Positions 1 to 64,000 of a stretch of 64,000 bases of DNA are shown one piece after another; position 1 is the first letter of the stretch, and each line of letters opens with the position of its first letter. This stretch comes from Thermomonas sp. (GTDB lineage: Bacteria; Pseudomonadota; Gammaproteobacteria; Xanthomonadales; Xanthomonadaceae), in contig JADKKV010000005.1 of NCBI GenBank assembly GCA_016720345.1, positions 1-64,000 of the forward strand. The letters run 5' to 3'. The translations under genes and the position numbers were made by a program. The notes under the pieces are model-generated. The model was given only the letters and a program-made list of their open reading frames with translations. It did not search any database and was not told the DNA's origin.

Positions 1-748
1 GGCCTCCACATCCCGATAGCCGTGGAACTCGGTGCCCGTTGTCCAACGTCAGTGTGCGCACCGGCAAGGGCGACTCCCCTTAGTAGCCTTATCAGAACCT
101 TTGGGTTAACGACCTCACCGTCTTGTCGGGTGATTTGGCTACTAGCAGCAGCCCCGTGACCCGCTCCACGACCGTGACCACGCAAGCCTTCTCCCAACTT
201 GCGCCCTGTACCGTATCGCCCTCGTAGTGCCCTACTTCCTGGCGAGCCTCGACGCACGCCGGCCGATCCTCGATCATCGGCTTGCCCCTGCAGCCGGCCT
301 CGGCGTTCAAGCCCGTAGTGACGGTTTCTTCCGGCGCTTGTAGCGCCGACGCAGCTCCCTGCCAAAGCATTCCGCCGGACCGCCAATCCCGCCGGATGTA
401 ACGGTAGATCGTCTGGTGACTGATCTTGAGAGTTCGTTCAAACGCCCCAGCGTTTCCAGCGATTTGTTCCGGGCCCCTGCTCCAGCACAGCCGACGAACA
501 GGGCACATCCTCTGCGCTGTGGGTTGGAACCACAGAGGGTCCGCCGCAGCGTACACTGCGCTGCTCCTGGGCTTTGCTCACGCAATAGCCTGCCGTGCCG
601 AGTCGGGATCATGTTGCGTTTGAGTTCGCGCCAGATCGTGCTGCGAGCGCGCCCAAACAGGCGCGCCATCTCGCTCAATGCCACAGCGCCCTCGTCGTAG
701 CTGGACGATCGTGTATCGTTCATCTTGGGTGAGCTGTCGGTACGTCAT
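1..748 (-). pseudogene. IS30 transposase, multiply frameshifted
   Basis: The start codon of the copy 2 transposase is matched at 746-748 on the minus strand. The N-terminal HTH part (TYRQLTQDERY, then a second helix region with ARSTIWRELKRN) and the DDE-domain part (RPACVEARQEVGHYEGDTV, DKTVRS) are recognisable but fall in several reading frames. Compared with copy 2 there are many one-base insertions in short homopolymers, for example near 36-40, 75-80 and 350-360. The gene cannot make a functional transposase as read. The indels could be real decay or poor sequence at a contig edge. Confidence 0.85.
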
Positions 749-820
749 GGAAGAACTCTTGCCGGAGTAATTCCAAGTGTCCGACAGCTCGCCCACTCTT
801 CCAAGCCAAGTGTTGCACTT
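1..820 (-). mobile_element. IS30-family insertion sequence, copy 1 (truncated by window start)
   Basis: This segment is nearly identical in layout to the more complete element at 3528-4563. Its start corresponds to about position 3750 of that copy, so the left part lies outside the window. The right inverted repeat (AGTGTTGCACTT) is at 809-820. The 23 or so bases after the element, leading into attC1, are also the same as those after copy 2. Confidence 0.85.
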
Positions 821-838
821 AGCATGGAAATCTTAGCG

Positions 839-928
839 GCCTAACAATTCGTTCAAGCCGAGACCGCTTCGCGGTCTCGCGCGTGATTCACTCGCCGGCT
901 GCGGTCCGGCTTAACTCAGGCGTTAGGT
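839..928 (+). repeat. attC1 integron recombination site
   Basis: The site starts GCCTAAC (839-845) and ends GTTAGGT (922-928). In between are the typical CAATTCGTTCAAGCCGA left arm and the GGCTTAACTCAGGC right arm. The site can fold into a long imperfect hairpin (GAGACCGCTTCGCGGTCTC at the centre). It closes the cassette that carries IS30 copy 1. Confidence 0.9.
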
Positions 929-965
929 GTTGCATCGGTCATACCGTGGTGTTACCTTTCAATCC

Positions 966-1178
966 ATGAAAGTCGCCATCTCACTGCCAGACCCGCTCTT
1001 CTCCTCTGCGGAGAAGCTTGCCCATCGCCTTCGCATGTCGCGTAGCCAGTTGTACGCTCAGGCAATTGAGGAGTATCTAGGCAAGCGCCAGGACTCGCTG
1101 GTGACAGAGCGGCTAAACACCGTGTACGCCGCTGGACAAGAGCCTGTTGATCCCGCCTTGGCAGCTGCCCAGCCTTGA
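966..1178 (+). CDS. mazE: MazE-like antitoxin in gene cassette
   Basis: This 70-residue protein begins MKVAISLPDPLFSSAEKLA and continues with RMSRSQLYAQAIEEYL. That is the ribbon-helix-helix-like N-terminus of MazE/ChpI-type antitoxins that bind DNA and neutralise an mRNA endonuclease. The ATG at 966 is the first plausible start in the cassette; the cassette begins at about 924-929, so a promoter must lie in the first 40 bases. The toxin gene starts 10 bases after the stop but is broken, so the antitoxin may persist as a solitary gene. The family call rests on the N-terminal pattern and the downstream MazF remnant. Confidence 0.75.
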   Translation: MKVAISLPDPLFSSAEKLAHRLRMSRSQLYAQAIEEYLGKRQDSLVTERLNTVYAAGQEPVDPALAAAQP

Positions 1179-1188
1179 GCCATCGGTC

Positions 1189-1527
1189 ATGAAGCGTGGT
1201 GAGATCTGGTGGGCTGATCTATCAAGCCCAGTGGGCTCCGGGTCCCGGCTTCAGGCGCCCGTACTGGTCGTCGAAGCCAACCCGTTCAATGCCAGCCGCA
1301 TCGCTACGATCGTTGTGGCCACGATCACTTCCGACGCCGGCTAGCAGAAGCTCCGGGCACGTCCGCATCGCCAAGTCAGACCCGGCTTGCCTCAGTTTCC
1401 AGGTTGCGAACGTCTCACAGTTGATGCCGCCAGACCGCGCTGTTCTTAGACTAAGGTCAAGACACTCGCTGGTGCAGCCATGGACAAAGTGGACAGTGGA
1501 TTGAAGCTGGTTCTCAGGCTTGAGTAA
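1189..1527 (+). pseudogene. mazF: MazF-type toxin, inactivated by two frameshifts
   Basis: Starting at ATG 1189 the product begins MKRGEIWWADLSSPVGS and continues PVLVVEANPFNASRIATIVV, the conserved N-terminus of MazF/PemK endoribonucleases. The frame then stops at 1342-1344. The next conserved block (GHVRIAKSDPA...QVANVSQL) follows in another frame. A third segment (AMDKVDSGLKLVLRLE, ending at TAA 1525-1527) is the normal MazF C-terminus in yet another frame. At least two indels therefore separate the three parts. The remnant ends 5 bases before attC2, as expected for a cassette gene. Confidence 0.8.
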
Positions 1528-1532
1528 GCAAC

Positions 1533-1634
1533 ACCTAACAATTCGTTCAAGCCGAGGCCGCTTCGCGGCTCGGCTGCATGATGACGAGACATCTCCCGCC
1601 GTTCCGCAGCGCCGGCTTAACTCAGGTGTTAGAC
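1533..1634 (+). repeat. attC2 integron recombination site
   Basis: The site runs from ACCTAAC (1533-1539) to GTTAGAC (1628-1634). It carries the shared arms AATTCGTTCAAGCCGA and GGCTTAACTCAGG. It closes the mazE-mazF cassette. Confidence 0.9.
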
Positions 1635-1773
1635 GGGGGAAAAAGCATTCGGGGTCAGTGGCATCGACTTCGGATGCAAGTGCACCGTAACGGGCGTCGC
1701 TTCTGTTCAGGCATTCCCCTTCGGGCAGTGTGCGACGCGCCGCATGTCCGCACGTTGTGATCCGCAGCTTCGG

Positions 1774-1977
1774 CACTGTCGCCGGTGATTGGCTTTCAAC
1801 TGTTCCGCTGGTGCGGCGCCTTCGCTTCGGTCACAACGGCTTGATTCACTGGCCCCTGTGGTGTTCGTGGCTTGCGGGCCAGTGATCCACGCATCACGGG
1901 TGTCGCGCCAGCTTGCAGCAGTGCGGCTTCGGCTTTAACGTCGCGTCTAACAATTCGTCCAAGCCGACGCCGCTTCG
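1774..1977 (+). repeat. Direct repeat unit 1 (231 bp period)
   Basis: The segment beginning CACTGTCGCCGGTGATT and ending inside the left arm of attC3 is repeated at 2005-2208 with a constant offset of 231 bases and only scattered differences. The repeat includes the cassette body and the left half of its attC. Confidence 0.85.
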
Positions 1978-2004
1978 CCGCGCCCCTTAACTCAGGCGTT
2001 AGAC
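1945..2004 (+). repeat. attC3, short (60 bp) aadA-like site
   Basis: The site runs GTCTAAC (1945-1951) to GTTAGAC (1998-2004). Its length and sequence (CAATTCGTCCAAGCCGACGC, then CTTAACTCAGGC) closely match what I recall of the attC of aadA resistance cassettes. Confidence 0.9.
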
Positions 2005-2208
2005 CACTGTCGCCGGTGATTCGCTTTCCAACTGTTCCGCTGGTGCGGCGCCTTCGCTTCGGCCACGACGGCTTGATTCACTGGCCCCTGTGGTGTTCGC
2101 GGCTTGCGGCCAGTGATCCACGCATCACGGTTGTCGCGCGAGCTTGCAGCAGGTCGGCTTCGGCTTTAACGTCGCGTCTAACAATTCGTCCAAGCCGACG
2201 CCGCTTCG
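2005..2208 (+). repeat. Direct repeat unit 2 (231 bp period)
   Basis: Second copy of 1774-1977, at an offset of 231 bases. It extends into the left arm of attC4, after which the two attC sites diverge. Confidence 0.85.
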
Positions 2209-2287
2209 TTGCGGCCCTGCGGTGGCAAAGAAAGCCTGCCACCGCATGTCCTCCACTACGCAGCGCGGCTTAACTCAGGCGTTAGGT
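2176..2287 (+). repeat. attC4 integron recombination site
   Basis: The site runs GTCTAAC (2176-2182) to GTTAGGT (2281-2287). The central part (GGTGGCAAAGAAAGCCTGCCACC) forms an extended stem that attC3 lacks. Confidence 0.9.
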
Positions 2288-2322
2288 CTTGCAAAAGCGT
2301 CGATCATCCATACAATGTACAG

Positions 2323-2601
2323 ATGATCAAGTTTGAGTGGAATCCGGCCAAAGCCGCCTCAAACCTCAAGAAGCACGGCGTTTCCTTTGAGGAGGCGCAG
2401 ACCGTCTTTTATGACGAATTCGCCGTACAGTTCTACGACGATCCACACTCTGCGGAGGAAGACCGCTTCCTCCTGCTAGGCATGAGCAGCGGCGCTCACC
2501 TTCTCCTTGTCTGCCACTGTGAGCGTGACGGCGGCGACATCATTCGCATCATCTCCGCGCGCAAAGCAACGAAACAAGAAAGCGCCCACTACGAGCAGTG
2601 A
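2323..2601 (+). CDS. brnT: BrnT-family ribonuclease toxin
   Basis: The 92-residue product begins MIKFEWNPAKAASNLKKHGV, continues with SFEEAQTVF, and ends with IISARKATKQESAHYE. These are the N- and C-terminal signatures of BrnT, a RelE-fold RNA-cleaving toxin. The ATG at 2323 lies 36 bases after attC4, and ribosome binding would use a weak site. The antitoxin gene overlaps or follows immediately, the usual brnT-brnA order. Operons of this type are normally repressed by the BrnTA complex. Intact, full length. Confidence 0.9.
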   Translation: MIKFEWNPAKAASNLKKHGVSFEEAQTVFYDEFAVQFYDDPHSAEEDRFLLLGMSSGAHLLLVCHCERDGGDIIRIISARKATKQESAHYEQ

Positions 2602-2606
2602 CTGCC

Positions 2607-2834
2607 ATGAAAGCTGAATACGACCTCTCGAAAATGAAGTCCCGCAAAAACCCTTATGCGGCCAAGCTCAAGAAGCCTGTTTCCATGCGCCTTTCGGAGG
2701 ACGTGGTTGACTATTTCAAGGGCATGGCAAATGAGGCGGGCGTTCCGTATCAGAGCCTGATCAACTTGTACTTGCGCGACTGCGTTATGAAGCACCGCAA
2801 AGTGCAGATTGCCTGGCCGAGCAGCAAGACCTAA
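2607..2834 (+). CDS. brnA: BrnA-family antitoxin
   Basis: A 75-residue protein (MKAEYDLSKMKSRKNPYA..., then PVSMRLSEDVVDYFKGMANEAGVP) with the short lead peptide and ribbon-helix-helix domain of BrnA antitoxins, which bind BrnT and the shared promoter. ATG 2607 was chosen because BrnA proteins normally begin MKAEYD. A GTG at 2598 overlapping the brnT stop (GTGA) would add three residues. The stop codon TAA lies inside the first bases of attC5 (ACCTAAC), the standard position for a cassette gene. Confidence 0.88.
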   Translation: MKAEYDLSKMKSRKNPYAAKLKKPVSMRLSEDVVDYFKGMANEAGVPYQSLINLYLRDCVMKHRKVQIAWPSSKT

Positions 2835-2942
2835 CAATTCGTTCAAGCCGACTCCGCTTCGTTCCGGCAAAACAGTGGCAAAAAAGAGTTTGCCACTGTT
2901 TTACCTCCACTACGCTACGCCGGCTTAACTCAGGCGTTAGGT
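2829..2942 (+). repeat. attC5 integron recombination site
   Basis: The site runs ACCTAAC (2829-2835) to GTTAGGT (2936-2942). It contains a long perfect arm, AAAACAGTGGCAAA...TTTGCCACTGTTTT, that would form the folded hairpin. It closes the brnTA cassette. Confidence 0.92.
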
Positions 2943-2946
2943 GCCG

Positions 2947-3201
2947 TCAGTAGTGATATCGCAGTTGGGCAATTAGCACAGAACCATCTTCTACCTTGTA
3001 GACAATTCGGTGCTCGTCGTTGACGCGCCGCGACCAATAGCCAGCCAACGCGTGCTTCAGTGGTTCGGGCTTGCCCGTGCCAGTGTGTGGCGTTCTCGTG
3101 ATCTCTTTGATCAAGTCGTTGATGCGTTGCACCAACTTCTTATCACTTTTTTGCCAATACAAGTAGTCCTCCCAAGCTTGCTCGGAAAAGACTAGCTTCA
3201 C
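2947..3201 (-). CDS. yoeB: YoeB-family mRNA interferase toxin
   Basis: The 84-residue protein has exactly the length of E. coli YoeB. It keeps the residues known for catalysis: Glu46 in KPEPLKH, Arg65, and the C-terminal RYHY with His83 and Tyr84. It should cleave mRNA on the ribosome. It is the second gene of a minus-strand operon and overlaps yefM by 4 bases (ATGA). The pair is inverted relative to the cassette direction, since its 3' end abuts attC5. It therefore needs its own promoter, which is visible beside a YefM-type operator at 3463-3482. Confidence 0.93.
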   Translation of the reverse strand: MKLVFSEQAWEDYLYWQKSDKKLVQRINDLIKEITRTPHTGTGKPEPLKHALAGYWSRRVNDEHRIVYKVEDGSVLIAQLRYHY

Positions 3202-3449
3202 TTGGCCAGACTCCGTGCCTTGCCTTTCCCTGACTCAAGGGCCGCAATACTCTCGAGCAAGCGTTGAGCATTCTTTGGGCTACGCAGGAGGTATGAGGTT
3301 TCCTCAAGCGCCTTAAAGTCATCGAGCGACATCATCACAACGGCCTGCTCGCCGTTGCGAGTGATGATGATAGGCTCGTGATCGTCACAAACGCGGTCCA
3401 TGGTGTCGGCCAATTTGGCCCTGGCGGTGCTATAGGTAATGGCGTCCAT
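3198..3449 (-). CDS. yefM: YefM/Phd-family antitoxin
   Basis: The product starts MDAITYSTARAKLADTMDRV and continues with EPIIITRNGEQAVVMMSLDDF, the typical YefM N-terminal DNA-binding fold, followed by a C-terminal toxin-binding tail (83 residues). The start at 3449 (minus strand) was chosen over upstream ATGs because homologs begin here and a GGGAGG ribosome-binding site precedes it. It neutralises the adjacent YoeB and represses the operon. Confidence 0.92.
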   Translation of the reverse strand: MDAITYSTARAKLADTMDRVCDDHEPIIITRNGEQAVVMMSLDDFKALEETSYLLRSPKNAQRLLESIAALESGKGKARSLAK

Positions 3450-3462
3450 TGCGTGCCTCCCG

Positions 3463-3482
3463 TTGTACGCATATTTGTACAA
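3463..3482 (-). promoter_or_regulatory. YefM-type operator
   Basis: The inverted repeat TTGTAC-N8-GTACAA lies 13 bases upstream of the yefM start. It holds two TGTAC cores whose hexamers are 12 bases apart centre to centre, the spacing described for E. coli YefM-YoeB operator half-sites. The match to a known operator geometry makes autoregulation very likely. Confidence 0.75.
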
Positions 3483-3527
3483 TAGCCTCGTCACAGTGTC
3501 AAGAGCCGACAGGTGAATTCAACCACC

Positions 3528-4563
3528 AAGTGCAACACTCAGGTGATGAGTTGTAACGGGCTGAGATAGCCATGTCGTTTCCTTGGTCGCGTGTTGATCT
3601 TGTGAGCAATCTGCTCGCACTGGCGTTGGCTCAGGTGTGCCATCGAGGTTCGTTTCGGCCAGTACTGGCGGAGTAATCCGTTGGTGTTCTCGTTGCTGCC
3701 TCTCTGCCACGGGTGGTGTGGCCGGGCAAAGAAGACTTGCGCACCGGTTGCGGCCTCCACATCCCGATAGCCGTGGAACTCGGTGCCGTTGTCCAACGTC
3801 AGTGTGCGCACCGGCAAGGGCGACTCACTTAGTAGCTTGATCAGGACCTTGTTGACCGACCTCACCGTCTTGTCGGGTGATTTGCCTACTAGCAGCAGCC
3901 CCGTGACCCGCTCCACGACCGTGACCACGCAAGCCTTCTCCCAACTTGCACCCTGTACCGTATCGCCCTCGTAGTGCCCTACTTCCTGGCGAGCCTCGAC
4001 GCACGCCGGCCGATCCTCGATCATCGGCTTGCCCTGCAGCCGGCCTCGGCGTTCAAGCCCGTAGTGACGTTTCCGGCGCTTGTAGCGCCGACGCAGCTCC
4101 TGCCAAAGCATTCCGCCGGACCGCCAATCCCGCCGGATGTAACGGTAGATCGTCTGGTGACTGATCTTGAGTTCGTTCAAACGCCCCAGCGTTCCAGCGA
4201 TTTGTTCCGGGCTCCACTGCTCCAGCAACAGCCGACGAACCAGGGCATAGTCCTCTGCGCTGTAGTTGGAACCACGGCGGCTCCGCCGCAAGCGGCCATT
4301 GCGCTGCTCCTGGGCTTTGCTCACGCAATAGCCCAGCCGTGCCGCGTGGGGATCATGTTGCGTTTGAGTTCGCGCCAGATCGTGCTGCGAGCGCGCCCCA
4401 TGAGGCGCGCCATCTCGCTCAAGCCACAGCGCTCTCGTCGTAGCTGGACGATCATGTATCGTTCGTCTTGGGTGAGCTGTCGGTACGTCATGGAAGAACT
4501 CTTGCCGGAGTAATTCCAAGTGTCCGACAGCTCGCCCACTCTTCCAAGCCAAGTGTTGCACTT
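3528..4563 (-). mobile_element. IS30-family insertion sequence, copy 2
   Basis: The element is about 1,036 bp and is bounded by inverted repeats AAGTGCAACACT (3528-3539) and AGTGTTGCACTT (4552-4563). It carries one minus-strand transposase gene. It sits between the yefM promoter region and attC6, inside the cassette that also holds yefM-yoeB. Confidence 0.88.
3539..4491 (-). pseudogene. IS30-family transposase with one frameshift
   Basis: From the start at 4491 (MTYRQLTQDERYMIVQLRR) the frame covers the HTH domain and stops just after RSTIWRELKRN at about 4355. The rest (GYCVSKAQEQRNG..., HQTIYRYIRRDW) and the DDE catalytic core (VGHYEGDTV, LTLDNGTEFHGY, PWQRGSNENTNG) follow in a second frame down to 3539. 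A missing base in CGCAACATGATC explains the break. The D, D and E motifs are intact, so reversion of one base would restore a roughly 317-residue IS30 transposase. No slippery heptamer is seen, so programmed frameshifting is unlikely. Confidence 0.85.
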
Positions 4564-4581
4564 AGTATGGAAATCTTAGCG

Positions 4582-4687
4582 GCCTAACAATTCGTTCAAG
4601 CCGAGACCGCTTCGCGGCTCGGCTGCATGGTGACGTTTACCACTCCGCCGTTCCGCGCTGCGGCCCGGCTCAACTCAGGCGTTAGGT
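4582..4687 (+). repeat. attC6 integron recombination site
   Basis: The site runs GCCTAAC (4582-4588) to GTTAGGT (4681-4687). Its left half is identical to attC1, up to and including GAGACCGCTTCGCGG. It closes the yefM-yoeB/IS30 cassette. Confidence 0.92.
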
Positions 4688-4714
4688 CTTTGCACCACCA
4701 GTTGCGCGCGCCAA

Positions 4715-4734
4715 AGTGATACTGTAGTGTCACT
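4715..4734 (+). promoter_or_regulatory. Palindromic operator of the Phd/RelE toxin-antitoxin operon
   Basis: The sequence AGTGA-T-ACT-GT-AGT-G-TCACT is a near-perfect palindrome (16 of 20 positions). It ends 2 bases before the antitoxin ATG. A site in this place is typical of antitoxin autorepression. No ribosome-binding site fits between it and the ATG, so translation may use the palindrome region or a leaderless mRNA. Confidence 0.6.
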
Positions 4735-4736
4735 CT

Positions 4737-4994
4737 ATGCGTACTGAACTCGTCACTACCCTCAAGCGTCAGGCCACTGAACTCCTCTCGGACATTGAGC
4801 GGGACAAGGAGCCAATTCTTATTACCCAGCATGGCCTCCCAAGCGCCTACCTCCTGGACGTTGAGACCTATCAGCTCATGCAGCAACGCATGGCCATCCT
4901 TGAAGGCATCGCCCGTGGCGAGCAGGCCGTGGCGGAGGGTCGTGTAGCTACCCATGCGCAAGCCAAGAAGCGTCTCGCCAGATGGCTGAAATAG
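4737..4994 (+). CDS. Phd/YefM-family antitoxin
   Basis: An 85-residue protein: MRTELVTTLKRQATELLSDI, then KEPILITQHGLPSAYLLDVETYQ. This is the Phd/YefM DNA-binding fold (residues 1-55), followed by a charged helical tail that would wrap the toxin. It overlaps the downstream toxin gene by 13 bases, which couples their translation. First gene after attC6; a palindromic operator lies just upstream. Confidence 0.85.
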   Translation: MRTELVTTLKRQATELLSDIERDKEPILITQHGLPSAYLLDVETYQLMQQRMAILEGIARGEQAVAEGRVATHAQAKKRLARWLK

Positions 4995-5311
4995 CATGGT
5001 CAGAACCGGCCTTGGCTGACCTGGATGCAGTCGCTGATTACATCGCTCTGGAGAATCCAGTTGCTGCCTCCGAGCTTGTCAAACGGATCTTCGATCACGT
5101 TGAGCACCTCACCGACCACCCGGAGGGTGGCAGTCGCCTTAAAGAACTCACGCGCTCCCGCTATCGCCAGATAGTTGAGCCGCCCTGCCGTGTTTTCTAT
5201 CGTTACGACGGACACAAGGTCTTTGTCCTGCACGTCATGCGTTCAGAGCGCCTGCTGCGCAAAGGACGACTCACCGCGCGTGCCAAGCAAGCAAAGACCT
5301 ACCAAGGATGA
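4982..5311 (+). CDS. RelE/ParE-family toxin
   Basis: The 109-residue product starts MAEIAWSEPALADLDAVADYIALENP and contains GGSRLKELTRSRYRQIVEPPCRVFYRYDG, followed by VFVLHVMRSERLL. These are standard RelE/ParE toxin motifs (N-terminal helical pair, central beta-sheet with RxVxxPxRVFYR). The target, ribosome-bound mRNA or gyrase, cannot be decided from sequence. It is paired with the overlapping antitoxin upstream. Confidence 0.87.
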   Translation: MAEIAWSEPALADLDAVADYIALENPVAASELVKRIFDHVEHLTDHPEGGSRLKELTRSRYRQIVEPPCRVFYRYDGHKVFVLHVMRSERLLRKGRLTARAKQAKTYQG

Positions 5312-5317
5312 GGCACG

Positions 5318-6124
5318 ATGAGCTTCCATGAATCACTTGATTCACTGCCGATCGGCGCCTTTTTTGTGGCGTATACGGTCGTCGCGGCAACTATCTCGGA
5401 GTCTGGTTACCGACTTGGGAACTGGTGGCAAGAACGCACGCCCGAAGAAAGGGAGGGTCCCACCGGCATGATCGTCGGCTCACTCCTAGCCCTGATGGCG
5501 TTTCTTCTCGCGACCGCGACGGGGATGGCGGCAGATCGCTTCGACACGCGCCGCGGTCTCGTGCTGGCCGAGGCGAACTCGGTAGGCACCACGTATCTCC
5601 GGGCCGGCTACCTGCCAGAGCCGGCCTCGAGCGAGGTCCGGAGCCTGCTCCGCGAGTATGTCCCCCTGCGCATCATCGGGACCGCCGATCTGGCAGATGT
5701 CCGGGTGAGAATGGCCCGTTCGGCCGAACTCCAGACGAAGCTCTGGTCAATCGCCGAGGACTTGGCCCGCACCACGCCCGAATCAGAGGTCCTGGCCCTT
5801 TTCATCGCTTCACTGAACGAGACGATCGACCTGCATGAGACGAGGGTCGTGGCAGGCCTGTACGCGCGCGTACCCGAGACGATAATCCTCCTCCTCTTTT
5901 CGGGAACGATCCTGACGTTGGGGATGGTGGGATACAACGCGGGCCTGACTCGTCGGCGCAGCCCCGTCACAGCATTCGCGATGATTGTTGTGCTTGGGGC
6001 GGTTATCACACTCGTGGTCGATCTCGACAGACCACGCGACGGATTCCTCAAAGTGAGCCAGCAACCGCTTATCGATCTGCAAGAGCAAATCGGAGCACTT
6101 CCACCAGCGAATCCACCAAGGTAG
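5318..6124 (+). CDS. Integral membrane protein, DUF4239 (bestrophin-like)
   Basis: The 268-residue protein has about four hydrophobic segments: near residues 12-30, 48-68, 184-206 and 216-236. Between the pairs is a soluble helical region rich in charged residues. This layout and the GMAADRFDTRRGLVLAEANSVGTTYLRAGYL segment fit the DUF4239 family, which is uncharacterised and sometimes compared with bestrophin channels. ATG 5318 is 6 bases after the toxin stop. The gene may be part of the same cassette, since the next attC-like sequence comes only after it. Confidence 0.65.
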   Translation: MSFHESLDSLPIGAFFVAYTVVAATISESGYRLGNWWQERTPEEREGPTGMIVGSLLALMAFLLATATGMAADRFDTRRGLVLAEANSVGTTYLRAGYLPEPASSEVRSLLREYVPLRIIGTADLADVRVRMARSAELQTKLWSIAEDLARTTPESEVLALFIASLNETIDLHETRVVAGLYARVPETIILLLFSGTILTLGMVGYNAGLTRRRSPVTAFAMIVVLGAVITLVVDLDRPRDGFLKVSQQPLIDLQEQIGALPPANPPR

Positions 6125-6131
6125 CCGGCGT

Positions 6132-6209
6132 GCCGCCCGACAAATCGCTCCGGTCGATGGCCAACCCGCTTCGAGGGCTGTCCGCGGCTGAGCTTGGTCG
6201 TCAGGCGGC
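6132..6209 (+). repeat. Degenerate attC-like site
   Basis: The ends GCCGCCCGAC (6132-6141) and GTCAGGCGGC (6200-6209) are inverted repeats with one mismatch around an imperfect 58-base hairpin (AACCCGCTTCGAGGG near the centre). It lies 8 bases after the DUF4239 stop codon. It resembles an attC that has lost the exact GTTAG core. Confidence 0.5.
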
Positions 6210-6251
6210 GCTGTAGTCTTTTGCTTCAGATGCTCACCAAAGAATCCAGTC

Positions 6252-6551
6252 ATGACAGATGCTTGGCTCACGACCATCACTGAGAGTCCGCAAGAAGGAT
6301 TCGAGCTGGCCATTGTCCTCAGCCGGCGTGGCGTCAAGTACACACAACCAGATGTGGACGTGCTGAAGGCGCTTCGTCCCGGTTACGCGAGCTCTGCGGA
6401 TGCGCTCACCGCAACGTCGCATGTCATCGCTGTCAACTTTCAGACCATCGCTGCGGCAAACGGTTATTGGCGCAAGGACGCCGCTTCGCGGTCCGGCCGG
6501 ACCCAGGTGTCAGGCACTCTCCAGGACGGTTCGCATGTCGCGCATCCGTAG
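6252..6551 (+). CDS. Hypothetical protein, possible cassette gene
   Basis: A 99-residue frame (MTDAWLTTITESPQEGFELA...). I do not recognise a family. The first 75 residues have a protein-like composition. The last 25 are read out of an attC-like sequence (6473-6516), so the true gene may once have ended earlier. There is no clear ribosome-binding site. Could be a decayed gene. Confidence 0.35.
   Translation: MTDAWLTTITESPQEGFELAIVLSRRGVKYTQPDVDVLKALRPGYASSADALTATSHVIAVNFQTIAAANGYWRKDAASRSGRTQVSGTLQDGSHVAHP
6473..6516 (+). repeat. Right half of an eroded attC site
   Basis: GGACGCCGCTTCGCGG followed by CCGG and CCCAGGTGTCAGGC parallels the intact sites (GACGCCGCTTCGCGG...CTCAGGTGTTAG). The left half is no longer clear. 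Confidence 0.4.
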
Positions 6552-6939
6552 GCTCGCAGCATCCGGCGTGATCGGCGTGTTTCTCGCGTTTGCCCTGCTT
6601 TGGTGCTGGGTCCATCTTGCTGCAAATAATCCGCTGCCGGGGCTGCTGCTTCGGAGTGGCTTTGGCGCGGATGGCACCTGGCTTGCCCTGACGGCAAGCG
6701 ATTTCCTGATGAACATCATCATGTGCCTGCCCGCGGCCTGGGCGCTGAATTCATTGGGCAAGGACCTGCGGCTCAACACGCTGGTTTCCGTCGTCGCCTT
6801 CGCAGCAAGCAGCTCGTTCCTGGTGGGCTTGCCGTTGCATGAGATGAGCTTGAGAATCGGCATCCAGTACTCGCTGCTGCTCGCATCACTGCCCGTCGCC
6901 GTCTGGGTCTTTTCAAGGCTTCGTCGCCGGCGCGCCTGA
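6535..6939 (+). CDS. Small integral membrane protein
   Basis: A 134-residue protein with four predicted membrane helices, roughly residues 10-28, 46-66, 78-98 and 108-128, and an arginine-rich C-terminus (RLRRRRA). No family is recognised. ATG 6535 starts just after an attC-like remnant, and the stop codon TGA is embedded in the next one (GCCTGAC), the arrangement expected of a cassette gene. Confidence 0.6.
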   Translation: MSRIRRLAASGVIGVFLAFALLWCWVHLAANNPLPGLLLRSGFGADGTWLALTASDFLMNIIMCLPAAWALNSLGKDLRLNTLVSVVAFAASSSFLVGLPLHEMSLRIGIQYSLLLASLPVAVWVFSRLRRRRA

Positions 6940-7020
6940 CGAGGCGTCCGGTCCGAAGCCGTTTCGCGGTCGCGCGTGCCTTGCTCGCCGGCTGCGGTCC
7001 GGACTGCCCCACGCTGAAGG
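6934..7020 (+). repeat. Degenerate attC site
   Basis: GCCTGAC, then TCCGG.CCGAAGCCG, TTTCGCGGTCGCGCG and CTCGCCGGCTGCGGTCCGG follow the block order of attC1. The right end (CACGCTGAAGG) has lost the GTTAGG core. Confidence 0.55.
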
Positions 7021-7028
7021 AACCACTT

Positions 7029-7433
7029 ATGCGTCTCGTGATGTGCATGGCCATTCTTCTCGCTCCGGGCCTGGTGACGGCCCGGGAACCCAGCCCGGTT
7101 GTCGGCGCGTGGGACTGGAACCCGACGCAGGGCAGCTGCCCTGAAACCCATACCTACGACGCCAATGGAAGTGCGAGCGTCCGCAGTGGCGACGAGGTCC
7201 TGGAAAAGAGCTACACGGTCACCTCGGTCGCTGGCGGCATGTACCTGGTCACGACGGTGGTTGTCGCGACCAACGGCGGCCGCGACTGCCTGGGCAAGAC
7301 CAGCACCATTGGAGCAACCTCGTCGGTCTACATACAACCCATCAACGGCGGTGGCTACTTCACCTGCGCTTCGGAAGATGGCATGTCCTGCTACGGGACG
7401 GCCCGCCCACGGCACTCCCCGGTTGGCTCCTGA
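7029..7433 (+). CDS. Secreted or periplasmic small protein
   Basis: The 134-residue product starting at ATG 7029 has a signal peptide (MRLVMCMAILLAPGLVTA, cleavage near ARE). A mature domain follows with four cysteines and aromatic residues (GAWDWNPTQGSCPETHTYDANG). It could be a small beta-barrel lipocalin-like or adhesion fold. No family is recognised. An upstream in-frame start at 6981 was rejected because it lies inside the attC remnant and would bury the signal peptide. Confidence 0.6.
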   Translation: MRLVMCMAILLAPGLVTAREPSPVVGAWDWNPTQGSCPETHTYDANGSASVRSGDEVLEKSYTVTSVAGGMYLVTTVVVATNGGRDCLGKTSTIGATSSVYIQPINGGGYFTCASEDGMSCYGTARPRHSPVGS

Positions 7434-7510
7434 CCCTATGTCCACGCCAATCCCGCTTCGCGGCGTTCGCCGGGCCTCCGCGGGCGGTCCGGCCCGACCG
7501 CGTCGCCAGG
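7427..7510 (+). repeat. Degenerate attC site
   Basis: The left end (CTCCTGAC) includes the stop codon of the preceding gene. ATCCCGCTTCGCGG and GCGGTCCGGCCC then appear in attC order, and the right end is CGTCGCCAGG. Confidence 0.45.
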
Positions 7511-7580
7511 CTTGCCGGGGATTTGCCCGAGCGGCCTGATTCCGAACGAATGCGCAGTCCTGCGCGATTGGAGAAAGGCC

Positions 7581-8840
7581 GTGCACCCTGACTCGCCAGC
7601 GGACAAGCAGCCAGGAGTCCATCCAGGCCGCGGAACTCCGCACCTGTCCCTGCCCGGTGTATTCCTGCGCTTCCTGCGCTTCGGCGCCCTGGCCTGGGGC
7701 GGTCCTGTGGCGCAGATCGGCATGATCCGGCAGCAACTGGTCGATGAAGAGGGCTGGATCGACCGGGACAGGTTCAATCGCGTACTTGCGGTCTACCAGG
7801 TCCTGCCGGGGCCGGAAGCGCATGAACTCTGCGTCTATTTCGGGACGCTCGCTCGCGGACGCCTGGGCGGAATCCTGGCGGGACTGGGCTTCATGCTTCC
7901 GGGATTCGTGCTGATGCTGGCGCTGTCGTGGCTGTACGTGCGTTACGGATTGAGGCTCGAGGGCTGGGCCGGTGCGATGGTTGCAGCACAAGCAGCGGTC
8001 GCGGCACTGATCGTTCGCGCCATTTTTCGCATCGGTTCCCACGTCCTCGAAAATCGCTGGTTATGGATGGTCGCCACGGTCGCGGTGCTGTCGCAACTGG
8101 CAAGCGTGCACTTCGCCGTGACGCTCGCCGCAGGGGGCCTGGTCTACCTGCTTGCGCACGAGAATCGAAATCTGATCGCCGCATGGTTGCTGGCCATGTC
8201 CATCGCCCTGGTCGCGGTCAAGGTGTGGAGCGAGGGCGGCCTCACTGGCCTGGATGCCCTCACCAGCGCCCAGGAGCCAGGCAGTGCGGCACGGGCCGGG
8301 AGCATGGGCGCTGCCGCACTCTTCTGGTCGGGCCTCAAGGCAGGCCTGCTGACGTTCGGCGGGGCCTATACCGTCATCCCATTCCTGCAACGCGATGCCG
8401 TGAGCCAGGGCGCGTGGATGAGCAATGGCCAGTTCCTGGATGGCCTGGCACTGTCCGGCCTGCTGCCCGCGCCCCTGGTCATCTTCGCCACCTTCGTCGG
8501 TTATGTGGGTGGCGGACTCGCGGGTTCCCTGGCAATGACGGCCGGCGTATTCCTTCCTGCGTTCCTGTTCACGCTTCTCGGCCACGACGCGATGGAGCGC
8601 GCGGTGCAAAGGCCCCGGGTCGCAGAGTTCCTGGCGGGGATCACCGCAGCTGTCGTCGGCCTCATCACGGGCACGACCCTTGCCATCCTCTCCGGCAGCA
8701 TCCGGGATGCGCACAGCCTGCTGGTGTTCTCGGTGGCACTTGCGGCCCTGTTCCTGTCGAAGGCACGCTTGCTGGTACCGGCAGTGGTCGTGGTGGCAGC
8801 ACTGTACGGGCTGGTCGCCAGCACAGTCGGGACCGGTTGA
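7581..8840 (+). CDS. chrA: Chromate transporter ChrA (two-domain CHR family)
   Basis: The protein (419 residues from GTG 7581, preceded by GGAGAAAGG) has two homologous CHR halves. The first begins FLRFGALAWGGPVAQIGMIRQ and has LPGPEAHELCVYFG. The second begins GLKAGLLTFGGAYTVIPFLQRDAV and has GLLPAPLVIFATFVGY. About ten to twelve membrane helices are visible. ChrA exports chromate and confers resistance; specificity for chromate over sulfate is inferred from family. An in-frame start at 7512 was not used because it has no ribosome-binding site and lies in the attC-like region. Confidence 0.88.
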   Translation: MHPDSPADKQPGVHPGRGTPHLSLPGVFLRFLRFGALAWGGPVAQIGMIRQQLVDEEGWIDRDRFNRVLAVYQVLPGPEAHELCVYFGTLARGRLGGILAGLGFMLPGFVLMLALSWLYVRYGLRLEGWAGAMVAAQAAVAALIVRAIFRIGSHVLENRWLWMVATVAVLSQLASVHFAVTLAAGGLVYLLAHENRNLIAAWLLAMSIALVAVKVWSEGGLTGLDALTSAQEPGSAARAGSMGAAALFWSGLKAGLLTFGGAYTVIPFLQRDAVSQGAWMSNGQFLDGLALSGLLPAPLVIFATFVGYVGGGLAGSLAMTAGVFLPAFLFTLLGHDAMERAVQRPRVAEFLAGITAAVVGLITGTTLAILSGSIRDAHSLLVFSVALAALFLSKARLLVPAVVVVAALYGLVASTVGTG

Positions 8841-8936
8841 TCCTGCAAGCGCGCGAGTTGCTGGATTCACGCGCCGCCGGCATAAAGGGCGGCGACGCCC
8901 ACAGTTCGTTCGGTCCGGCCCAACCCGGGTGACAAG
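8838..8936 (+). repeat. Possible eroded attC site
   Basis: The sequence just after chrA contains TTCGTTCGGTCCGGCCCAACCCGGGTGAC, reminiscent of the right arm (GGTCCGGCTTAACTCAGGCGTTAG). The left arm is hard to see. Weak, and supported mainly by the repeating pattern of neighbouring genes. Confidence 0.3.
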
Positions 8937-8942
8937 CCTCCC

Positions 8943-9233
8943 ATGCCCGACGCCATCAATCGAGGTTACAAGCTCGCCCTGGCGACGCTCGCCGCCGAGC
9001 TCCTGGTCTCGCTTGCCCTGGTTTCGAACACGCTTGGAATCTTCGCCATCCTCGCCATGCCCTTGATCGGCATCGCCTGGTTGCCTGCTTCGGTGCTGGT
9101 CTTGTCCGACCTGCGCCGGGAGCCTCGTCCTGGCCTGCCTGGCTACCTGGTTGGCGTTGCAAGCGGCCTTGCGGGCCTTGCCTGCCTGGGCATCTGCCTC
9201 AAATGGACGGTCCTGTCGGCGTTCGCGAGGTGA
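8943..9233 (+). CDS. Small hydrophobic membrane protein
   Basis: A 96-residue protein with three hydrophobic segments (about 8-25, 30-52, 68-88). No family is recognised. The stop TGA at 9231-9233 runs into another attC-like stretch, so this is probably the last readable cassette gene of the array. Confidence 0.55.
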   Translation: MPDAINRGYKLALATLAAELLVSLALVSNTLGIFAILAMPLIGIAWLPASVLVLSDLRREPRPGLPGYLVGVASGLAGLACLGICLKWTVLSAFAR

Positions 9234-9270
9234 CGCCCGGCGGTTCGTTCTAGCCGACTCCACCCCGCGC
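9231..9270 (+). repeat. Left arm of an eroded attC site
   Basis: TGACGCCCGGCGGTTCGTTC followed by TAGCCGACTCCACCCC matches the left arm of attC5 (CTAACAATTCGTTCAAGCCGACTCC) at most positions. The right arm is lost. It is the last attC-like sequence seen in the window. Confidence 0.5.
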
Positions 9271-9297
9271 CACCCTTCCCCCATGCGAGAAGCACCA

Positions 9298-9699
9298 ATG
9301 CAGGCGATCGCCGACCTCGAAACATTGCTGGCGCGCATGCAGCCGGTGCTCAATCCCGGCCGCTATGCGTTCGTCGCCTTGCCCAGTGGCTGCATGCTTG
9401 ACCCCGCGCTGGTGGTGGCGTCGATCCGGGAGCCGGAAGGACTCTCGGTGATCTGCACGGAGCATGTGGCCCGCGACATGGATCTCCCGATCGCCTTCAT
9501 TGCGTCCTGGATCACGCTGGCCGTGCATTCGGATCTTGCGGCGGTTGGCCTGACCGCCGCCTTCTCCAGTGCGCTTGCACGGGCCGGGGTCAGTTGCAAC
9601 GTGGTTGCCGGCGTCCACCACGACCACCTGTTCGTGCCGGTGGAGCAGACACTGCAGGCGATGGAGGTCCTTCATGGGTTGTCGCGACCTCCAGGGTGA
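9298..9699 (+). CDS. ACT domain-containing protein
   Basis: The 133-residue product (MQAIADLETLLARMQPVLNP, then EGLSVICTEHVARD and ITLAVHSDLAAVGLTAAFSSALA) matches the small two-ACT-fold proteins found in many proteobacteria. ACT folds usually bind small ligands such as amino acids; no partner is suggested by the neighbours. An ATG at 9283 would add five residues. Confidence 0.75.
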   Translation: MQAIADLETLLARMQPVLNPGRYAFVALPSGCMLDPALVVASIREPEGLSVICTEHVARDMDLPIAFIASWITLAVHSDLAAVGLTAAFSSALARAGVSCNVVAGVHHDHLFVPVEQTLQAMEVLHGLSRPPG

Positions 9700-9765
9700 C
9701 CCTTCTGCCTGGCCGTCTCGTGCTGGCGGCCCCGGCATCGACGCCGGGATTGCCCGCCGTTCCCC

Positions 9766-10018
9766 GTGGCCGAAATCGTGGTCCAGCGCCAGCCTGGTGC
9801 CTACAACGCGCGCGACCTGGCGGCGTTCGTGGCGACATGCAGCGACGACGTGGCGCTGTACCGGGCGAAATCAGGCACGCCGCTGGCATTGGGCAAGCGG
9901 GCGCTCGCCGAGTTCCACGAGGACTCGCGGTTTGGGCGATGAGCGTGTCGAAGCGGTCGTCGCCCGCGTGCTCGAGGATGGCCTCATCCAGCGCGTTTGG
10001 CTGTTTCATGCCGACTAG
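9766..10018 (+). pseudogene. SnoaL/NTF2-like protein remnant
   Basis: From GTG 9766 the frame reads VAEIVVQRQPGAYNARDLAAF...CSDDVALYR...GKRALAEFHEDSRF. This is the N-terminal half of a SnoaL-like (NTF2 fold) protein, and it stops at 9940-9942. The C-terminal strand (DERVEAVVARVLEDGLIQRVWLFHAD) follows in another frame to 10018. Together they give only about 85 residues, against about 115 for the family. A deletion that also shifted the frame is therefore likely. Confidence 0.65.
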
Positions 10019-10060
10019 AATGCAGGCGTCCGAAGCAACAAGAATGGAGGCGCCAGGCCC

Positions 10061-10513
10061 ATGCCCGGCATGACCGTCGCGGAAAAAGTGGAACTCACGC
10101 TGATCCCGGTGGTCGGCGCGGCGGTGTGGTCGCTTGCAGCGGCGGCCGGGGCCAGCATCGGTACCGGCTCGCTGTTGCTTGGATCCTCCGTCCTGCTGCT
10201 GCTCCAGGGGCTGGTCCGCGACCTCTGGCTCATTTCCAGGCGTAACCGGGATGCGCATGCGGGTGCTGGCCGCGAAGCACTGTGCATGTGCGTGGAATCC
10301 ACGATCGGCGTGACCGGGGTCGTCACCGGGCTGGCGGTGCTCGGCAGCGCACTGGACGCCACGCTGGCCCTGGGGCCGGAGGCGATGGGCGCGATCGCGG
10401 TCGTGGTCCTGGCCATCGGGTTCGCGATCAAGGATCTGGTGTTCGAGCTCCGGCCCTTCCGCATCCGCCGTGACAAGGACCACCTGAACATCGTTTTCCG
10501 CTGGAAACCCTGA
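10061..10513 (+). CDS. Hypothetical membrane protein
   Basis: A 150-residue protein with four hydrophobic stretches (about 13-30, 35-55, 82-100, 110-128) and a charged C-terminal tail (RPFRIRRDKDHLNIVFRWKP). No family is recognised. It starts 42 bases after the SnoaL remnant and is followed after 18 bases by the DUF486 gene, possibly as a small operon. Confidence 0.6.
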   Translation: MPGMTVAEKVELTLIPVVGAAVWSLAAAAGASIGTGSLLLGSSVLLLLQGLVRDLWLISRRNRDAHAGAGREALCMCVESTIGVTGVVTGLAVLGSALDATLALGPEAMGAIAVVVLAIGFAIKDLVFELRPFRIRRDKDHLNIVFRWKP

Positions 10514-10531
10514 CCGGCACCGGATGCACTG

Positions 10532-10888
10532 ATGCGCGAAATCGGCCTGACCATCCTGATGCTGACGCTGAGCAACGTCTTCATGACGTTCGCGTGGTAC
10601 GCCCATCTCAAGGAACTGAGTGCAAAGCCGTGGCTCGTCGCGGCGCTGGCCAGCTGGGGCATCGCGCTCTTCGAGTACATGTTGCAGGTCCCGGCGAACC
10701 GCATCGGCTACGGCACGCTCTCGCTCGGGCAGCTCAAGATCCTGCAGGAGGTGATCACGCTGTCCGTGTTCGTGCCATTCGCCGTTTACTACATGAAGGA
10801 ACCGCTCAAGCTGGACTACCTGTGGGCGGGCCTGTGCATCCTGGGTGCGGTCTACTTCATCTTCCGTGCGGACATGGCGGTTGCCTGA
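10532..10888 (+). CDS. DUF486 family membrane protein (DMT superfamily)
   Basis: A 118-residue, four-helix protein containing MTFAWYAHLKEL, FEYMLQVPANRIGY and LGQLKILQEVITLSVF. These motifs define DUF486 and place it in the small drug/metabolite transporter superfamily. Function is unknown; small multidrug-like export is a guess from fold. Full length. Confidence 0.85.
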   Translation: MREIGLTILMLTLSNVFMTFAWYAHLKELSAKPWLVAALASWGIALFEYMLQVPANRIGYGTLSLGQLKILQEVITLSVFVPFAVYYMKEPLKLDYLWAGLCILGAVYFIFRADMAVA

Positions 10889-10947
10889 TTTGCCCGGGGG
10901 ATCTGTCCGCCAGGCCCCGGCGCCCGGGGCCGCAACGCGAGGTGCGC

Positions 10948-11199
10948 ATGCACGTTGTCTTCCTGCACTTCATCGCCGCAACGATCGCGTGCCTGCTGGT
11001 GTTCGTGGCCGGAAACCGCATCGCGGGCACGCAGCAGTTCTCGGCGCCATTCGGCGTGGTGTTCATCGGGGTGGCGTGCGCCGCCCTCGCCCACTTCCTG
11101 TCGCCATGGGCAACCCCGGCCATCGTGCTGCTGTATGCGCTTTCGGTGCTGGGCGAGGCGATCCGCGATCGCCGGGACCTGCGCGGCCGCGAGCGCTAG
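10948..11199 (+). CDS. Small membrane protein
   Basis: An 83-residue protein with three hydrophobic segments (about 4-20, 30-50, 53-70) and a basic C-terminus (RDRRDLRGRER). The start at ATG 10948 has GAGGTG nearby as a ribosome-binding site. No family recognised. Confidence 0.55.
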   Translation: MHVVFLHFIAATIACLLVFVAGNRIAGTQQFSAPFGVVFIGVACAALAHFLSPWATPAIVLLYALSVLGEAIRDRRDLRGRER

Positions 11200-11342
11200 C
11201 AGGGAAGATGCCGCGCGCCAGCCGCTGCAACCTGCAGTTGCATGCAGCGCCGGCAGGACCCCGCTACGATCGGGTCTGGCGGCTACCCGGAACACACGTG
11301 GCGGCCGCCACGCCCCGCATCGGCGCCCATCAAGGAGTTCGC

Positions 11343-11723
11343 ATGATCCGGATCCTCGCAACCGCCATCGCGGTCCTGTTCGGCATCGCGACCCTGTTCG
11401 CGGGTGGCCGCGTGCTGCTGGGGTCGGATCCGGGCTACGTCGTGTTCCGGCCGCTGCTGGTCTACAACGTGCTGATGGGCCTGGCCTACGTGGCTGCCGG
11501 CATCATCTTCTGGCGCAGCGCGCGCGCGGGCCGGAACGCGGCGGCCGCGATCTTCCTGCTCAACCTGGCGGTGCTGCTGGCGATCCTGGTGCTGTACCGC
11601 ACCGGCGGCGACGTGGCGGTGGACAGCCTGCGCGCGATGACCCTGCGCACGGTGGTGTGGCTGCTGCTGTGCGTGGCCATGTCCTGGGTGGGACGGTCAC
11701 GCGCGGCACCCACGTCCGGCTGA
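11343..11723 (+). CDS. Hypothetical membrane protein
   Basis: A 126-residue protein with four membrane helices (about 4-22, 38-56, 66-86, 100-118). It begins MIRILATAIAVLFGIATLFAGG, with AAGGAG 6 bases before the ATG. No family recognised. It is convergent with the small gene at 11752-11931. Confidence 0.6.
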   Translation: MIRILATAIAVLFGIATLFAGGRVLLGSDPGYVVFRPLLVYNVLMGLAYVAAGIIFWRSARAGRNAAAAIFLLNLAVLLAILVLYRTGGDVAVDSLRAMTLRTVVWLLLCVAMSWVGRSRAAPTSG

Positions 11724-11735
11724 AGCACGCCGCTG

Positions 11736-11751
11736 CCCGCCCTGCGCGGGC
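11736..11751. terminator. Possible bidirectional hairpin between convergent genes
   Basis: GCCCGC (11735-11740) pairs with GCGGGC (11746-11751) around a short loop, between the stop codons of two convergent genes. There is no T-run on either side, so intrinsic termination is uncertain. Confidence 0.3.
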
Positions 11752-11931
11752 TCACTGCGGGTTGCCGGACCTGCCCCTGCGGCGGCCACTGGCGTAGCCG
11801 ACGACTCCGGCCAGGATCAGTGCCAGCGGGATCGCACCCGGTTCGCCTTCCACGACCACCATCATCACCAGCAACGCCAGCCCGATTGCGGCCACCACCA
11901 CTGACAGCGCCTTCTGCACGTTCGCCTTCAT
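11752..11931 (-). CDS. Small two-helix membrane protein
   Basis: A 59-residue protein (MKANVQKALSVVVAAIGLAL..., GEPGAIPLALILAGVVGYASGRRRGRS) with two hydrophobic helices and a basic tail. The start at 11931 was preferred over a longer frame because a GGGGCACGCA leader precedes it and homologous small proteins start at the helix. No family recognised. Confidence 0.5.
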   Translation of the reverse strand: MKANVQKALSVVVAAIGLALLVMMVVVEGEPGAIPLALILAGVVGYASGRRRGRSGNPQ

Positions 11932-12191
11932 TGCGTGCCCCTGTCGATCGCGGACCGACCCGCCTCGATGACGACAATCTGGCACCGCGGCGTGAGGCCG
12001 GCATGAAGTCCCGTGCGCGCGGGGCCGGGCCGATCAGTCGCGCACATGTGCGTGCGTGGCCGGTCTCGATCGGGCGCGGCCGCCGCGGCTGCGCCTCCAG
12101 CGTGCGCTCGCGCCGGCCCAGGTGCACACGCGCGGCATGGACGCCAGGACCCGGGGCCGCAGCGCGGCTGCGCGACCCCAACCCGCCCCGC

Positions 12192-12226
12192 AAAAACGAA
12201 CGCCGCGACGGGCGCGGCGTTCGTTT
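12192..12226 (-). terminator. Rho-independent terminator of the SRPBCC gene
   Basis: On the minus strand a 14-base-pair perfect stem (AAACGAACGCCGCG / CGCGGCGTTCGTTT) with a 5-base loop ends in TTTTT. It lies 36 bases after the stop of the 12262-13323 gene. The remaining 11932-12191 stretch shows no gene. Confidence 0.9.
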
Positions 12227-12261
12227 ACTGCGTTGGCATCGGCGAACCTAGGCCGGTGCGA

Positions 12262-13323
12262 TCACTTCAGCGGCCAGTAGACGTCGAACTCGCCGTTTTC
12301 GGTGAAGGCATTGGCGACGCCCGACTTGTAGGACTCGTAGGCGCGGCCGGTCACTTCATGGCCGGAGGTCAGGGTCCATGCGCGCAGCGCGTTGCGGGCA
12401 TTCTCCAGTTCGGCCATGTAGCCGGTGTAGGACGCGGTGGCGACCTTGCCGGCCTTGACCTGCTCCAGCTTCACCGGACCCTGCAGCGCCACGTTGCCGA
12501 GCGCGCCGCCACCCTGCTTGCGCACCGGCTGGACGACGTCGAAGTTGTAGGTTTCACGACCGAGTTCGGTGGTGACGATGCGGACCGGGCCAACCGCCTC
12601 CAGGCCATTGGCGTCCATCACCCGGCGGATCCACTCGCTGTTGGCGGTGATCGAGGCCTGGATCTGCGAATTGCCGCGCTCGACGCTGCCGGCGGTCACG
12701 ACCAGCAGGTCCTCGGCCGCGCGGTCGACGACCTTGAAGCCGGTCAGCTTGCTGCCGGAGACCGCGTAGTCGACGTTCGGCACCGCCGCCAGCATGCTGA
12801 CGATGCGGCCGAGGCCCATCTTCATGTCGTCGCCGACGTGGCGCGAGACGTACATGCCGGAGTAGCGGCCCAGCAGGTCCCAGCCGTAGTCGACGTCGTA
12901 GGTCTGGGTGATCTCGACGTTACGGTTGTTGCGGCCGGTCGGCTTGAAGATGAAGCTGGTGCGCTTGTTGCTGCCGCGCTCCGGGTTGTCGATCTTGTAG
13001 CTGATCTTCTTGCGCGGCACGCTTTCGGTGATCTCCCAGGCGCCCTTGCCCAGGCCGTCTTCCATGGACACGTAGTCCATGCGCGCACCGACGCCGGAAT
13101 CCGGGCCGGAGTAGCTCAGCTGCACGCGCGGGTCGCGCAGCACCAGCGGGTTCCAGTCCTTGAACCGGCGCAGGCTGTTGAGACTATCGAACACGATGGT
13201 CAGCTTGCGGTTGGTCTCGATCTTCTCGACCAGGTGGCGCTTGGACGGGAGCACCAGGGCCACGGCCAGGTACAGGCCCAGCACGATCGCGAGGGAAATC
13301 AGGATCTCGAGCAAACGAGTCAT
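12262..13323 (-). CDS. SRPBCC (START-like) family protein with N-terminal membrane anchor
   Basis: The 353-residue protein starts with a hydrophobic anchor (residues 5-27). Residues 30-190 form a polyketide-cyclase/START-like domain (LRRFKDWNPLVLRDPRVQLSYSGP, MDYVSMEDGLGKGAWEITES). The second half resembles a GyrI-like effector-binding fold. Proteins of this architecture are common and conserved in Xanthomonadaceae. Ligand and role are unknown. It follows the two-component genes on the same strand after 157 bases and ends at a strong terminator. Confidence 0.7.
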   Translation of the reverse strand: MTRLLEILISLAIVLGLYLAVALVLPSKRHLVEKIETNRKLTIVFDSLNSLRRFKDWNPLVLRDPRVQLSYSGPDSGVGARMDYVSMEDGLGKGAWEITESVPRKKISYKIDNPERGSNKRTSFIFKPTGRNNRNVEITQTYDVDYGWDLLGRYSGMYVSRHVGDDMKMGLGRIVSMLAAVPNVDYAVSGSKLTGFKVVDRAAEDLLVVTAGSVERGNSQIQASITANSEWIRRVMDANGLEAVGPVRIVTTELGRETYNFDVVQPVRKQGGGALGNVALQGPVKLEQVKAGKVATASYTGYMAELENARNALRAWTLTSGHEVTGRAYESYKSGVANAFTENGEFDVYWPLK

Positions 13324-13480
13324 TCAGGAATCTCCGGGAAGGCCGCATCGCGGCATGCGGCCGCGAAGACCCGCCATCGTACCAAACCGACCGGGGGCTC
13401 GGGGAGGGGGTCGGCAGCGTCCCCAGACGCCAATTGGTGCGCCCGGTCACGAACGCACCCCGCGGCCTGCCGCGGGCCGT

Positions 13481-14137
13481 CTAGACCAGTTGCAGCTCGA
13501 ACGCCTTGAGCACCGCCCGGGTGCGGTCCCGCACCCCGAGTTTCGACAGGATGTTGGAGACGTGGTTCTTGATCGTGCCCTCGGCCACCCCCAGCGAATT
13601 GGCGATCTCCTTGTTGGAGAAGCCGGACGCCATCAGGCGCAGGATCTCGGTCTCGCGGTCGGTCAGCGGATCCGGGCGGTCCAGGCTGACGAACTCGTTG
13701 CGCATGTGTTCCAGCCCGGACAGCAGGCGCTGGGTCACCGCCGGCTGCACCAGCGAGCCGCCCGCCGCCACCGCCTGGATGGCGTTGACCAGCTGTTCCA
13801 GGGAGACATCCTTGAGCAGGTAGCCCTTGGCGCCTGCCTTGATCCCGGCCAGCACCAGCTGGTCGTCGTCGAAGGTAGTCAGGATGATGGTCGGCGGCAG
13901 GGTGCCGGCGCGGCCCATCGCCTGCAGCGCCTCGAGCCCGGACATCGCCGGCATCCGCATGTCCATCAGGACCACGTCGGGCTTCACCTGCGGGATCAGC
14001 TCGACGGCCTGGCGGCCGTCCGCGGCCTCCGCCACCACCTCGATCCCTTCGGCGAGGGCCAGCAACGAACGGATGCCCTGGCGAACCAGGGTCTGGTCGT
14101 CCACCAGGAACACCCTGATCGGATCGGGTCGAATCAT
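13481..14137 (-). CDS. NarL/FixJ-type response regulator
   Basis: The 218-residue protein has an N-terminal receiver domain (LVDDQTLVR, phosphoacceptor Asp59 in VVLMDMRMP, Lys in GYLLKD). Its C-terminal LuxR-type helix-turn-helix reads LTDRETEILRLMASGFSNKEIA...EGTIKNHVSNILSKLGVRDR. It overlaps the histidine kinase gene by 4 bases (ATGA), so the two form a translationally coupled pair. A GC-rich hairpin (13459-13476) follows the stop. Targets are not apparent; DesR-like membrane stress control is one possibility. Confidence 0.92.
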   Translation of the reverse strand: MIRPDPIRVFLVDDQTLVRQGIRSLLALAEGIEVVAEAADGRQAVELIPQVKPDVVLMDMRMPAMSGLEALQAMGRAGTLPPTIILTTFDDDQLVLAGIKAGAKGYLLKDVSLEQLVNAIQAVAAGGSLVQPAVTQRLLSGLEHMRNEFVSLDRPDPLTDRETEILRLMASGFSNKEIANSLGVAEGTIKNHVSNILSKLGVRDRTRAVLKAFELQLV

Positions 14138-15330
14138 GCAGCCACTCCTTGGGGAAAGCCGGCATCGGCGCTGGGCGCCACCGGCAGGATCATCGTCAGG
14201 CGGAAGCCCTCGCCGCGTGCGGTCGCCACTTCCAGCTGGCCACCGCACTGCCGCAGGCGCTCACGCAGCCCCTGCAGGCCGTTGCCGGGCACCAAGTGCT
14301 CGGCGCCGTCGCCGTCATCGCGCACCTGCATCACCACCTGGGTGCCATCGCCATGCGCGCTCAGCCACAGGTTGCGGGCACCGGCGTGGCGCACCGCGTT
14401 GGTGATCGCCTCCTGCGCGCAGCGCAGCAGGACGTGCGCGCGCTCCGGGTCCTCGAGCGTCAGCGGATTCTGGATGTCCATGTGGATGTCCAGCTTGGGG
14501 ACGTTCTCGGCCAGCGGGCGCAACGCGGCGCCGAGGTCGATCGCCCCGCTTTCGCGCAGCTGGCTGACCGCCTCGCGCACGTCGGTCAACAGCAGGCGCG
14601 CCAGCGTGTGCGCCTGCTGCACGTGTTCCTTGACCCGCCCTTCGGACAGGTGGCCGGCGACCTCCAGGTTCAGGCTGAGCGCGGTCAGGTGGTGGCCCAG
14701 CAGGTCGTGCAGCTCGCGCGAGATGCGGGTGCGCTCATTGACCCGCGCGCTTTCCGCGAGCAGTGCGCGGGTGGCGCGCAACTCCGCATTCAGCCGGCGC
14801 TGCTCTTCGCGCGCTTCCGACTGCTGCAATGCAACAAGGCTGGTGATGAAGACGAAGCCGGAGAAGCCCGCGTACAGCATGGACTGCATCAGCGCCTCGA
14901 CCAGCGGGAACTCCAGGCCCAGCATGAACATCGGCACCACCGCCAGCTGCGCGCCCAGCAGCCAGGCCACGCCCAGCCGCAGCGGCAGCAGCCAGGGCAA
15001 TACGCAGGCCGCCACCATCAGCAGCACGCTGCCAAGGCCGGTTTCGCTGAAGAAGCCCAGGCCGATCGCGGCCAGCGTGGTCACCGCCAGCAACACGTAG
15101 TCCATCGCCTGCCGGCGCTGGCCCAGGCCGCGGGTCAGCCACCAGTAGCCGGCTCCGAACGCCAGGTAGCAGGCCCAGCCCTGCCACGGCATGGCGTGCG
15201 CCATGTTCTCGTCCGGCAACGGGTTGCGCCACTGGCCGACCCACGAGTACAGCAGCGGCAGCCCGACCATCGCCCAGGTGAACAGGCCGGCGTAGCGCAG
15301 CAGGCGGGTGTGGGACAGGCGGGCGAGCAT
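14134..15330 (-). CDS. Sensor histidine kinase, DesK/NarX-type (HisKA_3)
   Basis: The 398-residue protein has five to six membrane helices in residues 12-165, a short coiled coil (170-195), and a HisKA_3 dimerisation domain with the phosphorylated His208 in SRELHDLLGHHL. A C-terminal HATPase domain follows (CAQEAITNAVRHA, then DDGDG and GNGLQGLRERL). The sensing domain is entirely in the membrane, as in DesK. It phosphorylates the overlapping response regulator. Confidence 0.92.
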   Translation of the reverse strand: MLARLSHTRLLRYAGLFTWAMVGLPLLYSWVGQWRNPLPDENMAHAMPWQGWACYLAFGAGYWWLTRGLGQRRQAMDYVLLAVTTLAAIGLGFFSETGLGSVLLMVAACVLPWLLPLRLGVAWLLGAQLAVVPMFMLGLEFPLVEALMQSMLYAGFSGFVFITSLVALQQSEAREEQRRLNAELRATRALLAESARVNERTRISRELHDLLGHHLTALSLNLEVAGHLSEGRVKEHVQQAHTLARLLLTDVREAVSQLRESGAIDLGAALRPLAENVPKLDIHMDIQNPLTLEDPERAHVLLRCAQEAITNAVRHAGARNLWLSAHGDGTQVVMQVRDDGDGAEHLVPGNGLQGLRERLRQCGGQLEVATARGEGFRLTMILPVAPSADAGFPQGVAA

Positions 15331-15462
15331 GCCTTCTTATAACCCCTCCGCGCCGGCCCTGCCCGCGCCGAAGGTCATGGCCGCGATTGCCGGCCCATGC
15401 GATAATCCGCCGAGGTCGCGCGCTGGCGCGGCAGCCTGCAGCAAGCCATACGGAGCCAAGGA

Positions 15463-16077
15463 ATGTCGATCGCCATCCGCGACGTGCGCGAGCACGAGCT
15501 GGATTCCGTCCTCGCCCTGAACAACGCCGCAGGACCTGCGATCCTTCCCCTCGACGCGGCCAGGCTACGCCGGCTGTTCGACAGCGCGGAATACTTCCGG
15601 GTCGCCGAGCGCGATGGCGCCATCGCCGGCTTCCTGATCGGCTTCGGCGCGCACGCGCACCACGACAGCAGCAACTTCGCCTGGTTCGCGCAGCGGCATC
15701 CGGATTTCTTCTACATCGACCGCGTCGCGGTGGCCAGCCGCCGCCGTGGCGGCGGCGTCGGCCGCGCCCTGTACGCGGACGTGCAGAGCTACGCCGAACT
15801 GCGCTACCCGCAGCTGGCCTGCGAAGTGTTCCTGCAGCCGGGCACCGACCACGCCCTGCTGTTCCACGGCAGCTTCGGCTTCCGCGAGGTCGGCCAGCAC
15901 GTGATGCCCAACCGCGGCGCCGGCGGGCAGGAGATGCGCGCGGCGATGCTGATGAAGTCGATGTGCAGCTACCCGTGGGTGCGCGAGACCTACGGCGACG
16001 CGCTGCCGGAGCAACCGTGGCTGCTGCATCCGCGCCCGGTGCACGCCGCGCCGCGCGCCACGGGCACCGGCACGTGA
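15463..16077 (+). CDS. GNAT-family N-acetyltransferase
   Basis: The 204-residue protein carries the GNAT acetyl-CoA-binding core (FFYIDRVAVASRRRGGGVGRALYADVQ, with the R/Q-x-x-G-x-G/A loop) and the preceding IAGFLIGFG strand. The substrate is unknown. Its stop overlaps the GTG start of minC, so it is co-translated with the Min system; whether that is functional or accidental is unclear. ATG 15463 is preceded by AAGGA. Confidence 0.85.
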   Translation: MSIAIRDVREHELDSVLALNNAAGPAILPLDAARLRRLFDSAEYFRVAERDGAIAGFLIGFGAHAHHDSSNFAWFAQRHPDFFYIDRVAVASRRRGGGVGRALYADVQSYAELRYPQLACEVFLQPGTDHALLFHGSFGFREVGQHVMPNRGAGGQEMRAAMLMKSMCSYPWVRETYGDALPEQPWLLHPRPVHAAPRATGTGT

Positions 16078-16853
16078 GCGCCGCGGTCGACTACGCCCAG
16101 GCAGGCGAGTTGAAATTCGGCCAGGTCGGCATCGCCAACCTGCGCGTGCGCACGCTGGACGTGGCGCAGCTCGTCGCCGAGATGCGCGACCGCGTGCAGC
16201 GCGCGCCCAACCTGTTCGCGCGCGCGGCGGTGGTGCTCGATTTCGGCGGGCTGGGCAAGGCGCCTTCGTTCGAAGAGGCGCGCACCCTGCTGGACGGCCT
16301 GCGCGAGGCCGGCGTGCTGCCGGTGGCGCTGGCGTACGGCACCCGGGAAATCGAAGCGCTGTCGCAGCAACTCGGGTTGCCGCTGCTGGCCAAGTTCCGC
16401 GCGCAGTACGAACGCGCCGAAGCCGATGCCGCGCCGGCCCCGCGCGCCGCCGCCGCCGAACCCGCGCGCGCCAGGGCGGAACCGCCCGCAGCCGCAGCGG
16501 CGAAGCCGGTGGCACCGACGCCAGCGCCGGGCCAGGTCCAGCGCAGCCCGGTGCGTTCCGGCCAGCAGGTGTACGCGGACAACCGCGACCTGACCGTGCT
16601 GGGCGCGGTCGGCGCCGGCGCCGAGGTGATCGCCGACGGCAGCATCCACATCTACGGCGCCCTGCGCGGCCGCGCGCTGGCCGGCGCGCAGGGCAACGAG
16701 GACGCCCGCATCTTCTGCCGCGAGTTCCACGCGGAGCTGGTGGCGGTCGCCGGGCACTACAAGGTGCTCGAGGACATCCCGCAGGCGCTGCGCGGCAAGG
16801 CCGTGCAGGCCTGGCTGGAAAACGGGCAAATCAAACTCGCCGCGCTCGACTAG
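16074..16853 (+). CDS. minC: Septum site-determining protein MinC
   Basis: MinC inhibits FtsZ polymerisation at the poles. The N-terminal domain (about 1-105) is followed by an alanine/proline-rich linker (residues 115-155). The C-terminal beta-helix domain has VYADNRDLTVLGAVGAGAEV, GSIHIYGALRGRALAG and ARIFCREFHAELVAVAGHY. The GTG start at 16074 overlaps the stop of the GNAT gene (GTGA) and gives the expected N-terminus (SAAVDYAQAGELKFGQ). 259 residues, close to the family length. minD and minE follow. Confidence 0.95.
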   Translation: MSAAVDYAQAGELKFGQVGIANLRVRTLDVAQLVAEMRDRVQRAPNLFARAAVVLDFGGLGKAPSFEEARTLLDGLREAGVLPVALAYGTREIEALSQQLGLPLLAKFRAQYERAEADAAPAPRAAAAEPARARAEPPAAAAAKPVAPTPAPGQVQRSPVRSGQQVYADNRDLTVLGAVGAGAEVIADGSIHIYGALRGRALAGAQGNEDARIFCREFHAELVAVAGHYKVLEDIPQALRGKAVQAWLENGQIKLAALD

Positions 16854-16883
16854 CGCGCATTGCGTACCAACGGAGAAGCCAAC

Positions 16884-17696
16884 TTGGCGGAAATCATCGT
16901 AGTCACATCGGGCAAGGGCGGCGTCGGCAAGACCACCTCCAGCGCCAGCATCGCCACCGGGCTTGCGCGCCGCGGCAAGAAGGTCGCGGTCATCGACTTC
17001 GACGTCGGCCTGCGCAACCTCGACCTGATCATGGGCTGCGAGCGGCGGGTCGTGTACGACTTCGTCAACGTCATCCACGGCGAGGCCACGCTGAAGCAGG
17101 CGCTGATCAAGGACAAGCGCTTCGAGAACCTGTTCGTGCTGGCCGCGTCGCAGACCCGCGACAAGGACGCGCTGACCACCGAGGGCGTCGAGAAGGTGCT
17201 CAAGGACCTGGCCGAGGACGGCTTCGACTACATCGTCTGCGACTCCCCCGCCGGCATCGAGAAGGGCGCGTTCCTGGCGATGTACTTCGCCGACAAGGCG
17301 GTGGTGGTGGTCAACCCGGAAGTGTCCAGCGTGCGCGACTCCGACCGCATCCTCGGCCTGCTCGCCAGCAAGACCCGGCGCGCCGAGCGCGGCGACGGCG
17401 ACGTCACCGCCTACCTGCTGCTGACCCGCTACAGCCCGCAGCGGGTCGAGAACGGCGAGATGCTGTCGATCACCGACGTCGAGGAAGTGCTGGGGCTGAA
17501 GACGATCGGCGTGATCCCCGAATCGGGCGACGTGCTGAACGCCTCCAACAAGGGCGAGCCGGTGATCATGGATGCCGAGTCCAACGCCGGCCAGGCCTAC
17601 GACGACGCGGTTGCGCGGCTGATGGGCGAGGAGCGGCCGATGCGCTTCACCCAGCTGGAGAGGAAGGGTTTCTTCAGCAAGCTGTTCGGGGGCTGA
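16884..17696 (+). CDS. minD: Septum site-determining ATPase MinD
   Basis: MinD is a deviant-Walker-A ATPase that binds the membrane and recruits MinC. The motif GKGGVGKTT is at residues 11-19, and the C-terminal amphipathic membrane helix is ERKGFFSKLFGG. The start is taken as TTG 16884, with CGGAG 9 bases upstream, because MinD proteins begin (M)AEIIVVTSGKGG. A longer frame from ATT 16860 has no ATG/GTG support. 270 residues, full length. Confidence 0.96.
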   Translation: MAEIIVVTSGKGGVGKTTSSASIATGLARRGKKVAVIDFDVGLRNLDLIMGCERRVVYDFVNVIHGEATLKQALIKDKRFENLFVLAASQTRDKDALTTEGVEKVLKDLAEDGFDYIVCDSPAGIEKGAFLAMYFADKAVVVVNPEVSSVRDSDRILGLLASKTRRAERGDGDVTAYLLLTRYSPQRVENGEMLSITDVEEVLGLKTIGVIPESGDVLNASNKGEPVIMDAESNAGQAYDDAVARLMGEERPMRFTQLERKGFFSKLFGG

Positions 17697-17699
17697 GGC

Positions 17700-17966
17700 A
17701 TGTCGATCTTCGATTTCCTCAAGCCGAAGAAGACCACCGCGCAGACCGCGAAGAACCGCCTGCAGATCATCATCGCGCAGGAACGCAGGTCGGAGGGCGC
17801 GCCCGACTACCTGCCGCTGATGCGCCGGGAAATCCTCGAGGTGATCCGCAAGTACGTGAACGTCGACGTCGATGCGGTGAAGGTGGACGTGGTCAAGGAC
17901 GGCGAGCACGACGTGCTCGACATCTCGGTGTCGCTGCCGGAGCGCGGCAGCCCGGCGGGCGCCTGA
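17700..17966 (+). CDS. minE: Cell division topological specificity factor MinE
   Basis: The 88-residue protein begins with the membrane-targeting sequence [11 protein letters not shown] and has the anti-MinCD segment ([13 protein letters not shown]) followed by the topological-specificity domain ([17 protein letters not shown]). It stimulates MinD ATPase and drives Min oscillation. It starts 3 bases after minD. Confidence 0.96.
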
Positions 17967-18045
17967 CCTGGCCGGCAGCGTCCTGCGGCTGGCGGACATC
18001 GGCTTCGGCGATGCCGCCACCCTGCTCCACCGCTACGGGCTGGAG

Positions 18046-18462
18046 TTGCAGCACGTTGCCGATGGCGAGCCCATCCCCGGCAGCTACTGGGGCGAATGCG
18101 AGGCCGGCATCATCGGCCACGTCGTGCATGCGCGCGGTGACACGCCGGTGCATTCGCTGCTGCACGAAGCCTGCCACCTGATCGTGCTGCCGCCGGAACG
18201 GCGCGCCGGCGTCCACACCGACGCCACCGAGTCCATCGATGAAGAGAACGCGGTCTGCGTGCTGCAGGCGCTGCTGGCCGATGCCCTGCCCGGTGTTGGC
18301 CGCGGGCGCATGCTCGCCGACATGGATGCCTGGGGCTACACGTTCCGCCTCGGTTCCGCCGCCGCCTACGTCGAACGCGACGCCGACGACGCCTGGGCGT
18401 GGTTGCAGGCGCGCGGATTCGTCGACGACGCGCGCGCGCCGCGGATTCCCGCCGGCGACTAG
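18046..18462 (+). CDS. Conserved protein with HEACH metal-binding-like motif
   Basis: The 138-residue minimum frame contains TPVHSLLHEACHLIVLPPERR, an HExxH-type helix that suggests a zinc-dependent hydrolase, with two acidic residues further on (SIDEENAVCVLQ). TTG 18046 is the first standard start. The frame is open and protein-like upstream to about 17968 (VLRLADIGFGDAATLLHRYG), so the real start is probably a rare codon near 17968, just after minE. Similar proteins follow minE in other xanthomonads as far as I recall. Enzymatic activity is an inference. Confidence 0.7.
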   Translation: MQHVADGEPIPGSYWGECEAGIIGHVVHARGDTPVHSLLHEACHLIVLPPERRAGVHTDATESIDEENAVCVLQALLADALPGVGRGRMLADMDAWGYTFRLGSAAAYVERDADDAWAWLQARGFVDDARAPRIPAGD

Positions 18463-18549
18463 CGCCGCCCGCGCCCGCGCCCACTTGCGGCCGGCGCTGG
18501 ACGCGGTAGCCTTGCGCCTCCTGCGCCCTGCGCCGCCGAGGTATGCCAC

Positions 18550-20541
18550 GTGAAGCTACGTCCCGCCCTGCTCGCCATCGCCATCGTCGCCACCCTTGGC
18601 CTGTCCGCCTGCAAGCGCGAGGACGCCGCCACCCCCGGCGCGTCCGCGGTCCCTGCAGGGGAGACCGCCGACCAGTTCATCGCCCGCGTCAACACCGAAT
18701 TCCGCAAGAGCTACTCCGAGCTCACCTCTGCGCAGTGGCTGTCGAGCACCTACATCAACAGCGATACCGAGGCGCTGGCGGCCAAGGCCAACGAGCGCTG
18801 GCTGACCCAGCTCAACGGCTGGATCGAGCAGTCCAGGCGCTTCGAAGGCCAGCAGATGTCGCCCGGGACCGCGCGCGCGATCAAGCTGCTGAAGCTGATG
18901 ACCGCGATGCCGGCGCCGAAGGATCCGCAGAAGCTGGAGGAGCTGACCAAGCTCGCCACCCGCATGGAAGGCATGTACGGCGCCGGCAGCTACTGCACCG
19001 GCGAGGGCGATGCCAAGACCTGCCGCGACATCGGCCAGCTCAGCGAAGTGCTCGCCACCAGCCGCGACTACGACGCCCAGCTCGATGCCTGGCAGGGTTG
19101 GCACACCGTCAGCCAGCCGATGCGCAAGGACTACGTCCGCTTCGCCGAACTGGTCAACGAAGGCGCCAGGGACATGGGCTTCGCCGATGCCGGCGAAATG
19201 TGGCGGTCAGGCTACGACATGAGCCCGGCCGAACTCGCCGCCGAAACCGATCGCCTGTGGGACCAGGTCAAGCCGCTGTACGAGCAGTTGCACTGCTACG
19301 CGCGCGGCAAGCTCGAAGCGACCTACGGCAGCGACAGGGGCCAGGTCGCCGGCGGCATGCTGCCCGCGCACCTGATGGGCAACCTGTGGCAGCAGGACTG
19401 GGGCAACCTGTGGGACATGATGCAGCCCTACCCGGGCGCCGGCAGCCTCGACGTGAATGCCGCCCTGCGCGCGATCGCCCAGGCCGACCTCACCAGCGAA
19501 CGCGCCAGGCCCGGCCAGCCGGGTGCCTCCGCCGCCCAGCGCGAGGTCGAGGCCGAACGCGCCGCGGCGCTGGCCACCGCGAAGCGGATGACCGAGCGCG
19601 CGCAGGACTTCTACGTCTCGCTGGGCATGCCCAAGCTGCCGCAGGGCTACTGGGAGAAGAGCCAGTTCATCAAGCCGCGTGACCGCGACGTGGTCTGCCA
19701 CGCCAGCGCCTGGGACATGGACATGGCCGGCGACGTGCGCACGAAGATGTGCATCGTGCCCAGCGAGGAAGAGCTGACCACGATCTACCACGAGCTCGGG
19801 CACATCTACTACGACCTCGCCTACAACAAGCAGCCGCCGCTGTTCCAGGGCGGCGCCCACGACGGCTTCCATGAAGCGATCGGCGACACCATCGTGCTGT
19901 CGATGACGCCGAAGTACCTCGCTTCAGTCGGCCTGGTCGGCGCGCAGCAGCAGAGCGACGAGGCACTGATCAACGCGCAGATGCGGATGGCGCTGGCCAA
20001 GGTCGCGTTCCTGCCGTTCGGTCTGATGATCGACCGCTGGCGCTGGGGCGTGTTCGACGGCTCGATCAAGCCGGATGGCTACAACCAGGCGTGGTGGGAA
20101 CTGAAGGCGAAATACCAGGGCGTGGCGCCGGCTTCCGCGCGCGATGAAACCCATTTCGACCCGGGCGCGAAGTACCACGTGCCGGGCAACACGCCGTACA
20201 CCCGTTACTTCCTGTCGCACGTGCTGCAGTTCCAGTTCTACAAGTCGCTGTGCGACGCCGCCGGACACACCGGCCCGCTGTACGAATGCAGCTTCTACGG
20301 CAACCAGGAAGCCGGCAAGCGCTACTGGGCGATGCTCGGCAAGGGCGCCAGCCAGCCGTGGCAGCAGACCATGAAGGAACTCACCGGCGGCGAGAAGATG
20401 GACGCCTCGGCGGTGCTGGAATACTTCGCACCGCTGCAGTCCTGGCTGAAGGAACGCAACGCGGGCAGCAACTGCGGCTGGAATGCTGCCGGCGCCGCCG
20501 CCGCGGCACCTGCCCCGGCGGCGTCGGCGAAAGCCGGCTGA
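18550..20541 (+). CDS. M2-family (ACE-like) peptidyl-dipeptidase lipoprotein
   Basis: The 663-residue protein has a lipoprotein signal (LGLSAC, lipobox Cys at about 21) and a peptidase M2 domain. The zinc site is HELGH at 414-418 with the third ligand in HEAIGD (Glu442). Conserved downstream features include FQFYKSLCDAAG and YGNQEAGKRYW. It should remove dipeptides from peptide C-termini in the periplasm. GTG 18550 is used as start because the signal peptide begins there. M2 enzymes are well known in Xanthomonas (XcACE). The alanine-rich tail (640-663) is probably unstructured. Confidence 0.92.
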   Translation: MKLRPALLAIAIVATLGLSACKREDAATPGASAVPAGETADQFIARVNTEFRKSYSELTSAQWLSSTYINSDTEALAAKANERWLTQLNGWIEQSRRFEGQQMSPGTARAIKLLKLMTAMPAPKDPQKLEELTKLATRMEGMYGAGSYCTGEGDAKTCRDIGQLSEVLATSRDYDAQLDAWQGWHTVSQPMRKDYVRFAELVNEGARDMGFADAGEMWRSGYDMSPAELAAETDRLWDQVKPLYEQLHCYARGKLEATYGSDRGQVAGGMLPAHLMGNLWQQDWGNLWDMMQPYPGAGSLDVNAALRAIAQADLTSERARPGQPGASAAQREVEAERAAALATAKRMTERAQDFYVSLGMPKLPQGYWEKSQFIKPRDRDVVCHASAWDMDMAGDVRTKMCIVPSEEELTTIYHELGHIYYDLAYNKQPPLFQGGAHDGFHEAIGDTIVLSMTPKYLASVGLVGAQQQSDEALINAQMRMALAKVAFLPFGLMIDRWRWGVFDGSIKPDGYNQAWWELKAKYQGVAPASARDETHFDPGAKYHVPGNTPYTRYFLSHVLQFQFYKSLCDAAGHTGPLYECSFYGNQEAGKRYWAMLGKGASQPWQQTMKELTGGEKMDASAVLEYFAPLQSWLKERNAGSNCGWNAAGAAAAAPAPAASAKAG

Positions 20542-20565
20542 GCCGCCGGCCATGCTTCGATGCAG

Positions 20566-20597
20566 GGCCGGCGCAAGCCGGCCTTTGCATTTGGGCG
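20566..20597 (+). terminator. Probable intrinsic terminator after the M2 peptidase gene
   Basis: GGCCGGC (20566-20572), a GCAA loop, and GCCGGCC (20577-20583) are followed by TTTGCATTT. It lies 25 bases after the stop codon. Confidence 0.6.
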
Positions 20598-20677
20598 GCG
20601 GGTATGTCGAATGTCACTTGTCCGCGGGATGGGGCTCGGGCAACGTCGCCAACCTCTTCCCACGCCCTCATCCCGAC

Positions 20678-21022
20678 ATGCAACCTACCTTCAAGTTCGC
20701 CCTCGCCACTGCCGTGCTGGCAACGGCCGTCACTGGCGCTGTCGATGCCCAGTCCAGTTCCGGAAACATCGCGGGTGAAGCAGTGGCCGGCGACACCATC
20801 ACCGTCACCGGCGTCGACACCGGATTCAGGCGGGAAGTCAGGATCGAGAAGGACGGCAAGTTCCAGATTCGCCGCGTGCCGACCGGCGAGTACCAGGTCG
20901 TGCGCGTCCACAAGGATGGGGCCATCGACCCCGCGCAGGGCGTGGTGGTCCGGCCAGGCGGCACCGCGCGGGTGATGGAAGCGGGCAAGGCCGCGGCCGG
21001 GGACGCAACCCCCGGCACCTGA
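20678..21022 (+). CDS. Secreted single-domain carboxypeptidase-regulatory-like protein
   Basis: The 114-residue product has a signal peptide (MQPTFKFALATAVLATAVTGAVDA). One beta-sandwich domain follows: GNIAGEAVAGDTITVTGVDTGFRREVRIEKDGKF, then RRVPTGEYQVV. This domain is normally the N-terminal extension of Oar-like TonB-dependent receptors in xanthomonads. Here it stands alone, with no plug or barrel, so it is either a detached receptor piece or an independent periplasmic protein. An upstream start at 20483 was rejected because the signal peptide begins at 20678. Confidence 0.6.
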   Translation: MQPTFKFALATAVLATAVTGAVDAQSSSGNIAGEAVAGDTITVTGVDTGFRREVRIEKDGKFQIRRVPTGEYQVVRVHKDGAIDPAQGVVVRPGGTARVMEAGKAAAGDATPGT

Positions 21023-21099
21023 CCGGACCGCCGATCCCCTCGCAGGCGAGCGGCAAGCGACGCCTTCATTTTCGATGCCGCCCGGCGCGATACTGCGGC

Positions 21100-22194
21100 A
21101 TGGACGACGAACTCTCCCCGCAGGCCGCCGCCTCCGCCACCGCACTATCGGCACGCTGGTACGTCGATGCCGCGATGGCCGACATCGACCGCCGCGCGAT
21201 CCTCGACCGCAGCTGGCAGCTCATCGCCCACGCCAGCCAGTTGCGCGATGCCGGCGACCACGTGGTCGCCGACCTTGGTGGCTTGCCGGTCATCGCGGTG
21301 CGCGGCGCCGATGCCGGCGATGCTCCCGGCGAGATCCGGGTCTTCCACAACGTCTGCCGGCACCGCGCCGGGCCGATCGCGCAATGCGACGGCTTGCGCG
21401 CGAAGTCGCTGCGCTGCCGCTACCACGGCTGGAACTACGGTCTGGACGGGGTGCTGAAGTCGGCGCCGGAGATGGGCGACGCGCAGGATTTCGATCCCGC
21501 CGGGGTCCGCCTGCCGCAATTGGCGGTGCAGGTCTGGCAGGGCCTGGTGTTCGCCGCGGTCGATCCGGCACGGGCGCCTGCATTCGCCGATTTCGTCGCC
21601 GGCATCGATGCCCGCCTCGGCCCGGACCGCGGGCTGCACCGCTACGGCGGCCACCATCGCGCCAGCTACGACATCGCCTGCAACTGGAAGGTCTACGTCG
21701 ACAACTACCTGGAGGGCTACCACGTCCCGCACGTGCACCCCGGGCTGAACCGCCTGCTCGACTACCGCAGCTACCGCACCGAACTGGCGCGCTGGCATTC
21801 GCTGCAGTGGAGCCCGCTGGAGAGCGACGCCGCGCTGTACGGCAACGGCGACGCGCTGTACTACTGGCTGTGGCCGAACGCGATGCTCAACATCCTGCCC
21901 GGCCGCCTGCAGACCAACCGGGTGATCCCGTTGGGGGTGGATCACTGCCGCGTGCTGTTCGACAGCTACTACGCGCTGGATGCCGCCGGCATCGCCGATG
22001 AGGCGAAGCGCAACGCAGACCTGGCCTTCAGCGACGAGGTCCAGCGCGAGGACCTCGGCATCTGCGAGGACGTGCAGCGCGGCTTCGCCTCCGGCAGTTA
22101 CGTGCCGGGCCGGCTGAACCCGCTGCGGGAAACCGGGGTCCACCACTTCCACGAGCTGCTGCGCACGGCGTACCGCGGGCGCGACGGCGCCTGA
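21100..22194 (+). CDS. Rieske non-heme iron oxygenase, alpha subunit
   Basis: The 364-residue protein has a Rieske [2Fe-2S] site ([10 protein letters not shown] near residue 87 and [11 protein letters not shown] near residue 107). The catalytic domain carries the mononuclear-iron motif [15 protein letters not shown]. It is an aromatic-ring-hydroxylating-dioxygenase-type alpha subunit of the short, single-component class that also includes carnitine/choline-type monooxygenases. No reductase or ferredoxin partner lies nearby. The substrate is not predictable. It requires oxygen, in contrast to the anaerobic cluster further right. Confidence 0.85.
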
Positions 22195-22291
22195 ACCCCG
22201 CGTGCCGGGCAACGGTGGCCGCGCCCGTTGCGGGTGTCCGGGCCCCGGGGCTGCCTGCGTAACCACCGGGCATCGGCGCGGGGTGGCGGGG

Positions 22292-22297
22292 TATAAT
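22292..22297 (+). promoter_or_regulatory. Probable -10 element of the gcvP promoter
   Basis: A consensus TATAAT stands in very GC-rich DNA 8 bases before the first glycine riboswitch stem. No strong -35 is visible 17 bases upstream. Confidence 0.6.
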
Positions 22298-22304
22298 TCC
22301 CCTG

Positions 22305-22520
22305 CACGGTGGGAGAAGCGCGCGGGCCTTTCGGCCACGCCGCGCTGCCGAAGGCGCAACCGCCCGGAATCGCTCAGGCCGAAGACCGCCGTGTGGACAA
22401 ACTCTGGAGAGATCGGCACGCCCAACCACCGGGCCGCGCCGGCGCCGAAGGGGCAAGAAGCCGCGCGGATCCCCTCCCCGCCCGCGCGCTTCCAAACTCT
22501 CAGGCAAAAGGACAGGGATG
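22305..22520 (+). ncRNA. Tandem glycine riboswitch
   Basis: Two aptamers in series are seen. Aptamer 1 has GGGAGAAGCG (22311), CCGAAGGCGCAACCGCCCGG (from 22348) and CGCTCAGGCCGAAGACCG (from 22371). Aptamer 2 has CTGGAGAGATCGGC (from 22404), GCCGAAGGGGCAAGAAGCC (from 22444) and ACTCTCAGGCAAAAGGACAG (from 22497). These are the conserved joining regions of the gcvT RNA motif. Glycine binding would turn on the downstream glycine-cleavage gene. The riboswitch ends about 105 bases before the gcvP start. Confidence 0.92.
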
Positions 22521-22624
22521 GGCGAGCAGGGCTTTCGAGCAGCGCACGCTGCGAGCCTGCGAGCGCCCACGCGAATGCAAGCGCGTGGGCCGGAACATCC
22601 CGCCCACGCCTTCCGGAGCACCAC

Positions 22625-25552
22625 ATGTCGACCCTCCGCTCGCTCGAGCACCACGACGCCTTCATCGAACGCCACATCGGCCCGAACGATGGCGAGATCG
22701 CCGCCATGCTGCAGGTGGTCGGCCACGACTCGCTGGAGGCGCTGACCGACGCCATCGTGCCGGCCTCGATCAAGTCGGCGGCCCCGCTGGCGCTGCCGGA
22801 TGCGGTCGGCGAAGTCGAGGCGCTGGCGCGGATCCGCGCGATCGCGGCGAAGAACCAGGTGTTCCGCAGCTTCATCGGCCAGGGCTATTACGGCACCCAC
22901 GTGCCGAACGTGATCCTGCGCAACATCCTCGAGAACCCGGCCTGGTACACCGCCTACACGCCGTACCAGGCGGAGATCTCGCAAGGCCGGATGGAAGCGC
23001 TGATCAACTTCCAGACGATGTGCGCCGACCTCACCGGGATGGACATCGCCAATGCATCGCTGCTGGACGAAGCCACCGCCGCCGCCGAGGCGATGACCCT
23101 GGCCCGGCGCTCGGCGAAGTCGAAGTCCGGCACCTTCCTGGTCGCCGGCGACACCCATCCGCAGACCCTGGCGCTGCTGCAGACGCGCGCCGAACCGCTT
23201 GGCATCACGGTCGCGGTCGTCCGTTCCACCGAGGCGTTCCACCAGGCGCTGGCGGCCGGCGATTACTTCGGGGTGCTGGTGCAGTACCCCGCGTCGAGCG
23301 GCTGGATCGCCGACTGGGACCAGGACGCCGGGGTGATCCATTCGCACAACGCGCTGTTCGTGGTCGCCACCGACCTGCTTGCGCTGACCCTGCTGAAGCC
23401 GCCGGGCGAGATGGGCGCGGACATCGTGATCGGCAATACCCAGCGCTTCGGCGTGCCGTTCGGCTTCGGCGGCCCGCACGCCGCCTTCATGGCCTGCCGC
23501 GATGCCTACAAGCGCTCGATGCCGGGCCGCCTGATCGGGGTGTCGATCGACGCCGAAGGCAAGCCGGCCTACCGGCTGACCCTGCAGACCCGCGAACAGC
23601 ACATCCGCCGCGAGAAGGCGACCTCCAACATCTGCACCGCGCAGGTGCTGCTGGCGGTGATGGCCTCGATGTACGCGGTCTACCACGGCCCCGAAGGCCT
23701 CACCCGGATCGCCTCGCGGGTGGCGCGGATGACCGCGATCCTCGCCGCCGGCCTGCGCCAGCTCGGCCACGAAGCCGTGCACGACACCGCGTTCGACACC
23801 CTGTGCATCGATGCCGGCGACCGCGGCCCGGCGATCCTCGAACGCGCCAGGGCCCATCGCGCCAACCTGCGCGTGCGCGGCAACGGCTCGCTGTGCATCT
23901 CGCTGGATGAAACCACCACCCGCGCCGACCTCGAACTGCTGTGGACCATCTTCGCCGGCGAAGGCGAGGCGCTGCCGTCGATCGACGCGCTGGATGCCAG
24001 CGCGCCGTCGCTGATCCCGCAGGCGCTGCGGCGCACCAGCCGGTACCTGACCCATCCCGTGTTCAACACCCACCACAGCGAACACGAGCTGCTGCGCTAC
24101 ATGCGCTCGCTGGCGGACAAGGACCTGGCGATGGATCGCACCATGATCCCGTTGGGCAGCTGCACCATGAAGCTCAACGCCACCGCGGAGATGATCCCGG
24201 TCACCTGGCCCGAGTTCGGCGACATCCATCCGCTGGCCCCGGCCGACCAGGCGGCGGGCTACCAGGACCTGATCGCCGGCCTGGAGGCGATGCTGGTGGA
24301 ATGCACCGGCTACGACGCGGTCAGCCTGCAGCCGAACTCCGGCGCGCAGGGCGAGTACGCCGGCCTGCTGGCGATCCGCGCGTATCACGCGTCGCGCGGG
24401 GACACCAGGCGCGACATCTGCCTGATCCCCGAATCCGCGCACGGCACCAACCCGGCCTCCGCGCAGATGTGCGGCATGCAGGTGGTGGTCACCAAGTGCG
24501 ATGCCAACGGCAACGTCGACGTCGAGGACATCCGCCGCAACGCGGAGAAATATTCCGACCGGCTCGCCGCACTGATGATCACCTACCCGTCCACCCACGG
24601 CGTGTTCGAGGAGGACGTGGTCGAGATCTGCGACATCGTCCACCGGCACGGCGGCCAGGTGTACACCGACGGCGCCAACATGAACGCGCTGGTGGGCGTG
24701 GCCAAGCCGGGCAAGTGGGGCTCCGACGTCTCCCACCTGAACCTGCACAAGACCTTCTGCATCCCGCATGGCGGCGGCGGCCCGGGCGTTGGTCCGTGCG
24801 CGGTCAAGGCGCACCTGGCGCCGTTCCTGCCGAAGGCCTTCGGCGAGGGCGGCCTGCGCACCGGCGGCACCGGCAACGGCCCGCAGGTCAGCGCGGCCAG
24901 CTTCGGCAGCGCCAGCATCCTGCCGATCAGCTGGATGTACATCGCGATGATGGGCGCGAACGGCCTGCGCAAGGCGACCCAGGTCGCCCTGCTCAGCGCC
25001 AACTACATCGCGAAGCGGCTGGCCCCGCACTACGGGACCCTGTACACCGGCCGCAACGGGCTGGTCGCGCACGAATGCATCCTCGACCTGCGCCCGCTCA
25101 AGGACGCCACCGGCATCAGCGCGGAGGACGTGGCCAAGCGCCTGGTCGACTTCGGCTTCCATGCACCGACCCTGAGCTTCCCGGTCGCCGGCACCCTGAT
25201 GGTGGAGCCGACCGAATCCGAATCCCTGCACGAACTCGACCGTTTCATCGACGCGATGATCCAGATCCGCGAGGAAATCCGGATGGTCGAACGCGGCGAG
25301 CTGGACCGCGAGGACAACCCGCTCAAGCACGCCCCGCACACCGCCACCCAGGCCGCCGCGGCGGAATGGAACCACGGCTACAGCCGCGAGCTGGCGGTGT
25401 TCCCGCTGGCCAGCCTGAAGCAGCAGAAGTACTGGCCGCCGGTGGCGCGGGTGGACAACGTCTACGGCGACAAGAACGTGTTCTGCGCGTGCGTGCCGAT
25501 CGGCGATTTCAAGGGCGAGCCGGAAGCCTTCAGCGAGCCGATGGCGGTCTGA
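22625..25552 (+). CDS. gcvP: Glycine dehydrogenase (decarboxylating), P protein
   Basis: The 975-residue, single-chain P protein ([20 protein letters not shown]...) contains both GDC-P halves. The pyridoxal-phosphate lysine is in [18 protein letters not shown] and the glycine-rich [14 protein letters not shown] loop follows. It decarboxylates glycine and loads the aminomethyl group onto the H protein. ATG 22625 matches the family N-terminus. gcvT and gcvH are not adjacent, as is common in xanthomonads. Expression is controlled by the tandem glycine riboswitch in its leader. Confidence 0.97.
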
Positions 25553-25565
25553 GCGGGGCAGCAGA

Positions 25566-25604
25566 CACCGCGTACCGGACACGTTACAGTCCGGTGACGC
25601 GGTG
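25566..25604 (+). promoter_or_regulatory. Long hairpin between gcvP and the TonB receptor
   Basis: CACCGCGT-ACCGGAC pairs with GTCCGGT-G-ACGCGGTG around an 8-base loop, giving a 15-base-pair stem with one bulge. It has no U-tract, so it may be a factor-assisted 3' end of gcvP mRNA or a structured element in the leader of the next gene. The remaining 98 bases before the receptor gene show no other feature. Confidence 0.5.
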
Positions 25605-25702
25605 ACCCTGCAGGACGATCCCGGGGAGGGGCGTCCAAGGCGATAGCAAGCAAGCCTGTAAGGCAGGGCACCGGGCAAGTCCATTTCCCGGGGAGAAGTC
25701 TG

Positions 25703-28600
25703 ATGCCTGTGCGCGCCGTGCCGAATATCCACCGCCTGACCCTTGCCCTGCTCGCCGCGCTCGCCCTGCCTGCGTTCGCGCAGCAGTCCACCGAACAGGT
25801 GGATGCCTCCGGGAAATCGGTCAAGACCCTCGACCGGATGACAGTGACCGGCTCGCGCATCCGCCGCGCCGACATCGAGGAGTCGCTGCCGATCACCTCC
25901 ATCACCAAGGATGAGATCGACAAGCAGGGCATCACCTCGGCCGAGCAGTTGTTGATGTACCTCAACGTCGCCGGCAACAGTTCCGACAACCTGGCCAGCA
26001 ATGCCGGCATCGTCAACGAGGAACAGCGCGGCAACAACGGCGTCTCCGGCGCCAACCTGCGCGGCCAGGGCGCCGACGCGACCCTGGTGCTGCTCAACGG
26101 GCGCCGGGTGGCGACGCACGGACTCAAGGGGCGCGCCGTCGACCTCAATTCGATCCCGTTCGCGGCGATCGAGCGCGTCGAGGTCCTGCGCGACGGCGCC
26201 TCCGCGATCTACGGCACCGACGCCATCGGCGGGGTGATCAACTTCATCACCAAGCGCGATTTCCAGGGTGCGCAGGCTTCGGCCTTCTTCGACTACACCG
26301 AGGCCGGCGGCGGCAACATCCAGCGCGGCACGCTGCTGTTCGGCCACGGCGACCTCGACCGCGATCGCTGGAACGCGTTCGGCTCGGTCAGCGTCAAGCG
26401 CAACACCATCCTGCGCGGCAGCGACCGCGACTTCTCCAATACCTTCCAGCCGGAACGCGGGCTGTCGCCGGACACCCGCGGCACTCCGTTCGCCACGGTG
26501 TTCAGCCTTGGCACCTCGGGAGTCGGGTCCACCAGCATGCTGCGCGGCGGCGTGTTCGAAACCGGCAATCCGACCCGACTGACCGCGGTCAACATCAACA
26601 ACCTGCCCGGGGCGGACGGCTGCGAAGCGGCGGGTCCGGACATGGGGCCATATGCCTACCGCATCTGGAACTCGCCCGGCTCGAAGTACGCCTGCGCCTG
26701 GGACTACCCGGCCGCCGCGGTGATCCAGCAGCCGCAGGACAGCGTCGATTTCATCGGCCGCGCCACCTTCCGCATCGGTGGCACCCATGAGGCCTACGTC
26801 GAGCTGACCGCCTCCGAGGTCGACGTCGCCAAGACGTTCGAGCCGAACCAGATTTCGTCCAGCACGAGCTCCGCCGCCACCGCGCTCGGCCCGTCCACCT
26901 GGTATCCGCTCAACGCAACCACCAAGGCCACCTACGATCGCGTTTACGACGCACTCGCCGGCTACTTCGGCGCGGGCCAGCTCAACTACGGCGCCCCGAT
27001 CGCCTACCGCTGGCGATGCATCGCCTGCGGCCCGCGCGAGATCGAGACCACCACCAAGTCCTACCGCTTCGTCGCCGGGATCGGCGGAATGCTCGGCGAC
27101 TGGAGTTACGACGTCGGCCTGACCCGCGGTTCCAGCAAGTCCGAATCGATCCTCGGCACCGGCTTCCACTTCACCGACGCATTGAAGCAGGTGCTCGGTA
27201 GCGGCCTGATCAATCCGTTCCTGGCGCCGGGCCAGGAGCAGTCGGCGGAGGCGATGGCAGCGCTTGAAGCCGCCTCGGCCACCGGCGTGAAGCTGTACGG
27301 CGGCGAGTCCCTGGTGACCGCGCTCGACGCCTCGATTTCCGGCGACCTGGGCTTCTTCAGCCTGCCGGGAGGCAACATCGCGATGGCCGCCGGCATGGAC
27401 CTTCGCCGCGAGGAATTCCGCTTCGACGGCGACCAGCGCGAGGTCAAGCGCACGGTGTTCAACGCGCCTTTCGACGATGCCAATGCACTCGGAAACGTGA
27501 GCCGCGACATCAAGGCGGTTTACGTCGAATTCCAGATGCCGTTGCTCAAGAACCTCGACCTCAACCTGGCCGGCCGCTACGACGACTACAGCGGGTTCGG
27601 CGGCACCACCAACCCGAAGGTCTCGTTCAAGTACCAGCCGTTCGAGTCGCTGCTGTTCCGCGGCGCCTACAGCACCGGCTTCAAGGTGCCGAGCTTCAAC
27701 CAGCTGTTCAACGGCATCAGCGAAGTGCAGTACACCGGCCTCGACCTGGCCGACCCGGCGACCTGCCCCGGTGGCCGTGCCAACCCGAACGTGGCCGGCT
27801 GCGAGGTGATCCGGCCGACCGAACTGTTCGGCGGCAAGCCGGACCTGCAACCTGAGGAGTCCACGCAAAAGAGCTTCGGCCTGGTCTACTCGCCGATGGG
27901 CCAGTTCAACATCGCGCTGGACTGGTGGGAGATCGAGCGCGAGAACACCATCCGCTCCGCACCCCGCGACACCCTGATCCAGTACTACGACCTGTTCGAG
28001 GCCAACTGGATCCGCGACGCCGGCGGCGAGGTGGTGTCGATCGACCGCCGCTACATCAATTCCGGCGGCAGCCTGATGCGCGGCGTCGAGCTGGACGCGA
28101 ACCTCAATGGCGAACTCGCCGACGGACGCTGGAACGTCAACCTCAATGGCAGCTACATCCACCAGTTCCACACCAAGGCGCTGGAATCGCTGCCGTACAG
28201 CAGCAACCTGGTCGGCAAGTACGTGCGCTACTACAACCTGCCGATCCGCTGGAAGCACACCCTGAGCTTCGGCTACACCCGCGGCGACTGGTCGCATGGG
28301 CTGTACCAGGTCCACCGCGACGGCTACTACGACGAACTGCCGCCGAGCGTCTCGAATGGCACCTACATCCCGGCGCAATGGAAGCCGCGCGTGGACGGCT
28401 ACACGATCTACAACTACAACGTGACCTGGACCGGCATCGAGAAGATGAAGATCGGCTTCGGCATCAAGAACCTGGCCGACAAGGACCCGCCGTTCACCGC
28501 GCACCAGAATGACTTCGCCGCCGGCGCGGCGTGGGAACCGCGCATCGCCGACCCGCGCGGCCGCGCCTACACACTGATGCTGGAATACAGCTTCTGGTGA
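25703..28600 (+). CDS. TonB-dependent outer-membrane receptor
   Basis: The 965-residue protein has a signal peptide (ending PAFAQQ) and a TonB-box-like stretch (LDRMTVTGSRI). The plug domain (about 55-175) has NLRGQGADATLVLLNGRR and VLRDGASAIYGTDAIGGVINFIT. A large beta-barrel ends in the typical aromatic residue (LEYSFW). It imports an unknown large or scarce nutrient using TonB energy. It belongs to the big xanthomonad receptor group. No transporter or sigma/anti-sigma partner is adjacent. Confidence 0.95.
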   Translation: MPVRAVPNIHRLTLALLAALALPAFAQQSTEQVDASGKSVKTLDRMTVTGSRIRRADIEESLPITSITKDEIDKQGITSAEQLLMYLNVAGNSSDNLASNAGIVNEEQRGNNGVSGANLRGQGADATLVLLNGRRVATHGLKGRAVDLNSIPFAAIERVEVLRDGASAIYGTDAIGGVINFITKRDFQGAQASAFFDYTEAGGGNIQRGTLLFGHGDLDRDRWNAFGSVSVKRNTILRGSDRDFSNTFQPERGLSPDTRGTPFATVFSLGTSGVGSTSMLRGGVFETGNPTRLTAVNINNLPGADGCEAAGPDMGPYAYRIWNSPGSKYACAWDYPAAAVIQQPQDSVDFIGRATFRIGGTHEAYVELTASEVDVAKTFEPNQISSSTSSAATALGPSTWYPLNATTKATYDRVYDALAGYFGAGQLNYGAPIAYRWRCIACGPREIETTTKSYRFVAGIGGMLGDWSYDVGLTRGSSKSESILGTGFHFTDALKQVLGSGLINPFLAPGQEQSAEAMAALEAASATGVKLYGGESLVTALDASISGDLGFFSLPGGNIAMAAGMDLRREEFRFDGDQREVKRTVFNAPFDDANALGNVSRDIKAVYVEFQMPLLKNLDLNLAGRYDDYSGFGGTTNPKVSFKYQPFESLLFRGAYSTGFKVPSFNQLFNGISEVQYTGLDLADPATCPGGRANPNVAGCEVIRPTELFGGKPDLQPEESTQKSFGLVYSPMGQFNIALDWWEIERENTIRSAPRDTLIQYYDLFEANWIRDAGGEVVSIDRRYINSGGSLMRGVELDANLNGELADGRWNVNLNGSYIHQFHTKALESLPYSSNLVGKYVRYYNLPIRWKHTLSFGYTRGDWSHGLYQVHRDGYYDELPPSVSNGTYIPAQWKPRVDGYTIYNYNVTWTGIEKMKIGFGIKNLADKDPPFTAHQNDFAAGAAWEPRIADPRGRAYTLMLEYSFW

Positions 28601-28628
28601 GGCGCGCCGCAAGCCAACCCGCAGGCAC

Positions 28629-28653
28629 GAAGGCCCCGCAACGCGGGGCCTTC
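28629..28653 (+). terminator. Intrinsic terminator-like hairpin after the TonB receptor gene
   Basis: GAAGGCCCCGC (28629-28639), an AAC loop, and GCGGGGCCTTC (28643-28653) form a perfect 11-base-pair stem 29 bases after the stop. The 3' side has TTCGCGTT rather than a clean U-run. Confidence 0.75.
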
Positions 28654-28755
28654 GCGTTGCACCCGGACGCGGCACCACGTGGCCCGGGATCGACCGCCGC
28701 TTTACCGCGACCCGCCGGCGGCCGATGATGGCGGCCCCGTCCATGGATCGATCGC

Positions 28756-29166
28756 ATGCCCGTTGATGTTGCCCTGCTGGAATTGGCCGAACAGGCCGGG
28801 CAGAACGCCTACGCACCGTATTCGCGGCTGCAGGTCGGGGCCGCGGTCCTGACCGAGGCGGGCGGCCGTTACAGCGGCTGCAACGTCGAGAACGCCGCCT
28901 ATCCCAGCGGCGGCTGCGCAGAGCAGCATGCGATCGCCGCGGCGGTGCGCGCGGAAGGCCCGGGCATGCGCCTGGCGGCGGTGGCGATCAGCGCCCGCGA
29001 TGGCCGCGGCGAGTCGATCGCGATCCCGCCGTGCGGCGCCTGCCGACAGCGCATCGCCGAGTTCGGCGAGGTGGTCGAGATCGCGTTCGCCGGCGGCGAC
29101 GGCGATGTCGTGCGCAGCAGCCTTGCCGTGTTGTTGCCGCAGGGCTTCCGCCTGCAGGCAGGTTAG
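28756..29166 (+). CDS. cdd: Cytidine deaminase
   Basis: The 136-residue protein has the zinc-site motifs of homotetrameric cytidine deaminases: GCNVENAAYPSGGCAE (Cys54, catalytic Glu56) and PPCGACRQ (Cys93, Cys96). It converts cytidine and deoxycytidine to uridine and deoxyuridine in pyrimidine salvage. It converges on deoA, the stop codons overlapping by 4 bases, so the two salvage genes share a 3' boundary. Confidence 0.93.
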   Translation: MPVDVALLELAEQAGQNAYAPYSRLQVGAAVLTEAGGRYSGCNVENAAYPSGGCAEQHAIAAAVRAEGPGMRLAAVAISARDGRGESIAIPPCGACRQRIAEFGEVVEIAFAGGDGDVVRSSLAVLLPQGFRLQAG

Positions 29167-30581
29167 CCGGCCGGATCCGCCGGCGCCGGCTCGCTGCCGG
29201 CGGTCACGCGCCCGAGCAGCAGTTCGGGTGCGGCAACCTGCATCCCCGGATCGACCAGCCGGAAGGCCGCGCGCACGCGTTGCTGTGCGGCCGCCAGCGC
29301 CTCCCGGCTGGCGGCGTGGACCAGCGCCAGCGGCTGCCCGGCGGCGACCCCTGCGCCGATTTCGGCGACCTCGGTCAGTCCCACGCGCGGGTCGATGGCA
29401 TCGCCCGGATCGCTGCGGCCGCCGCCCAGCGCCACCACCGCCATGCCCAGCGCACGCGCGTCGATCGCGGCCACCCGGCCCGGCATCGCCGCGAACACCG
29501 GTTCCACCAGCGGTGCCGCGCCAGCCACGCCGCCACCGGCTTCCAGCGCACCGGCGCGCCCGCCCAGGGCATGCACCATCTTCGCGAATCGTTCGAACGC
29601 GCGGCCGCTGTCGCGCGCGGCCAGCAATTGCCGGCGTGCGTCGGCGTCGCTGCCGGCGAGGCCGCCCATGCACAGCATTTCGCTGCCCAGCGCCAGGCAC
29701 AGCGCATGCAGGCGCGGCGGGGTTTCCTCGCCACGCAGGTAGGCGAGCGCCTCCCGCAGCTCCAGCGCGTTGCCGACCGAATCGGTCAGCGGCTGCTGCA
29801 TGTCGGTCAGCAGCGCCATGCACGGCAATCCGGCCGCGCAGGAAACATCCACCAGCGAACGCGCCAGCGCCTGGCTCTGTTCCCGGCTGTCCATGGTGGC
29901 GCCGCTGCCGCACTTCACGTCCAGCACCAGCGATCGGGTGCCGGCCGCCAGCTTCTTGGACAGGATCGAGGCGGTGATCAGCGCGATCGAATCGACCGTG
30001 GCGGTGACGTCGCGGATCGCGTACAGGCGGCGATCGGCCGGGGCCAGGTCGCCGCCGGCGGCGACGATGGCGATCCCGGCCTCGCGCACCACCGCGCGCA
30101 GGGTCGGCAGGTCCACCTGCGAGCGGTAACCGGCGATCGCCTCGAGCTTGTCGAGGGTGCCGCCGGTGTGGCCGAGGCCGCGCCCGGAGAGCATCGGCAG
30201 GTAACCACCGCAGGCCGCCACCATCGGGCCCAGGGTGAGGCTGGCGAGGTCGCCGATGCCGCCGGTCGAATGCTTGTCCAGCAACGGGCCATCGAGTCCG
30301 GCATCGCCCCAGTCCAGGCAGGTGCCACTGTCGCGCATGGCCAGGGTGAGCACCGCGGTGTCGGCCGGCGGCAACCCGCGCAGGCGCACGGCCATCGCGA
30401 ACGCCCCGACCTGGGCGTCGCCGACCCGGCCATCGGCGATCCCCTGCACGAAGCCGCGCAGCGCGCCGGCCGGCAACGGCAGGCCGTCGCGTAGCTGCCG
30501 CAGCAGCTCCTGCGGCAGTTCTGCGGTGGCGTGGGCGGGTTCGGGTGCGCCGCCGGCGGCGATTGCATCGGTGGTCGACAT
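29163..30581 (-). CDS. deoA: Thymidine phosphorylase
   Basis: The 472-residue protein shows the pyrimidine nucleoside phosphorylase signatures: LLDKHSTGGIGDLASLTLGP, SGRGLGHTGGTLDKLEAI and the phosphate-contacting SLVLDVKCGSGATM. It cleaves thymidine to thymine and deoxyribose-1-phosphate. The start MSTTDAIAAGG at 30581 was chosen. The frame stays open much further upstream, but that part is the antisense of the aminotransferase gene. Confidence 0.93.
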   Translation of the reverse strand: MSTTDAIAAGGAPEPAHATAELPQELLRQLRDGLPLPAGALRGFVQGIADGRVGDAQVGAFAMAVRLRGLPPADTAVLTLAMRDSGTCLDWGDAGLDGPLLDKHSTGGIGDLASLTLGPMVAACGGYLPMLSGRGLGHTGGTLDKLEAIAGYRSQVDLPTLRAVVREAGIAIVAAGGDLAPADRRLYAIRDVTATVDSIALITASILSKKLAAGTRSLVLDVKCGSGATMDSREQSQALARSLVDVSCAAGLPCMALLTDMQQPLTDSVGNALELREALAYLRGEETPPRLHALCLALGSEMLCMGGLAGSDADARRQLLAARDSGRAFERFAKMVHALGGRAGALEAGGGVAGAAPLVEPVFAAMPGRVAAIDARALGMAVVALGGGRSDPGDAIDPRVGLTEVAEIGAGVAAGQPLALVHAASREALAAAQQRVRAAFRLVDPGMQVAAPELLLGRVTAGSEPAPADPAG

Positions 30582-30716
30582 CGTTCCCGGAGTGTGACGC
30601 CGGACCGCCGAGGTTGCCAGCATCGCGGCCTGCCAGTGGCGGCGCCCGTCCACGCGCATGGCGGCAGGCGCCCGCATCGTGGACACTTGCACTCCCCCTC
30701 CGCACGGCGCACCCCG

Positions 30717-31910
30717 ATGTTCGAGACCCTGCAAGCGGCCGCGGCCGACCCGATCCTGGGCCTGATGGCGCGGTTCCGGGAAGACCAGCGCGCGCACAAG
30801 GTCGACCTTGGCGTGGGCGTGTACCGCGATCCCTCCGGCCGCACCCCGGTGATGCGCGCGGTGCACGCCGCCGAACGCCTGCGCCTGGAGGAGGAAGACA
30901 GCAAGAGCTACCAGGGCATGCTCGGTGACGTGGCATTCGACGCCGCGATCCAGTCGCTGTGCTTCGGCCCGTCGGAGGCCGGCATCGCCGACCGCCTGGC
31001 CACCGTGCACACGCCCGGCGGCACCGCCGCGCTGCGCACCGCCGCCGACCTGGTGCGCGCCGCGCGCCCGGATGCGCGGGTGTGGCTGGCCGATCCGAGC
31101 TGGGACAACCATGCGCCGATCTTCCGCGCCGCAGGCCTGGAGGTGCGCGACTACCCCTACCTGGACCCGGCGCGCAGCGGCCTGCGCAGCGCGGAACTGC
31201 TGGAGACGCTGGAGACCGTCCCGGCCGGCGATGCGGTGCTGTTCCAGGCCAGTTGCCACAACCCCAGCGGGGTCGACATCGACGCCGCCACCTGGGAGCG
31301 GATCGCCGAGATCGCCGGCCGGCGCGGCTTCCTGCCGATCCTCGACATGGCCTACCAGGGCCTGGGCGACGGCCTGGACGCGGACGCCGCCGGCCTGCGC
31401 CTGCTGGCCGCGCAACTTCCGGAAATGTTGCTGACCTCCTCCTGCTCCAAGAACTTCGGGCTGTACCGCGAGCGCATCGGTGCGGTCAGCGTGCTGGCCG
31501 CGTCCGCCGAACACACCCGGGTGGCGATGTCGGTGCTGTTGCGCGGGATCCGCGCCAACTACTCGATGCCGCCGGCGCACGGCGCGGCCGTGGTGGCGCG
31601 GGTGCTTGCGCGGCCGGACCTGCGCGCGGACTGGGAGCAGGAACTGGCGGGGATGCGGGTCCACGTCGCCGGCATGCGCGACCGCCTTGCGACCACCCTG
31701 GCCGGTCTCGGCTGCCCGCGCGAGGCGCTGCGGCGGCAACGCGGGATGTTCTCGTTCGTCAACCTGCCGGCCGACGGTGCCCGCCGGCTGCGCGAAGAGC
31801 ACGCCATCTACGTGCTGGAATCGGGCCGGATCAACCTCGCCGGGCTGAACGACGACAGCGCCGTGCGCTTCGCCCACGCATTGCAGGCGGTGGGCTTCAC
31901 CGGCGATTGA
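30717..31910 (+). CDS. Aromatic amino acid (class I) aminotransferase
   Basis: The 397-residue protein is an AspC/TyrB-type (subgroup I-alpha) aminotransferase. Motifs include MFETLQAAAADPILGLM, VGVYRD, HNPSGVD and the pyridoxal lysine in SCSKNFGLYRER; the C-terminal arginine is in ESGRINLAGL. It transfers the amino group of phenylalanine, tyrosine or aspartate to 2-oxoglutarate. The gene is followed by an arylpyruvate decarboxylase gene, which favours an aromatic substrate. Exact preference cannot be read from sequence. Confidence 0.9.
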   Translation: MFETLQAAAADPILGLMARFREDQRAHKVDLGVGVYRDPSGRTPVMRAVHAAERLRLEEEDSKSYQGMLGDVAFDAAIQSLCFGPSEAGIADRLATVHTPGGTAALRTAADLVRAARPDARVWLADPSWDNHAPIFRAAGLEVRDYPYLDPARSGLRSAELLETLETVPAGDAVLFQASCHNPSGVDIDAATWERIAEIAGRRGFLPILDMAYQGLGDGLDADAAGLRLLAAQLPEMLLTSSCSKNFGLYRERIGAVSVLAASAEHTRVAMSVLLRGIRANYSMPPAHGAAVVARVLARPDLRADWEQELAGMRVHVAGMRDRLATTLAGLGCPREALRRQRGMFSFVNLPADGARRLREEHAIYVLESGRINLAGLNDDSAVRFAHALQAVGFTGD

Positions 31911-31975
31911 GCGCAACGCCCGTGCCTTCGCCGCAGCGTTGGCGCAGGCATACGCAAGCGCACGGCGCGGGCGTT

Positions 31976-31989
31976 CTGACGCAGGTCAA
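31976..31989 (+). promoter_or_regulatory. FNR/Anr-type binding site upstream of the arylpyruvate decarboxylase gene
   Basis: CTGAC-GCAG-GTCAA fits the FNR/Anr/Dnr consensus (TTGAT-N4-ATCAA) at the invariant TGA/TCA positions. A possible -10 (TCTGAT, 32012-32017) puts the transcription start near 32024. That would make the site centre -41.5, the classic class II activator position. Confidence 0.6.
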
Positions 31990-32046
31990 TGACAGCCGCG
32001 CGCGGTTGCTGTCTGATGCCGCGCTACCCTTCGTCCCCGAGCCGCC

Positions 32047-33678
32047 ATGAACCTTGCCCTGCAATTGCTGCACGCCCTCAAGGCGCACGGCGCCCGCGAG
32101 ATCTTCGGCATCCCGGGTGATTTCATCCTGCCGTTCTTCAGGCACGTGGAGGCCAGCGGGATCCTGCCGCTGGTCGCGCTCAGCCACGAACCGTCGCTGG
32201 GCTTCGCCGCGGATGCCGCCGCGCGCATGAACATGGGGCTGGGCGTGGTCGCGGTGACCTACGGCGCGGGCGCGCTCAATACCGTCAACGCGATCGCCTG
32301 CGCCTACGCCGAGCGTTCGCCGGTGGTGGTGCTGGCCGGTTGCCCGGGCGCGGTCGAGGCGCACTCCGGGCTGGCCCTGCACCACCAGGTGCGGCACGTG
32401 GATTCGCAACTGCGGGTGTTCGCCGAGATCACCTGCGACCAGGTGCGGCTGGACGACCCGGCCACCGCGCCGGCGCTGATCGCGCGCGCGCTGCGCAGTT
32501 GCCGCGAGTTCTCGCAGCCGGTGCTGGTCGAGATCCCGCGCGACCTCGCCGAGCGCGAGATGGGCGCGGTGCCGATGCTGCCGCCAAGCCCGTTCGTGCA
32601 GGCGGCGGTGGACGAGTGCGCGCGCGAATGGCTGGCGCGCATCCAGGCCGCGGAACGGCCGGTGCTGATGCCGGGAGTGGAGGTGCGCCGTTTCGGGATC
32701 GAGGCCGAGGTGGCCGAACTGGCGCGGCGGCTGGCGCTGCCGGTGCTGACCACGTTCATGGGCCGCGGCCTGCTGGCGGATGCCGGCCTGCCTTGCCATG
32801 CCACCTACCTCGGGGTCGCCGGCGACCCCGCGATCAGCGACCTGCTGGACAAGTCCGACCTGCCGGTGATGCTGGGCCTGATCCAGTCCGACAGCAATTT
32901 CGGCATCGCCGGCGAGCGCATCGACTTCCGCCGCGCGCTGGTGGCCTCGCACCGCGAGGCGCGGATCGGCCACGCCGTCTACCACGACATCCCGCTGCCG
33001 GCGCTGGTGCGCGCCCTGCTCGACCAGCTGCCGGCCAGCGACCGCACGCGGCTGGCGGACTTGCCGCGTCCCGAATACCCCACCGGCCTGCAGGACGACG
33101 ACGCCGCGCTGACCGCCGGCGACCTCGCGCGCGGGCTGAACGACCGCATCCACGCGCACGGCGCGTTTCCCGTGGCCTCCGACATCGGCGACTGCCTGTT
33201 CGCGGCGATGGAGCTGCTGCCCACGCCGCTGGTCGCGCCCGGCTATTACGCCTCGATGGGCTTCGGGGTGCCGGCCGGGATCGGCATGCAGGTCACCACC
33301 GGCGAGCGCACCGTGATCCTGGTCGGCGACGGCGCGTTCCAGATGACCGGCTGGGAACTGGGCCACTGCCGCCGTTACGGCATCGACCCGATCGTGCTGC
33401 TGCTCAACAACCAGAGCTGGGAAATGATCCGCGCGTTCCAGCCGGAATCGAAGTGCGCCGACCTTGGCGACTGGCGCTATGCCGAGATCGCCGACACCCT
33501 TGGCGGCCACGGCCACCGCGTGCGCACCCGCGGCGAGTTCAAGCGCGCGCTGGATGCCGCGTTCGCCGAGCGCGGCCGCTTCCAGCTGATCGAGATGATG
33601 GTGCCCGCGGGCGACAGCACGCCGACCCTGAAGCGCTTCTCCGAGGGCATCCGCGCCCTGCGCGCGCGCGCCGCCTGA
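32047..33678 (+). CDS. Phenylpyruvate/indolepyruvate decarboxylase-like ThDP enzyme
   Basis: The 543-residue protein has the three thiamine-diphosphate domains. The activating glutamate is in LSHEPSLGFAADA, an LHHQVRHVDSQ segment carries the two catalytic histidines typical of arylpyruvate decarboxylases, and the cofactor motif is GDGAFQMTGWE...LLLNNQSWE. It should convert phenylpyruvate or indolepyruvate to the aldehyde plus CO2. With the preceding aminotransferase it forms an Ehrlich-type route from phenylalanine or tyrosine. In denitrifiers such as Aromatoleum this route feeds phenylacetate and then benzoyl-CoA metabolism. An FNR-like box lies upstream. Confidence 0.78.
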   Translation: MNLALQLLHALKAHGAREIFGIPGDFILPFFRHVEASGILPLVALSHEPSLGFAADAAARMNMGLGVVAVTYGAGALNTVNAIACAYAERSPVVVLAGCPGAVEAHSGLALHHQVRHVDSQLRVFAEITCDQVRLDDPATAPALIARALRSCREFSQPVLVEIPRDLAEREMGAVPMLPPSPFVQAAVDECAREWLARIQAAERPVLMPGVEVRRFGIEAEVAELARRLALPVLTTFMGRGLLADAGLPCHATYLGVAGDPAISDLLDKSDLPVMLGLIQSDSNFGIAGERIDFRRALVASHREARIGHAVYHDIPLPALVRALLDQLPASDRTRLADLPRPEYPTGLQDDDAALTAGDLARGLNDRIHAHGAFPVASDIGDCLFAAMELLPTPLVAPGYYASMGFGVPAGIGMQVTTGERTVILVGDGAFQMTGWELGHCRRYGIDPIVLLLNNQSWEMIRAFQPESKCADLGDWRYAEIADTLGGHGHRVRTRGEFKRALDAAFAERGRFQLIEMMVPAGDSTPTLKRFSEGIRALRARAA

Positions 33679-33820
33679 CCCCGCGGCGGGGCCACCCGCA
33701 CCCGCCCAGGGCCGTGGCCGCGAGCCCGTTCCAACCAGCTGGCCGCGGCCCCCGACGCCGCGTTTCCGGCCGCGCGCGAACACCCCACCAACCACCGCGT
33801 CCGCCTGCCCGCGCCGGCGG

Positions 33821-33849
33821 TTGACCGCGCCCGCCCGACCCCGTAGATT
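33821..33849 (+). promoter_or_regulatory. Sigma70-type promoter of the benzoyl-CoA operon
   Basis: The -35 hexamer TTGACC (33821-33826), a 17-base spacer and the -10 hexamer TAGATT (33844-33849) lie 61 bases upstream of the first gene. The predicted start, about 33856, falls next to the palindromic operator. No gene is seen in 33679-33820. Confidence 0.6.
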
Positions 33850-33858
33850 TCACCCAAG

Positions 33859-33878
33859 AGCCGAACGAACGTTCGGCT
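33859..33878 (+). promoter_or_regulatory. TetR-type operator palindrome
   Basis: AGCCGAACG-AA-CGTTCGGCT is a perfect 9+2+9 inverted repeat directly downstream of the promoter. Its CGAACG...CGTTCG core is typical of TetR-family operators. The TetR gene inside the operon (36851-37510) is the natural candidate binder. Confidence 0.75.
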
Positions 33879-33910
33879 GGTCACCGAACACCGACCTGGG
33901 GAGGTTGCGC

Positions 33911-34972
33911 ATGCCGGCCATCGACGCCTGGGGGATGTTCCTGCTGGAACCCCGGCAGCCGCTGCAACGGCGCGCGTTCCGGATCGAGCCGCCGGCTGCG
34001 GGCGAAGTGGTGGTGCAGGTCGCCGGCTGCGGGCTGTGCCACACCGACCTTGGCTTCATCGACGGCGGGGTCAAGACCCGCCACGACCTGCCGCTGGTGC
34101 TGGGGCACGAGATCTCCGGCACCGTGATCGCCTGCGGCGAGGGTTGCGAAGACTGGCAGGGCCGCCAGGTGGTGGTGCCGGCGGTGCTGCCCTGCGGCGA
34201 ATGCGAACTGTGCGCGGCCGGCCGCGACAACATCTGCCAGCGCCAGCGCATGCCCGGCAACGACTTCCACGGTGGCTTCGCCAGCCACCTGGCGGTACCG
34301 GCGCGCTTCCTGTGCGCACTGCCAGGCGACCTCGGTGGCTTCCCGCTGGCCGAACTCAGCGTGGTCGCCGATGCGATCACCACGCCCTACCAGTCGGTAC
34401 TGCGCAGCGGCCTGGCCGCCGGCGAAGTGGCGATCGTGATCGGCGTTGGCGGGGTCGGCCTGTACATGGTCCAGCACGCACGCAACCGCGGCGCGCAGGT
34501 GATCGCGATCGACGTCGATCCATCCCGTTTGCAAGCGGCCGCGGCGCAGGGGGCGGCATTCACCGTCAATGCCCGCGAATTCGACGAGCGCGAGCTGCGC
34601 AAGCACCTGCGCGCGGCCTGCAAGGCCCGCGGCTGGCCGGATACCCGCTGGCGCGTGTTCGAGACCTCCGGCACCGCCGCCGGCCAGCGCAGCGCGTATT
34701 CGCTGCTGAGCTTCGCCGGCACCCTGGGCGTGGTCGGTTTCACCATGGACAAGACCGAGCTGCGCCTGTCCAACATCATGGCCTTCGATGCCGACGTCTT
34801 CGGCAACTGGGGCTGCCGGCCCGCGCACTACCCAGCGGTGGTCGCCGACGTGCTGGCCGGGCGCATCGAGGTGCGCCGCAACGTCCGCCAGTTCCCGCTT
34901 TCCGGGATCAACGCGGTGATCGCCGACGCCCAAGCGCACCGCCTCGACGCGCGCGCCGTGCTGGTGCCCTGA
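33911..34972 (+). CDS. had: 6-hydroxycyclohex-1-ene-1-carbonyl-CoA dehydrogenase
   Basis: This 353-residue medium-chain zinc dehydrogenase has the catalytic zinc ligands in CGLCHTD and GHE, the structural-zinc motif PCGECELCAAGRDNIC, and the NAD loop GVGGVGL. In the benzoyl-CoA pathway it oxidises the alcohol made by Dch to the 6-oxo compound with NAD+. The assignment to Had rather than a generic alcohol dehydrogenase rests on its position directly before oah and dch. ATG 33911 has GAGG 8 bases upstream; a longer frame from 33821 would cross the promoter and operator. Confidence 0.9.
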   Translation: MPAIDAWGMFLLEPRQPLQRRAFRIEPPAAGEVVVQVAGCGLCHTDLGFIDGGVKTRHDLPLVLGHEISGTVIACGEGCEDWQGRQVVVPAVLPCGECELCAAGRDNICQRQRMPGNDFHGGFASHLAVPARFLCALPGDLGGFPLAELSVVADAITTPYQSVLRSGLAAGEVAIVIGVGGVGLYMVQHARNRGAQVIAIDVDPSRLQAAAAQGAAFTVNAREFDERELRKHLRAACKARGWPDTRWRVFETSGTAAGQRSAYSLLSFAGTLGVVGFTMDKTELRLSNIMAFDADVFGNWGCRPAHYPAVVADVLAGRIEVRRNVRQFPLSGINAVIADAQAHRLDARAVLVP

Positions 34973-34994
34973 CCCCCTTGCCTTCGAGCCGACG

Positions 34995-36074
34995 ATGAAG
35001 AACCACCACCTGATCGACCGCTGCGACTACCGCGACATCCTGGTCGAGAAGCGCCCGCTGCGCGATGCGCACGGCGCCGAAGTGCCCGGCCTGTACAACG
35101 CCTGGATCCTGCTCAATAACGAGAAGCAGCTGAACTCCTACACCACCCAGGCGGTGAAGGAGCTGATCCTGGCCTTCCGCGAGGCCTCCTGCGACCGCAG
35201 CGTGGTCGCGGTGGTGTTCAGCGCAGTCGGCGACAAGGCCTTCTGCACCGGCGGCAACACCAAGGAGTACGCCGAGTACTACGCCGGCAACCCGCAGGAA
35301 TACAAGCAGTACATGCGGCTGTTCAACGACATGGTCACCGGCATCCTGCTGTGCGACAAGCCGGTGATCAACCGCGTCAACGGCATGCGCATCGGCGGTG
35401 GCCAGGAGATCGGCATGGCCTGCGATTTCAGCATCGCCGCCGACACCGCGCGCTTCGGCCAGGCCGGTCCCAAGCACGGCTCGGCGCCGGACGGCGGCTC
35501 CACCGATTTCCTGCACCTGTTCGTCGGCATCACCCGCGCGATGGCGTCCTGCACCCTGTGCGAACACTGGTCGGCGCATGCCGCGGTCGACATCGGCCTG
35601 GTCAACAAGATCGTGCCGGTGCTGAAGGCGCCCGACGGCCGCTTCATCGGCAACCCGATGGTCTCGCTGGAACGCTTCGACGCCTGGGGCAACCCGGCCT
35701 ACGGTGCGTTCAAGTCCGGCACCGAACGCGAGGCGGCGAAGGCGGCGATGGCCGGATGCACGACCGACCTCTCGCTGCTCGATGCCGAGGTCGAGGCGAT
35801 GGCGTACAAGCTTTCGCTGACCATGCCCGACTGCCTGGCCAAGACCATCGAGTCGGTGCGCAAGAAGAAGCTCGAGCACTGGCAGCGCAACGGCGAGAGC
35901 AACCGCTCGTGGCTGGCGCTGAACATGATGACCGAGGCCCGCGCCGGCTTCCGCGCCTTCAACGAAGGCCCCAGGCACCAGCGCGAGGTCGACTTCCTGG
36001 AACTGCGCCGCGCGCTCGCCGAGGCGCATCCGTGGGACGACGCGCTGCTGGCGCGGATCATGCCGAAGGCCTGA
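34995..36074 (+). CDS. oah: 6-oxocyclohex-1-ene-1-carbonyl-CoA hydrolase (ring opening)
   Basis: The 359-residue crotonase-superfamily protein has the Oah-type N-terminus (DYRDILVEKRP...VPGLYNAWILLNN), the oxyanion-hole segments FCTGGNTKEY and GMRIGGGQEIGMACD, and the long C-terminal part (ESVRKKKLEHWQ) that distinguishes Oah from ordinary enoyl-CoA hydratases. It adds water and cleaves the ring to 3-hydroxypimelyl-CoA. It follows had by 22 bases, and dch starts 4 bases after its stop. Confidence 0.94.
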   Translation: MKNHHLIDRCDYRDILVEKRPLRDAHGAEVPGLYNAWILLNNEKQLNSYTTQAVKELILAFREASCDRSVVAVVFSAVGDKAFCTGGNTKEYAEYYAGNPQEYKQYMRLFNDMVTGILLCDKPVINRVNGMRIGGGQEIGMACDFSIAADTARFGQAGPKHGSAPDGGSTDFLHLFVGITRAMASCTLCEHWSAHAAVDIGLVNKIVPVLKAPDGRFIGNPMVSLERFDAWGNPAYGAFKSGTEREAAKAAMAGCTTDLSLLDAEVEAMAYKLSLTMPDCLAKTIESVRKKKLEHWQRNGESNRSWLALNMMTEARAGFRAFNEGPRHQREVDFLELRRALAEAHPWDDALLARIMPKA

Positions 36075-36078
36075 CGCC

Positions 36079-36849
36079 ATGGACTTCGCCAAGCTCGCAC
36101 TGCGCGAAACCCACGACGGCCAGGTGCTGGAGGTGGCGCTGGACGCGCCCAAGGCCAACATCCTCGATGCCGCGATGATGGCCGAGCTGCGCGCGGTGCT
36201 GGCCGCCGAGCGTGGCGTGGCCGGGCGCAAGGCGCTGGTGCTGCGCGGGTCCGGCGCGCATTTCTGCTTCGGCGCCAGCGTGCCCGAGCACCAGGCCGAC
36301 CAGGTCGGGGCGATGCTGCCGCAGTTCCACGCGCTGATCGACGACCTGCTTTCGCATCCGGTGCCGACCATCGCCCAGGTTTCGGGCTTCTGCCTCGGCG
36401 GCGGCTTCGAACTGGCGCTGGCCTGCGCGCTGCTTTTCGCCGACGACAGCGCGCGCTTCGCGGTGCCGGAGATCCAGCTCGGGGTGTTCCCGCCGGTGGC
36501 GGCGGTGCTGCTGCCGGCGCTGGGCGCGGCGATGCTCGGCAACCGCCTGGTGCTGTCGGGCGAAACCGTCGATGCCGATGCGCTGGCCGGCTGCGGCCTG
36601 CTCGCCGGTCGCGGCGACAGTGCCGAGGCCGCGGCATCGGCGTGGATCGGGCAGCACCTGTTGCCGCGCAGCGCCAGCAGCCTGCGCATCGCCCAGCGTG
36701 CCGCGCGCGCCGCAGTGCTGGCGCAGTTCCGCGCCCACATCGGCGCCGCCGAGCGCCTGTACCTCGATCAACTGATGGCCACCCACGATGCCAACGAGGG
36801 CATCGCCGCCTTCATCGGCAAGCGCCCGCCGGCGTGGACGGACGCCTGA
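36079..36849 (+). CDS. dch: Cyclohexa-1,5-diene-1-carbonyl-CoA hydratase
   Basis: A 256-residue crotonase-fold enzyme with the oxyanion motifs GSGAHFCFGASVPEH and SGFCLGGGFELALACALLF, and EIQLGVFPP. In Thauera-type pathways Dch hydrates the dienoyl-CoA product of benzoyl-CoA reductase. Length and the SVPEH segment fit Dch; the position between oah and the bcr genes confirms it. Confidence 0.92.
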   Translation: MDFAKLALRETHDGQVLEVALDAPKANILDAAMMAELRAVLAAERGVAGRKALVLRGSGAHFCFGASVPEHQADQVGAMLPQFHALIDDLLSHPVPTIAQVSGFCLGGGFELALACALLFADDSARFAVPEIQLGVFPPVAAVLLPALGAAMLGNRLVLSGETVDADALAGCGLLAGRGDSAEAAASAWIGQHLLPRSASSLRIAQRAARAAVLAQFRAHIGAAERLYLDQLMATHDANEGIAAFIGKRPPAWTDA

Positions 36850-36850
36850 G

Positions 36851-37510
36851 ATGGACGCCCAGGCCATCCCCGCCAGCAGCCAGCCGGCAGACGACATCCT
36901 CGCCGAGTGCGCGGCGCTGATGGCGCGCGAGGGTTACCACGGCACCTCGATGCGCGACCTCGCCGCCGCCACCGGGCGCTCGCTGGCCGGGCTCTACCAC
37001 CACTTCTCCAGCAAGGAGGAGCTGCTGTTCCTGATCAACGAGCGCGGCTTCGCCTCGCTGCTGGCGAACGCGGAGCGCCTGCTGGCCGCCTACCGCGGCG
37101 GCCGCGGCAGCGCGCAACGGCCGTCGCGCAAGGCCAGCGCGGCGCTGCTGTGCGACCTGATCGGCGCCCACCTGGGCTATTTCGGCAGCCACCTCAACGA
37201 GATGCGGATCCTGATGTTCGGCACCCAGCCGATGAGCAGCGCGCACGGCGAGGCGATCCGCGCGCTGAAGCAGCGCTACACCGACTGCGTGCAGCTGGCG
37301 GTCGGCGATTACATCGCGGCGCGCCGCGAGCCGCTCGCGGCCGGCGACGTCGAACGCAGGACCTACCTGCTGTTCGGAATGATGAACTGGATCTTCGGCT
37401 GGTATTCGTTCGACCAGCACGGCTCGGTGGACGCGCTGGCCGAGGAGATCTTCCTGACATTCACCCGAGGCTGCCTGCCGCGCGCGCAGGCGACTCACGG
37501 CGAGGGCTAG
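36851..37510 (+). CDS. TetR-family transcriptional regulator of the aromatic operon
   Basis: The 219-residue protein has an N-terminal TetR helix-turn-helix (ECAALMAREGYHGTSMRDLAAATGRSLAGLYHHFSSKEELLF, residues about 17-58). A C-terminal ligand domain follows (FGMMNWIFGWYSF) of the type that binds acyl-CoA in related regulators. ATG 36851 lies one base after the dch stop codon. The gene sits in the middle of the operon, so it would repress its own synthesis through the 33859-33878 palindrome. A CoA-ester inducer such as benzoyl-CoA is an inference. Confidence 0.88.
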   Translation: MDAQAIPASSQPADDILAECAALMAREGYHGTSMRDLAAATGRSLAGLYHHFSSKEELLFLINERGFASLLANAERLLAAYRGGRGSAQRPSRKASAALLCDLIGAHLGYFGSHLNEMRILMFGTQPMSSAHGEAIRALKQRYTDCVQLAVGDYIAARREPLAAGDVERRTYLLFGMMNWIFGWYSFDQHGSVDALAEEIFLTFTRGCLPRAQATHGEG

Positions 37511-37515
37511 CGCAC

Positions 37516-38676
37516 ATGGGCATCAAGGCGATCATCGACCGCTGCGAACGGCTGTACCGGGACGTCGACCTCGGTTGCGTGCAGGAGTGGAAGGCGCGCA
37601 CCGGCGGCAAGGCGGTCGGGCACATGCCGGTGTACGTGCCGCGCGAGCTCATCCACGCCGCCGGGCTGCTGCCGGTCGGGGTGATGGGCGGCGGCGACGA
37701 CGTCGAGATCATCCGCGGCGACGCCTACTTCCAGTCCTACATCTGCCATATCCCGCGCTCGACGGTGGAACTGGGCCTGGCCGGCAAGCTGGATTGCCTG
37801 GACGGCATGCTGTTCCCGGCGATCTGCGACGTGATCCGCAACCTCTCGGGGATGTGGCAGCTGATGTTCCCCGGCAAGTACGTCAAGTACATCGACTTCC
37901 CGCAGACCTTCAACGGCGCCGGCCGCGAGTTCTACCGCTTCGAGCTGGCCAGCCTGCTGCTCGACATGGAGCAGCTGTCCGGCGTCCGCGCCACCCGCGA
38001 GCGCCTGAACCAGTCGATCGCGCTGTACAACGACAATCGCCGCGCGCTGGCCGCGCTGTACGACCTGCGCGCCGCCGAGCCCAGCAAGGTCCCGACCAGC
38101 GAGCTGTACCTGCTGCTGCGCGCCGGCAACGTGCTGGAGGTATCCGAGCACACCGCGATCCTGCGCGAATACCTGCAGCTGGCGCGCGAACGCGGGCGGC
38201 CGCGCCACGACAACGTGCGGGTGGTGGTGACCGGGCTGTTCTGCGAGCAGCCGCCGCTGTCGATGGTGCGCGCGATGGAGAACAGCGGCTGCTACATCGT
38301 CGACGACGACTGGGTGCTGGGCGCGCGCTACCAGCTGGGCGACACCGCGATCGGCGAGCGGCCGCTGGACGCGATCGTGGATGCCTACATGGACGGCACC
38401 GTGGCCACCGCCACCCGCTACGTCGAAGGCGACGACAAGGGCGCGTTCCTGGTCGAGCAGGTGCGCCAGCGTCGCGCCGAGGGCGTGATCTTCGCCGCGG
38501 CGAGCTTCTGCGACCCGGCCCTGCTGGACCGCCCGATGGGGCAGAAGGCGCTGGCCGACGCCGGCATCCCCTACACCTCCTTCACCTACTCCGAGAACAC
38601 CGGCCAGGTCCAGGTGATCAAGGAACAGGCCGGCACCTTCGCCGATTCGATCAAGCTCTGGGGAGTCGCGGCATGA
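37516..38676 (+). CDS. bcrC: Benzoyl-CoA reductase subunit C
   Basis: The 386-residue subunit belongs to the HgdA/HgdB/BcrB/BcrC family. Key features are VYVPRELIHAAGLLPVG at the N-terminus and the cysteines of SYICHIPRST, KLDCLDGMLFPAICD, GLFCEQPP and AASFCDP, some of which bind the active-site [4Fe-4S] cluster. With BcrB it forms the module where benzoyl-CoA is reduced to the 1,5-dienoyl-CoA. Length equals that of Thauera BcrC as I recall it. It is followed by bcrB with an ATGA overlap. Confidence 0.95.
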   Translation: MGIKAIIDRCERLYRDVDLGCVQEWKARTGGKAVGHMPVYVPRELIHAAGLLPVGVMGGGDDVEIIRGDAYFQSYICHIPRSTVELGLAGKLDCLDGMLFPAICDVIRNLSGMWQLMFPGKYVKYIDFPQTFNGAGREFYRFELASLLLDMEQLSGVRATRERLNQSIALYNDNRRALAALYDLRAAEPSKVPTSELYLLLRAGNVLEVSEHTAILREYLQLARERGRPRHDNVRVVVTGLFCEQPPLSMVRAMENSGCYIVDDDWVLGARYQLGDTAIGERPLDAIVDAYMDGTVATATRYVEGDDKGAFLVEQVRQRRAEGVIFAAASFCDPALLDRPMGQKALADAGIPYTSFTYSENTGQVQVIKEQAGTFADSIKLWGVAA

Positions 38677-39944
38677 ACGCCAGCGTACAGAAAGAAGAAA
38701 GCATGGTGATGCAGAAGAAGATGATCGGCGAGCACTTCGAGACGCTCGCCAGGGCGCCGGAGAGCGGGCGCAAGGTCGTCTACACCTTCGTGCCCGGCAA
38801 CCTCAACGAGCTGATCCTGGCATTCGACCTGCTGCCGGTGCACCCGGAGGTCAACGCCCTGCAGTCGGGCATGCGCAAGCTGTCCGGCGACTACATCCAG
38901 GAAGCCGAGAAGCAGGGCCATTCCGAGGATGTCTGCACCTACGTCAAGTGCGACATCGGCATGCTCAAGAAGGGCAACATCGGCCCCACCGGCGAGAAGC
39001 TGCCGCCGCCGGACCTGCTGCTGCTCAGCTACACCGGCTGCTTCACCTTCATGAAGTGGTTCGAGCTGCTCAAGCAGGAATACGGCTGCCCGGTGGTGAT
39101 GCTGCAGGTGCCCTACCAGGCCGACGGCACCATCACCGCCAGCCAGCGCGAGTTCGTCGCCCGCCAGCTGCGCGAAGTGGTGGTGCCGGCGCTGGAGGAA
39201 GTGTCCGGCAAGAAGCTCGACGAGGACCGGCTCAAGGAACTGCTGGCGAGCTCGGCGCGCGCCGAGGACGACCTCGTGTACGTGTGGGAGTCGGCCAAGC
39301 ACCGGCCGTCGCCGATCGACGCCTACTTCGGCGGCGTGTACTACATCGGCCCGATCTTCACCGCCTTCCGCGGCCTGCCCGACTGCGAGGCCTACTACCG
39401 CTCGCTGCGCAGCGAGGTGGACTACCGCATCGCCCACGGCATGGGCCCGACCACCCCGGAAGGCGAGCTGCGCGAGCAGAAATACCGGATCGTGGTCGAG
39501 GGCCCGCCGAACTGGACCAGCTTCCGCGACTTCTGGAAGATCTTCCACGACGAGGGCGTGGTGATGGTGGCCTCGACCTACACCAAGGTCGGCGGCCTCT
39601 ACGAGCAGGGCTTCCGCCACGACCCGGCGAAGCCGTTCGAGAGCCTGGCCGAGTACTGCCTGGGCTGCTACACCAACCGCAACCTGCCGGCGCGGGTGGA
39701 CATCATCGCCAAGTACGTCGAGGAGTACGAGGCGGACGGCATCCTGTTCAACTCGATCAAGAGCTGCAACTCGTTCTCCGCCGGGCAGCTGATGATGCTG
39801 CGCGAGCTGGAGAAGCGCACCGGCAAGTCCGGCGCGTTCATCGAATCGGACCTGGTCGACCCGCGCTATTTCAGCGCGGCCAACATCAAGAACCGCCTCG
39901 AATCCTACTTCCAGATGCTGGAAGCCAAGCGCCAGGCCGCCTGA
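38673..39944 (+). CDS. bcrB: Benzoyl-CoA reductase subunit B
   Basis: The 423-residue subunit has the conserved HgdB/BcrB motifs EDVCTYVKCDIGML, LLLSYTGCFTFMKWFELLK, CLGCYTNRNLP and IKSCNSFSAGQ; the cysteines provide cluster ligands. It pairs with BcrC as the substrate-reducing half of the class I enzyme. ATG 38673 overlaps the bcrC stop; an internal ATG (at MVMQKK) is a possible alternative start. Confidence 0.95.
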   Translation: MNASVQKEESMVMQKKMIGEHFETLARAPESGRKVVYTFVPGNLNELILAFDLLPVHPEVNALQSGMRKLSGDYIQEAEKQGHSEDVCTYVKCDIGMLKKGNIGPTGEKLPPPDLLLLSYTGCFTFMKWFELLKQEYGCPVVMLQVPYQADGTITASQREFVARQLREVVVPALEEVSGKKLDEDRLKELLASSARAEDDLVYVWESAKHRPSPIDAYFGGVYYIGPIFTAFRGLPDCEAYYRSLRSEVDYRIAHGMGPTTPEGELREQKYRIVVEGPPNWTSFRDFWKIFHDEGVVMVASTYTKVGGLYEQGFRHDPAKPFESLAEYCLGCYTNRNLPARVDIIAKYVEEYEADGILFNSIKSCNSFSAGQLMMLRELEKRTGKSGAFIESDLVDPRYFSAANIKNRLESYFQMLEAKRQAA

Positions 39945-39954
39945 GGAGACACCC

Positions 39955-41343
39955 ATGGACTGCTGCTACATCGGCATCGACCTCGGCTCGACCACCACCA
40001 AGGCGGTGTTCCTGGACGAGCAGGAACGCATCATGGGCCGCGGCATCACCAACTCGCGCAGCAACTACGAGCTGGCCTGCCAGGTCGCGCGCGAGGAGGC
40101 CGAGATCAACGCCCGCTTCGGCCTGCTGCGGCGCACCCTGGAGGCCAGCGAGCGCATCGGCGAACTGGCGGAGCCGCTGATGGCGGTGCTGGCCTGCAAC
40201 CACGCGCTGGCGCAGCACCTGGAGCAGCTGCAGGCGCTGGATGCCGAATGCCGGGCATGCGCGCAGGCGCACGACCTGCCGGCCACCGAGCAGGCCGGCA
40301 TCGAGCAGGCGCTGGCGCGCATCTTCGCGGCGCTGCGCACGCAGGCCGAGCTCGACTTCTTCCCCGGCAGCGCCGCCGCCAGCGACTTCTTCCGCGACCT
40401 CGCCACCAGCCACTACCTGCAGCAGGCCGAACAGGTCACCCGCGAATTGCCGGTGTCGTTCGACCGCCTGGTCGGGCTGTTCGACGCCGCCATCATCCGG
40501 GTCGAGAACCACAGCTTCGCCGGCCTCTACCGCGAGTACCTCGCCTTCGCCACCCGGCGCGCACTGGCCGACGCGCGCTTCGCGCCGTTCGCCGACGAGA
40601 TCGCCGCCGCCGTCGGCGAGACCGCCGAACGCCGCTTCAACGTGCTCAACACGGTCGGCACCGGCTACGGCCGCCTGACCCTGCCGTTCGCGCGCGAGCA
40701 GATCCGCTCGGAGATCCTGTGCCACGGCCTCGGCGCGCACTACATGTTCCCGGACACCCGCACCGTGCTCGACATCGGCGGCCAGGACACCAAGGCGATC
40801 CAGGTCGACGGCAACGGCATCGTCACCGGCTTCCAGATGAACGACCGCTGCGCCGCCGGCTGCGGCCGCTACCTCGGCTACATCGCCGACGAGATGAGCA
40901 TCGGCGTGCACGAACTCGGGCCGCTGGCGCTGCAGTCGACCAAGCCGGTCAAGATCAACTCGACCTGCACCGTGTTCGCCGGCGCCGAGCTGCGCGAGCT
41001 GATGGCGCTGGGCGAGAAGCGCGAGGACATCCTCGCCGGCCTGCACCGCGCGATCGTGCTGCGCGCGATGTCGCTGCTGGCGCGTTCCGGCGGGGTGGAG
41101 TCGGAATTCACCTTCACCGGCGGCGTCGCCCGCAACCAGGCGGTGACCGGCGCGCTCGAGCACCTGGTGTTCGAGAACTACGGGAAGATGACGATCAACA
41201 TCAGCGCCGACAGCATCTTCACCGGCGCGGTCGGCGCCGCCCTGTTCGCCAAGCGCGACCCCAAGGGCGTGATGTCGGACCTCGAAGTCAGCAAGCTGCC
41301 GGGCAGCAAGGCCTGTGGCCTCGCCGCCGCCTGCCCCGCCTGA
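39955..41343 (+). CDS. bcrA: Benzoyl-CoA reductase ATPase subunit A
   Basis: This ASKHA-fold ATPase (462 residues) has IGIDLGSTTTKAVFLD, TGYGR, LDIGGQDTKAIQVDG, NDRCAAGCGRYL and KINSTCTVFAGAEL. The two cysteines (in CAAGCG and STCTVF) hold the [4Fe-4S] cluster bridged between A and D. The large insertion after residue 40, before TGYGR, is diagnostic of the Thauera/Rhodopseudomonas BcrA/BadF type rather than the shorter BzdP/BzdQ. It couples ATP hydrolysis to low-potential electron transfer. A GAGGAG ribosome-binding site precedes ATG 39955. Confidence 0.95.
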   Translation: MDCCYIGIDLGSTTTKAVFLDEQERIMGRGITNSRSNYELACQVAREEAEINARFGLLRRTLEASERIGELAEPLMAVLACNHALAQHLEQLQALDAECRACAQAHDLPATEQAGIEQALARIFAALRTQAELDFFPGSAAASDFFRDLATSHYLQQAEQVTRELPVSFDRLVGLFDAAIIRVENHSFAGLYREYLAFATRRALADARFAPFADEIAAAVGETAERRFNVLNTVGTGYGRLTLPFAREQIRSEILCHGLGAHYMFPDTRTVLDIGGQDTKAIQVDGNGIVTGFQMNDRCAAGCGRYLGYIADEMSIGVHELGPLALQSTKPVKINSTCTVFAGAELRELMALGEKREDILAGLHRAIVLRAMSLLARSGGVESEFTFTGGVARNQAVTGALEHLVFENYGKMTINISADSIFTGAVGAALFAKRDPKGVMSDLEVSKLPGSKACGLAAACPA

Positions 41344-41355
41344 AGGAGACGCCCC

Positions 41356-42207
41356 ATGTTCCATACCGTCGGTATCGATGTCGGTTGCGATTCGGTCAAG
41401 ACCAGCCTGGTGGCCTTCGACGACGATGGCGGCAACCCGCGCCTGCTGTTCAAGGACCTCGACAAGATCCGCAAGCGCAACGTCAAGGACGTGGTGCGCT
41501 CGGCGTTCGAGCGCGCGCTGCTGCGCGAGGGCCTGTCCGAAGCCGGGATCGCCTACATCGCCACCACCGGCGAGGGCGAGCTGGTCGACTTCCGCACCGG
41601 GCACTTCTTCTCGATGACCGCGCACGCGCGCGGCGCGATCTTCCTGGACCCCGGGGTACGCGCGGTGGTCGACGCCGGCGCCCTGCACGCCAAGGCGATG
41701 GTGGTCGACGAACGCTCGAAGGTGATCGCCTACCGGATGACCTCGCAGTGCGCGTCCGGCTCCGGGCAGTTCCTGGAGAACATCGCGCGCTACCTCGGGG
41801 TGGCGATCGACGACATCGGCGCGCTGTCGCTGCAGGGCGACTCGCCCGAGCAGGTCTCCGGCATCTGCGCGGTGCTGGCGGAAACCGACGTCATCAACAT
41901 GGTCAGCCGCGGCATCAGCACCGCCAACATCCTGCGCGGCATCCACCTGTCGATGGCCAAGCGCCTGATCGGGCTGATGCGCATGATCAAGACCTCCGGC
42001 GACGTGCTGGTGACCGGCGGGCTGGCGCGCAACGCCGGCTTCGTCGCCGCGATGCAGGAACTGGCGGCGCAGGACAAGCGGCTGAAGGCCAACATCGTGG
42101 TGCACCCGGACTCGGTGCACGCGGGCGCGATCGGCGCCGCGCTGTGGGCGGGCTACCGCCACCTGCGGCTGGAGGCACCGGCGCTGGCGCAGCCCGAGGC
42201 CGCCTGA
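41356..42207 (+). CDS. bcrD: Benzoyl-CoA reductase ATPase subunit D
   Basis: The 283-residue ATPase subunit has IDVGCDSVKTSLVAFDD, ATTGEGE, VVDAGALHAKAMVVD, TSQCASGSGQFLENIA, and the second cluster cysteine in SGICAVLAETDVI. It forms the ATP-hydrolysing AD heterodimer with BcrA. It is short compared with BcrA, as in Thauera. AAGGAG precedes ATG 41356. Confidence 0.95.
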   Translation: MFHTVGIDVGCDSVKTSLVAFDDDGGNPRLLFKDLDKIRKRNVKDVVRSAFERALLREGLSEAGIAYIATTGEGELVDFRTGHFFSMTAHARGAIFLDPGVRAVVDAGALHAKAMVVDERSKVIAYRMTSQCASGSGQFLENIARYLGVAIDDIGALSLQGDSPEQVSGICAVLAETDVINMVSRGISTANILRGIHLSMAKRLIGLMRMIKTSGDVLVTGGLARNAGFVAAMQELAAQDKRLKANIVVHPDSVHAGAIGAALWAGYRHLRLEAPALAQPEAA

Positions 42208-43964
42208 TGAGAGAGCACGCCGCCCACGCCATGCCGATCCTGCGCAACCCGCAGGCGCTGGCTGCGGTCGCCCCCAACATCGGCAGCCTGGTGCTCGACA
42301 ACGCCGCCCGCCATGACGGCGCACCGGCATTCGCCGAGCGCGTCGATGGGCGCTACGCCAGCCACAGCTGGCGGCAGTTCGGGGCCGACCTGCTGCGCGT
42401 CGCCGCCTGGCTGGGCCAGCGCGAGCGGGTCGCGTTCGTGGCCGGCAACAGCTACCTGCGGCATGTCGCGGAACTGGCGACGATGGCCGCCGGCGGCGCC
42501 AGCGTGCCGGTGTTCGCCGGCTACCCGGCGGCGCTGATGGGCGAGTTGCTGCGGTTCTCCGATGTCGAGCTGCTGGTCACCGACCAGCCGGACAAGGTGC
42601 TGGCGCTGGATCCGGCGTGCCTGCCGCGGCACCTGCTGGTGCTCGCCGAGCCGCGCCCGTACGACCCGTCCGCCTACCTCGCCGGCGGTGGCCGGATCGA
42701 CCGCATCGGCGCGGTGCTGGCGCGCGAACCGGATGCGGCAAGCCTGGCCCGGGTCGAACGCGAGCTGCGCGCGGTCGCCGCCGGGCAGACCTGCATGATC
42801 ATGTACACCTCGGGCACCAGCGGCTTCCCGAAGGGCGTGCAGCTGACCCACCACAACCTGCTCAGCCAGCAGCAGGCGCTGGCGCAGTGCTGGCAGCCGC
42901 AGCCCGGCCTGCGCATGCTCTGCTACCTGCCGTGGCACCACAGCTTCGGCGGGCTGTTCGAGCGCTTCTTCGCGGTCGCGTTCGGCGGTTGCCTGGCGCT
43001 CGACGACGGCGGCGGCAGGGACGTCGACCGCCTGCTGGAGAACTTCGCCGAAATCCGCCCGCACCTGTTCTTCAGCGTGCCCAAGATCTACCAGGAGATC
43101 GCCGCGCGGGTGCAGGCCAGCGCCGGGGTCGAACGCGCGTTCTTCCATCCCGAACTCAGGTTCGTGTTCACCGCGGCGGCGCCGCTGCCGCTCAGTGCGT
43201 CCGACGTGTTCCGCGCGCACGCGGTGCCGGTGGTCGAAGGCTGGGGCCTGACCGAGACCTCGCCGTGCTGCACGCTGACGCCGTTCAGCCTGGACCGCAC
43301 CCCGGGCGTGGTCGGGCTGCCGATCCCCGGTGTCGAGGTGGCGCTTGCCGCCGACGGCGAGATCCTGGTGCGCGGTGCAAACGTCATGCAGGGCTACTTC
43401 CGCAACCCGGAGGCGACCGCGGCCGCCTTCACCGACGATGGCTGGTTCAGGACCGGCGACATCGGCGAGTTCGGCGCCGAGGGCGTGCGCATCCGGTCGC
43501 GCAAGGAACGCATGTTCAAGCTCAGCAACGGCGAGAAGGTGTTCCCGGCGCAGATCGAGGCGCGCATCCACGCCCGCTGCCAGTTCGTGAAGTACGCCTA
43601 CGTGTTCGGCTCCGGCCAGCGCACCCCGCACCTGCTGGTGTTCCCGAACCAGCAGGCGTTCGAGGGCTGCGGCAGCAGCAACGGGTGCGCCCACCCGAAC
43701 GACGCCGGCCAGCTCGCGCATTGCCTGTCGAACTGCATGGCCGAGATCAACGCGCGCCCGGCCGCCGGCTTCGAGACCATCCGCCGCGCGCTGGTGGTCG
43801 GCCGCGAGCTGAGCATCGACGAGAACGAACTGACCCCGTCGTTCAAGCTGATCCCGAAGCGGATCGAGGAACGCTACGCCGACTGCATCGAGGCGATGGA
43901 ACAGGGCCGCTACGAACACCTGCCGGCGGACGTGTTCGTGCTGGACCTGGAGGAACGCAAGTGA
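42207..43964 (+). CDS. AMP-forming acyl/aryl-CoA synthetase
   Basis: The 585-residue adenylate-forming enzyme has the P-loop MIMYTSGTSGFPKGV, the adenylate motif EGWGLTETSP, the hinge DGWFRTGDIGEF and a C-terminal domain with the lysine motif in SFKLIPKRIEERY. The overall layout is the FACS-like (long-chain) class rather than the shorter benzoate-CoA ligase class. The substrate could be an aromatic acid or a dicarboxylic/alicyclic acid. It starts with a TGATG overlap with bcrD, so it is firmly in the operon. A small cysteine cluster (GCGSSNGCAHP) in the C-terminal domain is unusual. Confidence 0.82.
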   Translation: MREHAAHAMPILRNPQALAAVAPNIGSLVLDNAARHDGAPAFAERVDGRYASHSWRQFGADLLRVAAWLGQRERVAFVAGNSYLRHVAELATMAAGGASVPVFAGYPAALMGELLRFSDVELLVTDQPDKVLALDPACLPRHLLVLAEPRPYDPSAYLAGGGRIDRIGAVLAREPDAASLARVERELRAVAAGQTCMIMYTSGTSGFPKGVQLTHHNLLSQQQALAQCWQPQPGLRMLCYLPWHHSFGGLFERFFAVAFGGCLALDDGGGRDVDRLLENFAEIRPHLFFSVPKIYQEIAARVQASAGVERAFFHPELRFVFTAAAPLPLSASDVFRAHAVPVVEGWGLTETSPCCTLTPFSLDRTPGVVGLPIPGVEVALAADGEILVRGANVMQGYFRNPEATAAAFTDDGWFRTGDIGEFGAEGVRIRSRKERMFKLSNGEKVFPAQIEARIHARCQFVKYAYVFGSGQRTPHLLVFPNQQAFEGCGSSNGCAHPNDAGQLAHCLSNCMAEINARPAAGFETIRRALVVGRELSIDENELTPSFKLIPKRIEERYADCIEAMEQGRYEHLPADVFVLDLEERK

Positions 43965-44884
43965 GCATCCATTACGGCGTCATCGGCACCGGCCCGGTCG
44001 GGCGCGTGTTCGCCGGGCTGCTGCGCCAGGCCGGGCATCGGGTCAGCGTGCTCGCCCATCGCGCGCAGACCCAGCAGATCCTGCAGCGCCGGCCGGTGGT
44101 GGTGAAGGGCAAGCTCGAGGCCTATGCGCAGCTGCAGGACGTGGTGCTGGAAACCGGCGACTTCGTGCGCGCCGCGCCCGACGTGGTCCTGCTCTGCACC
44201 AAGAGCGTGGACAGCGAGCACGTGCTGCGCACCCTGCGCGAGCACGCGCCGAAGCCAGGCATGCTGTTCGTGTCCTGCCAGAACGGCATCGGCACCGAAC
44301 GCGTGATCGAAGCCGTGTTCGGCCGCGAGCGCGCGCTGCGGATCGTGCTCAACATGGGCTGCGACGTGTCCTGCGGCAACGAGGTGATCGTCACCTTCTG
44401 CACCACCCACGTGATGGGCCGCTCGCCGCACGTGGACCCGGCGCGGATCGCGGCGATCGCCGCCGACCTCAAGGACTCCGGGCTGCCGCTGGAACTGCGC
44501 GACGACTGGCGCGAGGACGTGTTCCGCAAGGCGCTGCTGAACGCCTCGCTCGGCAGCATGTGCGCGGTGACGCGCCACTGCATGGGCTGCGTGATGGGCC
44601 AGCCGGAGGCGCGCGCGATGGTCGAGGACATGCTCCGCGAAGGCATGGCGATCTGCAGCGCCGAGGGCATCGAGCTCGGGCCCGACTTCCTCGGCTTCGC
44701 GATGCACTACCTCGACCAGGGTGGCGAGCACCGGCCCTCGATCCTGGTCGACGTCGAGAAGGGCAAGGTCACCGAGAACGAATTCCACTGCGGCGAGCTG
44801 GCCCGGCTCGCGCGCAAGCACGGCGTGGCGGCACCGACGATCCACTTCGTCGACAAGGTGCTGCGTTGCGCGGAGAACGTCTGA
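43961..44884 (+). CDS. ApbA/PanE-type 2-dehydropantoate 2-reductase-like protein
   Basis: The 307-residue NADP-dependent reductase has the N-terminal Rossmann motif IGTGPVGRVFAGLLRQAGH, the conserved lysine in LLCTKSVDSEH, and the C-terminal catalytic segment DDWREDVFRKALLNASLGSMCAVT. The family reduces 2-oxo acids such as ketopantoate. Inside an aromatic-degradation operon its substrate is unclear, and it may act on a hydroxyacyl or oxoacyl intermediate or support CoA supply. The GTG start at 43961 overlaps the previous stop (GTGA). Confidence 0.8.
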   Translation: MSIHYGVIGTGPVGRVFAGLLRQAGHRVSVLAHRAQTQQILQRRPVVVKGKLEAYAQLQDVVLETGDFVRAAPDVVLLCTKSVDSEHVLRTLREHAPKPGMLFVSCQNGIGTERVIEAVFGRERALRIVLNMGCDVSCGNEVIVTFCTTHVMGRSPHVDPARIAAIAADLKDSGLPLELRDDWREDVFRKALLNASLGSMCAVTRHCMGCVMGQPEARAMVEDMLREGMAICSAEGIELGPDFLGFAMHYLDQGGEHRPSILVDVEKGKVTENEFHCGELARLARKHGVAAPTIHFVDKVLRCAENV

Positions 44885-46893
44885 TGCGCGGCTTCCGCAA
44901 CGTTGCCGTGGTCGGCGCCGGCACCATGGGCGCGGCGATCGCGCAGCATTTCCTGATGAAGGGCCTGCAGGTGCACCTGGCCGATGCCAACCAGGCCGGG
45001 CTGGCGCGTGGCCAGGGCCTGGTCGCGGCCTCGCTGGACGAGGCGGTGGCGCGCCGCCTGCTCGATGCCGACGGCCGCGCGGCGACGCTGGCGCGGCTGC
45101 ATCCGACCACCGACCTGGCCGACCTTGCCGGTGTCGACCTGGTGGTCGAGGCGGTGTTCGAGGATCTCGACGTCAAGCGCGCGTTGTTCGCGCAGTTGGA
45201 AGGCATCGTGCGCACGGATTGCGTGCTGGCGACCAACACCTCGTCGTTCCGGGTCGGCGATGTCGCTGCCGGTCTCGCGCATCCCGGCCGCGTGCTCGGC
45301 ACGCACTACTTCTATCACGCCGCCAAGAACAAGCTGGTCGAGCTGATCGCGGGCGAACGCACCGACGCCGCGCTGCTGGCCGAAGTCGAAGCCTTCTACG
45401 CCGGACTCGGCAAGACGCCGATCCGTACCGCGGATGCGCCCGGCTTCGCGGTCAACCGCTTCTTCGTGCCCTGGCTCAACGAGGCGGTGCGCGTCTATGC
45501 CGAGGGTCTCGGCAGCATCCCGACCATCGACGCCGTGGCGCGTGCAGCCTTCGGCGTCGGCATGGGCCCGTTCGCGCTGATGAACGCCACCGGCGTGCCG
45601 ATCGCGCAGCACGCGGCCGAGGGACTGGCGGCCAAGCTCGGCGACTTTTACGCGCCGGCGCCACGGCTGATCGCGCAGGTCGCGGCACGCCAGGACTGGA
45701 ACCTCGACGACCACGCGAGCGTGCACGGTGGACAGGAGCAACCGGAGGCGATCCGCGAACGCCTGCTCGCTGCCGCACTCGGTTGCGCCGCGGCGCTGGT
45801 CAGCGAGGGCGTGTGCAGCGCCACCGACACCGACCTCGGTGCGCGTTCCGGCCTGCGCTGGCCGCGCGGTCCGTTCGAGTTGATGGCGGCGATCGGCCAG
45901 GACGCCATCGCGGGCATGGTCGGCGCGCTGTTCGCCCGCTGGGGCATGCCGCTTCCGACGCTGCCATTCGCAAGCAGCACGCCGATTGCACTCGAGTGGG
46001 TGCAGGCGGAGGTCCACGGCGACACCGGCGTGATCGTGTTCAACCTGCCCGACCGCATGAACGCGCTCGGCGAAGCGGTGATGGCGCAACTGGATGCCGC
46101 ATGGACGCGGCTCGAGGCCGACCCGGCGGTGCGCCGCGTGTTCCTGTGCGGCCGCGGCAAGGCCTTCGTCGCCGGCGCCGACATCAGCTTCTTCCTCGAC
46201 GCCATCGACGGCCACGACCTCGATCGCATCCACGCCTTCACCGTGCGCGGGCAGCAGACGCTCGACCGGATCGCCGCGTCGGCCAAGCCGAGCGTGGCGC
46301 TGCTCGATGGCCTGGCCTTCGGTGGCGGACTCGAACTGGCGCTGGCCTGCCGGTATCGGCTGGGCACGCGCAACACCCTGCTGGCCCTGCCCGAGACCGG
46401 CATCGGCATCTACCCCGGGCTTGGCGGCACCCAGCGCAGCGCGCGCCTGCTCGGCGTCGGCGTGGCCAAGTCGCTGATCGCCACCGGCCGCCGGCTCGAT
46501 GCCGGCAAGGCACTGGACCTCGGGCTGGTCGACGCCGTCATCGAACCACCGCAGCGCTACGCCGATCTCGCGCAGTTGCCGTTGCCGACGCCGCAGTCCG
46601 GTCGCCAGCCGCAGCCGGGACTGGAAGCGGCGTTCGCCGACTATCGCGGCGAGATCGATGCGGCGACGCTGGCGCAGCCGCAGCTCGCGCCGTTCGCGCG
46701 CGAGCTTGCGCGCAAGGCGCCGATCGCGCTCGCCACCGCGATGCGGCTGGTCGACGACGGCCGCGTGCTGCCGCTGGCGGACGCGCTGCAGCTCGAACTC
46801 GACGGCCTGCACGCGATCTTCGCCACCCACGACGCCCGCGCCGGGCTCGCCAGCGTGCTCGACGGCTCGCGCCCGAGCTACGCCGGACACTGA
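44884..46893 (+). CDS. Bifunctional 3-hydroxyacyl-CoA dehydrogenase/enoyl-CoA hydratase
   Basis: The 669-residue fusion carries the dehydrogenase first: NAD loop VAVVGAGTMGAAIAQHF, NTSSFRVGDVA, GTHYFYHAAKNKLVE and FAVNRFFVPWLNE, residues 1-370. The crotonase domain follows (oxyanion motifs GRGKAFVAGADISFF and DGLAFGGGLELALACRY; catalytic EIGIYPGLGG-type segment, residues 385-669). This is the reverse of FadB order. It should hydrate and oxidise the enoyl/hydroxyacyl-CoAs leading from 3-hydroxypimelyl-CoA to 3-oxopimelyl-CoA, and possibly crotonyl-CoA. Starts with a TGATG overlap. Confidence 0.9.
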   Translation: MRGFRNVAVVGAGTMGAAIAQHFLMKGLQVHLADANQAGLARGQGLVAASLDEAVARRLLDADGRAATLARLHPTTDLADLAGVDLVVEAVFEDLDVKRALFAQLEGIVRTDCVLATNTSSFRVGDVAAGLAHPGRVLGTHYFYHAAKNKLVELIAGERTDAALLAEVEAFYAGLGKTPIRTADAPGFAVNRFFVPWLNEAVRVYAEGLGSIPTIDAVARAAFGVGMGPFALMNATGVPIAQHAAEGLAAKLGDFYAPAPRLIAQVAARQDWNLDDHASVHGGQEQPEAIRERLLAAALGCAAALVSEGVCSATDTDLGARSGLRWPRGPFELMAAIGQDAIAGMVGALFARWGMPLPTLPFASSTPIALEWVQAEVHGDTGVIVFNLPDRMNALGEAVMAQLDAAWTRLEADPAVRRVFLCGRGKAFVAGADISFFLDAIDGHDLDRIHAFTVRGQQTLDRIAASAKPSVALLDGLAFGGGLELALACRYRLGTRNTLLALPETGIGIYPGLGGTQRSARLLGVGVAKSLIATGRRLDAGKALDLGLVDAVIEPPQRYADLAQLPLPTPQSGRQPQPGLEAAFADYRGEIDAATLAQPQLAPFARELARKAPIALATAMRLVDDGRVLPLADALQLELDGLHAIFATHDARAGLASVLDGSRPSYAGH

Positions 46894-46904
46894 CAGGGCC
46901 CCGC

Positions 46905-48167
46905 ATGACCGCTTCCGCCACCGGCTTCCGCAACGCCCACGGCGTGGGTGCCTGCTTCGACGACGTGTACCTGCTTGCCGGTGCACGCACCCCGTTCGGC
47001 AAGTTCTGCGGCGCGCTGTCGACGGTGTCGCCGACCGACCTCGGCATCCACGCGGCACGCGCGGCGATCGCGGCGGCCGGCGTCGATGCCGGCGCGATCG
47101 ACCAGACCATCGTCGCCAACATCGGCCAGGCCAGCGCCGACGCCTTCTTCCTGCCCCGCCATATCGGCCTCTACGCCGGCGCGCCGGAGGCGAGCACCGC
47201 GCTGCTGGTGCAACGCATCTGCGGCTCCGGGCTGGAAGTCCTGGCGCAGGCCGCGGAGCAGGTCGCGCTGGGCAAGGCGCAGCTGGTGCTGGGGGTCGGC
47301 ACCGACACCATGAGCCGCTTCCCGCTCGCCTCCTACACCGCGCGCCAGGGCTTCGCGCTCGGCAAGCCGGAGTTCACCGACCTGTTGTGGGAAGCGCTCG
47401 ACGACACCGCCGCGGTGCCGATGGGCCGCACCGCCGACAACCTCGCCGGGCGCTACGGTCTCACCCGCGCCGAGGTCGATGGCTTCGCCCACCAGAGCCA
47501 GGTGCGCTGCGCCGCGGCGCGGGCCGCCGGCTTCTTCGAGGGCGAACTCGCGATGGTGCCCGGCCAGGGCGCCTTCGAAGCCGCGACGCTGAAGCCGCGC
47601 CGCTTCCGCTGCAAGGACAAGGCCGGGCTGGGCGCCGACGAACATCCGCGCACAACCACGCCGGAAGCGCTGGCGAACTTGCCGCACGTGTTCAGCGAAG
47701 CCGGTCCGACCACCGCCGGTTCCGCCTCGGGCATCGTCGATGGTGCCGCCGCGCTGCTGGTCGCATCCGGCGATTTCGTGCGCGCGCACGGACTCGCCCC
47801 GGTCGCGCGGCTGGTCGCGCACGCCTCGGCCGGGGTGGCGCCGGCCTACATGGGCATCGGCCCGGTGCCGGCGGTGCGCGCCACCCTCGCCGCCAGCGGC
47901 ATGACGGCGGACGACATCGGCCGCTTCGAGATCAACGAGGCCTTCGCCGCGCAGTGCCTGGCGGTTGCGCGCGAACTCGGCATCGACGAAGCGCGGCTCA
48001 ACGTCAACGGCGGCGCCATCGCGATCGGCCACCCGCTCGGCGCCACCGGCGTGCGCCTGGCGCTGACCCTGGCGCGAACGCTGGCCCGCGACGACGCCGG
48101 CTTCGGCATCGCCTCGGCCTGCATCGGTGGAGGCCAGGGCACCGCCCTGCTGCTGCAGCGATGCTGA
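46905..48167 (+). CDS. Thiolase (acetyl-CoA acyltransferase), first copy
   Basis: The 420-residue thiolase has the nucleophilic cysteine in VQRICGSGLE, the histidine in NGGAIAIGHPLGATG and the second cysteine in SACIGGGQGTALLL. It cleaves a 3-oxoacyl-CoA with CoA, most likely 3-oxopimelyl-CoA to glutaryl-CoA plus acetyl-CoA, or acetoacetyl-CoA. It follows the fusion gene by 11 bases. The N-terminal extension of about 20 residues is longer than usual; ATG 46905 is the first start in the gap. Confidence 0.92.
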   Translation: MTASATGFRNAHGVGACFDDVYLLAGARTPFGKFCGALSTVSPTDLGIHAARAAIAAAGVDAGAIDQTIVANIGQASADAFFLPRHIGLYAGAPEASTALLVQRICGSGLEVLAQAAEQVALGKAQLVLGVGTDTMSRFPLASYTARQGFALGKPEFTDLLWEALDDTAAVPMGRTADNLAGRYGLTRAEVDGFAHQSQVRCAAARAAGFFEGELAMVPGQGAFEAATLKPRRFRCKDKAGLGADEHPRTTTPEALANLPHVFSEAGPTTAGSASGIVDGAAALLVASGDFVRAHGLAPVARLVAHASAGVAPAYMGIGPVPAVRATLAASGMTADDIGRFEINEAFAAQCLAVARELGIDEARLNVNGGAIAIGHPLGATGVRLALTLARTLARDDAGFGIASACIGGGQGTALLLQRC

Positions 48168-48913
48168 GCCGCTACCGCCAGCGCGTCGCGCTTGTCACCG
48201 GCGCCGGCCGCGGCATCGGCGCGGCGATCGCGCGCCGCCTGCACGATGAAGGCGCCAGCGTGGTGCTGGCCGACCGCGATGGCGATGCCGCCGCCGCGCT
48301 CGCCGCGGAACTCGGTGGCGGGCGCGTGCTCGCGGTCGCGGTGGATGTCACCGCGCGCGCCGGACTCGAGGCGCTGATGGAGCGCATCAAGAGCGATCTC
48401 GGCGGTCTCGATCTGCTGGTCAACAACGCCGGCATCATCCGCGACGGCTGGCTCTCCAGGCTCAGCGAAGCCGACTGGGACAGCGTGCTGGCGGTCAACC
48501 TGAAGGGCCCGTTCCTGTGCTGCCAGGCCGCCCTGCCGCTGCTGCGCGAACGCGCGGGCAGCGCGATCGTCAACATCGCGTCGCGTTCGTGGCTGGGCAA
48601 CCCGGGACAGGCGAACTACGCGGCCAGCAAGGGCGGCGTGGTCAGCCTGACCCGCACGCTGGCACTGGAACTGGCGCGCGACGGCATCCGCGTCAACGCG
48701 GTGGCACCGGGCCTGATCGACACCCCGATGACCCAGGCGATGCCGGGCGAGGCGCGCGAGCGCCTGCTGCGGATGCAGCCAAGCGGGCAGATGGGCGCGC
48801 CCGCCGACATCGCCGCGGCGGTCGCCTTCCTCGGCTCCGCCGATGCCGCCTTCATCAGCGGCCAGGTGCTGCACGTCGACGGCGGCAAGAGCTGCGGCCT
48901 GCTCGGACTCTGA
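48161..48913 (+). CDS. Short-chain dehydrogenase/reductase (FabG-like)
   Basis: The 250-residue SDR has the cofactor motif VTGAGRGIGAAIA, the NNAG motif, the active-site Ser (SRSWLGNPGQ), and the YAASKGG catalytic pair. It ends with VLHVDGGKS. It probably oxidises or reduces a hydroxy/oxoacyl-CoA of the pathway; the substrate is unassigned. It overlaps the thiolase stop by 7 bases. Confidence 0.9.
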   Translation: MLSRYRQRVALVTGAGRGIGAAIARRLHDEGASVVLADRDGDAAAALAAELGGGRVLAVAVDVTARAGLEALMERIKSDLGGLDLLVNNAGIIRDGWLSRLSEADWDSVLAVNLKGPFLCCQAALPLLRERAGSAIVNIASRSWLGNPGQANYAASKGGVVSLTRTLALELARDGIRVNAVAPGLIDTPMTQAMPGEARERLLRMQPSGQMGAPADIAAAVAFLGSADAAFISGQVLHVDGGKSCGLLGL

Positions 48914-48915
48914 CC

Positions 48916-50070
48916 ATGACCGCGCTGCCGCCGCCCGCCTCGACGCCCACCGCCCGCATCGTCGCGGCGCGGCGCACGCCGATCGGGCGCAGCCATGCCG
49001 ACAGCGGTGCCCTGCGCGACATGCGCGCCGACGAACTGCTGGCGCGGCTGATCGCGGAAGTGACGCGCACGCTGCCCGATGCCGGCGCACTCGACGACGT
49101 ACTGGTCGGCTGCGTCGGCCAACACCTGGAGCAGGGCAAGAACATCGCGCGCCTGGCCAGCCTGCTCGCCGGGCTGCCGGCCAGCGTGCCCGGGGTCACC
49201 TTCAACCGCCTGTGCGCCTCCAGCCTGGAAGCCTTCAACACCGCGTCCATGCGCATCGCTGGTGGCCAGGACCAGCTGCTGCTGGCCGGCGGCATCGAAC
49301 ACATGCAGCACGTGCCGATGGCGGCGGCGGTCGACTACCACCCCGACCTGCTGGCGCGGCCGCCATTCCCGTTCAACAACATGGGCCTGGCCGCCGAATG
49401 GCTGGCCGTGCGCGATGGCATCGGCCGTGCCACCCAGGACGCCTGGGCCCTGGAAAGCCACCGCCGCGCCTGCCACGCACGCGCGCACGGCCGCTTCCGG
49501 CGCGAGATGCTGGCAATCGACGGCATCGCCGACGACCAGTGCCCGCGCGCGGATGCCAGCCGCGACGCGCTGGCCGCGCTCAGGCCGGCCTTCCGCGAAG
49601 ACGGCAGCGTCACCGCCGGCAATGCCTCGCCGCTGTCCGACGGCGCCAGCCTGGTCCTGCTCGCCTCGGCGCAGGCCTGCGTGCGCGACGGCCTGCGCGC
49701 GCGCGCGGAGGTGCTGGGCAGCGTGGTGGTCGGGCTGGCGCCGGAGGCGATGGGCGACGGCCCGGTGCTGGCGATCCGCAAGCTGTTGGCGCGCTTCGGG
49801 CTGGCCACGGGCGACATCGACCGCTACGAGATCAACGAGGCCTTCGCGGCGCAGGTGGTCTCCAACGTGCGCGCGCTCGCGCTGGTGGCCGAACGCGTCA
49901 ATCCGGATGGCGGCGCGATCGCGCTTGGCCATCCGCTGGGGGCCACCGGCACCCGCCTGGTCACCACCCTGCTGCACGGCCTCGAAGCCGACGATGGCGA
50001 GCTCGGCATCGCCGCGTTGTGCGTTGGCCACGGCCAGGGCGTGGCCACCCTGATCCGGAGACTGCACTGA
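48916..50070 (+). CDS. Thiolase, second copy
   Basis: The 384-residue thiolase has its cysteine in FNRLCASSLEA, the histidine in GGAIALGHPLGATG, and the second cysteine in ALCVGHGQGVATL. The last motif departs from the usual CxGGGxG and resembles the oxoadipyl-CoA thiolase type (CxGxGQG). That fits a dicarboxylic oxoacyl-CoA such as 3-oxopimelyl-CoA. This is an inference from one motif. Confidence 0.9.
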   Translation: MTALPPPASTPTARIVAARRTPIGRSHADSGALRDMRADELLARLIAEVTRTLPDAGALDDVLVGCVGQHLEQGKNIARLASLLAGLPASVPGVTFNRLCASSLEAFNTASMRIAGGQDQLLLAGGIEHMQHVPMAAAVDYHPDLLARPPFPFNNMGLAAEWLAVRDGIGRATQDAWALESHRRACHARAHGRFRREMLAIDGIADDQCPRADASRDALAALRPAFREDGSVTAGNASPLSDGASLVLLASAQACVRDGLRARAEVLGSVVVGLAPEAMGDGPVLAIRKLLARFGLATGDIDRYEINEAFAAQVVSNVRALALVAERVNPDGGAIALGHPLGATGTRLVTTLLHGLEADDGELGIAALCVGHGQGVATLIRRLH

Positions 50071-50573
50071 TGGATGCCGCTGCGCCGACCAGCCCCACCG
50101 CCACCGAAACCCTGGCGCTGCAGGTCAACGGCCAGCGCCACGTGCGCGCGGTGCCCCCCGGCACCAGCGTGCTCGACTTCCTGCGCGAACAGCTCGGCCT
50201 GACCGGCAGCAAGCGTGGCTGCGACCTTGGCGAATGCGGCTGTTGCGCGGTGCTGGTCGACGGCCGGCCGATGCTGTCCTGCCTGCTGCCGGCGGCGGAC
50301 ATGGTGGAGGCCGAAATCACCACCATCGAGGGCATCGGCTGCGGCAACGCCCTGCATCCGCTGCAGCAGGCGATGATCGACCACGGCGCGATCCAGTGCG
50401 GCTACTGCACGCCGGCAATGGTGCTGAACGGGGTCGCCCTGTTCGCCGCCGATCCGCACCCGGACGAACGCGCGCTGCAGACCGCGATCGCCGCCACCAC
50501 CTGCCGCTGCACCGGCTACAACGCCATCCGCAACGCCTTCCGCGCGGTCGCCGCCGGCGGGGAGGCAGGATGA
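50070..50573 (+). CDS. hcrC: 4-hydroxybenzoyl-CoA reductase, small [2Fe-2S] subunit
   Basis: The 167-residue protein carries the plant-type cluster ligands Cys51, Cys56, Cys59 and Cys71 (RGCDLGECGCCAVL), and the second cluster ligands Cys110, Cys113, Cys145 and Cys147 (CGYCTPAM, CRCTGY). This is the standard small subunit of xanthine-oxidase-family enzymes. It begins with a TGATG overlap and is directly followed by the large and FAD subunits. The assignment to HCR rather than another hydroxylase comes from the FAD subunit and the operon. Confidence 0.92.
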   Translation: MDAAAPTSPTATETLALQVNGQRHVRAVPPGTSVLDFLREQLGLTGSKRGCDLGECGCCAVLVDGRPMLSCLLPAADMVEAEITTIEGIGCGNALHPLQQAMIDHGAIQCGYCTPAMVLNGVALFAADPHPDERALQTAIAATTCRCTGYNAIRNAFRAVAAGGEAG

Positions 50574-52957
50574 AGCCGTACCGCATCGTCGGCCAGCCGC
50601 AGGCGCAACTCGACGCCCGCGACAAGGTCACCGGCCGCGCCCGCTACACCGACGACCTGCGCGTGCCCAACCCGCTGCACGCCGCGATCCTGCGTTCGCC
50701 GCATGCCAGTGCGCGCATCCTGCGCATCGACACCCGGCGCGCACTGGCCCTGCCCGGCGTGCGCGCGGTGCTCACCGGCGCCGACTTCGAGCGCACGTTC
50801 GGGGTACTGCCGATCAGCAAGGACGAACCGGCGCTGGCGCGCGAGCGGGTGCGCTACGTCGGCGAACCGGTGGCCGCGGTCGCGGCCGAGACTGCGGAGA
50901 TCGCGGCGCAGGCACTGGCGCTGGTCGCGGTCGAGTACGCGCCGACGCCGCCGGTGCTCGACGCCCGCCACGCACTCAAGCCCACCGACGACCCGCTGCA
51001 CCCGGAGCTGAAGCGCGCGGACAACCTGCACAAGCAGGTCGAGCAGCGCTTCGGCGATCCGGAGGCGGCGTTCGCGGCGGCGCCGATCGTGATCGAGAAG
51101 CGCTTCCGCTACGCGGCGGTCACCCACGCCTTCACCGAACCGCATGCGGTGCAGGTCGAGATCGACGGCCGCGGCAACCTCACCGTCTACAGCGCCACCC
51201 AGGTGCCGCATTACGTGCACCTGGCGCTGGCCGAGGTGCTGGGCATCGACGAGCACCGCGTGCGCGTGGTCAAGCCGCATCTTGGCGGCGGCTTCGGCGG
51301 CAAGAGCGATCCGTTCCCGCACGAGATGATCGCCGCCAAGCTGGCGCTGGTCAGCGGCCGCAACGTGCGCCTGCGCTTCTCGCGCGAGGACGTGTTCTTC
51401 AGCCACCACGGCCGCCACCCGACCCAGCTGACGATGAAGCTCGGCTTCGACCCGGCCCGCGGCATCACCGCGCTGACCGGCGACATCCTGATCGATGGCG
51501 GCGCCTACGGCAGCTTCGGGGTGGTCACCACCTATTACAACGGGGTGCTGCTGCAGGGCCCGTACCCGGTGCCGAACTTCGGCTTCCGCTGCCGCCGCCT
51601 GTACACCAACACGCCGATGTGCGGCGCCATGCGCGGCCACGGCGGGGTCAACCCGCGCTTCGCCGCCGAGGTGCTGATGGACATGGCCCTGCACCAGGCC
51701 GGGCTCGATCCCTGCCAGGGCCGCATCGACCTGCTGCATCGCGCGAACACGCTGACCGTCAACGAATTCCGGATCACCTCGGCTGGCCTCAAGCGCGGCC
51801 TCGAGGAAGCGATGCACCGCTCCGGCTGGCGCGAGAAACACGGCAAGCTGCCGTTCGGAAAAGGCATCGGCGTTGCCTGCGGCTTCTTCATCAGCGGCAG
51901 CGCCCTGCCGATCCACTGGAACGAGCGCCCCGGCAGCACGGTGCGGATGACGCTGGAGTTCGACGGCGCGATCACCGTGTATTCGGGCGCCTCCGACATC
52001 GGCCAGGGCAGCGACACCGTGCTGGCGATGATGGCGGCGGAAGTGCTGGGCGTGGACCTGGACCAGGTCAAGGTGGTCGCCGCCGACACCCGCCTGACCC
52101 CGGTCGACCTCGGCAGCTACAGCTCGCGGGTCACCTTCATGGCCGGCAATGCCGCGCGCAACGCGGCGATCCGCATGCGCCGCCTGCTGGTCGCCGGCGC
52201 CTGCCGCAAGCTCGGACTGGACGAACCCGTTTACCCGGCGCCGGAGCCGCCCGCGGACTTCTTCCGCCAGGGCCAGCGCGCACCCGATTTCGAGGCCGAC
52301 GACCTCGGCGCGAATCCGGATTACCGCGATGGCTTCGCGTTCGGCGGCGGCCGCATCCGCCACCTGGCCAGCGGCGCGGACGTCGCCTGGCTGGATGCGG
52401 TGCATGCGGCCATCGAAGGCCCCGGCATCCTGCAGACCGTCGGCAACTACCGTTCACCGAAACTGGGCGGCACGTTCAAGGGCGCCGGCGCCGGGCTGTC
52501 CCCGGCCTACAGCTTCACCGCGTTCATCGTCGAGGTCACGGTCGACCCGGAGACCGGCCACGTCCGCGTCGACAAGGCCACCTGCGCGCACGACTGCGGC
52601 TTCGCGCTGAACCCGTTGGCGGTGCGCGGGCAGATCGAGGGCTGCTTCCACATGGGCATGGGCCAGGCCTTGATGGAGGAAGTGCTGCACGAGGGCGGCG
52701 CGGTGCAGAACGCCGGCTTCCTCGAATACAAGATCCCGTCGCCGTTCGAGCAGCCGGAGATCGACATCGTGCTGTGCGACAGCGACGAGAACGAAGGCCC
52801 GTTCGGCGCCAAGGAAGCCGGCGAGGGTCCGCTTGCGCCGGTGATCCCGGCGATCGCCAATGCGATCTTCGACGCGGTCGGGGTGCGCCTGGCCGAAGTC
52901 CCGCTGCGGCCCGACCGGGTGCTGGCGGCGCTGCGCAAGCAGGCGGGCGTGGCATGA
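50570..52957 (+). CDS. hcrA: 4-hydroxybenzoyl-CoA reductase, molybdenum large subunit
   Basis: The 795-residue molybdopterin subunit has HLGGGFGGKSDPF, GAMRGHGGVNPRFAAE, ASDIGQGSDTVLAMMA, and the active-site glutamate segment FGAKEAGEGPLAP. It removes the 4-hydroxyl group of 4-hydroxybenzoyl-CoA to yield benzoyl-CoA, using low-potential ferredoxin electrons. The molybdenum cofactor is probably the cytosine dinucleotide, which fits mocA at the end of the cluster. It starts in an ATGA overlap with hcrC. Confidence 0.93.
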   Translation: MKPYRIVGQPQAQLDARDKVTGRARYTDDLRVPNPLHAAILRSPHASARILRIDTRRALALPGVRAVLTGADFERTFGVLPISKDEPALARERVRYVGEPVAAVAAETAEIAAQALALVAVEYAPTPPVLDARHALKPTDDPLHPELKRADNLHKQVEQRFGDPEAAFAAAPIVIEKRFRYAAVTHAFTEPHAVQVEIDGRGNLTVYSATQVPHYVHLALAEVLGIDEHRVRVVKPHLGGGFGGKSDPFPHEMIAAKLALVSGRNVRLRFSREDVFFSHHGRHPTQLTMKLGFDPARGITALTGDILIDGGAYGSFGVVTTYYNGVLLQGPYPVPNFGFRCRRLYTNTPMCGAMRGHGGVNPRFAAEVLMDMALHQAGLDPCQGRIDLLHRANTLTVNEFRITSAGLKRGLEEAMHRSGWREKHGKLPFGKGIGVACGFFISGSALPIHWNERPGSTVRMTLEFDGAITVYSGASDIGQGSDTVLAMMAAEVLGVDLDQVKVVAADTRLTPVDLGSYSSRVTFMAGNAARNAAIRMRRLLVAGACRKLGLDEPVYPAPEPPADFFRQGQRAPDFEADDLGANPDYRDGFAFGGGRIRHLASGADVAWLDAVHAAIEGPGILQTVGNYRSPKLGGTFKGAGAGLSPAYSFTAFIVEVTVDPETGHVRVDKATCAHDCGFALNPLAVRGQIEGCFHMGMGQALMEEVLHEGGAVQNAGFLEYKIPSPFEQPEIDIVLCDSDENEGPFGAKEAGEGPLAPVIPAIANAIFDAVGVRLAEVPLRPDRVLAALRKQAGVA

Positions 52958-53925
52958 CCCCCGCATTCGACCTGCAGCGCCCGCGCAGCCTGGACGCACT
53001 GCATGCACTGCTGGACGGGCTCGCGCGGCGCCAGCAGCGCTTTGCGATCAGCGCCGGCGGCACCGACCTGGTGCCGCAACTCAAGCTTGGCCTGGCCACG
53101 CCGGAGGTGCTGGTGTCGCTGGGTGCGATCCCGGCCCTGCGCGGGATCACGCGCGAGCCGGACGGCCGGGTGCGGATCGGCGCGATGACGCCGCTGGCCA
53201 CGATCATTGCCGACCCGCTGCTGCATGCGGTCGCGCCGGTGCTGGGCGAGGCCGCCGCGCGCGTGGCCTCGGCGCCGATCCGCGAGCGCGCCACCCTGGG
53301 CGGCAACGTGCTGGCCGACCACCGCTGCAACTTCTTCAACCAGAGCCCGCTCAACCGCGCCGCGCATGGCCCCTGCTTCAAGGCCGGCGGCGACGTCTGC
53401 CACATCGTCAAGTCGGCGGTGCGCGGCCAGCTGCCGCAATGCCAGGCACGCATCGTCTCCGACACCACGCCGGCACTGCTGGTGCTGGATGCCGAACTGC
53501 AGATGCACTCGCCGCGCGGCGAACGCCGCATCGCACTGGCGGACTTCCATCTTGGCGACGGCATCGAACGCCACCGGCTGGCCGCCGACGAGGTGCTGCT
53601 GGCGATCACGCTGCCTTCGCGGCCCGGGCGGGTCGCCGCGTACGAAAAACTGGCCGCGCGCGCCAACCTCGACTTCCCCTCGCTGGGCATCGCCCTCGCC
53701 CGCGACGGCGACCGTCTGCACGCGGCGATGACCGGCATCGGCGTGCGCCCGGCCAGCGCGCGCGCGGCGCTTGCGGACGGCGCGCTGGCGACGCTTGGCG
53801 AAAGCCTCGCCAGCGCCAATCCGGTGTACGACCAGGACGGATTCCCGCGCGATTACCGCAAGCGCATGATCGCGGCATACGTGCGCAAGGCCGCGCGCCG
53901 GATCGGAGGTGATGCATGGACGTGA
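52954..53925 (+). CDS. hcrB: 4-hydroxybenzoyl-CoA reductase, FAD and [4Fe-4S] subunit
   Basis: The 323-residue FAD-binding subunit (ISAGGTDLVPQLKLG, ASAPIRERATLGGNV) has an insertion with four cysteines: Cys125, Cys141, Cys149 and Cys163 (HRCNFFNQS, HGPCFKAGGDVCHIV, LPQCQA). This loop holds the extra [4Fe-4S] cluster unique to 4-hydroxybenzoyl-CoA reductase in the xanthine oxidase family. It lets electrons flow inward from ferredoxin. It starts with an ATGA overlap with hcrA. Confidence 0.95.
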   Translation: MTPAFDLQRPRSLDALHALLDGLARRQQRFAISAGGTDLVPQLKLGLATPEVLVSLGAIPALRGITREPDGRVRIGAMTPLATIIADPLLHAVAPVLGEAAARVASAPIRERATLGGNVLADHRCNFFNQSPLNRAAHGPCFKAGGDVCHIVKSAVRGQLPQCQARIVSDTTPALLVLDAELQMHSPRGERRIALADFHLGDGIERHRLAADEVLLAITLPSRPGRVAAYEKLAARANLDFPSLGIALARDGDRLHAAMTGIGVRPASARAALADGALATLGESLASANPVYDQDGFPRDYRKRMIAAYVRKAARRIGGDAWT

Positions 53926-55100
53926 AACAGGTGATGCGCGAGTACTTCCTGGACCTCGATGCCGCGGCGAAGGATCCGGCGCGCAAGGTCGCGTGGTGCA
54001 CCTCGGTCGGTCCCGCCGAAATCCTGCGTGCGATGGGCTTCGCGGTGTATTTCCCGGAGAACCACGGCGCCATGCTCGGCGCCACCCGCGTCGCCGGCGA
54101 CACCATCCCGGTCGCCAACGCGAACGGCTATTCGCCGGAGATCTGCTCCTACCTGACCGCCGACGTCGGCGCCTGCATGAAGGGCATCACCCCACTGACC
54201 CGCGCCTACGGGATCGAGGCGGTGCCGCGCCCCGACGTGCTGGTCTACTGCACCAACCAGTGCAAGGACGTGATGCACTGGTTCGCCTGGTACGCGCGGC
54301 AGTGGAACGTGCCATTGCTTGGCGTGCACACGCCGAACCACCTGCCCGAGGTCGAGCCCGAGCACATCGCCGATGTCGCCGCCCAGTACCGGCGGCTGAT
54401 CACGCAGCTTGAGGCGGTCACCGGCGAGCGCCTGGACCCGCAGGCGCTGCGGCAGGCGGTGGCGCGCTCGAAGCAGGCGACCGACCTGTGGGCCGAGGTA
54501 CTGGCCACCGCGATGGCGCGCCCGGCACCGCTGAGCTTCTTCGATGGCGCGGTCTACATGGGGCCGATCGTGGTCCTGCGCGGCACCCAGGTGGCCACCG
54601 ATTACTACCGCGCGCTGCTCGACGAGATGCGCGCGCGCGTCGCCGCGTCCCGGGCCGCGGTGCCCGGCGAACGCCTGCGGCTGTACTGGGAAGGGATGCC
54701 GGTGTGGGGCCGGCTGCGGCAGCTGTCCGACCTGCTGGCGCGCAACCGCACCTGCGTGGTCGCCTCGACGTATTGCAACTCCTGGATCTTCTCCGACTTC
54801 GACCCGGATGCACCGCTGGAGAGCATGGCGCGCGCCTACCTGTCGATCTTCATCAACCGCGACGACGCCTACAAGGAACGCTACATCGCGCGGCTGGCGG
54901 AGGAATTCGGCATCGACGGGGTGGTCTACCACGCCGCCCGCACCTGCCCCAACAACACCAACAGCCACTACAACCTGCCGCGGCGCCTGCAGGCCGCCGG
55001 GGTGCCGGGGATCGTGATGGACGGCGACCTCAACGACCTGCGCTGCTTCTCCGACGAGCAGAGCACCACCCTGCTCGAAGCCTTCATGGAGACCCTGTGA
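53916..55100 (+). CDS. Unassigned HgdB/BcrB-family reductase subunit
   Basis: The 394-residue protein belongs to the 2-hydroxyacyl-CoA dehydratase D-component/benzoyl-CoA reductase family but is not part of the bcrCBAD set. Possible cluster cysteines are Cys28 (WCTSVG), Cys77 and Cys87 (EICSYLTADVGACMKG), Cys112 and Cys116 (YCTNQC), Cys280, Cys287, Cys344 (ARTCPNNTN) and Cys377 (LRCFSD). Only one such subunit is present, so it may work as a homodimer, like the double-cubane-cluster proteins or E. coli YjiM. It overlaps hcrB by 10 bases and its own ATPase follows. The reaction is unknown. Confidence 0.85.
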   Translation: MDVKQVMREYFLDLDAAAKDPARKVAWCTSVGPAEILRAMGFAVYFPENHGAMLGATRVAGDTIPVANANGYSPEICSYLTADVGACMKGITPLTRAYGIEAVPRPDVLVYCTNQCKDVMHWFAWYARQWNVPLLGVHTPNHLPEVEPEHIADVAAQYRRLITQLEAVTGERLDPQALRQAVARSKQATDLWAEVLATAMARPAPLSFFDGAVYMGPIVVLRGTQVATDYYRALLDEMRARVAASRAAVPGERLRLYWEGMPVWGRLRQLSDLLARNRTCVVASTYCNSWIFSDFDPDAPLESMARAYLSIFINRDDAYKERYIARLAEEFGIDGVVYHAARTCPNNTNSHYNLPRRLQAAGVPGIVMDGDLNDLRCFSDEQSTTLLEAFMETL

Positions 55101-56008
55101 GCACCGCGCTTGCCAGCCATGCCGAAGCCGCGGCCGCGCCCGCGGATGCCAGTCCACGCGTCTACTGGGGCGTGGATTGCGGCAGCGCCGAGATCAAGGT
55201 GGCCGCGGTCGACGCCGATGGCCAGGTGCTGCTGACCCGCAAGCAGCGCACCCTGTTCCCGCTGGCCGAGCACGTCCACCGCGCGCTGGCCGGCGCCCCC
55301 GGCGCGGCGTCGCCGCTGCATGAGGACGACCGCGCGGCGTTGCCGGAAGGCGGCGTGCCGCGGCTGCGCGCGGGCCAGCGGGTGTACGCCACCGGCTACG
55401 GGCGCAACCACATCCCGTTCGTGCATGGCGCCTGCACCGAGATCAAGGCGCATTACCTGGGCGTGCAGCACCAGCTCGGCCTGGCCGAGGACTACACGAT
55501 CATCGACATCGGCGGCCAGGACGCCAAGGTGATCGGCGCCACCCCGAGCCGGGTCGGCCAGTTCGCGATCAACCGCAAGTGCGCGGCCGGCACCGGTGCC
55601 TACATCGAGGAACTGGCGCACCGCCTGGAGGTGCCGATGCAGTCGCTGCCGGCGCTGGCGGCCGCGCACGACCAGGAGCTCACCCTCAACAGCTACTGCA
55701 CGGTGTTCTCCGGGCAGGAAGTGATCAAGCTGCTGATGCACGGCGAGCGGGTCGAGAACCTGGTGCACGCGCTGTACCGCTCGGTGGTCAAGCGGGTGCT
55801 GGAGATGACCGCGATCGATACCCCCACGCTGGTGTTCTCCGGCGGGGTGATGGCCCACCACCAGAACCTGATGCCGCTGTTCGGCGAACGCTTCGAACGC
55901 GGCGTGCACACCATCCTTGCCCCGAATGCGCAGTTCTGCGGCGCGATCGGGGCCGCGATCCACGGCTACAACGAGGAGAAGAAAGATGGCTTTCCGCATC
56001 ACCAGTGA
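55097..56008 (+). CDS. BadF/HgdC-type activating ATPase for the orphan reductase
   Basis: The 303-residue ASKHA ATPase has WGVDCGSAEIKVAAVD, ATGYGRNHIPF, EIKAHYLG, IIDIGGQDAKVI, NRKCAAGTGAYIEE, and LNSYCTVFSGQEVI. The last two contain the cysteines that hold the inter-subunit [4Fe-4S] cluster. It is a single-gene, presumably homodimeric activator like HgdC or YjiL, with a low-complexity insertion at residues 45-85. It starts by GTGA overlap with the reductase subunit and should donate ATP-energised electrons to it. Confidence 0.88.
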   Translation: MSTALASHAEAAAAPADASPRVYWGVDCGSAEIKVAAVDADGQVLLTRKQRTLFPLAEHVHRALAGAPGAASPLHEDDRAALPEGGVPRLRAGQRVYATGYGRNHIPFVHGACTEIKAHYLGVQHQLGLAEDYTIIDIGGQDAKVIGATPSRVGQFAINRKCAAGTGAYIEELAHRLEVPMQSLPALAAAHDQELTLNSYCTVFSGQEVIKLLMHGERVENLVHALYRSVVKRVLEMTAIDTPTLVFSGGVMAHHQNLMPLFGERFERGVHTILAPNAQFCGAIGAAIHGYNEEKKDGFPHHQ

Positions 56009-56276
56009 GTGCAACCTGTGCGACGCCTGCGTGCCCGAATGCCCGAACGAGGCGATCACCGCCGGCAGCCGCATCTACGTGATCGACCCGATGAAGTGCA
56101 CCGAGTGCGTCGGCTTCTTCGACGAGGCGCAGTGCGCGGCGGTGTGCCCGCAGGAATGCTGCGAGCCGGATCCGGACCGCCCCGAGGACAACCAGGCGCT
56201 GCTGCAGCGCGCGCGGGCGCTGCACCCGGACGAGGAGTTCACGGACGACGCGCCCTCGCGCCACGCAACCAACTGA
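55986..56276 (+). CDS. fdx: Low-potential 2[4Fe-4S] ferredoxin
   Basis: The 96-residue ferredoxin has cluster I ligands Cys9, Cys12, Cys15 and Cys19 (CNLCDACVPECP). Cluster II has Cys38 and Cys41, then an 8-residue insertion before Cys50 and Cys54 (CTECVGFFDEAQCAAVCP). The insertion and C-terminal helix are typical of the Chromatium-type ferredoxin that feeds Thauera benzoyl-CoA reductase. ATG 55986, preceded by GAGGAGAA, overlaps the previous gene by 23 bases; an earlier ATG at 55917 lies out of the family pattern. Confidence 0.93.
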   Translation: MAFRITSECNLCDACVPECPNEAITAGSRIYVIDPMKCTECVGFFDEAQCAAVCPQECCEPDPDRPEDNQALLQRARALHPDEEFTDDAPSRHATN

Positions 56277-56298
56277 CCACCCGCGCCCGGAGCATCCG

Positions 56299-58176
56299 AT
56301 GAACCAGGCCACCGCCAGCCCCGCCGCGATCGAACCCGACGACGCCTGCCTGCTCGCCGAGATCACCCTGAAGTTCGCCGGCGACTCCGGCGACGGCATC
56401 CAGCTGGCCGGGCAGCAGTTCGCGCAACTGGCCAGCGCCGCCGGCGAGCGGGTGCGCACCCTGCCCGATTTCCCGGCGGAGATCCGCTCGCCGGTGGGTA
56501 CCCTGGGCGGGGTCTCGGGCTTCCAGGTGCGCGCCGGCGGCGAACAGGTGCTCACCCCCGGCGACCGCCTCGACCTGCTGGTGGCGATGAACCCCGCCGC
56601 GCTGCGCAGCAACCTCGACAAGCTCAAGCCCGGCGCGATCGTGCTGGTCAACGAGGATGCCTTCGGCGCCGCCAACCTGGGCAAGGCCGGGTTCGCCGCC
56701 AACCCGCTGGAAGACGGCTCGCTGCGCGCGTACCGGGTGTTCTCGGTGCCGATGGGCATGCTCACCCGCAACGCGCTGAAGGGGCTGCCGCTGTCCACCC
56801 GCGAGAAGGACCGCAGCCGCAATTTCTTCGCGCTGGGCCTGATCTGCTGGCTGTTCCCGCGCCCGCTGGAGGACGTCGAGGCCTTCATCGAGCGCCGCTT
56901 CGCCGCCAACCCGGAACTGGCCGAAGCCAACCGCCGTGCCTTCCGCACCGGCTGGAACTATGGCGAGACCGCGGAGTTCTTCGTCAGCCCGCTGCGGGTG
57001 GCCGGCAGCGAGCGGCTGCGCGAACCCGGGGTGTACCGCTTCGTCACCGGCAATGCCGCGGTCGCCAAGGGCATGGTCGCCGCCGCCCGCCGCGCGGGCC
57101 TGCCGCTGCTGCTGGGCGGCTACCCGATCACCCCGGCCACCGAGGTGATGCAGGAACTCGCGCGCCTGCGCGAGCCGGACGTGCGCATGTTCCAGGCCGA
57201 GGACGAGATCGCCGCGATCGGCAGCGCGATCGGCGCCAGCTTCGCCGGCGCGCTGGGCGCCACCAGCACCTCCGGGCCCGGGCTGTCGCTGATGGGCGAA
57301 TTCCTCAACCTCGCGGTGATCGCGGAGCTGCCGCTGGTGGTGGTCGACGTGATGCGCGCCGGTCCCTCCACCGGGATCCCGACCAAGACCGAGCAGGCCG
57401 ACCTGCTGCAGGCCCTGCACGGCCGCCACGGTGAATCGCCGATGCCGGTGCTGGCCTGCGCCAGCCCGGCGGACTGCTACCACGCCACCGTCGAGGCCTG
57501 CCGGATCGCGCTGCGTTACATGACCCCGGTGATCGTGCTGTCCGACCTCTCGCTGTCCGGCAGCGCCGAGGTCTGGCGCGAGCCGCACGTCGACGAACTG
57601 GCGCCGTTCCATGTGCACCGGGTGACCGACCCGGACGGTTTCCAGCCCTACCGGCGCGACCCGGAAACGCTGGCACGGCCGTGGGCGCTGCCCGGCACCC
57701 CGGGGCTTGAACACGTGATCGGCGGCCTGGAGAAGGCCGGCGACAGCGGCGCAGTCTGCTACGAGCCGGAAAACCACGAGGCGATGGTGCAACTGCGCGC
57801 GGACAAGATCGACCGCATCGCCCAGGACTATCCCGCCACCGAGATCCATGGCGACCCGGATGCCCGCTTGCTGCTGCTGGGCTGGGGCAGCACCCACGGC
57901 GCCATCCGCGAGGCCACCGACCAGCTGCGCGCCGCCGGGCGGCCGGTCGCCTGCCTGCACCTGCGCCACCTCAACCCGCTGCCGCGCGACCTTGCCGAGG
58001 TGCTGCGCCGGCACCCGCAGGTGGCCGTGCTGGAGAACAACTCCGGCCAGCTGTGGCGGCACCTGCGCGCCAGCTGCCTGCTCGACCTCAAGCGCCTGGG
58101 CAAGGTCCAGGGCACCGCCTTCCACGTGCCGGAAATCATCGCCTACGCCGAATCGCTGCTGGAGACGCCCGCATGA
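56299..58176 (+). CDS. korA: 2-oxoglutarate:ferredoxin oxidoreductase, alpha (gamma-alpha fused) subunit
   Basis: The 625-residue protein has an N-terminal gamma domain (LKFAGDSGDGIQLAGQQFA..., DFPAEIRSPVGTLGGVSGFQV, residues 20-210). The alpha domain follows (GYPITPATEVMQELARL, then EDEIAAIGSAIGASFAGA and TSTSGPGLSLMGE). It oxidises a 2-oxoacid with CoA and reduces ferredoxin. In Thauera KorAB regenerates the ferredoxin used by benzoyl-CoA reductase from 2-oxoglutarate; the same role is inferred here from its place directly after the ferredoxin gene. Confidence 0.93.
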   Translation: MNQATASPAAIEPDDACLLAEITLKFAGDSGDGIQLAGQQFAQLASAAGERVRTLPDFPAEIRSPVGTLGGVSGFQVRAGGEQVLTPGDRLDLLVAMNPAALRSNLDKLKPGAIVLVNEDAFGAANLGKAGFAANPLEDGSLRAYRVFSVPMGMLTRNALKGLPLSTREKDRSRNFFALGLICWLFPRPLEDVEAFIERRFAANPELAEANRRAFRTGWNYGETAEFFVSPLRVAGSERLREPGVYRFVTGNAAVAKGMVAAARRAGLPLLLGGYPITPATEVMQELARLREPDVRMFQAEDEIAAIGSAIGASFAGALGATSTSGPGLSLMGEFLNLAVIAELPLVVVDVMRAGPSTGIPTKTEQADLLQALHGRHGESPMPVLACASPADCYHATVEACRIALRYMTPVIVLSDLSLSGSAEVWREPHVDELAPFHVHRVTDPDGFQPYRRDPETLARPWALPGTPGLEHVIGGLEKAGDSGAVCYEPENHEAMVQLRADKIDRIAQDYPATEIHGDPDARLLLLGWGSTHGAIREATDQLRAAGRPVACLHLRHLNPLPRDLAEVLRRHPQVAVLENNSGQLWRHLRASCLLDLKRLGKVQGTAFHVPEIIAYAESLLETPA

Positions 58177-59117
58177 GCGAGACCGCCACCGCCCTCGCCG
58201 AACAGGCAGACGACCGCCGCCAGGACTTCCTGTCCGCGACCACCCCGCGCTGGTGCCCGGGTTGCGGCTGCTTCGCGGTGCTGAAATCGCTGACCGCGAC
58301 CTATGCGGCGCTGGGCATCCCGCGCGAGAAGCTGCTGACCATTTCCGGGATCGGCTGCACCTCGCGCCTGCCCTACTACACCCGCACCTTCGGCTTCCAT
58401 ACCGTGCACGGGCGCGCGCCGACGGTGGCGATGGGGGCCAAGCTGGCCAACCCGGAGCTGTCGGTGTGGCTGATCTCCGGCGATGGCGATGCGATGGCGA
58501 TCGGCGGCAACCACACCATGCACCTGCTGCGGCGCAATCCCGACATCAAGATGCTGATGCTCAACAACCAGATCTACGGGCTGACCAAGGGCCAGGCATC
58601 GCCGACCAGCCCGGCGGGACTGGAAACCAAGTCGACTCCGTTCGGCGTGCAGGACAACCCGATCAACCCGGTCAACCTGGCGCTGGCCTGCGGCGCCACC
58701 TTCGTCGCCCGCGTCCCGGACACCAACAACGCGATGATGGAAGAAGTGTTCGCGGCCGCGCACGCGCACCGCGGGGTCGCGTTCGTCGAGGTCCTGCTGA
58801 ACTGCGTCACCTTCCACGACGGCGCCTACGAACAGATCACCAGCAAGGCCACCCGCGACGACCACAGCGTGCGCCTGCGCGCGGGCCAGCCCCTGCGCTA
58901 CGGCAAGGACGGCAACCGGGTGCTGGTGCATGCGCACGGCCGGATCGAGGCGCAGGTGCTGGACGACGGCCAACCGCTGCCCGCCAACGCGGTGGTCCAC
59001 GACCCCACCGATCCCGGCCTGGCCCAGCAACTGGCGTTGATGGCGCTGCCGGAGCTGCCCTGCGCGCTCGGGATCTTCCGCCAGGTGCAGGCGCCGGTGT
59101 ACGGTCAGGCCTGCTGA
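58173..59117 (+). CDS. korB: 2-oxoglutarate:ferredoxin oxidoreductase, beta subunit
   Basis: The 314-residue thiamine-diphosphate subunit has the cluster cysteines in RWCPGCGCFAVL and GIGCTSRLPYY, the cofactor motif ISGDGDAMAIGGNHTMHLLR...LNNQIYGLTKGQ, and a further cysteine in VLLNCVTFHDG. It starts with an ATGA overlap with korA. With KorA it makes the low-potential ferredoxin reductant. Confidence 0.94.
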   Translation: MSETATALAEQADDRRQDFLSATTPRWCPGCGCFAVLKSLTATYAALGIPREKLLTISGIGCTSRLPYYTRTFGFHTVHGRAPTVAMGAKLANPELSVWLISGDGDAMAIGGNHTMHLLRRNPDIKMLMLNNQIYGLTKGQASPTSPAGLETKSTPFGVQDNPINPVNLALACGATFVARVPDTNNAMMEEVFAAAHAHRGVAFVEVLLNCVTFHDGAYEQITSKATRDDHSVRLRAGQPLRYGKDGNRVLVHAHGRIEAQVLDDGQPLPANAVVHDPTDPGLAQQLALMALPELPCALGIFRQVQAPVYGQAC

Positions 59118-59133
59118 CTTGCACGAGGGAGCC

Positions 59134-59565
59134 ATGGACTCGCTGTACGTCCACCGCGCGCCGGTGCGTTTCACCCACACCGATCCGGCCGGCTACGTGT
59201 TCTTCCCGCGCTTCTTCGAGATGTTCCAGGCCGCGGTCGAGGACTGGTTCACCCACTGCCTGGGCCTGAACTACGCCGAGCAGATCCTCCGCCACGGCAT
59301 CGGCTTCCCGACCGCGCGCACCGAATGCGATTTCATGCGCCCGTGCCGGCTCGGCGAGGTGCTGGAACTGCGGCTGGTGCTGGAGCAGGTCGGGCGCAGT
59401 TCGATGACCCTGCGCTTCGATGGCAGCGTGCACGGCGAGGCGCGGTTGCGCGCGCGCTCGGTCCTGGTCGCGATCGAAATGCAGCATGGCCGCCCGCAGC
59501 CGATCGCCAGCGTCTTGCGCGAGCGCCTGCAGGCCTACCTCGCGCTGTGCGAGGCGCATGCCTGA
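59134..59565 (+). CDS. 4-hydroxybenzoyl-CoA thioesterase-family (hotdog) protein
   Basis: The 143-residue protein has the catalytic motif RFTHTDPAGYVFFPRFFEMFQ of the 4HBT/YbgC hotdog family, with the aspartate in TDPAG. It probably releases CoA from dead-end or excess aromatic CoA esters. ATG 59134 with GAGGGA upstream was chosen over the TTG at 59119. It is the next-to-last gene of the cluster. Confidence 0.87.
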   Translation: MDSLYVHRAPVRFTHTDPAGYVFFPRFFEMFQAAVEDWFTHCLGLNYAEQILRHGIGFPTARTECDFMRPCRLGEVLELRLVLEQVGRSSMTLRFDGSVHGEARLRARSVLVAIEMQHGRPQPIASVLRERLQAYLALCEAHA

Positions 59566-60145
59566 ACTGGCCGCCCTGGTGCTGGCGGCCGGTGCCGGCC
59601 GTCGCTTCGGTGCGATCAAGCCGCTGGCCGAGGTGCGCGGGCAACCGCTGGTGCGCCACGCCATCGCGCTTGCCGACGCGGTGCAGCCGTGTTCGCTGCA
59701 GGTGGTGCTGGGCGCGCAGCACGAAGCGATCGCCGCGCGGCTGCCGGATTCGGCCGGGGTGATCGTGCACGACGGCTGGCAGCGCGGACTGGGCAGCAGC
59801 ATCGCCGCCGGCATCCGCGGCCTTGCCGGCCAGCCGGATGGCGTCCTGCTGCTGCTGGTCGACCAGGTGGCGCTGCGCACGCAGGCGCTGCAGGCGCTGG
59901 CCAGCCGCTGGCGCGCCACCCCGGAGGCGGTGGCCTGCGCCGACTACGATGGCCTGCCGGGGGTTCCCGCGATCCTGCCGCGGCGGCTGTTCGCCGCGCT
60001 GGAAGCGCTTGATGGCGAACGCGGGGCCAAGCCGCTGTTGCTGGCCGAAGGCGATGCGGCGGTCCGGCTGCCGATGCCGGAAGCGGCGATCGACATCGAT
60101 ACACCCACCGACCTGGCGCGCTGGCTGGCCACCTCGCCCGACTGA
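59558..60145 (+). CDS. mocA: Molybdenum cofactor cytidylyltransferase MocA-like
   Basis: The 195-residue nucleotidyltransferase has the P-loop-like LVLAAGAGRRFGAIKPLAEV, the acidic metal site in LLLVDQVALRTQ and the end motif IDIDTPTDLARWL. It should convert molybdopterin to its cytosine dinucleotide, the cofactor form used by xanthine-oxidase-family enzymes such as HcrABC. It overlaps the thioesterase gene by 8 bases and ends the operon, converging on the next gene. Confidence 0.85.
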   Translation: MPELAALVLAAGAGRRFGAIKPLAEVRGQPLVRHAIALADAVQPCSLQVVLGAQHEAIAARLPDSAGVIVHDGWQRGLGSSIAAGIRGLAGQPDGVLLLLVDQVALRTQALQALASRWRATPEAVACADYDGLPGVPAILPRRLFAALEALDGERGAKPLLLAEGDAAVRLPMPEAAIDIDTPTDLARWLATSPD

Positions 60146-60155
60146 AGCGGCTGGC

Positions 60156-61457
60156 TCAGCCGCCGGCCTCGATCCGCCGGCATTCGCGCTGGTACAGCAG
60201 CCCCGCCTGCAGCAGGTTCATGCCGAGCAGGGCGAAGCTGGCGGCCCACAGCAGCGCCGCCGGGCGCACCAGCACCGGAAGCCAGACCGCCGCCAGCAGC
60301 AGCGCCAGCGCCAGTGCGTGGCATTGCAGCTGGCGCCGGCAACGCGCTTCCGGAAGGATGCTGCGCATGTTCGGCAGTACCAGCTGGTGGCGCAGGTCGA
60401 GCCGGCTGGACAGGCGCTGCTGCCAGTGCAGCCAGACCAGGAACGGCACGATCTTGTAGAGCATCCCGCTGGCCACCGACAGCGCGAACCCCGCCAGGAA
60501 CAGCACCGTGGCGGTCACCAGCAGGCGCTCGGCGACTGCACCCGGCAGCCACCAGGCCAGCATCGCCGCCAGCGCCGCCAGCAGCAGCATCGCCATCCCC
60601 AGCCGCCAGTAGGCCAGGCTGCTGTCGCCGAGCTTGCGCCGGCGCTGCCCGAGCAGGCGCAGGGTGGTCAACCCAAAGCCGCCCAGCAGGACCGCCAGCA
60701 GCAGCCACGGCAGCCACGGCAGCGGCCAGCCCAGCCACTTGGCCAGCGCCAGCCAGGCCAGCAGCGCAAACGTCGCGGGTGGCAGTACCCGCCGCAGCGC
60801 GGCCGGGTACGCCGGGGTCATCTGGAACATCGGCACCACCTGCCAGGCAACCACCGCGACCAGGGTCGCGATCCAGCCAACCAGGCCCACCGCCAGGTGC
60901 AGGTCGGTCAGCGGCCAGCGCCACAAATCCAGGCCCAGGCCGGCATGGCCCAGCGCCAGCCGCAGCCCCAACGCCAGCACCAGCAGCAGGCCAAGCGCGG
61001 CCCAGCGCATCCCGCGCACGCTGTCCTGGGTATTCGGCGCGCGTGCCAGGCCCCAGCCCAGCGCCAGCAGGAAGCCGCCCAGCCCGAGCCCCAGCAGCAC
61101 CGCCGCCAGCCGGAATGCCAGCGCGCCCGCGCCGAGGAACCCGGCTGCCAACGCCAGCGTGCCGGTCACCAGCAGCCCGTGGCAGGCCCCCGCAAGCAGC
61201 CGCGGCGAGGCCACGCGCACGCCCACCAGCACCGGCAGCATCTGCAGCAGCGCCCCGCACATCACCATCGACAGCACCCCGAGCGCCAGCAGGTGGCTCA
61301 ACGCCAGCGCCGCATCGGTCCAGCGCGAGGCCAGCGCCTGCGGCCCGGCCCACCCCAGCAGGGCCGCCGCCAGTACCCCGAACAGCGGCGCGGTCAGGAA
61401 GAACCGCAACGGCACCGAGAACGGCGGCGCCTGCTCCAGCGACAGCAGCGCGCTCAT
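60156..61457 (-). CDS. NnrS/heme-copper-oxidase-like polytopic membrane protein
   Basis: The 433-residue protein has about 12 membrane helices and conserved histidines in hydrophobic contexts (LALSHLLALGVLSMV, LTDLHLAVGLVGW, LVWLHWQQRL), together with VPMFQMTP and MLYKIVPFL. It resembles the NnrS and cytochrome-oxidase-subunit-I-like proteins encoded near nitrite/NO reductase genes. The start at 61457 gives MSALLSLEQAPPFSVPLRFF. It overlaps the DUF2249 gene by 4 bases, so the two are coupled. Heme binding and NO-related function are inferences. Confidence 0.7.
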   Translation of the reverse strand: MSALLSLEQAPPFSVPLRFFLTAPLFGVLAAALLGWAGPQALASRWTDAALALSHLLALGVLSMVMCGALLQMLPVLVGVRVASPRLLAGACHGLLVTGTLALAAGFLGAGALAFRLAAVLLGLGLGGFLLALGWGLARAPNTQDSVRGMRWAALGLLLVLALGLRLALGHAGLGLDLWRWPLTDLHLAVGLVGWIATLVAVVAWQVVPMFQMTPAYPAALRRVLPPATFALLAWLALAKWLGWPLPWLPWLLLAVLLGGFGLTTLRLLGQRRRKLGDSSLAYWRLGMAMLLLAALAAMLAWWLPGAVAERLLVTATVLFLAGFALSVASGMLYKIVPFLVWLHWQQRLSSRLDLRHQLVLPNMRSILPEARCRRQLQCHALALALLLAAVWLPVLVRPAALLWAASFALLGMNLLQAGLLYQRECRRIEAGG

Positions 61458-61720
61458 CCGTCGCGGTCCGCCACGGCTCCATCGGCCTCGCCGGCCGGCC
61501 ACACCAGCAGCTCGCAGCGGTCGTCGGTCACCTCCAGCACGCGCCAGGCCAGCCCGCGCCGGGCGAGGATCGGGAACAGCGGCAGCGGCTCGCGGCTGAG
61601 CAGCGCGCGCAGGCGCTGGCCCGGCTGCAGCGCATCGCAGGCGGCCAGGATCCGCTCCATCGGCTCGCATGGCGGCAGCCCGCGCACGTCGATCGCACGC
61701 TCGCCGCCGGACGCGGCCAT
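61454..61720 (-). CDS. DUF2249 (SirA/TusA-like) protein
   Basis: The 88-residue protein begins AIDVRGLPPCEPMERILAACDALQPGQ, the DUF2249 pattern with a TusA-like cysteine in LPPCEP. Such proteins are often encoded beside NO-reductase, nitrite-reductase or hemerythrin genes; a sulfur-transfer or metal role has been suggested by similarity only. It overlaps the hemerythrin gene at its start and the membrane-protein gene at its end. Confidence 0.82.
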   Translation of the reverse strand: MAASGGERAIDVRGLPPCEPMERILAACDALQPGQRLRALLSREPLPLFPILARRGLAWRVLEVTDDRCELLVWPAGEADGAVADRDG

Positions 61721-62148
61721 CAGTGCCCCTGCAGGCGCTGCAGCAGCTCGTCGGCCTGGTCGCCGAGGGCGCGGTCGCACATCGGGTAGAGCATCTGCTC
61801 CTCCTTCATGTTGTGCTGCTGGACCAGGACGTTGAGGGTTTCGCCGAGGCCGAGGAAATCGTCCAGGCTGCCGGCATCGAGCGCGCGCTGCAGTTGCTCC
61901 AGCAGGGTGCGCATCTGCACGTGCTCCATCCGCATCACCGCGGTCGGCCCGCCGGCCATGCCGGTGCGCGCCTCGAACGCCGGGAACAGCACCTCTTCCT
62001 CGATCGCCAGGTGCTGGCGCAGGGATTCGGCGAAGGCGGCGAATGCGGATCCCGCGGCGGCCAGGTCGCCCTCGTGGGCGGCGTTCTCGGCATCGGCGAA
62101 CAGCGCATCGCAGTCGCGGTGTTCGTTGGTCAGGAAGTCGGTCAGCAT
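61720..62148 (-). CDS. Hemerythrin HHE domain protein
   Basis: The 142-residue four-helix protein has the metal ligands NEHRDCD, LRQHLAIEEEVLFPAFE, MEHVQMRTLL and QQHNMKEEQMLYPM. It should bind a di-iron centre and sense or scavenge NO or O2, or take part in iron-sulfur repair as YtfE-like proteins do. It is coupled to the DUF2249 gene (1-base overlap) and to xdhC-like upstream (7-base overlap). Confidence 0.9.
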   Translation of the reverse strand: MLTDFLTNEHRDCDALFADAENAAHEGDLAAAGSAFAAFAESLRQHLAIEEEVLFPAFEARTGMAGGPTAVMRMEHVQMRTLLEQLQRALDAGSLDDFLGLGETLNVLVQQHNMKEEQMLYPMCDRALGDQADELLQRLQGH

Positions 62149-63206
62149 GCGGGCGGCTCGTGGCTGGGGTGTGGCCGCGACTCTGCCACGGCCGCCGCGG
62201 CATGGCCTTGCTCCCCGTCAAGTGCGCACGCCAGCGCCTGCAGCCGCGCCGCCAGCGACAGCGCGATCGCGGCCGGCCCGCGACCACCCAGCGCCATCCC
62301 GGCGGGCGACTCCAGCCTCCCGTGCAGGCGCGCCCGGACCGCCGGCGGCAGCGTCGCAAGCAGGTCGTCGCGGCGGGTTTCCGGGCCAAGCAGGCCGATG
62401 TAGGCCGGCAGCCGCGGCCATTCGGCCAGCGCCTCCAGCGCGGCGCGGTCGCGGTCGAACTGATGGGCCATCAGCAACACCCCATCGTGGCCCCGGTCCT
62501 CGCCGGCGCCCGGCAGCGCCGCCAGCTGCCGCTCCACCCATTGCCCGCAATGCACCCATGCCGGGCGCGACTCGACCAGCTCCACCCGCCAGCCCAATTG
62601 GGCCAGCAGCGGCAGCAGCAGTTCGCTCTCCGGCCCCGCGCCGCAAGCCAGCAGGCGTGGCAGCGGCGCCAGGCGCAAGCGCCAGGCCTGCGCAGGTGCG
62701 CCAGCGGCGGCATCCGCCAGCGCCAGCGGCCATTCCCCATGCAGGTCGCCGCAGGTCGCCGACAGGGTGCCCGGCAGGGTCACCGCCAACGCCAGTGGAT
62801 CACCGGCGTGGCGATAGCGGGCAAGGATCGGCTGCAGCGCGGGCAGCTCCGCCAGTGGCAGCAGCAGGATCCGTTGGTGGCCGCGGCAACCGGCGCCGGA
62901 GCCGGCGAACACGTCGGCAAGGTCGAGGTTGTCCAGTTCCAGCAGGCGCGGCCGCAGGTCCTGGCCAGATGCCGCCGCCGCTTCCAGCAGCGCGCCTTCC
63001 AGGCAGCCGGGGCTGATCCAGCCGCAGCGCTCGCCGCCGGCACCGATGTGGACCACGCTGCCGGCCTTGGCATAGGCATGGCCGGCAACCTCCAGCACCA
63101 GTGCCAGCACGCCCGGCCGCGGCCGCGCGAAATCCGCGAGGCACGCATCCAGCGCCGCCTTCGCCGGTGCGCCGGGAACATTCCTGTACACGTTGGCGGC
63201 GTGCAC
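62142..63206 (-). CDS. xdhC: XdhC/CoxI-family molybdenum cofactor maturation protein
   Basis: The 354-residue protein has the XdhC N-terminal domain (KAGSVVHIGAGGERCGWISPGCLEGALL, with a cysteine near 77 in SPGCLE) and a C-terminal Rossmann domain (LACGAGPESELLLPLLAQLGWRVELVESRP, then GLLGPETRR). XdhC-type factors sulfurate and insert the molybdenum cofactor in xanthine-oxidase-family enzymes, so HcrABC is the likely client. It is first in the minus-strand set and lies 12 bases from the tryptophanase gene upstream. Confidence 0.88.
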   Translation of the reverse strand: MHAANVYRNVPGAPAKAALDACLADFARPRPGVLALVLEVAGHAYAKAGSVVHIGAGGERCGWISPGCLEGALLEAAAASGQDLRPRLLELDNLDLADVFAGSGAGCRGHQRILLLPLAELPALQPILARYRHAGDPLALAVTLPGTLSATCGDLHGEWPLALADAAAGAPAQAWRLRLAPLPRLLACGAGPESELLLPLLAQLGWRVELVESRPAWVHCGQWVERQLAALPGAGEDRGHDGVLLMAHQFDRDRAALEALAEWPRLPAYIGLLGPETRRDDLLATLPPAVRARLHGRLESPAGMALGGRGPAAIALSLAARLQALACALDGEQGHAAAAVAESRPHPSHEPPAC

Positions 63207-63218
63207 GCGGGGACCCGT

Positions 63219-64000
63219 TCAGCCCTGCAGGGGCTCGAAGCGCGCGGTGAAGTGGCGCAGCGCCGCTGGCTCTTCGGTGATCCGGTAGCCACCCAGGCCG
63301 GCGGACCTGGCCGCGACCTCGGCGCAGACCTCGATCACGTAGTCGATGTGGCTTTGGGTGTAGGTGCGGCGCGGGATCGCCAGCCGCACCAGGTCGAGCG
63401 CGGCGGGCTGTTCGCTGCCGTCCGGGCGGCGGCCGAACATCACCGTGCCGATCTCGCAGCTGCGGATGCCGCCGGCTTCGTAAAGCGCCACCGCCAACGC
63501 CTGCCCCGGGTACTGCAACGGCGGGATGTGCGGCAGCATCCGGCGCGCATCGATGTACACCGCATGGCCGCCGACCGGGCGCATGGTCGGGATGCCGGCG
63601 GCGTGCAGGCCATCGCCGAGGTAGCCGGTCGAGCGGATGCGGTAGCGCAGGTAGTCGTGCTGCACCACTTCCACCAGGCCCTGGGCGATCGCGTCGAGGT
63701 CGCGCCCGGCAAGGCCGCCGTAGGTCGGGAAGCCTTCGGTCAGGATCAGCAGGTTGCGGCAACTGGCGGCCAGCGCGTCGTCGTGCATCGCCAGCCAGCC
63801 GCCGATGTTGGCCAGGCCATCCTTCTTCGCGCTCATGGTCATGCCATCGGCCAGCGAGGCGATCTCGCGCACGATCTCGGCGACCTCGCGCCCGCCCTGC
63901 CCCGGCTCGCGCTCGCGGATGAACCAGGCGTTCTCGGCGAAGCGGCAGGCATCCAGGAACAGCGGCACCTGGTGGCGGTCGCACAGCGCGCGCACGCCGC
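63219..64000 (-). CDS. tnaA: Tryptophanase/tyrosine phenol-lyase family protein (partial)
   Basis: The C-terminal 260 or so residues of a beta-eliminating lyase are present; the 5' part lies beyond the window. Seen motifs are the pyridoxal-phosphate lysine in TMSAKKDGLANIGG, EGFPTYGGLAGRDLDA, VGGHAVYIDARRMLPHIP, RSCEIGTVMFGR and LRLAIPRRTYTQSHIDYV. The SCEIG segment has Ile where tyrosine phenol-lyases have the arginine that holds the phenol (SMERG), which favours tryptophanase (indole, pyruvate, ammonia). Other segments (GLAGRD, VNIGG-like) look more like tyrosine phenol-lyase, so specificity remains open. Confidence 0.8.
   Translation of the reverse strand, partial: GVRALCDRHQVPLFLDACRFAENAWFIREREPGQGGREVAEIVREIASLADGMTMSAKKDGLANIGGWLAMHDDALAASCRNLLILTEGFPTYGGLAGRDLDAIAQGLVEVVQHDYLRYRIRSTGYLGDGLHAAGIPTMRPVGGHAVYIDARRMLPHIPPLQYPGQALAVALYEAGGIRSCEIGTVMFGRRPDGSEQPAALDLVRLAIPRRTYTQSHIDYVIEVCAEVAARSAGLGGYRITEEPAALRHFTARFEPLQG

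Follow-up and report, generated by a model that had tools for sequence, protein, structure and literature searches.

A lone HadB-type subunit and its activase in a benzoyl-CoA reductase gene cluster of Thermomonas sp.: a candidate beta-subunit-free aryllactoyl-CoA dehydratase

The window analyzed here, a 64,000-nucleotide stretch of a Thermomonas sp. contig (JADKKV010000005.1, assembly GCA_016720345.1), carries a bcrCBAD block at ~37.5-42.2 kb and, further downstream, genes resembling those of 4-hydroxybenzoyl-CoA reductase (HCR). Two genes, designated P0001 and P0002, lie between hcrB and a ferredoxin gene (Table 1). The frames overlap throughout 53916-56008: the end of hcrB runs into P0001, the stop codon of P0001 is overlapped by the start codon of P0002, and the ferredoxin gene begins inside P0002. 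The ferredoxin is presumed to be the electron donor to both the activase and the benzoyl-CoA reductase (BCR), and the KorA-like subunit presumably has a role in ferredoxin reduction.

Table 1. Genes of the locus and their coordinates in the window
Feature	Coordinates	Strand	Remarks
bcrC	37516..38676	+	
bcrB	38673..39944	+	
bcrA	39955..41343	+	
bcrD	41356..42207	+	
AMP-forming acyl-CoA ligase	42207..43964	+	Proposed aryllactate (or cinnamate) CoA ligase
PanE/ApbA-family 2-oxoacid reductase	43961..44884	+	Proposed (R)-aryllactate dehydrogenase
3-Hydroxyacyl-CoA dehydrogenase + enoyl-CoA hydratase fusion	44884..46893	+	Proposed side-chain beta-oxidation
Thiolase 1	46905..48167	+	Start codon approximate
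FabG-like SDR	48164..48913	+	Start codon approximate
Thiolase 2	48916..50070	+	
hcrC-like gamma subunit	50070..50573	+	Start inferred from reading frame
hcrA-like Mo subunit	50570..52957	+	Divergent from canonical HCR
hcrB-like FAD subunit	52954..53925	+	
P0001, lone alpha-type (HadB/BcrB-type) HGD-D subunit	53916..55100	+	394 aa, nine Cys
P0002, HgdC-type activase	55097..56008	+	303 aa, GTG start
YfhL-type ferredoxin	55986..56276	+	NF033683, 101.5 bits (cut-off 86)
KorA-like 2-oxoacid:ferredoxin oxidoreductase subunit	56299..58176	+	PF01855, PF01558
KorB-like subunit	58173..59117	+	Named from position and homologues (tblastn conservation)

Among the bcr products, BcrC (512 bits; cut-off 421), BcrB (714; 487), and BcrD (339; 313) exceeded their NCBIfam cut-offs, and BcrA (556 bits) fell slightly below its own (578). 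All three hcr-like products scored below cut-off: 116.6 bits, with a shortened query, against TIGR03193 for hcrC (257.8), 819 against TIGR03194 for hcrA (994.55), and 198.8 against TIGR03195 for hcrB (404.55). HCR has an extra [4Fe-4S] insert, and four cysteines of the hcrB-like protein (C125, C141, C149, and C163, Cys in 16/16 sequences) are consistent with it; the name hcr is used for the window genes because of this similarity and these four conserved HcrB cysteines. An initial annotation had placed a single D-component subunit and an HgdC-type activator with both cluster cysteines between hcrB and the ferredoxin gene, and these assignments were confirmed. P0001 matched the HGD-D family (PF06050) at 232 bits (cut-off 28.4), and P0002 matched PF01869 and the acyl-CoA dehydratase activase model TIGR00241 (145 bits; cut-off 125.4), with its presumed cluster cysteines, C162 and C201, retained in 24/24 sequences. 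The 2.66-Mb genome of the window contains three HGD-D matches, namely bcrC, bcrB, and P0001, and a dedicated beta partner for P0001 was not detected in it. P0001 itself fell short of every equivalog model compared, scoring 212 of 750 bits for HadB (NF052455), 132.5 of 486.55 for BcrB, 85 of 448.6 for BzdO, and 65 of 350 for the double-cubane cluster protein (DCCP; NF040772). Its three PDB matches by sequence at E 0.001 were HadB (168 bits), MbdO (107 bits), and BzdO (81 bits), with DCCP absent.

An AlphaFold2 model of P0001 (pLDDT 83, pTM 0.85) has the alpha-type HGD-D fold, and Foldseek ranked HadB of the (R)-2-hydroxyisocaproyl-CoA dehydratase HadBC (PDB 3o3m-3o3o) first, at TM 0.86-0.88, ahead of alpha-type BCR subunits (0.83-0.84), DCCP (0.75-0.78), and beta-type subunits (0.69-0.73). 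The alpha-type half of the tree that contains P0001 was starred (100); within it, P0001 fell together with HadB and further dehydratase-like alpha subunits (85, drawn open), outside the BcrB/MbdO branch. By sequence, predicted fold, and tree, P0001 belongs in the dehydratase branch. The residues point the same way. C77, C116, and C344 are the presumed ligands of a [4Fe-4S] cluster, S30 and E48 occupy the positions of HadB Ser37 and Glu55, and S30, E48, N49, and W290 are common to P0001 and HadB; the BcrB residues at these four positions are P, E, V/I, and G. At positions 30, 32, 49, and 290, the residues of P0001 are unlike those of both BcrB and MbdO; Gly32 falls at the position of BzdO Trp46 in the PDB alignment (BzdO numbering from PMC11971306). 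P0001 has the three presumed cluster cysteines and the substrate-side Ser and Glu of a 2-hydroxyacyl-CoA dehydratase, and P0002 is a two-Cys activase of the same family as that of HadBC. Unlike HadB, however, P0001 has no HadC-type partner, has a CoA ligase among its neighbors, is set amid proteobacterial BCR and HCR genes, and carries three further cysteines (C28, C287, and C377) that, together with C77, C116, and C344, are invariant in 23/23 sequences and exceed what the usual cluster needs. Their invariance is not accounted for by a plain HadB-type site.

Relatives of P0001 (61-82% identical) were found at 23 loci, all in metagenome-assembled genomes, and an activase gene adjoins the relative at every one of them; the P0001-P0002 pairing is not due to chance, because it is kept at these 23 loci elsewhere. 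A class-wide scan of 369 genomes recovered the orphan only in the window's own genome, and the best match in a plasmid collection (15 records) was 29.0% identical to the query. A survey for the pair beside hcr genes, proposed in the initial annotation, found hcrB immediately upstream in 15/23 loci; for eight loci, the flanking sequence fetched contained no hcr gene. At five loci (L019, L022-L024, and L035) the CoA ligase lies directly upstream of the orphan, with no hcr in the fetched flank. A CoA ligase homologue is present in 21/22 genomes (47-88% identical), as is a PanE-type 2-oxoacid reductase (37-92% identical in 16 genomes and 30-32% in five); G466 is the only genome with neither. In G472, G473, and G484, the PanE-type gene (30-32% identical) is not near the orphan and is perhaps unrelated, and a PanE-family gene beside the P0002 relative at L022 was left uncounted, as it was not that genome's PanE-type match at E 1e-15. 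Neither ligase nor hcr was found near the orphan at L033. At L034 an aminotransferase gene, below every listed family cut-off, overlaps the activase gene, and a deltaproteobacterial contig (L108) has the order bcrAD-ligase-PanE-HAD/ECH-thiolase-SDR. L031 retains the ligase/PanE/beta-oxidation cassette with hcr absent from the flank; it was dropped as proof of a phenylalanine-only route, since the same genome encodes a canonical HCR on another contig (1169 bits).

The CoA ligase and the 2-oxoacid reductase are the orphan's most constant companions, and they fit a 2-hydroxyacyl-CoA dehydratase. We favor, at about an even chance of being correct, the reading that P0001 and P0002 form a radical dehydratase for (R)-2-hydroxyacyl-CoA that has no beta subunit of its own, likeliest a homodimer, acting on (4-hydroxy)phenyllactoyl-CoA; its reaction, substrate, direction, homodimeric state, and cluster type are what we infer. 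In such a pathway, tyrosine or phenylalanine would be transaminated to the arylpyruvate, reduced to (R)-aryllactate by the PanE-type enzyme, and activated to aryllactoyl-CoA by the AMP-forming ligase. P0002, reduced by ferredoxin and driven by ATP, would pass an electron to the predicted [4Fe-4S] cluster of P0001, and a ketyl radical would then lose water to give cinnamoyl- or p-coumaroyl-CoA, which the hydratase/dehydrogenase and a thiolase could convert by beta-oxidation to (4-hydroxy)benzoyl-CoA for HCR and BCR. The same proposed reaction, from aryllactyl-CoA to arylacrylyl-CoA, is that of the phenyllactate dehydratase FldABC/FldI of Clostridium sporogenes, compared here by its published description; Fld has two D-component subunits (FldBC) and serves fermentation, whereas the product of the orphan would be oxidized to benzoyl-CoA.

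The ligase and the PanE-type enzyme could use other acids: the family scans left the ligase substrate unfixed, and the reductase could serve pantothenate, because it is the only PanE-type gene found in the window's genome. The window also contains a phenylpyruvate decarboxylase-type gene (32047-33678; TIGR03394, 796 bits, cut-off 554.5), which suggests a phenylacetaldehyde branch and counts against the aryllactate route. Against that route, too, a PaaK-type phenylacetate-CoA ligase scored above cut-off in 6/14 genomes tested and below it in two more; in its favor, none was found at E 1e-20 in 6/14, the window's included.

The main rival to a homodimer is that P0001 is a dehydratase alpha subunit that borrows BcrC for the beta role, so that P0002 would feed a P0001-BcrC heterodimer; we consider this unlikely. 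Component D of 2-hydroxyacyl-CoA dehydratase is an alpha-beta heterodimer according to PMC11574389, P0001 is a single gene, and BcrC is the only beta-type HGD-D protein found in the window's genome. A dedicated beta subunit was not evident in the 22 other genomes either, G485 having two further, weaker HGD-D matches. Two HGD-D matches spaced like bcrC-bcrB accompany the orphan in 18/22 genomes, and such a pair makes up the only other HGD-D genes in 16/22. Among the four genomes outside the 18, fragments occur in G469 and G474, a contig of G478 ends within bcrB after an intact bcrC, and G477 has the orphan as its sole HGD-D gene (genome completeness not given). BCR also exists without the orphan (L120-L122, BcrB 68-70% identical). 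However, a pathway ending at benzoyl-CoA would explain the co-occurrence equally well, BCR already has its own activase pair, and the orphan and the bcrCB-like pair are on separate contigs in 11 of the 18 genomes; assembly breaks may account for part of this separation. An apparent BcrC-BcrB fusion in G484 (825-aa open frame), which would have opposed such sharing had it held, was rejected when translation revealed a stop between the two. Less probable still is a homodimeric radical dehydratase with an expanded cluster, in which C77/C116/C344 would hold the usual cubane and C28/C287/C377 a second cluster or an active-site role; it would bridge DCCPs and dehydratases and be the entry enzyme of an unrecognized respiratory aryllactate route by which aromatic amino acids would reach benzoyl-CoA.

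The initial annotation had suggested a second ATP-driven, low-potential reduction in aromatic metabolism, that is, a BCR-like reduction or reductive dehydroxylation of a substituted benzoyl-CoA, or low-potential electrons for HCR, which we now regard as improbable. The aromatic link and the ATP-driven activase were borne out, the ferredoxin and KorAB-like genes are shared, hcrB is often the upstream neighbor, and P0001 is 27-31% identical to BcrB. The class I benzoyl-CoA reductases (BcrCBAD, BzdNOPQ, and MbdONPQ) likewise combine the HGD-D fold with an ATP-driven activase, but they have two different catalytic subunits, and the unit described here has one HGD-D gene; in BzdNO, the double cubane is held by the beta subunit. 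The structure prediction and ligand mapping that the annotation called for yielded a HadB-like fold and three predicted ligands, and the reductive part of the proposal found no support in the placement of P0001 or in its residues at positions 30, 32, 49, and 290. Energizing electrons for HCR was likewise unsupported, given the loci with no hcr in their fetched flank, among them the five ligase-flanked ones and L031, although the L031 genome has HCR on another contig. A DCCP-like homodimer with a small-molecule or cofactor-maintenance role rather than a catabolic step is slightly less probable again: the pairing of a single D-component gene and a single activase gene, as in DCCP with DCCP-R, the six invariant cysteines per subunit, as many as a double cubane needs, and the alignment of C77, C116, C287, and C344 with Cys columns of DCCP and BzdN (whose ligand roles are themselves inferred) favor it, but C28 is offset by one residue, C377 has no counterpart there, the DCCP model score is low, and the orphan keeps steady company with a CoA ligase, joined in most cases by a bcrCB-like pair and by a PanE-type reductase.

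In agreement with the initial annotation, no described pathway step matching the pair was found in the literature, where the respiratory routes described in the sources consulted run via phenylacetate or phenylacetaldehyde. A one-subunit dehydratase would probe the evolution of the HGD-D family, namely the need for a second, electron-storing subunit and the role of the extra cysteines. If true, the pathway would link a reaction known from fermentation with the respiratory degradation of aromatic rings and lead from tyrosine or phenylalanine to benzoyl-CoA while avoiding phenylacetate, a prediction that can be tested in several uncultured lineages.

The initial annotation had placed a gene pair between hcrB and a ferredoxin gene of the window, and both genes proved to be real and correctly positioned: one for the HGD-D protein P0001, hereafter the orphan, and one for its HgdC-type activase, P0002. 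The ferredoxin gene starts inside P0002, and these overlaps, from hcrB through both genes to the ferredoxin gene, suggest that all four are carried on a single transcript. The genome of the window (2.66 Mb in 7 contigs, listed as 100% complete) has three HGD-D matches, namely, bcrC and bcrB of the benzoyl-CoA reductase (BCR) and P0001.

Coordinates of the gene pair in the window and of ACT-domain-pair genes next to PanE-type genes on contig stretches from other genomes
Feature	Stretch	Position	Description
P0001	window	53916-55100	HGD-D protein; start overlaps hcrB end
P0002	window	55097-56008	acyl-CoA dehydratase activase over curated cut-off; start overlaps P0001 stop
ACT-domain-pair gene	L019	6676-8142	PF19571
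ACT-domain-pair gene	L109	3243-4710	PF19571
ACT-domain-pair gene	L110	6789-8262	PF19571
ACT-domain-pair gene	L111	6227-7619	PF19571
ACT-domain-pair gene	L112	8050-9449	PF19571

Among the NCBIfam models, P0001 ranked highest with HadB, the alpha subunit of (R)-2-hydroxyisocaproyl-CoA dehydratase (212 bits), followed by BcrB (132), BzdO (85), and the double-cubane cluster protein, DCCP (65), in each case below the cut-off of the model; a PDB sequence search returned HadB (168 bits), MbdO (107), and BzdO (81). The AlphaFold2 model (pLDDT 83, pTM 0.85, 23-sequence alignment) had low confidence at residues 50-52 and values of ~58-59 in the ten-residue blocks with C344 and C377, and its top Foldseek match was again HadB (TM 0.86-0.88), with MbdO and BzdO next (0.83-0.84) and DCCP (0.75-0.78) and beta-type subunits (0.69-0.73) at lower ranks. 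A quick tree, built from 39 proteins that included 11 of the 23 orphan sequences and flagged by the program for long branches, put the orphan clade in the alpha-type half (starred, 100), where HadB and alpha subunits from two-gene systems were its companions (support 85, drawn open). HadB was also the top NCBIfam model for the alpha subunits of all three two-gene relatives scanned of the six found. P0001 should work like a 2-hydroxyacyl-CoA dehydratase; it was not filed as a full member of that family because the two-subunit feature that was checked was not found.

For HadB, we take the numbering to be Ser37 and Glu55, which matches the chain positions in the PDB alignment. At the ligand and catalytic positions of BzdO and HadB, P0001 aligns with C77, C116, C344, S30, and E48, and BzdO Trp46 is replaced by Gly32 in the PDB search alignment; the BzdO residues are those given in PMC11971306. 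Six cysteines (C28, C77, C116, C287, C344, and C377) are invariant in all 23 orphan sequences. Among the alpha-type sequences compared, the cysteine at 287 recurs beyond the orphan family only in the divergent sequence L123; the one at 28 is shared with L123 and L130-L132 alone, and none was found at 377. C287 falls on a cysteine column of DCCP and BzdN, whose double-cubane ligands were inferred from the alignment, and C28 lies one residue off another, whereas C377 has no counterpart there; a second cubane in P0001 is possible. L123 (227-1465), a 43% relative placed inside the orphan clade, retains C28, C287, and C344 without equivalents of C77, C116, and C377, and is followed by an acetyl-CoA hydrolase/transferase-type gene. 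The HGD-D gene of L130 (6586-7788) lies between a large NRPS gene, immediately upstream, and a phosphopantetheinyl transferase gene; neither it nor the similar genes of L131 and L132 have a bcrC-like neighbor in the fetched stretches.

The flanks of the 23 orphan loci (up to 10 kb, shorter at contig ends) always held an adjoining activase gene. Directly upstream of the orphan was hcrB at 15 loci and a CoA ligase gene, with no hcr in the fetched flank, at five; L031 has the ligase/PanE/beta-oxidation/SDR cassette without hcr, and L033 and L034 have neither upstream gene nor a ligase/PanE cassette in the fetched flanks. On contig 13 of genome G472, the ligase-orphan-activase block occurs twice in opposite orientation (L022 and L023); a true duplication and an error of assembly are both conceivable. 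L012 (the place of L035) and L024 share downstream amidase and TonB-receptor genes and upstream U32-peptidase and ABC-transporter genes. Across the 22 orphan genomes, the CoA ligase (E 1e-80) and the PanE-type reductase (E 1e-15) were each found in 21, the latter at 37-92% identity in 16 and at only 30-32% in 5, and G466 alone lacked both.

Together, a 2-oxoacid reductase, a CoA ligase, a 2-hydroxyacyl-CoA dehydratase, an enoyl-CoA hydratase/3-hydroxyacyl-CoA dehydrogenase, and a thiolase would cover every step between a 2-oxo acid and an acyl-CoA shortened by two carbons, and because this chain adjoins the 4-hydroxybenzoyl-CoA reductase (HCR)-like genes and BCR, the acid should be aryl. The first half is the one that the reviews PMC5897657 and PMC11574389 give for fermenters (arylpyruvate, (R)-aryllactate, aryllactyl-CoA, and radical dehydration). 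The best-supported proposal, held with roughly even confidence, is that P0001 and P0002 form a beta-less aryllactoyl-CoA dehydratase. Supporting signs are the recurrence of the bcrAD-ligase-PanE-HAD/ECH-thiolase-SDR cassette in a deltaproteobacterial contig (L108), an aminotransferase gene, below every listed cut-off, that overlaps the activase gene in L034, and the absence of a PaaK-type ligase (E 1e-20) from 6 of 14 genomes, including the window's. Another is the ACT-domain-pair gene that adjoins the PanE-type gene in all five genomes with 30-32% PanE matches (with the ligase in L019 and L109, distant from the orphan in the remaining three); none was seen beside the PanE gene of L108. Counting against the aryllactate reading are PaaK matches that exceed the cut-off in 6 of these 14 genomes, the single PanE-family gene in the window's genome, and an indolepyruvate/phenylpyruvate decarboxylase-type gene at 32047-33678 (TIGR03394, 796 bits, cut-off 554.5). 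The ring-cleavage genes had, oah, and dch follow shortly downstream of that gene.

The main rival, that P0001 shares BcrC as its partner subunit, seems rather improbable. Exactly three HGD-D matches, the orphan plus a close pair that is bcrC-bcrB-like by spacing, occur in 16 of the 22 genomes; G472 and G485 have such a pair and additional matches, the two weaker ones in G485 making a partner subunit possible there. In G478, the orphan and bcrC are accompanied by a bcrB truncated where the contig stops, G469 and G474 hold HGD-D pieces, and in the metagenome-assembled G477 the orphan is the only match. Of the 18 genomes with a pair, 11 carry it on a different contig from the orphan. The orphan clade lay outside BcrB/MbdO in the tree, and the second reductase proposed in the initial annotation is unlikely.

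The window's hcrA, hcrB, and hcrC (50070-53925) all score below the HCR cut-offs, hcrC with a shortened query. Window-type HcrA (E 1e-150) occurs in 19 of the 22 genomes, in three at only 43-44% identity, and in none of ten such genomes (the window's and nine others) did TIGR03194 exceed its cut-off. In a second set of seven genomes, only G480, which has no window-type HcrA, carries a canonical HCR (1169 bits), and the best matches in G469, G472, G473, and G484 reached 780-889 bits. Four cysteines are kept in 16 of 16 HcrB sequences. The window-type hcr may encode a divergent HCR that replaces the canonical one. The parts of the open-licence literature covered yielded neither a gene pair of this type nor a gene-backed route from aryllactate to benzoyl-CoA in a respiring organism. 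The nearest is a 2026 benzene paper (PMC13416013), which names candidate genes for a hypothetical route with a phenyllactyl-CoA dehydratase; Desulfococcus multivorans grows on phenyllactate, but the genes for this were assigned to its conversion to phenylpyruvate (PMC5109826).

All 22 genomes with the 23 orphan loci (61-82% identical, from one genome-collection scan) are titled metagenome-assembled. In the class of G482 (52 genomes), a match above 60% identity was found in G482 only and the 43% relative L123 in G531, while seven genomes had BcrB-like matches only (27-32%); the three of these checked were 68-70% identical to the window's BcrB, indicating that BCR is present there without the orphan. 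Among the kin of the window, the orphan was found in 3 of 99 genomes searched, the window's included; neither the remaining genomes of the genus (24) nor those elsewhere in the family (34) gave a match at E 1e-30, and the class-wide search (369 genomes) returned only the window's own. The island was probably acquired.
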